Virus record (IMG/VR): IMGVR_UViG_3300037487_002004
Location: 1 to 25,199 of that record
DNA length: 25,199 nucleotides
Strand: one strand, 5' to 3'
Source of the DNA: a virus
Part shown: positions 1 through 25,199 of the stretch, piece after piece
Layout of the letters: the number at the start of each line of letters is the position of its first letter
Numbering within the stretch: position 1 is the stretch's first letter
Position numbers and translations under genes: made by a program
Notes under the pieces: generated by a model
Seen by the model: the letters and a program-made list of their open reading frames with translations, nothing else
What the model was told of the DNA's origin: nothing
Database searches by the model: none

Positions 1-290
1 TGTTCTACATCCCCATCGCACCGAAGTTGTTCCTCAAGGTCTTGTCATCCGGTGTGACCAGCGCCACGGAAGGGCCGCAAGCATGGGAGCACGTCTCGGT
101 GTCGCTACCGAACCGGACACCAACGTGGGAGGAGATGGTTAGGGTGAAGGACCTATTCTGGGGCGCGGAAGAACTCGTGCTCCAGTTCCATCCACCGCGC
201 TCGCAGTACGTCAGCCACTGCGGGAACTGCCTGCACCTGTGGAGGCACCCCGGGTACGAGCCGGAGCTCCCGCCGAAGGAGTCGCTGTGA
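1..290 (+). CDS. DUF7694-like phage protein, 5' end cut off
   Basis: The reading frame is open to the left edge of the window (first full codon at position 3), so the true start lies outside. The visible 96 residues contain the run WEHVSVSLPNRTPTWEEM, followed by VKDLFWGAEE, VLQFHPPRSQYV and CLHLW. I recognise these as the conserved core of the small phage protein family DUF7694, which has no known biochemical function. Almost the whole domain is present, so only a short N-terminal part should be missing. The gene ends in TGA at 288-290, overlapping the GTG start of the next gene, which points to translational coupling in an early or accessory operon. Family assignment is from remembered motifs, not a search. 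Confidence 0.75.
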   Translation, partial: FYIPIAPKLFLKVLSSGVTSATEGPQAWEHVSVSLPNRTPTWEEMVRVKDLFWGAEELVLQFHPPRSQYVSHCGNCLHLWRHPGYEPELPPKESL

Positions 291-610
291 CCGACGAGAA
301 GTGGATCGACGAGGCGCTATGGAAGGCGTCGCTGGCGGCGGAGGTCATCGCAGAGACGCGAGTGGCCGAGTCGCTCACGAGGTCCGGCGCCGACTTCCCG
401 CGGAAGAATCCGGTCGACCCGTCCGTGCCGATGCACCCGAACTGCCGGTGCGTGCCGATGTGCGATGACACGAGCAAGGCAGGTTTCCCCATGATCTGCG
501 GCCGATGTGGAAGGAAGTGGCGCAGGTTGTACCCCGAGCCTAAGTGGGGCGAGATGGCGTGGTGCGTGTTCTGTAAGAGGAAAGTAGGCCAAAGGAAGGA
601 CGACCTATGA
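287..610 (+). CDS. small cysteine-rich protein with zinc ribbon
   Basis: I do not recognise this 107-residue protein as a whole. The GTG start at 287 is chosen because it overlaps the previous stop as GTGA and has a GAAGGAG ribosome-binding site at about 275-281; an upstream GTG at 239 would add 16 unlikely residues inside the neighbouring gene. The C-terminal third has CGRCGRKW and, about 20 residues on, WCVFCKRK. These two CxxC knuckles are typical of a zinc ribbon. The middle carries HPNCRC, which resembles the short C-terminal signature of Mu gpF-like head morphogenesis proteins, but the rest of that family is absent and the protein is far too short. A DNA- or RNA-binding accessory role is possible but unproven. 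Confidence 0.7.
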   Translation: MTDEKWIDEALWKASLAAEVIAETRVAESLTRSGADFPRKNPVDPSVPMHPNCRCVPMCDDTSKAGFPMICGRCGRKWRRLYPEPKWGEMAWCVFCKRKVGQRKDDL

Positions 611-891
611 CGCGACCAGAAGAACAGGAAGAGCGCGATCACTTCTTCGAGTGCGGCAGGGACCTGATCGACGTCACGACGATGGCTGGGCCGAGGAGTC
701 CTCGAGTCCTCCACGAGCTGTACCACGGCGAGGTCTTTCTCGTCGAGGTTCGCCACGGCGACTGGCGCGAGATGATAGCCGGTGCGGCCTGGTGCAAGAT
801 CGACAACCAGGACGTGACGAGGGAAGAGTTCCAGCGCCGCTACGCCGAGGCGAAGGAACGAAAGAGGGTGCGAGATGAACAAGCCGCGTGA
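607..891 (+). CDS. hypothetical phage protein
   Basis: This 94-residue protein starts at ATG 607, overlapping the previous stop by ATGA, so it is probably translated by coupling. It is charged, with an acidic N-terminus (PEEQEERDHFFE), a central segment with alternating hydrophobic residues (EVFLVEVRHGDW) and a helical, Arg/Lys/Glu-rich C-terminus (RRYAEAKERKRVRDEQ). I see no catalytic motif, membrane segment or signal peptide and do not recognise the family. Its 3' end overlaps the next gene by 17 nt. It belongs to the run of small plus-strand accessory genes. Confidence 0.65.
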   Translation: MTRPEEQEERDHFFECGRDLIDVTTMAGPRSPRVLHELYHGEVFLVEVRHGDWREMIAGAAWCKIDNQDVTREEFQRRYAEAKERKRVRDEQAA

Positions 892-1072
892 AGGAACCTG
901 CCGCTCCTGCGGCGACCCGATCTTCTGGATGGGGACCGCGAAGGGGAGCTGGATCCCGGTCAATCCCGAGGAGGACGGCTCCGCGCCCGAGGGCGACCTC
1001 TTCGATCCGCAGACGATGACGAGCCACTTTGCCACATGCGCCGACGCCAACGACTGGAGGAAGAAGAAGTGA
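875..1072 (+). CDS. small zinc-finger-like phage protein
   Basis: This 65-residue protein begins CRSCGDPIFWMGTAKGSWIPVN. A CxxC knuckle followed by a W..T..G...PV pattern is common in short phage proteins predicted to hold a zinc-binding beta hairpin. A second set of candidate ligands, HFATC, lies near the C-terminus, so a complete Cys/His zinc site is plausible. The start is ATG 875, inside the end of the upstream gene. The stop overlaps the GTG of the next gene. No function is known for this type of protein; nucleic-acid binding is the usual guess. Confidence 0.7.
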   Translation: MNKPREGTCRSCGDPIFWMGTAKGSWIPVNPEEDGSAPEGDLFDPQTMTSHFATCADANDWRKKK

Positions 1073-1302
1073 GCGAGCACAAGTTCGAGATCGAGTGGAC
1101 GCAGCAGGCGCGCCTCTGGAGCGTTACCGCGGAGACGCAGGAGATCGCGCTACTGGTCGGCGAGAGCCTCTCGCTCAACCCCTCCGTCGGCTCGGTGCGC
1201 GTGACCGGGATCGTCAAGCAGTGGAGCCGTGTCGAGGAATCGACCGCGGCGCCGTGCTCCGTCCGCCAGGTGACGCCCATCGAAGCTGCGAACCACGACT
1301 GA
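1069..1302 (+). CDS. hypothetical small phage protein
   Basis: This protein has 77 residues. The GTG at 1069 is preferred over an ATG at 1036 because it makes a GTGA overlap with the previous stop and has a GGAGG site at about 1057-1061. The sequence alternates hydrophobic and polar residues (FEIEWTQQARLWSVTA, then GSVRVTGIVKQW), which suggests a small alpha/beta fold. No cysteine cluster or membrane segment is evident. The stop TGA overlaps an ATG of the following reading frame at 1302. I do not recognise the family. Confidence 0.6.
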   Translation: MSEHKFEIEWTQQARLWSVTAETQEIALLVGESLSLNPSVGSVRVTGIVKQWSRVEESTAAPCSVRQVTPIEAANHD

Positions 1303-1497
1303 TGCGCAAGCCGTCGCTCACGCGCGCCGTCAAGAACGGCCTCCTGGCGAGAACTCGCATCTTGCCCAACGGTTGTTTGGAGTGGAATCGACCGCCGGAC
1401 CTACCGCGACCTGCGCCGGGCTGAGAAGTGGCTTGAAGACATGGTCGCCTGGGAAGAGCGGTATCGGCCGGGAGCGAAGAGGAGGATCGGACGGTAA
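1302..1497 (+). pseudogene. small ORF apparently split by a frameshift
   Basis: An ATG at 1302 overlaps the previous stop. The first frame reads MRKPSLTRAVKNGLL and runs to a stop at 1424, but its last part (Pro/Arg-rich) no longer looks like protein. The next frame is open from 1303 to TAA 1497 without a good start of its own, and its end reads TYRDLRRAEKWLEDMVAWEE, a plausible amphipathic helix. Joining the two frames somewhere between about 1365 and 1398 gives one natural-looking small phage protein of about 64 residues. I therefore read it as one gene broken by an indel, or a sequencing or assembly error. Two separate tiny genes are the alternative. The region 1498-1549 holds only the leader of the next gene. 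Confidence 0.4.
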
Positions 1498-1549
1498 GAC
1501 AGACCATTGGATCAGCAGCTAAGTTTCACACAAAGGAGGACATCTCGAC

Positions 1550-2242
1550 ATGCCGCCGAGGAAGATGGAAGAGAGGAAGCATCCGATGGACTTGCAAACG
1601 AAGACGTCGAAGAAGATCACGGCGAAGGGTCCGACAACCCCAAAGACCAAAGCGGTGAGCCTTGCTCGGATCGACATCCGACGGTTCTCCGTGGAAATCG
1701 TAGGGACAGCGCCGCTCATCATGCACCGATGGTCAACGAAGCAGAAGCAGCAGATGCTCAAGAAGCAGATGCAAGAGACGACGACGAGGACACCGAAAGA
1801 CCCACTTGAGTGTTACGAGTCCAGCAAGTACGTCCTCCCCGACAAGAATGGAAACTTGACGATCCCATGCTTTCCTGCTTCGGCGTTCAAGCTCTGCGCC
1901 GTTCGCGGTGGGAAGCCACTCAAGATGGTGATGACGGACAGCTTAGCCTCGTTCTTCGTGACTGGGGTCTACTCGCCTCGGGACGGACGCGAGATGGTCC
2001 CGATCCGTGGCAAGTTCTCCATGAGGGAGGACATGGTCCGTCTGGACGACAAGACCGCCGACATCCGGTTTCGAGCACAGATCGTCGACTGGGCTGCGAC
2101 GCTTCAGATCGAGTACAACGCGGCCGCCGTCAGCCCGGAGCAGATCATCAACGCGCTCAATTCCGGCGGATTCGGCACCGGCGTGGGTGAGTGGAGGGTG
2201 GAGAAGAAGGGCGAAGCGGGTCGCTTCCGCGTGGTGGCGTAG
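1550..2242 (+). CDS. conserved phage protein of unknown function
   Basis: This 230-residue protein has a very strong ribosome-binding site, AAAGGAGG at 1532-1539, ten bases before the ATG. The first 40 residues are Lys/Thr/Pro-rich and probably disordered. From residue 46 the protein matches a family I know from many phage genomes: FSVEIVGTAPLIMHRW (46-61), CFPASAFK (107-114), SMREDMVRL (157-165), TADIRFRAQ (169-177) and FGTGVGEWR (208-216). Its function is not established. The pattern of a beta-strand opening on a 'pl(i)mH' motif and a Gly-rich end recalls RAMP/Cas7-type RNA-binding folds, but this is only an impression and needs a structure comparison. It is followed by the periodic GG array and then its usual partner gene. 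Confidence 0.75.
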   Translation: MPPRKMEERKHPMDLQTKTSKKITAKGPTTPKTKAVSLARIDIRRFSVEIVGTAPLIMHRWSTKQKQQMLKKQMQETTTRTPKDPLECYESSKYVLPDKNGNLTIPCFPASAFKLCAVRGGKPLKMVMTDSLASFFVTGVYSPRDGREMVPIRGKFSMREDMVRLDDKTADIRFRAQIVDWAATLQIEYNAAAVSPEQIINALNSGGFGTGVGEWRVEKKGEAGRFRVVA

Positions 2243-2257
2243 ACCACCGCAAGACGT

Positions 2258-2388
2258 GGCAGTCATGGACTTGGTTAGGCTCGGCGAGGCTGGGCGATAC
2301 AGGGTCGGGTTCGGCCGGGCAGTCATGGACAGGGTAGAGCCCGCAGGGGCTAGGCGTGGCACGGTACGGCTCGGATTGGCAGGCATGG
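2258..2388 (+). repeat. GG dinucleotide array with 5-nt period
   Basis: This fills the gap of about 170 bp between the two conserved early genes. Within 2258-2379, GG occurs at 18 of 25 positions spaced exactly 5 nt apart (2258, 2273, 2278, 2283, 2288, 2293, 2303, 2308, 2313, 2318, 2333, 2348, 2353, 2358, 2363, 2368, 2373, 2378). The remaining isolated GGs (2267, 2327, 2382, 2387) all share one other phase. The three bases between the GG pairs vary. A 13-nt direct repeat, GGCAGTCATGGAC, sits at 2258-2270 and 2318-2330, exactly 60 nt apart. The sense RNA would carry (GGNNN)n, which fits two-layer G-quadruplex spacing. Function is unknown. Confidence 0.8.
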
Positions 2389-2395
2389 TTTGAAG

Positions 2396-2401
2396 AAGGA
2401 G
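2396..2401 (+). promoter_or_regulatory. ribosome-binding site fixing a GTG start
   Basis: AAGGAG stands nine bases before the GTG at 2411. It favours that start over an in-frame TTG at 2390, which lies before the site and overlaps the end of the GG array. Confidence 0.6.
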
Positions 2402-2410
2402 AACTACGAC

Positions 2411-2914
2411 GTGACGTTCAAGTGGGCTAGCGGATCTCGCTTCGCAGCCGACCCGGACAAGGTCGGCAAGGAACTGAGGAAGGGCGGAAAGAAGCACACG
2501 GCGGAGTCCATCCTCCTTCTAGCAAGGTCGGCCGAGACGGAGTTGCACAAGTGCTTCGTCTGGGACGACAAGAAGGCGGCGCATCTTCACAGGATGGATA
2601 CGGCTCGATGTATCGGAAGGAGCCTCGTGATCGAAGAGGAGGTCTCCGGCAACCCCGGGGAGACGATCCAGGTCCGCGCCTTCGAGTGCGTGAACGAGGG
2701 GACGAACGGCGAGTCGAGGATGGCCTACGTTCCGACCCGCCAGGCCCTCTCCGACTCCGACATGAGGGCGCAGATCTTCAAGCGCCTGGCGGACGACATC
2801 GAGACGGCAACGAAGACGGCACAGAAGTACCGAGCCCTGCTCAGACCGGTCTCGTCTACGGTGGAGAGGCACCTCGTGGCCGCCGGGAAAGCCCTTTCGG
2901 GAACCGCGAGATGA
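2411..2914 (+). CDS. conserved phage protein of unknown function (partner of the 1550 gene)
   Basis: The GTG at 2411 gives 167 residues and is supported by the AAGGAG at 2396-2401. The start TFKWASGSRFAADPDKVG, the middle ELHKCFVWDDKKAAHLHR and the end ALSDSDMRAQIFKRLADDIE match a phage family I know, in which each member has an 'FKWASG...', a 'F.WDD..AA...R' and a '(L)SD.d.R.q...ra' block. In phages this family commonly follows the type of gene seen at 1550-2242, so the two may act together. No enzyme motif or membrane segment is visible. The C-terminal helix (ETATKTAQKYRALL) may form a coiled coil. Its stop overlaps the ATG of the HNH gene. The molecular role is unknown. Confidence 0.75.
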   Translation: MTFKWASGSRFAADPDKVGKELRKGGKKHTAESILLLARSAETELHKCFVWDDKKAAHLHRMDTARCIGRSLVIEEEVSGNPGETIQVRAFECVNEGTNGESRMAYVPTRQALSDSDMRAQIFKRLADDIETATKTAQKYRALLRPVSSTVERHLVAAGKALSGTAR

Positions 2915-3558
2915 CGACCAAGCCGAGGAAACGCAAGCCGCCATTCACTCCTCGATCCCAGATCAAGGCGGCGCTCCACAAGTTGTGGCTTGAATCCCGC
3001 GAGCGGCGCGAGGCGCTCTACCGCACGAGCTACTGCTGCGCCAAGTGCCGGCGGAAGGCGAGCAAGGCGAAGGGGCGTGAGTTCGCGGTCAGCGTACACC
3101 ACCTCGACGGGATCGACTGGATCGCCCTGGTCGATCTGGTGCGCGAGCGCCTCCTGCCGTCCCCGGACCGCCTGATGCCGCTCTGCCACGAGGACCACGA
3201 GATCGCCGACGCCGAGAGGCGGGAGAAGGCTGCCATCGAGAAGCATCTCGTCGCCAAGTTCTCGGAGATCTCTCAACGCTTGAGAGACAACGCGATCATC
3301 AACGGGACCGCCGGGTTCATCGACCCACCGGAGTTCGCCACCGGCCGGCCCCGAGAGAGCCGCGAAGCGATCCCCGGACCTACTCGTTCTGGTGCAGGTG
3401 CGGGATCTGGACGTACGGAGGCAGGCTCTCCGCCGGAGGCGCGTCGCTCCAGACGAACCAGAGGTCGAGCTCGTTCGGCTCGCCAGGTCTCGGCCGGACC
3501 TCGCAGTGACCGACCCAGAACGAAGCCTGGAAGGTGGTCTGACCGTTCTTCCCGATGA
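2911..3558 (+). CDS. HNH endonuclease-like protein
   Basis: The ATG at 2911 overlaps the previous stop (ATGA). Residues 11-30 (PFTPRSQIKAALHKLWLESR) and the Cys pair C43/C46 in CCAKC, followed by VHHL (His63-64) and LCHEDH (Cys92, His96), fit the beta-beta-alpha metal fold of HNH nucleases with a structural zinc. Phage HNH proteins cut DNA and can assist packaging or act as homing nucleases. This one groups with replication/recombination-type neighbours rather than terminase. The conserved domain ends by about residue 150. The remaining 60 or so residues are Arg/Ser/Gly/Pro-rich and lie on top of the opposite-strand gene at 3380-3592, so this tail is probably read-through after loss of an earlier stop, not a functional domain. 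Confidence 0.75.
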   Translation: MTTKPRKRKPPFTPRSQIKAALHKLWLESRERREALYRTSYCCAKCRRKASKAKGREFAVSVHHLDGIDWIALVDLVRERLLPSPDRLMPLCHEDHEIADAERREKAAIEKHLVAKFSEISQRLRDNAIINGTAGFIDPPEFATGRPRESREAIPGPTRSGAGAGSGRTEAGSPPEARRSRRTRGRARSARQVSAGPRSDRPRTKPGRWSDRSSR

Positions 3559-3592
3559 CCTGCGTCAGCTTGACCAGCAGTGTCTCAGGCAC
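3380..3592 (-). CDS. small protein at the end of the late operon, unknown function
   Basis: This protein has 70 residues if it starts at GTG 3592, which is preceded by AAAGGAGG at 3597-3604. An in-frame ATG at 3622 overlaps the upstream stop but puts this site inside the coding region. The protein has beta-type segments (TTFQASFWVGHCEV and LDLWFVWSD), one cysteine and no membrane segment or signal peptide. I do not recognise it. It is the last gene of the minus-strand late operon, directly after the two small membrane proteins, so a lysis-related or accessory role is possible by position only. Its 3' end overlaps the tail of the plus-strand HNH gene in a convergent arrangement. Confidence 0.55.
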   Translation of the reverse strand: MPETLLVKLTQVIGKNGQTTFQASFWVGHCEVRPRPGEPNELDLWFVWSDAPPAESLPPYVQIPHLHQNE

Positions 3593-3596
3593 GACT

Positions 3597-3604
3597 CCTC
3601 CTTT
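3597..3604 (-). promoter_or_regulatory. ribosome-binding site fixing a GTG start
   Basis: On the minus strand AAAGGAGG ends four bases before the GTG at 3592. It argues for that start rather than ATG 3622. Confidence 0.5.
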
Positions 3605-3618
3605 GTCAGCGAGTGCTC

Positions 3619-3885
3619 TCATCCGAGACCGTTGCGGTCGATCACGATTCGATCCCGGACCGTCATGGTCATGAGGGCGGCCACGGTCTCGGTCTTCTTG
3701 ATCGCGATCTCCCGCTGGACTTCCTGGACCGAGTAGGAGGCGACGGCAGCGGAGATGACACCGATCACGGCCGCGATCCCGAGTACGGGGTTAGGCACGG
3801 AGACGTAGGCAACGATCGACCCGGAGATGGTGGTCCCCACCCAACCCCACCACGCCCGCTTGCGGTAGAACGGCTTGCGGGTCAT
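3619..3885 (-). CDS. small membrane protein, holin candidate
   Basis: This 88-residue protein has a positively charged N-terminus (TRKPFYRKR). Two hydrophobic segments follow, at about residues 11-30 (WWGWVGTTISGSIVAYVSV) and 34-53 (VLGIAAVIGVISAAVASYSV), separated by a short turn with PNP. A charged helix completes it. This two-span hairpin and the location two genes from the endolysin fit a class II-type holin or an accessory lysis membrane protein. No sequence family is recognised. ATGA overlaps exist on both sides, so it is coupled to the upstream membrane protein. Either this protein or its neighbour at 3882-4103 could be the true holin; the other may be an antiholin or unrelated. Confidence 0.6.
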   Translation of the reverse strand: MTRKPFYRKRAWWGWVGTTISGSIVAYVSVPNPVLGIAAVIGVISAAVASYSVQEVQREIAIKKTETVAALMTMTVRDRIVIDRNGLG

Positions 3886-4103
3886 CGGCCGGCCTTGGCC
3901 GGGTCCCAGTTGACCAGCCGCGTCAGCAACTTGATGAGACCTGCCAAGGCCGGAAGGACGGCGGTCCAGATGACGGTCTCCAGCTCCCCGAACGGGTGGA
4001 AGGACGCCACCGCCCCGATCAGGAACCGGACCAGCATGGCCCCAAGGACGTAGAGCACCGTCTTGGCGAAGGTGAGCAAGAGATTCAACGGTTTCGGTGA
4101 CAT
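3882..4103 (-). CDS. small membrane protein, holin candidate
   Basis: This 73-residue protein starts at ATG 4103 with an AGAGGAG site a few bases before it. It has a long hydrophobic stretch at about residues 8-35 (LLLTFAKTVLYVLGAML and on) and a second at about 45-60 (VIWTAVLPALAGLIKLL), then a short Lys/Arg-containing end. A two-span protein of this size, 12 bp after the endolysin gene, fits a holin, which makes the inner-membrane holes that release or activate the endolysin. Family membership cannot be named from sequence alone. The gene overlaps the next small membrane protein by ATGA. Confidence 0.6.
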   Translation of the reverse strand: MSPKPLNLLLTFAKTVLYVLGAMLVRFLIGAVASFHPFGELETVIWTAVLPALAGLIKLLTRLVNWDPAKAGR

Positions 4104-4115
4104 GACGAACTCCTC

Positions 4116-4649
4116 TCAGTCATAGGCTCTGGTGAGCCATCCATTGAGAAACGATCCCAGCTCCGGCCGCTTGGCCACGAGCTGCCGGTAGAAAGAAGCC
4201 GCCTCGCAGCGGAGGCAGGCGACCAGGACGTGCGGCAGGGCCGCGGCGACAGAAGCGCGGGTGCGAGGTCCCAAGAGGCCGTCTTCAGTGACGCGGTCGC
4301 TCCCGGCTCTACAAGCCCTCTGGAGGATCAGGTGCGCCTGTCTCGGCCCACAGTTGACGGCGAGGTCGAAGAGCTTGATCGCTACGTCTTCCGGCAACGT
4401 CTCGTATCCGTACCGATCCCAGAACTCGATCGTGAAGATCCGGGCCGCCATGGGCCACGTCATCCCGCGGATGTCGTCTTCGTCCACGTCGCCGTCCCCG
4501 TCCACGTCCGCGAAGTCGTCCCAGATACTGCGCAGGAACCGCAACGAGACGCCGAATTTCGTCACGCCTCCAGGATCGGCGGCTTCATCCGTGACCTCGC
4601 CACCTTCATGCTCCTTGATGACGAGCAAGGCTCGATCCAGGGCAGTCAT
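4116..4649 (-). CDS. GH108 endolysin (N-acetylmuramidase)
   Basis: This 177-residue enzyme is predicted to cut the glycan strands of host peptidoglycan during lysis. HEGGEVTDEAADPGGVTKFG (14-33) is the glycosyl hydrolase 108 signature, with Glu15 in EGG as the expected catalytic acid. The C-terminal part, with LFDLAVNCGPRQAHLILQ and VTEDGLLGPRTRASV, matches the peptidoglycan-binding domain that follows GH108 (PG_binding_3 type). Between them, residues 48-59 form a textbook EF-hand loop (DVDGDGDVDEDD), so calcium binding is likely. There is no signal peptide or SAR anchor, so export should depend on a holin. It overlaps the upstream coiled-coil gene by ATGA. Confidence 0.9.
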   Translation of the reverse strand: MTALDRALLVIKEHEGGEVTDEAADPGGVTKFGVSLRFLRSIWDDFADVDGDGDVDEDDIRGMTWPMAARIFTIEFWDRYGYETLPEDVAIKLFDLAVNCGPRQAHLILQRACRAGSDRVTEDGLLGPRTRASVAAALPHVLVACLRCEAASFYRQLVAKRPELGSFLNGWLTRAYD

Positions 4650-5119
4650 GGCTTGAAACTCAACCGAACGATCAAGTCGACAATCCCAAACACTGCCGAC
4701 ACAGCCAAGGCGATGATAGAAAGTTGCACTCCCCTAGACGTTCTTCCAGCCTGTCGTTCTTCAGTCTTCTCTAAGATTTCGACACGAAACACCAGACTGT
4801 CATGCTTAGACTCGTAGACCGTGCGCTCCAACATGTTCTTCATGATCATCTCGTTCTGCGAATCTAGTTTCTCTTGCAGCCTGTTCATCCGATGTAGGCG
4901 TTCGTCGAGCGTAACAGCGGTGTCGTGCGTCCTTCGTTCCACGTCAAGGCGGTCTCTGTTTCGCTCCTTGTCCGACGCCTCCAATCGAAGAAGAATCTCG
5001 CGGCTCATGGACGCTACAGTGATGTCATGGGCGCTGACTTTCAGATCGCAGACCTTCTCCAATTCCTGGAGCTTCTCGTCGATGTAAGGACAGGAGGTCC
5101 TCGGGCAATCATCGGTCAT
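4646..5119 (-). CDS. coiled-coil protein with C-terminal membrane anchor (XhlA-like layout)
   Basis: This 157-residue protein begins with a short Cys-containing stretch (TDDCPRTSCPYIDEK). About 100 residues of charged heptad-like helix follow (for example LDERLHRMNRLQEKLDSQNE). One transmembrane segment lies near residues 131-153 (VQLSIIALAVSAVFGIVDLI), with a short basic end. This layout is that of XhlA/haemolysin-type phage proteins, which sit beside endolysins and assist membrane disruption; i-spanin-like membrane anchoring is another possibility. It precedes the endolysin with an ATGA overlap. The start has GGGAGGA upstream. The function is inferred from layout and place, not from sequence identity. 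Confidence 0.65.
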   Translation of the reverse strand: MTDDCPRTSCPYIDEKLQELEKVCDLKVSAHDITVASMSREILLRLEASDKERNRDRLDVERRTHDTAVTLDERLHRMNRLQEKLDSQNEMIMKNMLERTVYESKHDSLVFRVEILEKTEERQAGRTSRGVQLSIIALAVSAVFGIVDLIVRLSFKP

Positions 5120-5161
5120 GCGCTTGTCCTCCCTCCCTCTCGATCATCCATGCGCCGATGG

Positions 5162-7753
5162 TCAGCTTTCAGACGAAGCGGACGAGGACGAAGCGGACGA
5201 GGAGGAGGAGGAGGACGAAGAAGAGGAGGACCCGGAGCCGCCGGACTTCCCGGCAGTGACGATCTCTTCCTCCCACGTGATCTGCGAGTCGCCCACGCCC
5301 TCAAAGTCGAGCAGCCCCTCGTTGATGACCATGTTCTCGATGCGGATGACGAAGGTGCCGGCGGCCGTCGTGACCGCGACCACGTCCCCGGGGTTGAGGA
5401 AGAGATACTTCCGAGAGCAGAAGAAGTGGTACCGGGCGCGCTCGATCCACGCCTGGGCGATCTTCCGCGTGGCGTAGGTCTCGGCCTCGCTGGCGAGCAT
5501 GACCAATGGCAGGCTGAGCCCGACCTTCTCCAGCGATCGCGTCGACCAACTCGCCTTGCGAGCTAAGGCCGAGATGTACTCCTTCTGGCCGTCTAGGTAG
5601 CCCACCTCCACCATCGCCGGCATGGCCTCCGCGTTCTCATAGGAGGTGACGAGGTCCTGCGGGCGTTCGGAGTCGGACGGGTGCGCGGCCAGGTCTCCGA
5701 TCGGGATGTCAGTCCAGGCGATCCCGTCGCGGAAGAGGAAGAAGATCTTCCCGTCCACCTCGACACCGTCGAAGCCGTACGCCTCGCAGAGAGGAGAGAG
5801 AGCTCCCCGCGCCTGCATCCGGTTCTCCAGCAAGTAGCCCCGGAGGACGTCGGCCTCTGCGCTCGCGAGGTCGGTCACGTCGATCTGTCCCGCGGTTAGG
5901 CCGGCGCGCAGGCAGATGTCCGTCACGCAGGCGGAGAGGGTCGTCTCCACGGGTTCGGACTGCGAGGTCGCGATGGCGTAGGAGTAATGACCTCCCGCGG
6001 CGATGAGCGTCCAGTAGTATCCGGAGGGTGGAGATGGGATCGTGGTCTCTCCATCCGTGTTCCTTCCCCAACCGACTACGGTGCCGTCGAACTTGATCGC
6101 CAAGCAGTGAAAGGATCCACAACAAATTCCGCAGAAGTCCGAGGTCCCAGGGACGTTCGAGACCTGTCCATAGCCGTCATAGCCCCAGGCCGACAGCGAT
6201 CCGTCCGTCTTCAACCCTACGCCATGCCCGTCTCCGCAGGCGATGTCCTCGAAGTATCCGCCTGGTATTCCAGACACTTGTCCGTAGGCGTTACTCCCCC
6301 ACGCCTGCAAGCCGGATGCGGCGGAGATCCCGAGACTCCACCAGTAACCACCGGCGACGCGAATGAAGTCAGTGTAAGCAGGAACGGTACACTGACCATA
6401 GGTATTGTCTCCCCACGCAAGGAGCGTCCCATCGGACTTCAGACCGAGAGAGTGAAGATGCCCACAGGCAATCGCTACGAAGTCTGAGTTCGGAGAAGGA
6501 ATCGTGCATTGTCCGCTGGTGTTGAGGCCCCACGCCACCAGCGTACCGTCAGCCTTGAGCCCGAGGCTGTGCGACCCTCCCGCAGCCACCGCGATGAATC
6601 CACCGTTGGGATTCGGAACGTCGCACTCTCCAGAGGCGTTGCCCCCGTGAGTCAAGATCGAGCCGTCGGACTTCAGGCCGAGAACGTGGTTGTCTGAAGA
6701 GGAGCACCGAATGAAGTCGTCTCCTTCACCACCGAAGATCCCGTCGCCTGAAAGGCCCCAGTTATGCAACTCTCCGCCCGCCAGCACCGGGGCCACCGAT
6801 GACACCTCGAAGCTGAACGTCGGGATGGAGTTGTTCGTGAGGTGCAGCGGGAAGTTCTTGAAGACGATGTAGGCCAGGTCGCGGTAGGCCGGCGTGATGG
6901 CGGCGTCCGCAGAATTATAGTCAGGCTCAAACAACACCCACTCGCGTTCGCCGTTGTGCTTATAGACGCAGTGATCATCCTGATTGTAGATCATCTGGCC
7001 CTTCTGAGGTTTACCGGATCGATCGGATGTGTCCGTAGGAGCTCCGCCGAAGACCCAAGTCATCCTGTCGTTGAACCGGCCCCACTCGGCTATGTATCCC
7101 TTGTGGCGAGACCATTGCCCAGTAGCGTTGGGACTCAAGGCGTGTATATCCCCGACGCTAGGATTCCCTGGCGCGGACGTCCGGCCCACGTCTAGCACCT
7201 GCAAGAGACCCACATTGCTCGACTCTCCCAAGATCGAAGGGTCTTGTACTTGAGTGGGAGTCCCAAGGTGAACGGTGAACTGCACCTGAGAGGCGAGCTC
7301 CGCCGCGGGTTCCGTCAGTGGTTCGCGCGAGCCCATCCCCCGCGTATCAACGAAGCACAACTCGTTGGCCCAGATCCTCGTGATCCCCCCGATAGGTCCG
7401 CGGCAGATTCCGATGGCGAACGTGCAGAGGACAGGATCGAGTCCGGCGTTCTTGGTGATCTTGCCCATCCAGATCATGTTGCCGGCGAACTTTGCCGTGC
7501 CGTAGATCGAAGGGATGACGACGCCCCAAGCGCCCGTCTGCGTTCCTAGGTCAAACGATTGCGGGCCTTCAAGTCGGTTCGCCGGCTTTCCCTTCCAGGC
7601 GTCGATCACCATGCCGACCATAGAGACGGCCCCGGAGATCGCCTGCGCCCCGGCGAAGCCCTGCGCTGCCCCTCCGAAGGATCCGGGCTTGAAGGTCTGA
7701 GCCGAGGGTTGATGGAAGCCTCCACCGCCCGGAGTCGGATTACCGAATGGCAT
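5162..7753 (-). CDS. tail hub/tip protein with inserted RCC1-like propeller
   Basis: This 863-residue protein is probably the tail-tip hub that lies after the DUF2163 gene in GTA-like tails. The N-terminus is Gly-rich, with a hydrophobic stretch at 33-50. Residues 60-135 (VVIPSIYGTAKFAGNMIWMG, CRGPIGGITRIWANE) match the start of phage gpJ/GTA-type hub proteins. AYRDLAYIVFKNFPL (289-303) and IPTFSFEV (310-317) belong to the same hub fold. That fold resumes at 602-680 (SACVTDICLRAGL, ARGALSPLCEAYGFDGVEV). Between the halves, residues 322-597 form seven RCC1-like blades. The protein ends in about 20 serines. Upstream and downstream genes are 4 and 42 bp away. The propeller is likely a host-binding or structural add-on; the rest probably anchors to the tail. 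Confidence 0.8.
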   Translation of the reverse strand: MPFGNPTPGGGGFHQPSAQTFKPGSFGGAAQGFAGAQAISGAVSMVGMVIDAWKGKPANRLEGPQSFDLGTQTGAWGVVIPSIYGTAKFAGNMIWMGKITKNAGLDPVLCTFAIGICRGPIGGITRIWANELCFVDTRGMGSREPLTEPAAELASQVQFTVHLGTPTQVQDPSILGESSNVGLLQVLDVGRTSAPGNPSVGDIHALSPNATGQWSRHKGYIAEWGRFNDRMTWVFGGAPTDTSDRSGKPQKGQMIYNQDDHCVYKHNGEREWVLFEPDYNSADAAITPAYRDLAYIVFKNFPLHLTNNSIPTFSFEVSSVAPVLAGGELHNWGLSGDGIFGGEGDDFIRCSSSDNHVLGLKSDGSILTHGGNASGECDVPNPNGGFIAVAAGGSHSLGLKADGTLVAWGLNTSGQCTIPSPNSDFVAIACGHLHSLGLKSDGTLLAWGDNTYGQCTVPAYTDFIRVAGGYWWSLGISAASGLQAWGSNAYGQVSGIPGGYFEDIACGDGHGVGLKTDGSLSAWGYDGYGQVSNVPGTSDFCGICCGSFHCLAIKFDGTVVGWGRNTDGETTIPSPPSGYYWTLIAAGGHYSYAIATSQSEPVETTLSACVTDICLRAGLTAGQIDVTDLASAEADVLRGYLLENRMQARGALSPLCEAYGFDGVEVDGKIFFLFRDGIAWTDIPIGDLAAHPSDSERPQDLVTSYENAEAMPAMVEVGYLDGQKEYISALARKASWSTRSLEKVGLSLPLVMLASEAETYATRKIAQAWIERARYHFFCSRKYLFLNPGDVVAVTTAAGTFVIRIENMVINEGLLDFEGVGDSQITWEEEIVTAGKSGGSGSSSSSSSSSSSSASSSSASSES
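5165..5242 (-). repeat. serine-rich low-complexity end (trinucleotide tract)
   Basis: The last 24 or so codons of the hub protein are almost all serine with a few alanines. At DNA level this is a run of TCC/TCG/TCT-type triplets that includes a block of five consecutive TCC codons at about 5200. The tract could gain or lose triplets by slippage without shifting the frame. Confidence 0.75.
5963..6790 (-). other. seven-blade RCC1-like domain inside the tail hub gene
   Basis: Seven copies of a WG.N..GQ-type motif followed by (T)IP or VP occur at residues 332, 369, 408, 447, 485, 523 and 562, spaced 37-39 residues apart. Each blade also carries a 'GG.(H)SLGLK.DGTL..WG' strand set, for example GGSHSLGLKADGTLVAWG. 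Seven blades make a closed propeller as in RCC1 proteins. The domain lies between two parts of the hub fold and so looks inserted. Confidence 0.8.
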
Positions 7754-7757
7754 GGCG

Positions 7758-8675
7758 TCAATGTCCCCAGGGAGTTCGACTCGTTGGATTGTAGGCGATC
7801 GTGCTCATGGCCTCGGGCTCCGTCGGCACGAACGGCTCGCCCCGGAAGTTGATGGCGTTCGCAAAGCGATTGCGGCACATATTGATCGTCTTGTCGCAGC
7901 CGACGTCGATGTGGAAGGTGTCATCGACCTCGATCGGGAACGGCATCGGGCAGAGCAGCGTGAAGATCGTGTGGTCGAAGATGTCCACGTCGACCGCCGA
8001 CTTGATCTCCATCGTGAGCTGGTAATTCGCGCTTCCTACCTTCGTCCATATTAGCGTTCCGCCAGTGAGCTTGACGCCTTCCAGGTCGAGGATATGACTG
8101 GAGTTGAACCGCTGCGTCGCTCCTTCGAGTGCCGCACCGACGACTCCGGTCGTGTTGAATGCCGGCACGTTGAGGGCCACGCCACACTGCGCGTCGCCCA
8201 GCTTGGCCCGGCAGGTCTCGGAGTAGGTGTCCCCGATCTCGACCTGTAGCTTCTGCGTGAGGCTGCGCATCTCGATCTGGCAGACGTGGTCGTTGAGGTC
8301 GAACCGGCCGACGCTCCATCCTTGCGCCAGGTAGACGACGCCCATCGAAGGATCTTCCCAGTTCACTAGAAACAGGTCCAGCGTGGCTACGTCCAACTGA
8401 CCTGAACGCAAGCCGGCATCCGTGATCCCCAGGGCAGCGAAGAAGGAGGTGATCTCAAGGTTGTCCACGGAGAGCGTTAGGTTCTGGTTGATCGACGTCG
8501 CGCTCATCGCGAACAGAGGAGAATAGGTGATCCCGTCGACGATCAGGTCGCAGTCGTGGTCTGTGAATGCGATCGGGTCCTTCCCCACCCCGTACGGCCA
8601 GATCACGCAGCAGGTCGCCAGGGTGGTGACCTCCTGCTCCATGTGCGACTGAAGTGCTACGGAGATCGTCCTCAT
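7758..8675 (-). CDS. DUF2163 / phage BR0599-type baseplate protein
   Basis: This 305-residue protein corresponds to the DUF2163 proteins of gene transfer agents (Rhodobacter GTA gp13) and siphophages. The N-terminal domain has the typical start with 'L..HL..E.TTLA.CW.i' (LQSHMEQEVTTLATCCVIW) and FTDHDCDL. The C-terminal BR0599 domain ends GCDKTINMCRNRFANAINF and GEPFVP at about 257-284, with cysteines that may hold an iron-sulphur cluster in the family. The middle contains CRAKLGDAQCGV, another conserved Cys pair. The protein is thought to form part of the distal tail hub, downstream of the DUF2460 protein and before the large tip protein, which is the gene order seen here. It overlaps the upstream gene by ATGA. 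Confidence 0.85.
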   Translation of the reverse strand: MRTISVALQSHMEQEVTTLATCCVIWPYGVGKDPIAFTDHDCDLIVDGITYSPLFAMSATSINQNLTLSVDNLEITSFFAALGITDAGLRSGQLDVATLDLFLVNWEDPSMGVVYLAQGWSVGRFDLNDHVCQIEMRSLTQKLQVEIGDTYSETCRAKLGDAQCGVALNVPAFNTTGVVGAALEGATQRFNSSHILDLEGVKLTGGTLIWTKVGSANYQLTMEIKSAVDVDIFDHTIFTLLCPMPFPIEVDDTFHIDVGCDKTINMCRNRFANAINFRGEPFVPTEPEAMSTIAYNPTSRTPWGH

Positions 8676-9274
8676 TCTCGCACCTGCACCAGCGGGAGCG
8701 AGGCGCTGCCCGCCAGATAGTCGTCGATGCTCACCGAGTGGAAGTCGTCATCGAACCGCATCGGAACGTAGAACTCGAAGGTCGCGGTCAAGGCGTCGCC
8801 GGCAGCCGGAGCCGATGAAAAGTTGACGTTGCCCGTCGTGTAGGTGATCGTGATCCCAGCCAACTGCTCGACGCCGTTCTTGAAGACATGGACGGTTCCC
8901 AACTTCGGCCTGGTGATCCTCCGCGTGTAGGTGACCAGTCCGTCGGTGTAGGTCTTCGCGAGCTGGTAGTTATGCTGGCCCGCGACTCCGGTAGCGAAGC
9001 GGGAGAGCGTGGCGTCATAGTCCTTGGGGTTGCGGAATAGAAAGCCGCGCGCCCGCCCGCCGCGCCCGATGAAGAAGAGTTGCAGCGCGTCCAACTGGGT
9101 CTGGGATCGAACGCCGTAGCTGATGTCCCACCGCTCCCGGTAGAACTGCCAACGCTGGTTGCGCTGCTCGCTGCCGTCACCTCGCTCGATGATCTCCGTG
9201 GAGAACTCCGGTCCACCTTGACTTCCGTAGGCGATGTCCTCCGGGAAGACGATCTCGTCGACGACGAAGCTCAT
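8672..9274 (-). CDS. DUF2460 tail protein, copy 2
   Basis: This 200-residue protein has the DUF2460 start (FPEDIAYGSQGGPEFSTEI) and the 'R..W..SYGVR...QLDALQLFFIGRGGRARGFLF' block, then RNPKDY. The end, FDDDFHSVSIDDYLAGSA, is typical of the family, which forms the distal tail ring in GTA-like phages (Rhodobacter GTA gp12 position). It is a clear paralog of the next gene upstream (9271-9876): both share the FP.DI.YGS.GGPEF opening, the W...YGV...LDAL block and the DYLAGSA ending, with a divergent middle. The two are translationally coupled by ATGA. The second copy probably adds another ring or replaces a symmetric partner in a mixed ring. Confidence 0.85.
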   Translation of the reverse strand: MSFVVDEIVFPEDIAYGSQGGPEFSTEIIERGDGSEQRNQRWQFYRERWDISYGVRSQTQLDALQLFFIGRGGRARGFLFRNPKDYDATLSRFATGVAGQHNYQLAKTYTDGLVTYTRRITRPKLGTVHVFKNGVEQLAGITITYTTGNVNFSSAPAAGDALTATFEFYVPMRFDDDFHSVSIDDYLAGSASLPLVQVRE

Positions 9275-9876
9275 ACCAGCTCCCGGATCGGGACCTGCGC
9301 GGAGCCGGCGAGGTAGTCCGCCAGCACCCGCGTGAGGTAGTCCGAGTCGAACCTGGCCTTGATCCAGAAGTCATAAGAGACCGCGACGGCCACTCCGTTC
9401 CCCGGCGCGACGTCCAGCAGCAGGCTGTGCGTTGCCGGAAAGTACTCATAGCCGGCCCCGGCGACTCCCCCCACGAACACCTCCAGACTAGCCTCCGAGA
9501 TGAACAGGTTCGTGCGCGTCCTGGTGACGACTCCGGAGACGTAGGTCTTCGAGAGAGGGATCGTGAAGCTGCGATTGGCACCGTTGCCCGTTCCGATGCT
9601 CTGCTGCTCGTTGCGATGGTCCAGCGGATCCTCGAAGTAGAAGCCGGCTGCCATGCCCCGGCGGCAGGTGAAGAAGGTCATCAGCGCGTCCAGGTCGGCG
9701 TCGGTCTTCACTCCGTAGGCCACGTTCCAGCGGGCGCGATGGATCGGCTGGCGCATCGTACCCTGCACCTCGCCGCCGCCGAGCTCCATCAGCTCAGTCT
9801 TGAACTCCGGTCCACCCGCGCTCCCGTAGGAGATGTCCGTCGGGAAGAGAATCGCGTCGAAGGAAGCGTAGGTCAT
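9271..9876 (-). CDS. DUF2460 tail protein, copy 1
   Basis: This 201-residue protein has the DUF2460 motifs LFPTDISYGSAGGPEFKTEL, WNVAYGVKTDADLDALMTFF and FYFEDPLDH, ending with DYLTRVLADYLAGSAQVPI. The family makes the ring between tail tube and hub in gene transfer agent-like tails. This copy follows the tape measure gene directly (ATGA overlap), the standard place for the distal tail protein, so it is the likelier ancestral copy. The downstream copy at 8672-9274 is its paralog. The middle (about residues 95-150) differs most between copies, and in such proteins this loop region can be surface exposed. Confidence 0.85.
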   Translation of the reverse strand: MTYASFDAILFPTDISYGSAGGPEFKTELMELGGGEVQGTMRQPIHRARWNVAYGVKTDADLDALMTFFTCRRGMAAGFYFEDPLDHRNEQQSIGTGNGANRSFTIPLSKTYVSGVVTRTRTNLFISEASLEVFVGGVAGAGYEYFPATHSLLLDVAPGNGVAVAVSYDFWIKARFDSDYLTRVLADYLAGSAQVPIRELV

Positions 9877-12857
9877 GCCATGCTCCGCTGCCCGGCGCGC
9901 ACCGCCAGAGCGATCCGGGCCGCGACCTGCGAAGAGGACGCCCGGAACGACTGGGCGTCCGGCGTCTGGATGTAGACGGTGACCGGCGCCGCGGCCTGGG
10001 TAGCCGCGTGCTGGCCCGTGCCGGTGAGGCGCTCCGTGAAGGCCGGGTCGCGGAACCGCGACAGCGGGATCACCGCCTCCGGGCCGGCCTCGCCGATGAT
10101 GCTCCTGGTCGGGCGATTGAAGATGCCTCCCCTCGCTGACATGCGCTCGCCTTCATAGACGACCCCAAGGTCCACCCCGGTGTCCATCGTGGCTTCGGCC
10201 GGCCCGCCGCCCTTCAGGAAGTCCACCAGCCAGCCGCCCATGCTCTTCGCTCCGCTCATCTTCTGCGCGGCCGCGTCCCCGAACGCCACGATCAAGGAGC
10301 TCAGAAGACTGCCGAGCATGTCCAGCATCGTGCGATGGAAGTCTGCCCACTCGCCCTTGGCCGTCATGAAGAAGCCGACCATGATGTCGGAGATGTTCCG
10401 AAAGCCTCCGTCGGCGATGTCAACCCACTTCTGCACGGAGTCGCGGGTGCGCTGCTGCTCGTCGGCGAGCGCCTGCGCCCGCTGGTCCTTGTAGCGAGCC
10501 TCCGAAGCGTCCCACGCCTCGACCATCGCCCGGTGCCGGTCCGCCTGCCCCTTGCGCATCTCGTCGGTCTTGTAGCCGGGCTGCTCCTTGAGGAGGTCGT
10601 CGATCTTCTTGCGGGCGATCTTCGTGGTGAAGGCCACGTCCTGTCCGGCGGCGATTGCGGCCGCCGCCCACTGCCCGATCTTCGCCTCCTGGTCCATGTA
10701 GTACGCGGTCCAGACGTCGCTCATCTCCGCGGCCGTGAGGTCCTGCGACTTCAGGAGGTCCCGCAAGCCGGCGATCACGTCGTCGTGCGCCCGCTCCCGC
10801 GCCTTCTGCTCGTCGGCCAGGGCCTTCTTCGCGGCGTCGGCATCTTCCCCTCCCGCTCCGCCCTTGGGAAGGATCGTCGCCTTGCTGGTGTCGGTTCCCG
10901 AGAAGAAGAGGTGGAGCTGCTTCTTCATCTGTTCCAGGTGTCCCTTGCGCAGCGTGTCCTCGTCCTTGAGTGACAGGCCGAACTTGGTCCGTCCGTCCGC
11001 GATCTCCTGCGCCAGCATCTCGGCCCGGTTCTCGTCGTAGTCAGCCCAGATCTGGCGCTTCCTCTCGGCGAGCTTCTCGGTGGTCATCCCCTCCTGATCT
11101 GCGTAGTACTTCGCCATCGCCTGGATCTCAGAGAAGTACTTTTCGTTGTCGATGCGGGCCACGTCGAGAAATTGACGCTGTCCCTTGAGGCCGTGCTCGA
11201 AGTCCCATTGCTGCTCCGGCGTGCGCCAGTTCTTCTTGTCCTCCTGTTCCTGGTCAATGCGTTCGATCGTCGCGTTGTAGTCCTCATAGCCTTTGACCGC
11301 ATCGCTCCAGGTCGTCGTGACCGAGGAGTCAAAGGCCGCTTTCGCGGCGGCGAGGTTCTTGGACTCCGGACTGTCACCCCCGAAGAACTTTCCCTTGGCG
11401 ATAGCTTTACCAGATGCCTCCATCCATGCCATGAAGTTCGAAGCGACCTTCTGCGCGTTGACGAACAGCATGACCACCTCTTTGGAGACCCCGGCGATGA
11501 AGGCGCCGAATACCTGCAGAGACGACGAGAGGAACGAGACGATCTCGCTCGTCCGCATCTTCTGCTGTGTGACCATCTTGTCCCAGTCTGTCATCGGAGG
11601 GACGTGAAAGGCTTCAGCTATCGCCAATGACGTCGTCTTTGCTTCCTCATGAACCTCGATCAGCTTCTCAATCGTGAGACCCAATGCTTGCGCCGCGGCC
11701 GTTCCTACTGCGGCCAAGATCCCGGCGAACGTCGAGAAAGCTCCAATGACCTCGGTGATGATCTGCATGATCGCGGATAGGAACTTGACGATGACCTCGC
11801 GGTTCTTGTCGATCCAGTTCCAGGTCCCTTCGAGCACCTCGATCAGCCGCTTTTGATAGCTCTCATAGACCGAGTCGCCCAGTGACTTCCACAGACCCTT
11901 GAGACGGCCGAAGGCGCTCTGGGCGGAGCTGGACATCTTGGCGGCCAGCACCGTCGTCTCTCCCCCGACGGTCTGGAGGGTGTCCGTCAGCGCCCGCACC
12001 TGTGCGGTGTTCTGGGCCAGGATCAGCGCGGCCCGGCCGGCCCGCTGGCCGAACATGTCCATGATGTCCGCGTTCGTGTAGCCCTGCTTGCCCATCTCTT
12101 CCAGCACGTCGATCAGGTCTCCGGAGGAGAACTTGAGCTTGATCGCCACCTCGTTCGCCCGCTGGATCGCCATCGCGAGCTGGGTGCCAGCCATCGACCC
12201 TTTCACGCCGGAGTTCGAGAGCACGCCGAGCTGGGCGTTCAGCTCCTCGAAGGTGTAGCCGAACGCCTTGCCGATCGGGACGACGTAGGTGTAGGACTCG
12301 GCCAGGGTGTCGAGCGTGGAGTTCATGCGGGTGAAGGTGCCGACCATGACGTCGGCCATGCCGGCGAGGTCCTTCGTCTCCTTGCCCATCCCCCGCATGG
12401 CGTTGACCGCGATGTCCGTCGACCTGGCGATCTCCATCTCGCCGATCTTCGCCAGGTTGAGCACGGTCGGCATCGCCTCGATCGCCTGGACCGCGGTGAA
12501 GCCTGCGGAGGCCAGGAAGTAGAACCCGCGGCCGATCTGGTTAGCCGACTGGGACGATCTCTCGCTAAAGGAGATGGCGGCCTCCTTGACCTTCTCCATC
12601 TCCTCCTGCGTCGAGCGGAACACCCCGCCCACGGTCTCCATCGTGTGGGCGAACGCCATACCGTCGCGGGTGAACTCCTTGAAGAGCTCGAAGACGCCGA
12701 AGCTGGCGGCTAGCCCGGCCATCGCCGGCAGGATGGCCGTCATCTCCTTCGCCAAGCCCTTCATCTCGTGCTTGGCGCCGGCCACGCCCTTCTCGAACCC
12801 TGAGGCGTCCAGGCCGAGCTTGGCCCGCAGGGTTCCGACGTCTACGCTTCCGGCCAT
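9873..12857 (-). CDS. tape measure protein (TP901-type)
   Basis: This 994-residue protein sets tail length and occupies the tail tube lumen. The N-terminus has the usual LGLDASGFEKGVAGAKHEMK opening. Residues 60-320 match the TP901 tape-measure core, including MNSTLDTLAESYTYV, FEELNAQLGVLSNSG and GSMAGTQLAMAIQRA. Hydrophobic stretches at about 355-395 and 438-468 could cross the host membrane during DNA ejection. The region from about 480 to 860 is a charged, helical, Trp- and Lys/Glu-rich rod. Near the C-terminus, RSIIGEAGPEAVIPLSRF is the conserved tape-measure end motif. It starts five bases after the stop of the GT frame, with a G-rich site before the ATG. This is the expected order after the G/GT chaperones. 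Confidence 0.92.
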   Translation of the reverse strand: MAGSVDVGTLRAKLGLDASGFEKGVAGAKHEMKGLAKEMTAILPAMAGLAASFGVFELFKEFTRDGMAFAHTMETVGGVFRSTQEEMEKVKEAAISFSERSSQSANQIGRGFYFLASAGFTAVQAIEAMPTVLNLAKIGEMEIARSTDIAVNAMRGMGKETKDLAGMADVMVGTFTRMNSTLDTLAESYTYVVPIGKAFGYTFEELNAQLGVLSNSGVKGSMAGTQLAMAIQRANEVAIKLKFSSGDLIDVLEEMGKQGYTNADIMDMFGQRAGRAALILAQNTAQVRALTDTLQTVGGETTVLAAKMSSSAQSAFGRLKGLWKSLGDSVYESYQKRLIEVLEGTWNWIDKNREVIVKFLSAIMQIITEVIGAFSTFAGILAAVGTAAAQALGLTIEKLIEVHEEAKTTSLAIAEAFHVPPMTDWDKMVTQQKMRTSEIVSFLSSSLQVFGAFIAGVSKEVVMLFVNAQKVASNFMAWMEASGKAIAKGKFFGGDSPESKNLAAAKAAFDSSVTTTWSDAVKGYEDYNATIERIDQEQEDKKNWRTPEQQWDFEHGLKGQRQFLDVARIDNEKYFSEIQAMAKYYADQEGMTTEKLAERKRQIWADYDENRAEMLAQEIADGRTKFGLSLKDEDTLRKGHLEQMKKQLHLFFSGTDTSKATILPKGGAGGEDADAAKKALADEQKARERAHDDVIAGLRDLLKSQDLTAAEMSDVWTAYYMDQEAKIGQWAAAAIAAGQDVAFTTKIARKKIDDLLKEQPGYKTDEMRKGQADRHRAMVEAWDASEARYKDQRAQALADEQQRTRDSVQKWVDIADGGFRNISDIMVGFFMTAKGEWADFHRTMLDMLGSLLSSLIVAFGDAAAQKMSGAKSMGGWLVDFLKGGGPAEATMDTGVDLGVVYEGERMSARGGIFNRPTRSIIGEAGPEAVIPLSRFRDPAFTERLTGTGQHAATQAAAPVTVYIQTPDAQSFRASSSQVAARIALAVRAGQRSMA

Positions 12858-12861
12858 GCCT

Positions 12862-13583
12862 TCACCCCCTCGCCGCCCGCTTCGCTTCCTGGGCCGCCCT
12901 GGCCTTCCCAGCCTCAGCCAGCGGCATGAAGAGGGCCTTCATCTCCGCGGGCGTCTGCTTGCGCTTCTTCACGATCCGCTTCTCCGGAGAGTCGGGCATG
13001 AAGTCCTCCGGCTTGAACGCGGGCGTGCCCTTCTTGCGGTTCATGTTCGCCCACAAGGAGGCAAGCACGCCGGTGCGCAGCCAGTCCAGTCGGTCCCCGA
13101 ACGGCTCCACCTCCGCGTAGGCGATCCACTCCGCCAACTGCGCGGCGGTGAGCTCCCGCAGCAGGTGGTCGGGGTGCGCGAAGCCGAGAGCCAGAGCTAG
13201 GCGGAAGTGGAATCGGCGCTCTGGCCGCCGGAGGAGTTTCCCACTTCTGCTTCCACCGCCTCCCGGTCCATCTTGGACAGGCGCCGCCCGACGTCCAGGA
13301 TCTTGTCCAGCGCCGACTCGCACTTGGTGCCGAGGGACTCCAGGTCCGCCGCCGAGAAGATCAGGTTGCCGTGCTCGTCAACGATGGACTGCGAGGCGAA
13401 GAGCGCCCGGAAGCCGATCATGTTGCGCGGCTTTCCGTCCTCTCCTATCATCGCCTGCCCGATCCGCTCCTTGGCTGTCGCTCCGATGCTGCGGACGAAG
13501 ACGGTGCCACCCCACTCGGGGATCGGCACCTCTTCCATCTCGACGTCGTTGGCGGCGAGGATCTGCTCCCGTGTCAGGGCCAT
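12862..13583 (-). CDS. tail assembly chaperone GT fusion made by -1 frameshifting
   Basis: This is the second product of the G gene. Translation is predicted to run 116 codons in the G frame to the heptamer at 13236-13242, shift back one base, and continue for 124 codons to TGA at 12862-12864. The result is about 240 residues. The shifted part reads RFHFRLALALGFAHPDHLLR, then LTAAQLAEWIAYAEVEPFG and RTGVLASLWANMNRK, which match the DUF4035/T-type chaperone domain of lambda-like phages. The shifted frame has no convincing start codon or ribosome-binding site of its own at the T domain, which supports the frameshift. In lambda, gpG and gpGT hold the tape measure and recruit tube subunits before assembly and are absent from virions. 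The gene lies between tail tube and tape measure, as expected. Confidence 0.85.
13197..13583 (-). CDS. tail assembly chaperone G
   Basis: This 128-residue protein, MALTREQILAANDVEMEEV and so on, contains VPIPEWGGTVFVRSI, GKPRNMIGFRALFASQSIVD and a C-terminus rich in Ser/Gly. That is the familiar shape of the G-type tail chaperone of siphophages: a folded N-terminal domain that binds the tape measure and a short tail at the frameshift. GGGAGGA precedes the ATG. It terminates at TAG just after the slippery site, so most ribosomes should make this form and a minority the GT fusion. It follows the major tail protein. Confidence 0.88.
   Translation of the reverse strand: MALTREQILAANDVEMEEVPIPEWGGTVFVRSIGATAKERIGQAMIGEDGKPRNMIGFRALFASQSIVDEHGNLIFSAADLESLGTKCESALDKILDVGRRLSKMDREAVEAEVGNSSGGQSADSTSA
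13214..13242 (-). promoter_or_regulatory. programmed -1 frameshift signal
   Basis: On the minus strand the heptamer G GGA AAC occupies 13242-13236, with the first G in the third codon position of the G frame, as the X XXY YYZ rule requires. A 5-nt spacer (TCCTC, 13235-13231) leads to a GC stem CGGCG/CGCCG (13230-13226 with 13218-13214) with a 7-nt loop. Lambda uses GGGAAAG at the same place. Confidence 0.85.
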
Positions 13584-13595
13584 GCGCTTCCTCCC

Positions 13596-13608
13596 GAGGC
13601 AGTGCCTC
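13596..13608 (-). other. short inverted repeat after the major tail protein gene
   Basis: GAGGCACTGCCTC on the minus strand is an almost perfect palindrome (5-6 bp stem) lying directly after the tail tube stop codon and before the chaperone ribosome-binding site. There is no T-run, so it is not a typical terminator. It might pause polymerase, protect the upstream mRNA end or be chance. Confidence 0.35.
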
Positions 13609-14034
13609 CTAGCTGGTGACGGTGACGACGCCGGTGATCTTGATCGTGACGTCGCAGGTGATCTTCTCGTCCGGCGTGATGGCGGCGAAGGGGCAGGCCG
13701 TCACGAGACCCGAGAACTGAAACGTCGTGGCCGTGGAGTCCGGCAGGACGATCTTGTAGACTCGGGCCGTGTTCGAGTCGAAGTCCGACTTCATTATCCC
13801 CCAGGTCCCCATCGTGAAGTTCATGCTCAGCGAGATCTCGCCGGAGTCCTTCATGCCGGCGATGAACTCCTTGTAGCCTCCCGTGCTGTCCAGGCTGGTC
13901 ACGTCGATCTGGTTCCGCTGCATCGTCGGTCCAGAGATCGAGTTGACCTCCGCGATGGCGACGAACACCGTGTTCGCCGGTGGAGTCGCCCTTGAGAAGG
14001 TGGTACCGACACCAGCTACCGCTCCGCTTGACAT
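13609..14034 (-). CDS. major tail (tube) protein
   Basis: This 141-residue protein is all-beta in character: FVAIAEVNSISGPTMQRNQI, DVTSLDSTGGYKEFIAGMKD and SGEISLSMNFTMG, ending ITCDVTIKITGVVTV. The 'SI.GP....n.idvT.ld..gg...fi.G..D.Ge' block is shared by siphophage tail tube subunits, which polymerise into hexameric rings around the tape measure. Its place directly before the G/GT chaperones confirms this. A related domain forms the N-terminal part of the larger protein encoded at 14102-15796. A purine-rich site (GGAAGGGAG) precedes the ATG. Confidence 0.88.
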   Translation of the reverse strand: MSSGAVAGVGTTFSRATPPANTVFVAIAEVNSISGPTMQRNQIDVTSLDSTGGYKEFIAGMKDSGEISLSMNFTMGTWGIMKSDFDSNTARVYKIVLPDSTATTFQFSGLVTACPFAAITPDEKITCDVTIKITGVVTVTS

Positions 14035-14101
14035 TGCTCGTTCTCCCTTCCTCGTTTCCCTTCCCTGAGAGTCGCTGCCGTTCCCTGGCCGCGACGTGAT
14101 C

Positions 14102-15796
14102 CTACCAGACCAGAGGTTCGACTGCGGTATGATGGAGGCGAGAGTGGAGGACCGCCACCGCCAAGCGGCCCAGGTGCATCTTGTTGGAGGTCGACGCGCG
14201 GCTCAGCCCGACCTCGATCAGGTCCAAGTCCGCAATGGTGAACGCCAGTCCCGTCGCCGGGTTGAGCTGGAGTACCTGCCGGTTGACCCCGTAGTAGCCG
14301 CCCGTCGTGATCGTATCGCTTCCATCGTCGTTGGCGGATCGCGTGGCTCCCGCCCCCGGGTTGAGCCCGTCGTAGCAGTCCAGGAACGGGGTGCCCGTGG
14401 ACAGTGCTCCCGCTACCTCACACCGGTAGAGCGATATCCCCTTCACGGCATAGATCTTGTCCGGCTCGTGCCCGGTCCAGACGCCGGAGATCGGCGTCAC
14501 TCCCACGGAGACGACCTGAACGCCGGTCGTGGCGTTGCGAAGGAACCCAGCGGCTACCTCCACGTCCTTGTCCGTCGGGATGCTCGGCCTCGGATTCTCG
14601 ATCGGAGCCCCGTCCATCGCGGACCAGAGGTCGTCCGTGGATCCCTGGGTGAAGTACGGAGCACCCGACTGCGAGGCTCCGATGGCCCAGGCGTCCTTCG
14701 TCACGTCGCGCACCGGCACGAGGTTGGTGATACCCCAGGTTCCCGTCATCCGCTCGCTTCCGTAGATGACGTGGTCATATCGAAAACGAACCCCGGCCGG
14801 CTGATCGAGTGTGCTGTAGCCAAGATGAAACCCGGATACCCCGTTCAAGGAATCCCACAACTCCTCGGATCCGATCAGGACGTCGTCGACATAGAAGAGG
14901 GTCTGGAAGCCGTCGTGTCTGCTGGCATAGAAAGCGATCTTGTACCACTGCCCCGGAACCAAGGCAGAAGACGACTCGAAGACCTTCGCGCCGTCAGCAT
15001 CGTAGACCCCAAGCAATCCGCCCGCAGTGAGCTTGAGGTAGACGTTTCCTCCGGCGATGACACCGGTCGCCACGAAAGCGACATCGGAGGGGAGCTGATC
15101 GCAGGAGAAATAGAAGCACAGCCAGGACCCATAATGCGTCGTGCCCACTGGCCGACCGTCATCTCCCACGGTCTGGACCGAAACATACGGCTGAGCTCCC
15201 ACCGATGAGTCCAGCAGGAGGACCCTCTCCCCGATGCCCTCGGTGGCGGTGCCGAGAGGGAAGGACACGTCATCGTAGGAAATGAAGAACTCGCCCCACC
15301 CGGTCTCGAACCCCATCATGTTGTAGACGGTCCCGGCGTAGTCCGGCTCAGGATCCTCCGGCTCCGGGATGGTCTCCAGGATGACGATCCTGCCGCTGAC
15401 CTTGAAGACGACCTCAGCGGAGATCTTCCCGTCCGGCAGGATCTCGTTGATCTTGCAGCTCATGGCGATGGCACGGAAGCGGAGCGTGCTCAAGGCGGAA
15501 TCCGGAAGCTCGATGCGGTACTCCCGCAGGACGCCCGCGACGAAGTCCGTCCGGAAGACGTCGTAGGTCGACCGCAGGAAGTTCGCCTGGATCGTGACCG
15601 CGCCGCCGTCGCGGATGCCTCCGATGTACTCGTGGTAGCCGCCGGCAGACCCGAGGTTCGAGACCTTGATCGCGTTGCGGCCGAGACCAGGACCGGAGAT
15701 GGAGGTGATGCCGGCGATCGGGAGGAAGACGCCGTCGTAGGCCACGGCTTCGCGCAGGAACCTCGCCCCGTGTCCGGTGATCGCCGCGGTGGTCAC
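14102..15796 (-). CDS. tail tube-like protein fused to a LamG/lectin-like domain
   Basis: This 564-residue protein has three parts. Residues 1-140 are a second tail-tube domain: VFLPIAGITSISGPGLGRNA, GGYHEYIGGIRDGGAVTI and LPDGKISAEVVFKVSGRIVI line up with the whole major tail protein downstream. An acidic Pro-rich linker follows at 145-152 (PEPEDPEP). Residues 155-350 look like a concanavalin/LamG jelly roll, with the hallmark PGQWYKIAFYASRHDG and LFYVDDVLIG. The final 200 residues (WSAMDGAPIENPRP, IYAVKGISLYRC) resemble beta-rich phage surface proteins. It is likely to be a minor tube subunit, or one occupying particular rings, that displays a carbohydrate-binding domain on the tail shaft. 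It is coupled to the terminator gene by ATGA. Sugar specificity cannot be told. Confidence 0.75.
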   Translation of the reverse strand: MTTAAITGHGARFLREAVAYDGVFLPIAGITSISGPGLGRNAIKVSNLGSAGGYHEYIGGIRDGGAVTIQANFLRSTYDVFRTDFVAGVLREYRIELPDSALSTLRFRAIAMSCKINEILPDGKISAEVVFKVSGRIVILETIPEPEDPEPDYAGTVYNMMGFETGWGEFFISYDDVSFPLGTATEGIGERVLLLDSSVGAQPYVSVQTVGDDGRPVGTTHYGSWLCFYFSCDQLPSDVAFVATGVIAGGNVYLKLTAGGLLGVYDADGAKVFESSSALVPGQWYKIAFYASRHDGFQTLFYVDDVLIGSEELWDSLNGVSGFHLGYSTLDQPAGVRFRYDHVIYGSERMTGTWGITNLVPVRDVTKDAWAIGASQSGAPYFTQGSTDDLWSAMDGAPIENPRPSIPTDKDVEVAAGFLRNATTGVQVVSVGVTPISGVWTGHEPDKIYAVKGISLYRCEVAGALSTGTPFLDCYDGLNPGAGATRSANDDGSDTITTGGYYGVNRQVLQLNPATGLAFTIADLDLIEVGLSRASTSNKMHLGRLAVAVLHSRLHHTAVEPLVW

Positions 15797-16197
15797 GGGT
15801 GGCTCGTCCGGTGGATGCGGAAGTTGACGGTCAACTGCGGACGGTGGTTCTCATCGTAGCCGACGAAGCCGACGTCCGAGAGGCAGGTGATCAGGATGTA
15901 GCGAGCGCCGTTGATGACAGGGCGGCGCTGAGCGATCAGCACGTCCCGGATCCGCTGGGCCATCTGGTGCGCCGCGACGTAGGCGCCACCTACCTTGCCG
16001 CCCCGCACCTGTACCTGAACGTTCGGCCTCTCGTAGGTGTACTCCAGCTCCGGACCCTCGCCGGGGTAGTCGTAGACGCCGACGGCCAGGGCGTTCGTCT
16101 CGGGGATCTCGGAGACGAAGAGGTTCGTCCCCAGGGTCAACCCGAGGGTGCCGTTGGCGATCAGGAGATCCTTGATGTCAACGCTGGGCGGGTTCAT
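15793..16197 (-). CDS. tail terminator / minor capsid-type protein
   Basis: This 134-residue protein is NPPSVDIKDLLIANGTLGLT, then YERPNVQVQVRGGKVGGAYV and AHQMAQRIRDVLI, ending HRPQLTVNFRIHRTS. The 'rP.vqv.VRg......a......i.d.L' block is found in tail terminator and 'minor capsid' proteins of siphophages that cap the tube and join it to the head. The location between the neck protein and the tail tube genes agrees. It overlaps both neighbours by ATGA. A C-terminal beta-strand with 'P...vNF.i.R' is also typical of the group. Exact Pfam membership was not checked. Confidence 0.75.
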   Translation of the reverse strand: MNPPSVDIKDLLIANGTLGLTLGTNLFVSEIPETNALAVGVYDYPGEGPELEYTYERPNVQVQVRGGKVGGAYVAAHQMAQRIRDVLIAQRRPVINGARYILITCLSDVGFVGYDENHRPQLTVNFRIHRTSHP

Positions 16198-16628
16198 GTG
16201 GCGTTGCTCTCTCCGGAGGACTGCATGCCACCGCCGGCCTGAGGCCTCAGCAGGTGCTGCACGTCGACCGCGGAGCCGAAGAGCTTCAGGATGTCATTGG
16301 AGGACTGCCACAGCGCCGTCTCCAGAAACTTCCACTGGGTCCCTTTGGCCCTGTAGTTCTTGTTGATCTCGTGGACGTAGGGTGCGTAGGCGGAGGTGTA
16401 GTAGATGACCCCGGTGTACCCGGCCTGTCCCTGCTTCTCGACCTGCGTGCCCATCGAGCGCCGGAGGTTGCCCGTGTCCACCGGCGTCAGCGGCGTGGCC
16501 CGGCGGCGCACCATGAGCAGCGCGGCGTGCATGGCGCCCTTGCAGGTCCGGTCCAGACCTTGCAGGATCTTGTTGAGATTCTTCGTCACCTCGGAGGAGT
16601 CGAGGGTCATGCTGGCCGGCGTCGCCAT
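16194..16628 (-). CDS. HK97 gp10-like neck / tail completion protein
   Basis: This protein has 144 residues. TPLTPVDTGNLRRSMGTQ followed by YYTSAYAPYVHE and QWKFLETALWQSS is the clear HK97 gp10-like signature: 'tPvdTG.Lr.s', 'YA.yvE.G' and a C-terminal 'fl..Al'. These proteins complete the head-to-tail joint in many siphophages. The C-terminus has a Gly/Ser-rich extension. It starts at ATG 16628 with GGGGAGGG upstream and overlaps the terminator gene by ATGA. Confidence 0.85.
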   Translation of the reverse strand: MATPASMTLDSSEVTKNLNKILQGLDRTCKGAMHAALLMVRRRATPLTPVDTGNLRRSMGTQVEKQGQAGYTGVIYYTSAYAPYVHEINKNYRAKGTQWKFLETALWQSSNDILKLFGSAVDVQHLLRPQAGGGMQSSGESNAT

Positions 16629-16647
16629 CGTCGATCCCTCCCCTCGC

Positions 16648-17010
16648 TCAGACCAGGAAGACCTTCCGCAGCGGGACTATCCCGCTCACGTCCCACGTCT
16701 TGCCGACGGACCGTATCTCCGCCGTGTCGAGCCCCTCGCCCGGAGTCTCTGCCCCGGAGGAGAGTTCCGCAAGGGTACAGAGCCGCAGGTGGCCCCCGAC
16801 CGCGAGGTCCTCCGCCACGTAGACCTGGGCCTTGGAGACCGCCTCCCGGCCTGCCTGGTCGACGAAGACGGCGTTCCCGTCCTGCCAGCGGCACTTGATC
16901 TCCCGAGGCGCCTCGTAGGTGGACCCGCCGTATCCGTCCGGCGTCGGGCCTCCCCAGTAGACCGCCTTCTGGTTCAACACCGATGAGACGATCTGCGACA
17001 TGCCAGGCAT
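16648..17010 (-). CDS. head closure / head-tail adaptor protein
   Basis: This protein has 120 residues. QKAVYWGGPTPDGYGGSTYE, FVDQAGREAVSKAQVYVAED and LAVGGHLRLCTL match a phage family found between connector and gp10-like genes, in which 'vYW...t.dgyG...y..P.ei..RW.d' opens a small beta barrel. By position and fold type it is expected to be the head closure (gpFII/gp16-like) protein that seals the portal-connector channel. The first ATG (17010) shares a base with the upstream stop (TGATG); a second ATG at 17001 would shorten it by three residues. Confidence 0.75.
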   Translation of the reverse strand: MPGMSQIVSSVLNQKAVYWGGPTPDGYGGSTYEAPREIKCRWQDGNAVFVDQAGREAVSKAQVYVAEDLAVGGHLRLCTLAELSSGAETPGEGLDTAEIRSVGKTWDVSGIVPLRKVFLV

Positions 17011-17375
17011 CAGCAGATCACCTTGACTTCGATCGGCCTCTTGGCGTTCTGGAGCGCGGCGAACCTCGCGTGCGTGTCCAGCAGGAGGACCTGCTGCCCG
17101 TAGGAGGTGAACTCCAGGCCCTTGCCGAACTGAGCGAAGCCGGCGTAGACCGCGTCGGCGTCGCCGATCTTCTGACTCATGAGGCGCGGATCACGGATGG
17201 CGATGAGGTGGGCCGCGAGCCACCGCTCGATCTCTCGAAGGTGTTGTTCCGTATAGCCTTCGTTGCCGACGACGGCTGAGACGAGCACGTTCGCAGCCGT
17301 CAGGAAGGGGTTGAGCTCGTCCTCGGTCAGGGCCGTGTCGATGATCGCCTTGACGTCAGCCTCGGTCGTTCGCAT
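17010..17375 (-). CDS. head-tail connector protein
   Basis: This 121-residue, mostly helical protein reads RTTEADVKAIIDTALTEDEL, then FLTAANVLVSAVVG and HLREIERWLAAHLIAIRDPR. The helical bundle beginning with 'v...i...l....f...An..v' and the 'EiErwLAAH..a' helix followed by YGQQVLLLD fits the small connectors of the HK97 gp6/DUF4054 kind, which bind under the portal. AAGGAGG lies a few bases before the ATG. It is the first gene of the head-tail joining block on the reading strand and is separated by 41 bp from the glycan cassette that lies upstream. Confidence 0.75.
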   Translation of the reverse strand: MRTTEADVKAIIDTALTEDELNPFLTAANVLVSAVVGNEGYTEQHLREIERWLAAHLIAIRDPRLMSQKIGDADAVYAGFAQFGKGLEFTSYGQQVLLLDTHARFAALQNAKRPIEVKVIC

Positions 17376-17416
17376 CGGAGCCTCCTTCTGAAATATGGTC
17401 GAAGTCTAGGCCCATG

Positions 17417-18412
17417 CTACCGCAGGTGCCACGGCGCATTCGCCCGCCGATGATGTTCGGCCAGTAGTTGATCGAAGATCCATGCGTAGGTCTTGGAGAT
17501 CCCATCCACGAGCGGGGTGTTCGGCTCCCATCCCAGGACGCTGCGGATCATAGAGTTGTCGCTGTTACGACCGGCCACACCTGTCGGGGAGTTGAGGAGG
17601 TAGTGTCGCTCCAGCTTGACGTTCGCGCAGGACTCCACGACTCCCACGAGTTCGTCCACGGTAACCTTCTCCGAGCTCCCGATATTCACCGGCTCGGAGC
17701 AGTTGCTCTCCATGAGCCGGAGGGTGCCCTCGATACAATCATCGATCCAGGTGAAGCTCCGCGTCTTGCTCCCGTCGCCCCAGATCTCGATTCCGCCTGC
17801 TCTGTTGATGACCGCCTCGGCCACCTTCCGGCAGATGGCGGCCGGCGCCTTCTCTCGACCGCCTCGAAAAGCCCCATGCGACCCATAGATGTTGTGGTAG
17901 CGAGCGACTCGGATCTGAAGTCCGACGTCCTCCGCGAAGTGCCGGCACATCCTCTCTGAGAACAGCTTCTCCCAGCCGTAGCCGTCCTCCGGGCTGGCCG
18001 GGTAGGCGTCCGCCTCGACCAGACCCCTGATCGACGGGTTCGTTTGCTTGTCGGCCGCGTAGACGCAGGCGGAAGAGGAGAAGAAGAATCGCTCCACCTT
18101 CGCCTCCGAAGCCGCCATGAGGAGGTGGGTGTTGATGAGGACGTTGAGCATGCACGCAACCTTGTGACTCTCGATGAAGCCGATCCCGCCCATGTCTGCC
18201 GCGAGGTTGTAGACCTTCGAGCACCCGGCGACAGCGGTGTGGCAGTCGGAGATTCGCTTCAGGTCTAGGACGCGGTTCTCAGCTTCCGGATGCTTCTGGT
18301 ACCAGTCGATGAATGGTTTGATGTCCACCGCGCGAACCTCGTTGCCGTCGGCGAGGAGGCGCTTTACCAACCAACCACCGATGAACCCGCCGGCTCCGCA
18401 GACCGCGATCAT
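17417..18412 (-). CDS. GDP-mannose 3,5-epimerase-like SDR enzyme
   Basis: This 331-residue extended short-chain dehydrogenase has its NAD site at GAGGFIGG (6-13). Strong GME features are YNLAADMGGIGFIESH (68-83), FFSSSACVY with Cys116, the catalytic YxxxK pair Tyr145 and Lys149 (YGWEK), RYHNIYGSHGAFRGGREKAP (171-190, Lys188), IWGDGSKTRSFTWIDDC and GVAGRNSDN. Plant GME uses an equivalent Cys and Lys for acid-base catalysis while turning GDP-D-mannose into GDP-L-galactose (or GDP-L-gulose). All these residues are present here, so activity is likely. The product would supply a donor for transferases in this cassette. An ATGA overlap links it to the dehydrogenase gene. Confidence 0.85.
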   Translation of the reverse strand: MIAVCGAGGFIGGWLVKRLLADGNEVRAVDIKPFIDWYQKHPEAENRVLDLKRISDCHTAVAGCSKVYNLAADMGGIGFIESHKVACMLNVLINTHLLMAASEAKVERFFFSSSACVYAADKQTNPSIRGLVEADAYPASPEDGYGWEKLFSERMCRHFAEDVGLQIRVARYHNIYGSHGAFRGGREKAPAAICRKVAEAVINRAGGIEIWGDGSKTRSFTWIDDCIEGTLRLMESNCSEPVNIGSSEKVTVDELVGVVESCANVKLERHYLLNSPTGVAGRNSDNSMIRSVLGWEPNTPLVDGISKTYAWIFDQLLAEHHRRANAPWHLR

Positions 18413-19506
18413 GGCAGGACCTCGTAGCAGAAACGGTCACCGTGGATTAGGCGAACCTGCTTGATCACGTCCTCGCGGTCGGCGATGAAAACCTTCTTGC
18501 CGGCCTCGCGAGCGAGGACCGCGAGCGCGAGCCGCTGCGACATCTCGATCATGTCGGTTCCTTCCTTGTAGGTCACGCCCACGATGCGGAAGAACTTCGA
18601 CGGGTCGAGTAGGACACGGGCAAGTTGCTCTTCGAGGTGCAGTTGGTTCTGGGCGTCGGAGGCGGCCGAGAGCCTTATGTCCAATCCCACGGCAGCCGCG
18701 GCCAACCCCAAGGCTCGATTGTCGCGGGGGAGGCACGGCCCACCGTAGCCGTCTCCGTATCGCATGTACCGATTCCCCACGCGGCTGTCATGGCCGATAC
18801 AGGACAGGGCGTTGTCCACGTCTCCGCCACACGCCAGCCTATGAAGAAGGTCTCCGATCGCATTGGCGAAGGAGATCTTCATGGTCAGAAAGCAGTTCAG
18901 GGCGATCTTCGTCACCTCTGCCGCCGTGATCCCCATATGGAAGATGAAGGCGTCGTTCTTGACGATGCGCCGGTAGACCTCGGTGATCGCCTCTCCGGCC
19001 TTGTCGTCGTCCTCTCCCACGAGGACCAAGTCGGGACGAGTCAGCCCCTTGAGGATCTCTCCCTGGGCGATGAACTCCGGGTTGTAGGACAGCCGAAACC
19101 GCTTTGACTTTGCGAGCATACTTGCCGAGAGGATGTAACCTGGCATCGTGGTGCAGCAGATCACGAGGTCCTTCTCTTCATCAGCCACGGGCAGGCGAGC
19201 CAACACGTCGTCGACGGCCGTGTGGTCATAACTCCCATTCGGAAGCGATGGAGTAGGAACGAACACGAAGGAGATCGGGCATGCCTCGACGACTTCCGGA
19301 ATCGTCTTCACGACAGAGAGGTCGAGAGTCTTCGCCATCAGCTCGTTCACGCCGGGCTCTTTGGAACGGAATGATCCGTCTTCGACGCTCCGCAGGTAGG
19401 GCAGGTCCTTATCCGTCGCCACGACCCTGAACCCGGCGTCAGCCGCGGCCAGCGCGAAGCACAGTCCGAGCTTTCCGACTCCGATGACGCCTACTGTTTC
19501 TGGCAT
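18409..19506 (-). CDS. UDP-glucose/GDP-mannose-type nucleotide-sugar 6-dehydrogenase
   Basis: This 365-residue protein has its NAD site at GVIGVGKLG (6-14). Other motifs are CTTMPGY (118-124), YNPEFIAQGEIL (141-152), EVTKIALNCFLTMKISFANA with Lys200 and Asn204, and the catalytic Cys258 in GYGGPCLPRDN (253-263). The C-terminal nucleotide-binding domain is shortened but keeps VTYKEGTDMIEMS with Lys314. The family oxidises a hexose 6-OH to a uronic acid on UDP-glucose, GDP-mannose or UDP-HexNAc; the sequence does not settle which. It is somewhat shorter than bacterial Ugd or AlgD. Its neighbour is GME-like, so GDP-mannose is a reasonable substrate guess. It is preceded by GAGGA before the ATG and overlaps the upstream transferase by 16 nt. 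Confidence 0.85.
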   Translation of the reverse strand: MPETVGVIGVGKLGLCFALAAADAGFRVVATDKDLPYLRSVEDGSFRSKEPGVNELMAKTLDLSVVKTIPEVVEACPISFVFVPTPSLPNGSYDHTAVDDVLARLPVADEEKDLVICCTTMPGYILSASMLAKSKRFRLSYNPEFIAQGEILKGLTRPDLVLVGEDDDKAGEAITEVYRRIVKNDAFIFHMGITAAEVTKIALNCFLTMKISFANAIGDLLHRLACGGDVDNALSCIGHDSRVGNRYMRYGDGYGGPCLPRDNRALGLAAAAVGLDIRLSAASDAQNQLHLEEQLARVLLDPSKFFRIVGVTYKEGTDMIEMSQRLALAVLAREAGKKVFIADREDVIKQVRLIHGDRFCYEVLP

Positions 19507-20366
19507 GCGCTGATCCTCAGCGCACCGTTCTCTTCGACGGTGGCATAGTTGATGAGACCCCAGTCCGCTCGGTTCTGATAACCGTCCTGATTGTAGCTCA
19601 TTCCTTCGGGAGGTTTGCCGTGGAACAGGTGATCATAAGCACCCGGAAGGTGTTGAAGAGTGACTCCTTGCCGGTGCATCTGCCACAAGATCTCACCGTC
19701 CATTCCAGACCGATGCCAGTACTCATTTCTGTGGATCGGACTGACCTCGTCGAATCCTTGCGCGACGGAGAGCATGGTCGTTCTACTGACCATAAGGAAG
19801 TTGCCACCGTAGTTTGCAGAGACCCTCCAGTCAGGACAGCGCCTGTCATCAAGATGCGATGTTCTGATCACATCTCTCGTCTGGGGATGAAGGTCTCTGT
19901 GAAGGCTCGGACGGAAGAAGTGCTGATCATCATCGACCACAGACTGTGCAACGACGGCCGCAAGCAACTCTTCGGACAGCATCACGTCCCCGTTCAGGAT
20001 GAGGACGTAACGGCCGGCGGCTCTGCGGATGCCGACGTTCTTGGCGAAGTGCTCGAAGAATCCGGTGGCGGGGATCAATCCCTCGGCTCTCGCGACGCTT
20101 TCACCAACGATGATAGTCCGCACTCTTCTATCTGCAAAGATCGGCTTGAGCTGATCGACCATGCACAATGGATCGCCAGGTGAGCACCAGTCGACGATGA
20201 TCCACTCCGCATTGATGTCCGTCCGTGCGAGCAGGTCTAGATTGTGAGAGACGGCCAAGCCGAACCGATCGACGAAAGGTAGACCGCCCGTGAAGACTCG
20301 TCCTCCTTTGGACGGATCGGACCCGTAGTCCTTGTTCCGTGCCGACGTGACGATGGAGAGGTCCAT
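19491..20366 (-). CDS. GT-A family glycosyltransferase (GT2-like)
   Basis: ATG 20366 is preferred to an upstream in-frame start at 20396. It shares a base with the previous stop (TGATG) and has AGGA close by, giving 291 residues. The opening DLSIVTSARN is a GT2-like first strand. INAEWIIVDWCSPGDPL replaces the common DDGS loop. The acceptor-metal motif appears to be NGDVMLSEELL (GDV in place of DxD). The later VSANYGGNFLMVSRTTML and MDGEILWQMHRQG match the C-terminal part of galactosyltransferase-like GT2/GT7 enzymes. Donor and acceptor are unknown. It is part of the glycan cassette between the dehydrogenase and an FkbM methyltransferase. Confidence 0.75.
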   Translation of the reverse strand: MDLSIVTSARNKDYGSDPSKGGRVFTGGLPFVDRFGLAVSHNLDLLARTDINAEWIIVDWCSPGDPLCMVDQLKPIFADRRVRTIIVGESVARAEGLIPATGFFEHFAKNVGIRRAAGRYVLILNGDVMLSEELLAAVVAQSVVDDDQHFFRPSLHRDLHPQTRDVIRTSHLDDRRCPDWRVSANYGGNFLMVSRTTMLSVAQGFDEVSPIHRNEYWHRSGMDGEILWQMHRQGVTLQHLPGAYDHLFHGKPPEGMSYNQDGYQNRADWGLINYATVEENGALRISACQKQ

Positions 20367-21001
20367 CACATCCTCATGTAGCAGGCGTCGCCCCACCAGC
20401 GGTGCACCATGTAGGTCTCAACCCTCTTGAACCCGCGCGCCGCCAGGTACTCGTCCAGCTCGCCGACCTGGACGCACCCTTCGTACAGCTCCGCGCAGTT
20501 GATCTCCGTGACGATGGCCTGGATCCCCCGAATGGTCTGCTCAGCACCGCGCAGAACGGCTCCCTCGTAGCCCTGCACGTCCATGCACAAAAAGTCGAAT
20601 ACCGCTCCCTCAATCTCGACTTCCTTGAGGACCCCGTCGAGCGTCCTCTGCGGAACGACAAGCTCGGAATCGAACACCACGTCCGGGGACATCTGGGTGT
20701 GCAGTTTTGGACGCAGACACGAGCTGGACATCCCCTTGTTCGCCGGATGGTGCTCGACGCTCATGGTGACCGTACCGTCCTCGGGACCCAGTGCCACCTG
20801 GAAGGCCCGAGGTCGCTTGACCTTCACGATCTTCTTGAGCAGCTCCGCGTAGGGCATCGGCAACGGCTCGAAGAACAAAGCGTCCTCGATGCCCATCGCG
20901 ACGAACGAGTCCACCTCCTGTCCCATGTGCGCCCCGACCTGGATCACGCCCTTGGGACGGAAGCGATGAAGCGCGAATATCTTCGCGGTGTCTACGAGCA
21001 T
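20366..21001 (-). CDS. FkbM-family methyltransferase
   Basis: ATG 21001 is chosen because GGGGAGG (21007-21013) lies five bases before it. A GTG at 21007 overlaps that site and the previous stop. The 211-residue protein has the SAM site KGVIQVGAHMGQEVDSF, then FFEPLPMPYAEL and FQVALGPEDGTVTM. The FkbM hallmark FLCMDVQGYEGAVLRGAE follows, with IVTEINCAELYEG after it. FkbM enzymes methylate hydroxyl groups, often of sugars, so modification of a glycan made by this cassette is likely. There is no transmembrane segment. Confidence 0.85.
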   Translation of the reverse strand: MLVDTAKIFALHRFRPKGVIQVGAHMGQEVDSFVAMGIEDALFFEPLPMPYAELLKKIVKVKRPRAFQVALGPEDGTVTMSVEHHPANKGMSSSCLRPKLHTQMSPDVVFDSELVVPQRTLDGVLKEVEIEGAVFDFLCMDVQGYEGAVLRGAEQTIRGIQAIVTEINCAELYEGCVQVGELDEYLAARGFKRVETYMVHRWWGDACYMRM

Positions 21002-21003
21002 GA

Positions 21004-21570
21004 TCACCTCCCCGGACGAAAGACCATGAGGTTGTCCTTGAACCAGTCGAAACAGGCGGCGGTGCGCAGCCGAACCGTCGCGAACGGGTCGGCGTGGAAT
21101 CTACGGATCGCGAACTCGTCAGCCCACTCACCAGGCGCCCGACAGGCGATGTGTCCGTAGCCGGTCTGTCCAGGAACCGCTCCTGAGAATACGATCAGAC
21201 GCGGCGTCCGCGCGGCGATCGCGTCGAACAGCGCCTTGTGGCGCTCCATCGCGACGTGCTCGGTGACCTCCAGGCACAGAACCAGGTCGAAGTGCCCGAG
21301 GTCGCGAGGAGGGCCGAAGGTCACGTCTTCGGCGAGGACCCTCCACCTGCCGGCGTCGACGGAGATCAGCGGTTCAATCCCGAGCAGCGGACCAGCCATC
21401 GAGTCGGACAGGAACTCAAGATAACGGCCCAACCCGCAGCCGATGTCGATGACGGACCGACACGGAGGGACGGCCAGGTCTCGAATCGCGCCGGCGAGCG
21501 CCTCGTCGAAGAAGGGCATCTCCTCGTGGTCTCCAACGGTCCACGGGCCACCGAACTCCGCCTCGCTCAT
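21004..21570 (-). CDS. class I SAM-dependent methyltransferase
   Basis: The start is ATG 21570, overlapping the fucosyltransferase stop (ATGA), for 188 residues. A longer reading upstream to 22050 would overlap that gene completely and looks like antisense-type sequence. Motif I is SVIDIGCGLGRYLEF, motif II GPLLGIEPL and motif IV FDLVLCLEVTEHV. Then come LIVFSGAVPGQTGYGHIACR and the 'WADEF...RF' block common in phage and polysaccharide-cluster enzymes. The substrate may be a sugar or nucleotide sugar but is unknown. It is coupled to the FkbM gene. Confidence 0.85.
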   Translation of the reverse strand: MSEAEFGGPWTVGDHEEMPFFDEALAGAIRDLAVPPCRSVIDIGCGLGRYLEFLSDSMAGPLLGIEPLISVDAGRWRVLAEDVTFGPPRDLGHFDLVLCLEVTEHVAMERHKALFDAIAARTPRLIVFSGAVPGQTGYGHIACRAPGEWADEFAIRRFHADPFATVRLRTAACFDWFKDNLMVFRPGR

Positions 21571-22433
21571 TTCGGCCCCGCGGAAAGCCACCGCTCTGGG
21601 AACAGGTCCTTGATGTCCCATCGCGGAGGAGGGTAGGCCGGACCGAACCAGAGCGTGGGGCGGACGATGATCGCCGATGGCTTCTCGGACAGCCACGCGG
21701 CCCACCAGGACATCGTGCTGTTCGAGATGATCTTGTGGTCGCAGAGCAGCATGCACGCGAAGTCCCATACCGGATCGTCTTCCGGACCTCCCCGGTAGAC
21801 GGCGTTCGGCAGAGGAAAGTTCTCGGAGCACCAGGCAGCGTCCGCACTGTCGTTCGAGAATACCACGTACGCAAGAGCTTGCTTCGTGCACTGTGACAGT
21901 AGGTCGATTGCGTTCCGATAGTACGCGAGAGGTTGAAGCGGAATGAACGAGGCGTGCAATTTGGGATCGATTCCGCCGCCGTGGACGTTGTCTCCCCTCC
22001 TCATGTGCAGCATGACGGTGGAATATCCCGGAGGCAGGGTCCTGTCCCACTCGCTGCGATAACCATCCATGTCCGCCGTGGCTCTCTCGACATACTTGGA
22101 CGCCGGGACTAGATGGCTCCGAACGGTTTCCCCGACGTGCTCGAAGTACTTCTCCGTCTGGTAGTAACCGAAGAAGTCCGTTCCGTCCTCAACGCTGAAG
22201 ACTGATTCGTCGAAGCCGTACTGTCGCTCGCGATGACTCGGTGTGATCCGGCGTGACGGATGGATTGAGGCGTTGAAGACTTCTTCCGGGAGATGGAACT
22301 CACCGAGGAGATGACGCATCCGCGGGATTCCTATCTTGAAGCCGGTTTTGGCTGCCACGCCCAGGAGCAGAGCGTACTGGAAGAGCTGGTTGCCAAGGCG
22401 GCCGTGACTGCCGAGACGGCTGAACGAGATCAT
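21567..22433 (-). CDS. GT11 alpha-1,2-fucosyltransferase-like enzyme
   Basis: This 288-residue protein has three GT11 signatures. GRLGNQLFQYALLLGVA (11-27) starts the fold. HMRRGDNV (143-150) is the donor-binding HxRRGD block, and NSTMSWWAAWL (238-248) is the conserved C-terminal motif. The family transfers L-fucose from GDP-fucose, inverting, to the 2-OH of galactose-type sugars. No GDP-fucose synthesis genes (gmd, fcl) are visible here, but a GME-like enzyme is. GDP-L-galactose, which is GDP-fucose with a 6-OH, would be a natural substitute donor. It overlaps both neighbours by ATGA. Confidence 0.88.
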   Translation of the reverse strand: MISFSRLGSHGRLGNQLFQYALLLGVAAKTGFKIGIPRMRHLLGEFHLPEEVFNASIHPSRRITPSHRERQYGFDESVFSVEDGTDFFGYYQTEKYFEHVGETVRSHLVPASKYVERATADMDGYRSEWDRTLPPGYSTVMLHMRRGDNVHGGGIDPKLHASFIPLQPLAYYRNAIDLLSQCTKQALAYVVFSNDSADAAWCSENFPLPNAVYRGGPEDDPVWDFACMLLCDHKIISNSTMSWWAAWLSEKPSAIIVRPTLWFGPAYPPPRWDIKDLFPERWLSAGPK

Positions 22434-23071
22434 GACAGGGCACCCTGCGAAGACCGGACGCGCTGTGCTGCGGCTCGGTGTTCTGCCCGATGCGCGACCG
22501 TCAGGGAGTCGTCGTGCTTGCGGTACAGCACCAAGGGCTGCGGAACGTGGACGAACTCAACTCCCGCTCTCAAGGCGCGGAACATGAAGTCGAGATCTTC
22601 CGCCAAGAGCAGCGACGGATCGTACCCCCCCACGAGGTCGAACGCCTTCCTGGTCATCACCGGGCTGGTGACGAGGTGGTCTCGCTGGAGCAGCCCGTCC
22701 ATCGTCACCACTTCGCCTAGCATCGGGCGCTGACGATCCCAGAGGATGCCGGACGTGCAGATGCAGTTCTCTCGCTCGCCTATCGCTTGGAGCGAAAGGC
22801 TCAGCTTGTCCACATGCCACGCGTCGTCGGCATCGAGGAAAGCGATGAATGGGCAGGAGCAGAGTCGAGCACCGGCATTCCGCGCTACTGCCGGTCCAGC
22901 GTGATCGATCCTCAGGCCGGCGCCCGGGATTGGATGGTCGGACCCGTCATCGACGACGAAGAGGTGAAGGTCCACCGCTTGTTGGCGCACGGACTCAACG
23001 GCCTCCGCTAGATAGCGATCGCAGTTGTAGACCGGGATCACGACGTCAACTACGGGATGCTCCGCGCTCAC
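22430..23071 (-). CDS. GT2-family glycosyltransferase
   Basis: GTG 23071 overlaps the previous stop and gives 213 residues. The first strand is VVDVVIPVYNCDRYLAEAV, with FVVDDGSD (38-45) binding the nucleotide. GPAVARNAGARL and IAFLDADDAWH carry the DxD metal site at Asp80-Ala-Asp82. KAFDLVGGYD and LLAEDLDFMFRALRAG, with the ED acid pair, complete the classic GT-A domain. It is soluble with no membrane anchor, like phage and capsule transferases. Sugar donor and acceptor are not predictable. It is coupled to the fucosyltransferase gene downstream. Confidence 0.88.
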   Translation of the reverse strand: MSAEHPVVDVVIPVYNCDRYLAEAVESVRQQAVDLHLFVVDDGSDHPIPGAGLRIDHAGPAVARNAGARLCSCPFIAFLDADDAWHVDKLSLSLQAIGERENCICTSGILWDRQRPMLGEVVTMDGLLQRDHLVTSPVMTRKAFDLVGGYDPSLLLAEDLDFMFRALRAGVEFVHVPQPLVLYRKHDDSLTVAHRAEHRAAAQRVRSSQGALS

Positions 23072-23502
23072 GGCATCCCCGGCGTCTCGACGCAGTCGAT
23101 CTTGCCAGTCCCGTCGCATCGCTCGCACGGCTGTACCTGAGGATTCAGGGCTCCACCTTCAACGAAGGATCCTGCTCCGCCGCATCGCGGGCACTCGCAC
23201 TTCCGTTCGCACCGGCTCTCGACTCCGCACGCGGCGATCGCTCCGTCCAGCTTGGCGATCAACTCCAGCCGGATCTTCGCCAGGTCCTCCACCGCCGGCT
23301 GCACGATGACGGTGAACTGACTCTTCAGGACCTCGATCTCGACGCCGACGTGCGTCATCTCGAAGGTGGCGTGGTTGAGCTCCCCGGCACAGCAGTCGAT
23401 CCGAATCGTCTTCGTTCCGTGGAACGCCTTGGTGACGTCGTTGCCCTCGTCATCCTCGACCTTGAAGCCGTCGCGCGGGTTCGCTGCCAGCAGGATCTTC
23501 AT
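23068..23502 (-). CDS. small protein with DnaJ-like CxxCxGxG zinc motif
   Basis: ATG 23502 overlaps the previous stop, for 144 residues. The first half, with DVTKAFHGTKTIRIDCCAG and HATFEMTHVGVEIEVLKSQ, has the look of the small beta-sandwich phage proteins that follow capsid-region genes. Residues 105-144 carry CERKCECPRCGGAGSF and CERCDGTG, two CxxCxGxG-type knuckles as in the DnaJ zinc domain. This suggests zinc binding and a chaperone-like or adaptor job. It interrupts a run of glycosyltransferase genes, so it is probably part of the same operon but not necessarily of the glycan pathway. The function is unknown. Confidence 0.65.
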   Translation of the reverse strand: MKILLAANPRDGFKVEDDEGNDVTKAFHGTKTIRIDCCAGELNHATFEMTHVGVEIEVLKSQFTVIVQPAVEDLAKIRLELIAKLDGAIAACGVESRCERKCECPRCGGAGSFVEGGALNPQVQPCERCDGTGKIDCVETPGMP

Positions 23503-24236
23503 CCTTCTTCCCTCCATCCGTTCGCGAGCATCCATTGCGGCTTGGGATGAACCTCGTGCGGTCGCGGGTGCCCGTGGAAGCAGACCACCGAGGTGCCGAT
23601 CGGGAGATGTCGCCCCTGCACGTTGACCTTGTAGGACGCGATGCCCGGTGCCGCCCGCTGGGCCAGGAGCACGTCCAGGCCGTCCGCCGCGGCGTGCCCA
23701 CGGAGCCAGTCTCCGTCACCCTGAAAGAAGAGATCCCCCACCTTCATCCCTGGTCCGAGAGGCTGCGAAAGCCAGTGCGCTGTGGCCGCGTAGTCCCGCA
23801 CGAAGGTGGCGTAGACCGAGGTCATGTCACCGGACCAGCCGAGGATTCCTGACTGCGGCCGACCGCGGTAGAAGTCCGCGACCATGAGGATCTGCTGCGG
23901 GCCGAGTCGATGCTGCACCACATCCGCCAGGGCCGCGAGATCGCCGGTCACGACCGTGTCGAGATCGAAGTACAGCACCGGCCCGCCCAGACGACAGAGC
24001 TCCAGCTTGCACCACCAGCCCGGCCACTCCGCGTGGTCCAGGAAGACCGTCTCGTCTACCAGCTCGCCGCAGTCCTTCGCGACGTCGCTCGCCCGGTCGC
24101 TCAGCACGGTGAAGACGAACGGAGTCTTGAGATGCTTTCGCACCCCGGTCGCCAAGGCGCGGACGTAGCGAGCGTCATACGCGCCACCATATTTCAACAC
24201 GGCCGCAACGGTGAGCACGGCAGGCTCCGCGGTCAC
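23499..24236 (-). CDS. GT8-like glycosyltransferase with DxD motif
   Basis: GTG 24236 is favoured, as it overlaps the previous stop and AAGGA lies eight bases before it; the ORF otherwise runs on upstream. The protein has 245 residues. It begins with AVLTVAAVLKYGGAYDARYV, where Y..y...L..gv.kh is typical of GT8-type enzymes. GPVLYFDLDTVVTGDL (85-100) holds the metal-binding DxD at Asp91/Asp93. The C-terminus has YKVNVQGRHLPIGTSVVCFH, the usual GT8-type HGHP-like end (FHGHPRPHEV). It probably transfers a hexose from a nucleotide sugar. Acceptor and donor are unknown. It is coupled to the zinc-motif protein gene. Confidence 0.78.
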   Translation of the reverse strand: MTAEPAVLTVAAVLKYGGAYDARYVRALATGVRKHLKTPFVFTVLSDRASDVAKDCGELVDETVFLDHAEWPGWWCKLELCRLGGPVLYFDLDTVVTGDLAALADVVQHRLGPQQILMVADFYRGRPQSGILGWSGDMTSVYATFVRDYAATAHWLSQPLGPGMKVGDLFFQGDGDWLRGHAAADGLDVLLAQRAAPGIASYKVNVQGRHLPIGTSVVCFHGHPRPHEVHPKPQWMLANGWREEG

Positions 24237-25033
24237 TCGACCCATCCTTCGGGCCGGAGTCCTGGCTCGATCTCGTGGCACAAGGAGACGAGGGTGTCAC
24301 GTGAAACCGTCGTAGGAACGCATTCCGGATCGTCCCCGGGTTCCCCAGCGGATCCTTCCGCGGAACGCGCGCCTGCCCCCGCCCCCGCGTCGCCTGGCAG
24401 GTCTCTGAGATCCCGCCACGGGCCGCCGGAAACCAGCTCGGCCGGGTCAGCGATCGGCCAGAGGGTCAGCGCAGATCCCGGCGTGGCGTTGATCACCTCG
24501 ACGCCGAGCCGGTCCAGGTCTGCTTTGATCGCGGGGAAGGGGAGGAGGAACCGGCGGAAGGGATCTCTGCCGGTGAAAGGGCCGTAGTCGTCGTGGAAGT
24601 TCTTGCGGCCGTCGGAGCCCTTGTGCATGTCGAAGCCGGCCAAGACGATGCGCGAGGCGCCGAGGTGGAAGGCCAGGTTCAGCGCACAGGCGCCGGTGCT
24701 GAGGTTCCACCGCAGCGTGCCCAGTTCTTCACTGATGCCGTAGGGAGCCAGCTCCTTGTGCATGATGCGGATGCCAGGCTCCCGCTCCCACGTGCAGCAG
24801 GTCGTCACCTTCAGGCCGGCGAACGATCCGAGTCCGCGGCCGTGATCGGGATACCAGCGGCAGTCCCCGAAGATCATGGCGTCCGCCCACGGGGCGACCT
24901 TGTAGGCGTTGTTGACGGCGATGGTCCGGTGGCGCTGCAGGAGGGTGAGGTCGAAGTCGAGTAGGGACGGGCCACCGCCCAGGATCCAGCAGGTGTCCCC
25001 CCGCCAGACCCTCGGTGCCCGCCACGGGCGCAT
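24233..25033 (-). CDS. DUF115/MAF-like Rossmann protein
   Basis: The protein has 266 residues. WILGGGPSLLDF, then IAVNNAYKVAPWADAMIFGD, STGACALNLAFHLGASRIVL and LAGFDMHKG match a phage family with a GGGPSL loop, an 'NNAYK..pWAD....D..W' block and a second 'G..A.nlA..LGa..i.LiG.D' nucleotide-binding half. It is related to DUF115/MAF-type glycosyltransferase-like proteins. VEVINATPGSAL follows. From about residue 218 there is a Gly/Ala/Glu-rich linker, then a short helix. Many phages keep this gene near the head-tail region, often as the only glycan-type gene. Here it leads a larger cassette. The reaction is not established; sugar transfer is the usual guess. The TGATG overlap couples it to the upstream gene. 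Confidence 0.78.
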   Translation of the reverse strand: MRPWRAPRVWRGDTCWILGGGPSLLDFDLTLLQRHRTIAVNNAYKVAPWADAMIFGDCRWYPDHGRGLGSFAGLKVTTCCTWEREPGIRIMHKELAPYGISEELGTLRWNLSTGACALNLAFHLGASRIVLAGFDMHKGSDGRKNFHDDYGPFTGRDPFRRFLLPFPAIKADLDRLGVEVINATPGSALTLWPIADPAELVSGGPWRDLRDLPGDAGAGAGARSAEGSAGEPGDDPECVPTTVSRDTLVSLCHEIEPGLRPEGWVE

Positions 25034-25199
25034 CAGGCGTCTGCCTTCGCCGGCCCGTCCTCGTCTTCGTCGAGAGCACCTTCCATCGGGCCGCCGTCTG
25101 CGATCAACTCATCAGCCTCCGGTCCGCTGAGCATGCGGCTGTTGATCGGCTTGCCCGTCGCCTCGTTCACGACGTCGAAGCGGCCGGCGCCACGGTGGA
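25033..25199 (-). CDS. small phage protein, 5' end outside the window
   Basis: Only the last 54 codons are visible, ending in TGA at 25033-25035. The text HRGAGRFDVVNEATGKPINS, then MLSGPEADELIADGG and an acidic tail (LDEDEDGP), is the pattern of a short conserved phage protein ('vHrGaGrwdVvd...GkpvNd.plt..eAe.li') seen between head and tail joining genes. No function is known. The start and any signal lie outside the window. Confidence 0.65.
   Translation of the reverse strand, partial: HRGAGRFDVVNEATGKPINSRMLSGPEADELIADGGPMEGALDEDEDGPAKADA

What the first reader, a model, noticed from the sequence alone, without database searches (positions are those of the whole stretch)
2258..2388. GG dinucleotides on an exact 5-nt grid between two conserved early genes
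18 of 25 grid positions from 2258 to 2378 carry GG in a single phase, with the bases between them varying. A 13-nt direct repeat, exactly 60 nt apart, marks two points. The array is not a simple tandem repeat, since only GG and the spacing are kept. Codon bias would give a period of 3, not 5. The sense transcript would hold many GGN3GGN3GGN3GG units, suitable for two-tetrad G-quadruplexes, or a binding lattice for a protein that contacts RNA or DNA every 5 nt. The gene just before it has a RAMP-like look to me, which is speculation.
Basis: partly seen in the sequence, partly recalled or inferred. Interest (0 to 1): 0.75.

Follow-up and report, generated by a model that had tools for sequence, protein, structure and literature searches.

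The report
Phage VIPR guide-RNA array
The evenly spaced GG pairs look like a phage-encoded guide-RNA array lying beside the gene for its CRISPR-related protein partner, a member of the recently described VIPR family with which phages can aim at chosen DNA, often that of rival phages.

Summary
In detail: 18 of 25 positions on one 5-nt grid carry GG, against a shuffle mean of 7.9 and maximum of 13 in 20,000. Six GGCNN units in a row occur in at least 120 stretches of viral contigs, and the most widespread gene family in those loci includes the window's own 1550 gene. Starting from that protein instead, 77 of 90 loci (73 of 82 after removing near-duplicates) carry a strong 5-nt GG grid on the gene's strand, against 1 on the other strand. 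The 1550 protein is predicted to have the Csm3/Cas7 RAMP fold, and a profile of its family matches one PDB sequence, 'SUSP1 Vipr protein', E = 1.7e-43. A 2026 preprint describes VIPR: a phage RAMP protein with vrRNAs of GGY/NN repeats that recognise DNA by a 1-nt-skip code (PMC13142463). I read the window as vipr gene, short vrRNA array and accessory gene: a new member of a known kind. No target was found for its guides. A 4-nt GGCA step that punctuates arrays in this clade, also in AT-rich relatives with a relaxed repeat, is detail not described in the preprint's main text.

The parts
1550..2242 (+). vipr gene: 230-aa RAMP protein (PHROG 4652)
   Evidence: phrog_4652 E=1e-20; AF2 pLDDT 89.5, pTM 0.80, Foldseek E=3e-6 and VIA-align Z up to 12.0 to type III RAMP subunits; family profile A1 hits PDB 36pp_D 'SUSP1 Vipr protein' E=1.7e-43
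2258..2388 (+). vrRNA array of GGY-NN units on a 5-nt grid
   Evidence: 18 of 25 GG on the grid, shuffles max 13; same kind of array near the homologous gene in 77 of 90 protein-first loci and 6 of 6 inspected phage records
2258..2270 (+). punctuation element, copy 1: GGCA step followed by GTCAT GGAC
   Evidence: 13-nt repeat; clade-wide GGCA step
2273..2317 (+). guide 1, nine units on the grid, NN = TA TC GA TG GA AG CG TC CG (unit at 2298 is TACAG, not GG)
   Evidence: read; the 1-nt-skip reading follows PMC13142463; target not found
2318..2330 (+). punctuation element, copy 2: GGCA step followed by GTCAT GGAC
2333..2377 (+). guide 2, nine units on the grid, NN = AG CC GG TA GT AC AC TC TT (units at 2338 and 2343 are not GG; the reading of the first units is uncertain because a one-base shift lies somewhere in 2332-2348)
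   Evidence: read; target not found
2378..2388 (+). punctuation element, copy 3 (GGCAGGCATGG), end of array, shortly before the RBS of the next gene
2411..2914 (+). candidate vap (vipr accessory) gene, 167 aa, PHROG 15946 family
   Evidence: phrog_15946 E=8e-12; family profile found in 80 of 90 protein-first vipr loci; homologs follow vipr in three Gordonia and two Mycobacterium phages; AF2 pLDDT 90.9, no PDB match at E<=0.001

Best explanation
This is a VIPR locus (Viral Interference Programmable Repeat): vipr at 1550-2242, a vrRNA array at 2258-2388 with two guides, and a vap-like gene at 2411-2914. Proposed mechanism: the array is transcribed, Vipr subunits assemble along it with the GGY trinucleotides as contacts, and the NN dinucleotides pair with double-stranded DNA with one base skipped between pairs (NNxNNx), usually the codon wobble base; the bound complex represses transcription of its target, often a competing phage. 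Shown in the preprint for relatives (main text): vrRNA expression and co-purification with Vipr (SUSP1 and P. fulva systems), 1-nt-skip DNA binding and reporter repression, loss of silencing when GGY or NN pairing is disturbed, and phage defence. Shown here: the array and its statistics, the gene pair, predicted fold, homology, and the strand-specific association. Inferred: one Vipr per 5-nt unit, expression, assembly, targeting and role for this particular phage.
For: Grid confirmed. DNA-first: among 121 loci (120 fetched by six GGCNN units alone, plus L001), the largest ORF cluster after masking arrays spans 48 loci and includes the 1550 gene; 33 of 48 members lie within 200 nt of an array or run into it, 31 of those 33 on its strand. 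Protein-first: of 90 loci fetched by Vipr-like protein, 77 have at least 8 of 10 GG on a 5-nt grid somewhere on the vipr strand of the fetched stretch, 1 on the other strand; at periods 4, 6 and 7 the counts are 0, 5 and 0, after mononucleotide shuffling 0; after removing near-duplicates 73 of 82 against 1. The five at period 6 include two coding repeats. RAMP fold: Foldseek 69 hits at E<=0.001, the 50 shown being Csm, Cmr or type VII CRISPR complexes; VIA-align Z up to 12.0, rmsd 2.9 over 147 residues. Profile of 46 members matches only 36pp_D 'SUSP1 Vipr protein' up to E=10. All 46 members match phrog_4652. Unit make-up: position 3 is C or T in 96% of 1,625 protein-first units, positions 4-5 carry 1.89 and 1.98 bits, as in the preprint's GGY/NN. 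NN composition follows codon positions 1-2 (r=0.56) rather than 2-3 (-0.02) or 3-1 (-0.07), in line with a skip at the wobble base.
Against: The window protein alone does not find 36pp_D significantly (E=0.16); the link needs the family profile. Seven of 25 grid positions lack GG (three if the four inside the two 13-nt repeats are set aside), so the guides are imperfect. No structured 3' tail was found (fold z=-0.15; no Rfam hit in the window). No target was found: 0 exact 9-unit matches for either guide, and 8-unit hits look like chance. Guides of the fetched loci show no clear excess of targets among those loci under any skip rule. In the codon test the best codon model (both strands, -9168.8) barely beats a uniform one (-9185.8), and the one-strand codon-1-2 model (-9200.8) does not. 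13 of 90 protein-first loci fall below 8 of 10 GG; of the six lowest, four end at a contig edge soon after vipr and two carry a relaxed repeat.
Confidence: 0.93

Rival explanations
1. The array is a G-quadruplex-forming regulatory element in the mRNA leader of the 2411 gene.
For: Many GGN3GG units on the sense strand shortly before an RBS.
Against: The conserved pyrimidine at position 3 is not needed for a quadruplex; arrays in relatives lie upstream of vipr, between vipr and vap, or after vap; AT-rich relatives keep the 5-nt register and the pyrimidine with few GG; co-occurrence with one RAMP family.
Confidence: 0.02
2. The array is an mRNA leader bound by the 1550 protein to control translation of the 2411 gene (a TRAP-like cis-regulatory lattice), with no guide function.
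For: Position right before the RBS of 2411; period-5 contacts are also a feature of TRAP (recalled, no call).
Against: NN positions near maximal entropy; arrays of more than 100 units in some loci; in 48 of 90 protein-first loci an array lies after the vap gene; the preprint shows that changing NN redirects DNA targeting in a relative.
Confidence: 0.04
3. The array is a decayed, non-functional VIPR array.
For: Seven of 25 grid positions lack GG while many relatives are near perfect; each guide holds an extra one-base shift (60 nt between marks instead of 5n+4); no target found.
Against: Both flanking genes are intact open frames and typical of their families; the GGCA mark is intact in all three copies; other arrays of the clade also hold relaxed units.
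Confidence: 0.15

Closest known systems
VIPR systems (PMC13142463, bioRxiv 2026.04.26.720920), SUSP1 and P. fulva type II
   Same: phage-encoded single RAMP protein, adjacent accessory gene, vrRNA of GGY/NN pentanucleotide repeats
   Different: Here two short guides lie between vipr and vap and are punctuated by a 4-nt GGCA step; no structured 3' tail was found.
Class 1 CRISPR RAMPs, Csm3/Cas7
   Same: predicted fold of the 1550 protein: VIA-align Z 11.4 to named Csm3 5yjd_A, 12.0 to 9g9g_I of a Csm complex
   Different: no CRISPR-like direct repeats in window 1-5000 and no Cas match above chance among six neighbouring ORFs; 5-nt repeat with a fixed GGY
Arrays in Gordonia phages UmaThurman, Pipp and ODay
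   Same: vipr - array - 2411-type gene in the same order as the window
   Different: longer arrays with more GGCAGGC marks; UmaThurman gp40 and Pipp gp43 are annotated as proteins across the array

Membership tests
VIPR | Vipr protein of the RAMP fold with glycine-rich C-terminal loop | tested here: met
   predicted fold; G207, G211 and G224 nearly or fully invariant in alignment A1; profile match to 36pp_D E=1.7e-43
VIPR | adjacent RNA gene of GGY/NN (YNNGG) repeats, 9-16 per vrRNA | tested here: met
   nine grid units in each guide between the 13-nt repeats, 1 and 2 of them without GG; met but imperfect
VIPR | GGY conserved and NN hypervariable across systems | tested here: met
   167 runs (1,625 units) in protein-first loci, 303 runs (3,326 units) in DNA-first loci. 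GG is imposed by the count in both sets, and C at position 3 was favoured by the fetching pattern in the DNA-first set; Y and NN in the protein-first set were not imposed
VIPR | accessory vap gene in the locus | tested here: met
   2411 family in 80 of 90 protein-first loci, which were fetched with the window's own Vipr subfamily, and 27 of 120 DNA-first loci; which vap number it is cannot be told here
VIPR | mostly on phage or provirus genomes | tested here: met
   the window is the whole of a 25,199-base virus record, possibly a fragment, with tail genes
VIPR | invariable structured 3' tail on the vrRNA (pseudoknot in the SUSP1 clade) | tested here: inconclusive
   no structure signal in 2243-2410 (z=-0.15), no Rfam hit in the window; no comparative search for a tail was made
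VIPR | 1-nt-skip DNA targets of the guides | tested here: inconclusive
   0 exact 9-unit matches for two guides; 8-unit hits at chance level; codon-phase composition mildly supportive
VIPR | vrRNA expressed and co-purified with Vipr; transcriptional repression | not testable with these tools
   needs RNA sequencing and reporter assays
CRISPR-Cas (Class 1) | CRISPR repeat-spacer array and cas operon beside the RAMP gene | tested here: not met
   no CRISPR-like direct repeats of 18 nt or more in window 1-5000; six ORFs from 239 to 2914 have no Cas match in PHROGs or Pfam and only a chance-level Cmr6 match of the 2411 protein in PADLOC (E=0.009). The record may be a fragment.

The most novel reading that the evidence does not exclude
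In the VIPR clade with the 2411-type accessory gene, one 4-nt step (GGCA) replaces a 5-nt unit about every 7-14 units. It may be a punctuation mark that sets where one guide ends and the next begins on a continuous, spacer-free array, so that many guides are packed head to tail and one transcript may carry several Vipr complexes. AT-rich relatives (L157, L162) keep this mark and its 5n+4 spacing while the repeat relaxes from GGY-NN to about GNY-NN, and the window's 13-nt repeat is the mark plus a fixed start of each guide.
Probability: 0.5. Interest if true: 0.55.

Novelty: new member of a known kind. Interest (0 to 1): 0.45.

Why it matters
VIPR was described in a 2026 preprint as an RNA-guided system that may predate CRISPR. 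This window shows that its signature can be read from raw sequence, and the searches here give more than a hundred fetched contigs in which it lies with a protein family that has no functional name in the libraries searched. They form a comparative set for the guide code. The GGCA mark is a concrete handle on how multi-guide arrays without spacers are divided, which the preprint's main text does not spell out.

Tried and rejected
G-quadruplex, TRAP-like leader, codon bias and coding repeats were considered. Codon bias gives period 3. The strongest period-6 GG arrays (L158, L180) look like coding repeats. RNA folding gave no signal. Rfam gave only two tRNAs in 12 sources, so no hammerhead-type array was seen in that small sample. 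Promoter and terminator scans of 1300-3000 gave nothing above shuffles. PADLOC gave one chance-level match, Cmr6 to the 2411 protein, E=0.009.

Target search. Exact 9-unit 1-nt-skip patterns gave 0 hits for both guides in viral contigs. Guide 2 units 2-9 gave 2 hits, both antisense in long ORFs with the skip at codon position 3: one in a GpA-type terminase (L219), one in a virion structural protein (L220). Guide 1 units 1-8 gave 5 hits, one of them in phase in a long ORF, a GpA terminase ATPase (L223). I noted the terminase idea and a prediction (written in the same turn as the test scan). The test scan with guide 1 units 2-9 gave 21 hits; the unit before the match was TA in 0 of 21. Of the 9 loci with an in-phase ORF of 76 aa or more, 8 were run against PHROGs: portal protein in 3 (a fourth, L231, not run, shows the same residues), phosphohydrolase in 1, methyltransferase in 1, none in 3, terminase in 0. 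I therefore dropped the terminase link. Cross-targeting among the fetched loci did not clearly exceed shuffled guides at skips 0-4 (at skip 1, 8 against 4 guides with one mismatched unit, mostly 8-unit guides) or 0-3.

Vap fold: Foldseek found no hit at E<=0.001; the best was 0.075, to a mitochondrial RNA polymerase complex, with scattered winged-helix regulators below. I draw no conclusion from it. In the VIA-align list for Vipr 47 of 50 titles name CRISPR effectors or Cas7-11/gRAMP and three say only 'bacterial protein'; families not listed are not excluded. 36pp itself is not in the rows shown.

The odds of the novel case were raised from 0.4 to 0.5 for that reason.

Rows dropped before counts. 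Alignment A1 holds the window, 43 of the 48 cluster members and 2 of the 3 of a second cluster (L001_8 was replaced by the window; L011_12, L028_12, L031_0, L118_21 and L065_8 were left out as fragments, wrong-strand or poorly bounded). Alignment A2 holds the window and 16 of 17 vap cluster members (L047_5 left out). Of 33 phage records, 6 were inspected. One search kept the best 80 of 524 confirmed loci. Some of its loci come from the same contigs as the DNA-first set (L152/L073, L194/L027 and L188/L054 by contig name; L178/L027 by shared sequence), so the two sets are not wholly independent.

Papers: PMC13142463, whole main text read in four parts; its supplement and figures were not seen. 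Other papers were seen only in search listings.

Full report
On a single 5-nt grid from 2258 to 2378, 18 of 25 positions carry GG. Dinucleotide-preserving shuffles of the stretch give a mean of 7.9 and never exceeded 13 in 20,000 trials, and nothing else in the 25-kb window passes 9 of 25 for GG or 10 of 25 for CC. The 13-nt repeat at 2258 and 2318 is exact, and a related third element follows at 2378, so three stand 60 nt apart. The third base of the GG units is C or T in 17 of 18.

The array is not private to this phage. I clustered the ORFs of those loci plus L001 after masking the arrays. The largest cluster covered 48 of 121 loci and contained the window's 1550 gene; 33 of the 48 members lie within 200 nt of an array or run into it, 31 of them on its strand.

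The reverse test was made from the protein. Of 90 loci fetched by Vipr-like protein sequence (80 viral, the best of 524; 10 from cellular genomes), 77 have at least 8 of 10 GG on a 5-nt grid on the gene's strand within the fetched stretch, and 63 have at least 9. On the opposite strand 1 of 90 reaches 8. At periods 4, 6 and 7 the numbers reaching 8 are 0, 5 and 0, and after mononucleotide shuffling 0. After merging near-duplicates the count is 73 of 82 against 1. Six of six inspected phage records with the gene (three Gordonia, two Mycobacterium and one Pseudomonas phage, of 33 records found) carry such arrays.

The 1550 protein matches PHROG 4652, of unknown function, as do all 46 members of alignment A1; Pfam and NCBIfam give nothing above chance. 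AlphaFold2 with that alignment gives pLDDT 89.5 and pTM 0.80. PDB matches are type III and type VII CRISPR RAMP subunits: 69 matches at E <= 0.001, the 50 shown all from Csm, Cmr or type VII complexes, and VIA-align Z up to 12.0 with rmsd 2.9 over 147 residues. A profile search of PDB sequences gives a single hit, 36pp_D, 'SUSP1 Vipr protein', at 1.7e-43; the window protein by itself reaches only E = 0.16.

[quoted passage not shown] main text read). It describes VIPR: a phage RAMP protein, an accessory vap gene, and vrRNAs of 9-16 YNNGG repeats whose NN pairs specify DNA with one skipped base between pairs. The natural targets it reports are mostly satellites and prophages, and some types look like host defence. 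A full-text search for the system's names (2024 on, at least two of three terms) found no other paper in the library. The window fits in anatomy: vipr 1550-2242, array 2258-2388, candidate vap 2411-2914.

The comparative sets reproduce the GGY/NN rule. Position 3 is C or T in 96% of 1,625 units in the protein-first loci, while positions 4 and 5 carry 1.89 and 1.98 bits; the DNA-first loci give 97% of 3,326 units, but there the fetching pattern favoured C. NN composition over 3,315 dinucleotides follows codon positions 1-2 (r = 0.56) and not 2-3 or 3-1, as expected if the skipped base is the codon wobble base. This is mild support: a uniform model scores almost as well as the best codon model.

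The 2411 gene belongs to a family (PHROG 15946) found in 80 of the 90 protein-first loci, which were fetched with the window's own Vipr subfamily, and in 27 of 120 DNA-first loci. Homologs follow vipr in Gordonia and Mycobacterium phages. Its predicted fold is confident (pLDDT 90.9) but has no PDB match at E <= 0.001. Which of the preprint's vap types it is cannot be settled here.

One feature goes beyond the preprint's main text. In loci with the 2411-type gene, arrays are broken by a 4-nt step, GGY-X-GGY, with X = A in 511 of 567 cases; 100 of 113 such loci have at least one, against 17 of 66 vipr loci without that gene. Of 369 spacings between successive marks in the former, 272 are 5n+4; of 308 such spacings in a second count, 273 hold 7-14 units, and the third base of the mark is C in 99% of 466 contexts, against 50-66% C in neighbouring units. 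Two AT-rich loci that score low for GG (L157, L162) keep GGCAG marks, mostly 49-65 nt apart, 9 segments among them with 5n+4 spacing; in those the unit has relaxed to about G-N-Y-N-N (position 1 G in 70%, position 3 T or C in 97% of 91 units). The window's three elements all keep GGCA, but its marks are 60 nt apart, not 59, so each guide holds one extra base, at GGACTT in guide 1 and somewhere in 2332-2348 in guide 2. I read the mark as a boundary between guides. The preprint mentions staggered arrays with overlapping vrRNAs and a related repeat consensus in supplementary figures that I could not see, so parts of this may already be described there.

Decoding the window's guides on the grid with the 1-nt-skip rule gives TA-TC-GA-TG-GA-AG-CG-TC-CG and AG-CC-GG-TA-GT-AC-AC-TC-TT. 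Neither has an exact match in viral contigs. Eight-unit matches were few, and an apparent link to GpA-type terminase genes did not recur in a test scan (21 hits; 0 terminases among the 8 in-phase loci run against PHROGs). The targets are unknown. Seven of 25 grid positions lack GG and no 3' tail structure was found, so partial decay remains possible.

Verdict: a real and correctly spotted signal, whose interpretation was half right (RAMP partner, 5-nt lattice), and which is best explained by a recently described system. It is a new member of a known kind.

Noticed in passing
L123 3625-3948 and L124 3111-3380: UmaThurman gp40 and Pipp gp43 are annotated as hypothetical proteins but lie across the vrRNA array, so they are probably not genes.
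   Followed up: partly
L157 4190-4703 and L162 4202-4710: AT-rich relatives with GGCAG marks spaced mostly 5n+4 and a relaxed GNY-NN-like unit instead of GGY-NN: an array that a plain GG search misses.
   Followed up: partly
window 5162-7753 (-): The 863-aa tail protein matches PHROGs named 'regulator of chromosome condensation' in its middle and ends in a long serine tract.
   Followed up: no
window 17417-25033 (-): A run of ORFs that look from their translations like sugar-nucleotide enzymes, methyltransferases and glycosyltransferases; my reading, not searched.
   Followed up: no
window 4641-4651 (+): One further copy of GGCAGTCATGG outside the array, overlapping the start codon of the opposite-strand ORF 4116-4649; probably coincidence.
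   Followed up: no
L123, L125, L126, L127, L128: In these annotated phages vipr lies near the immunity region (integrase, repressor, Cro, antirepressor or excisionase genes), or near helix-turn-helix genes in ODay.
   Followed up: no
L030 2120-2450: GGCNN blocks separated by a repeated hairpin-like spacer instead of the GGCA step, an alternative array architecture (seen by eye; no Rfam match).
   Followed up: no
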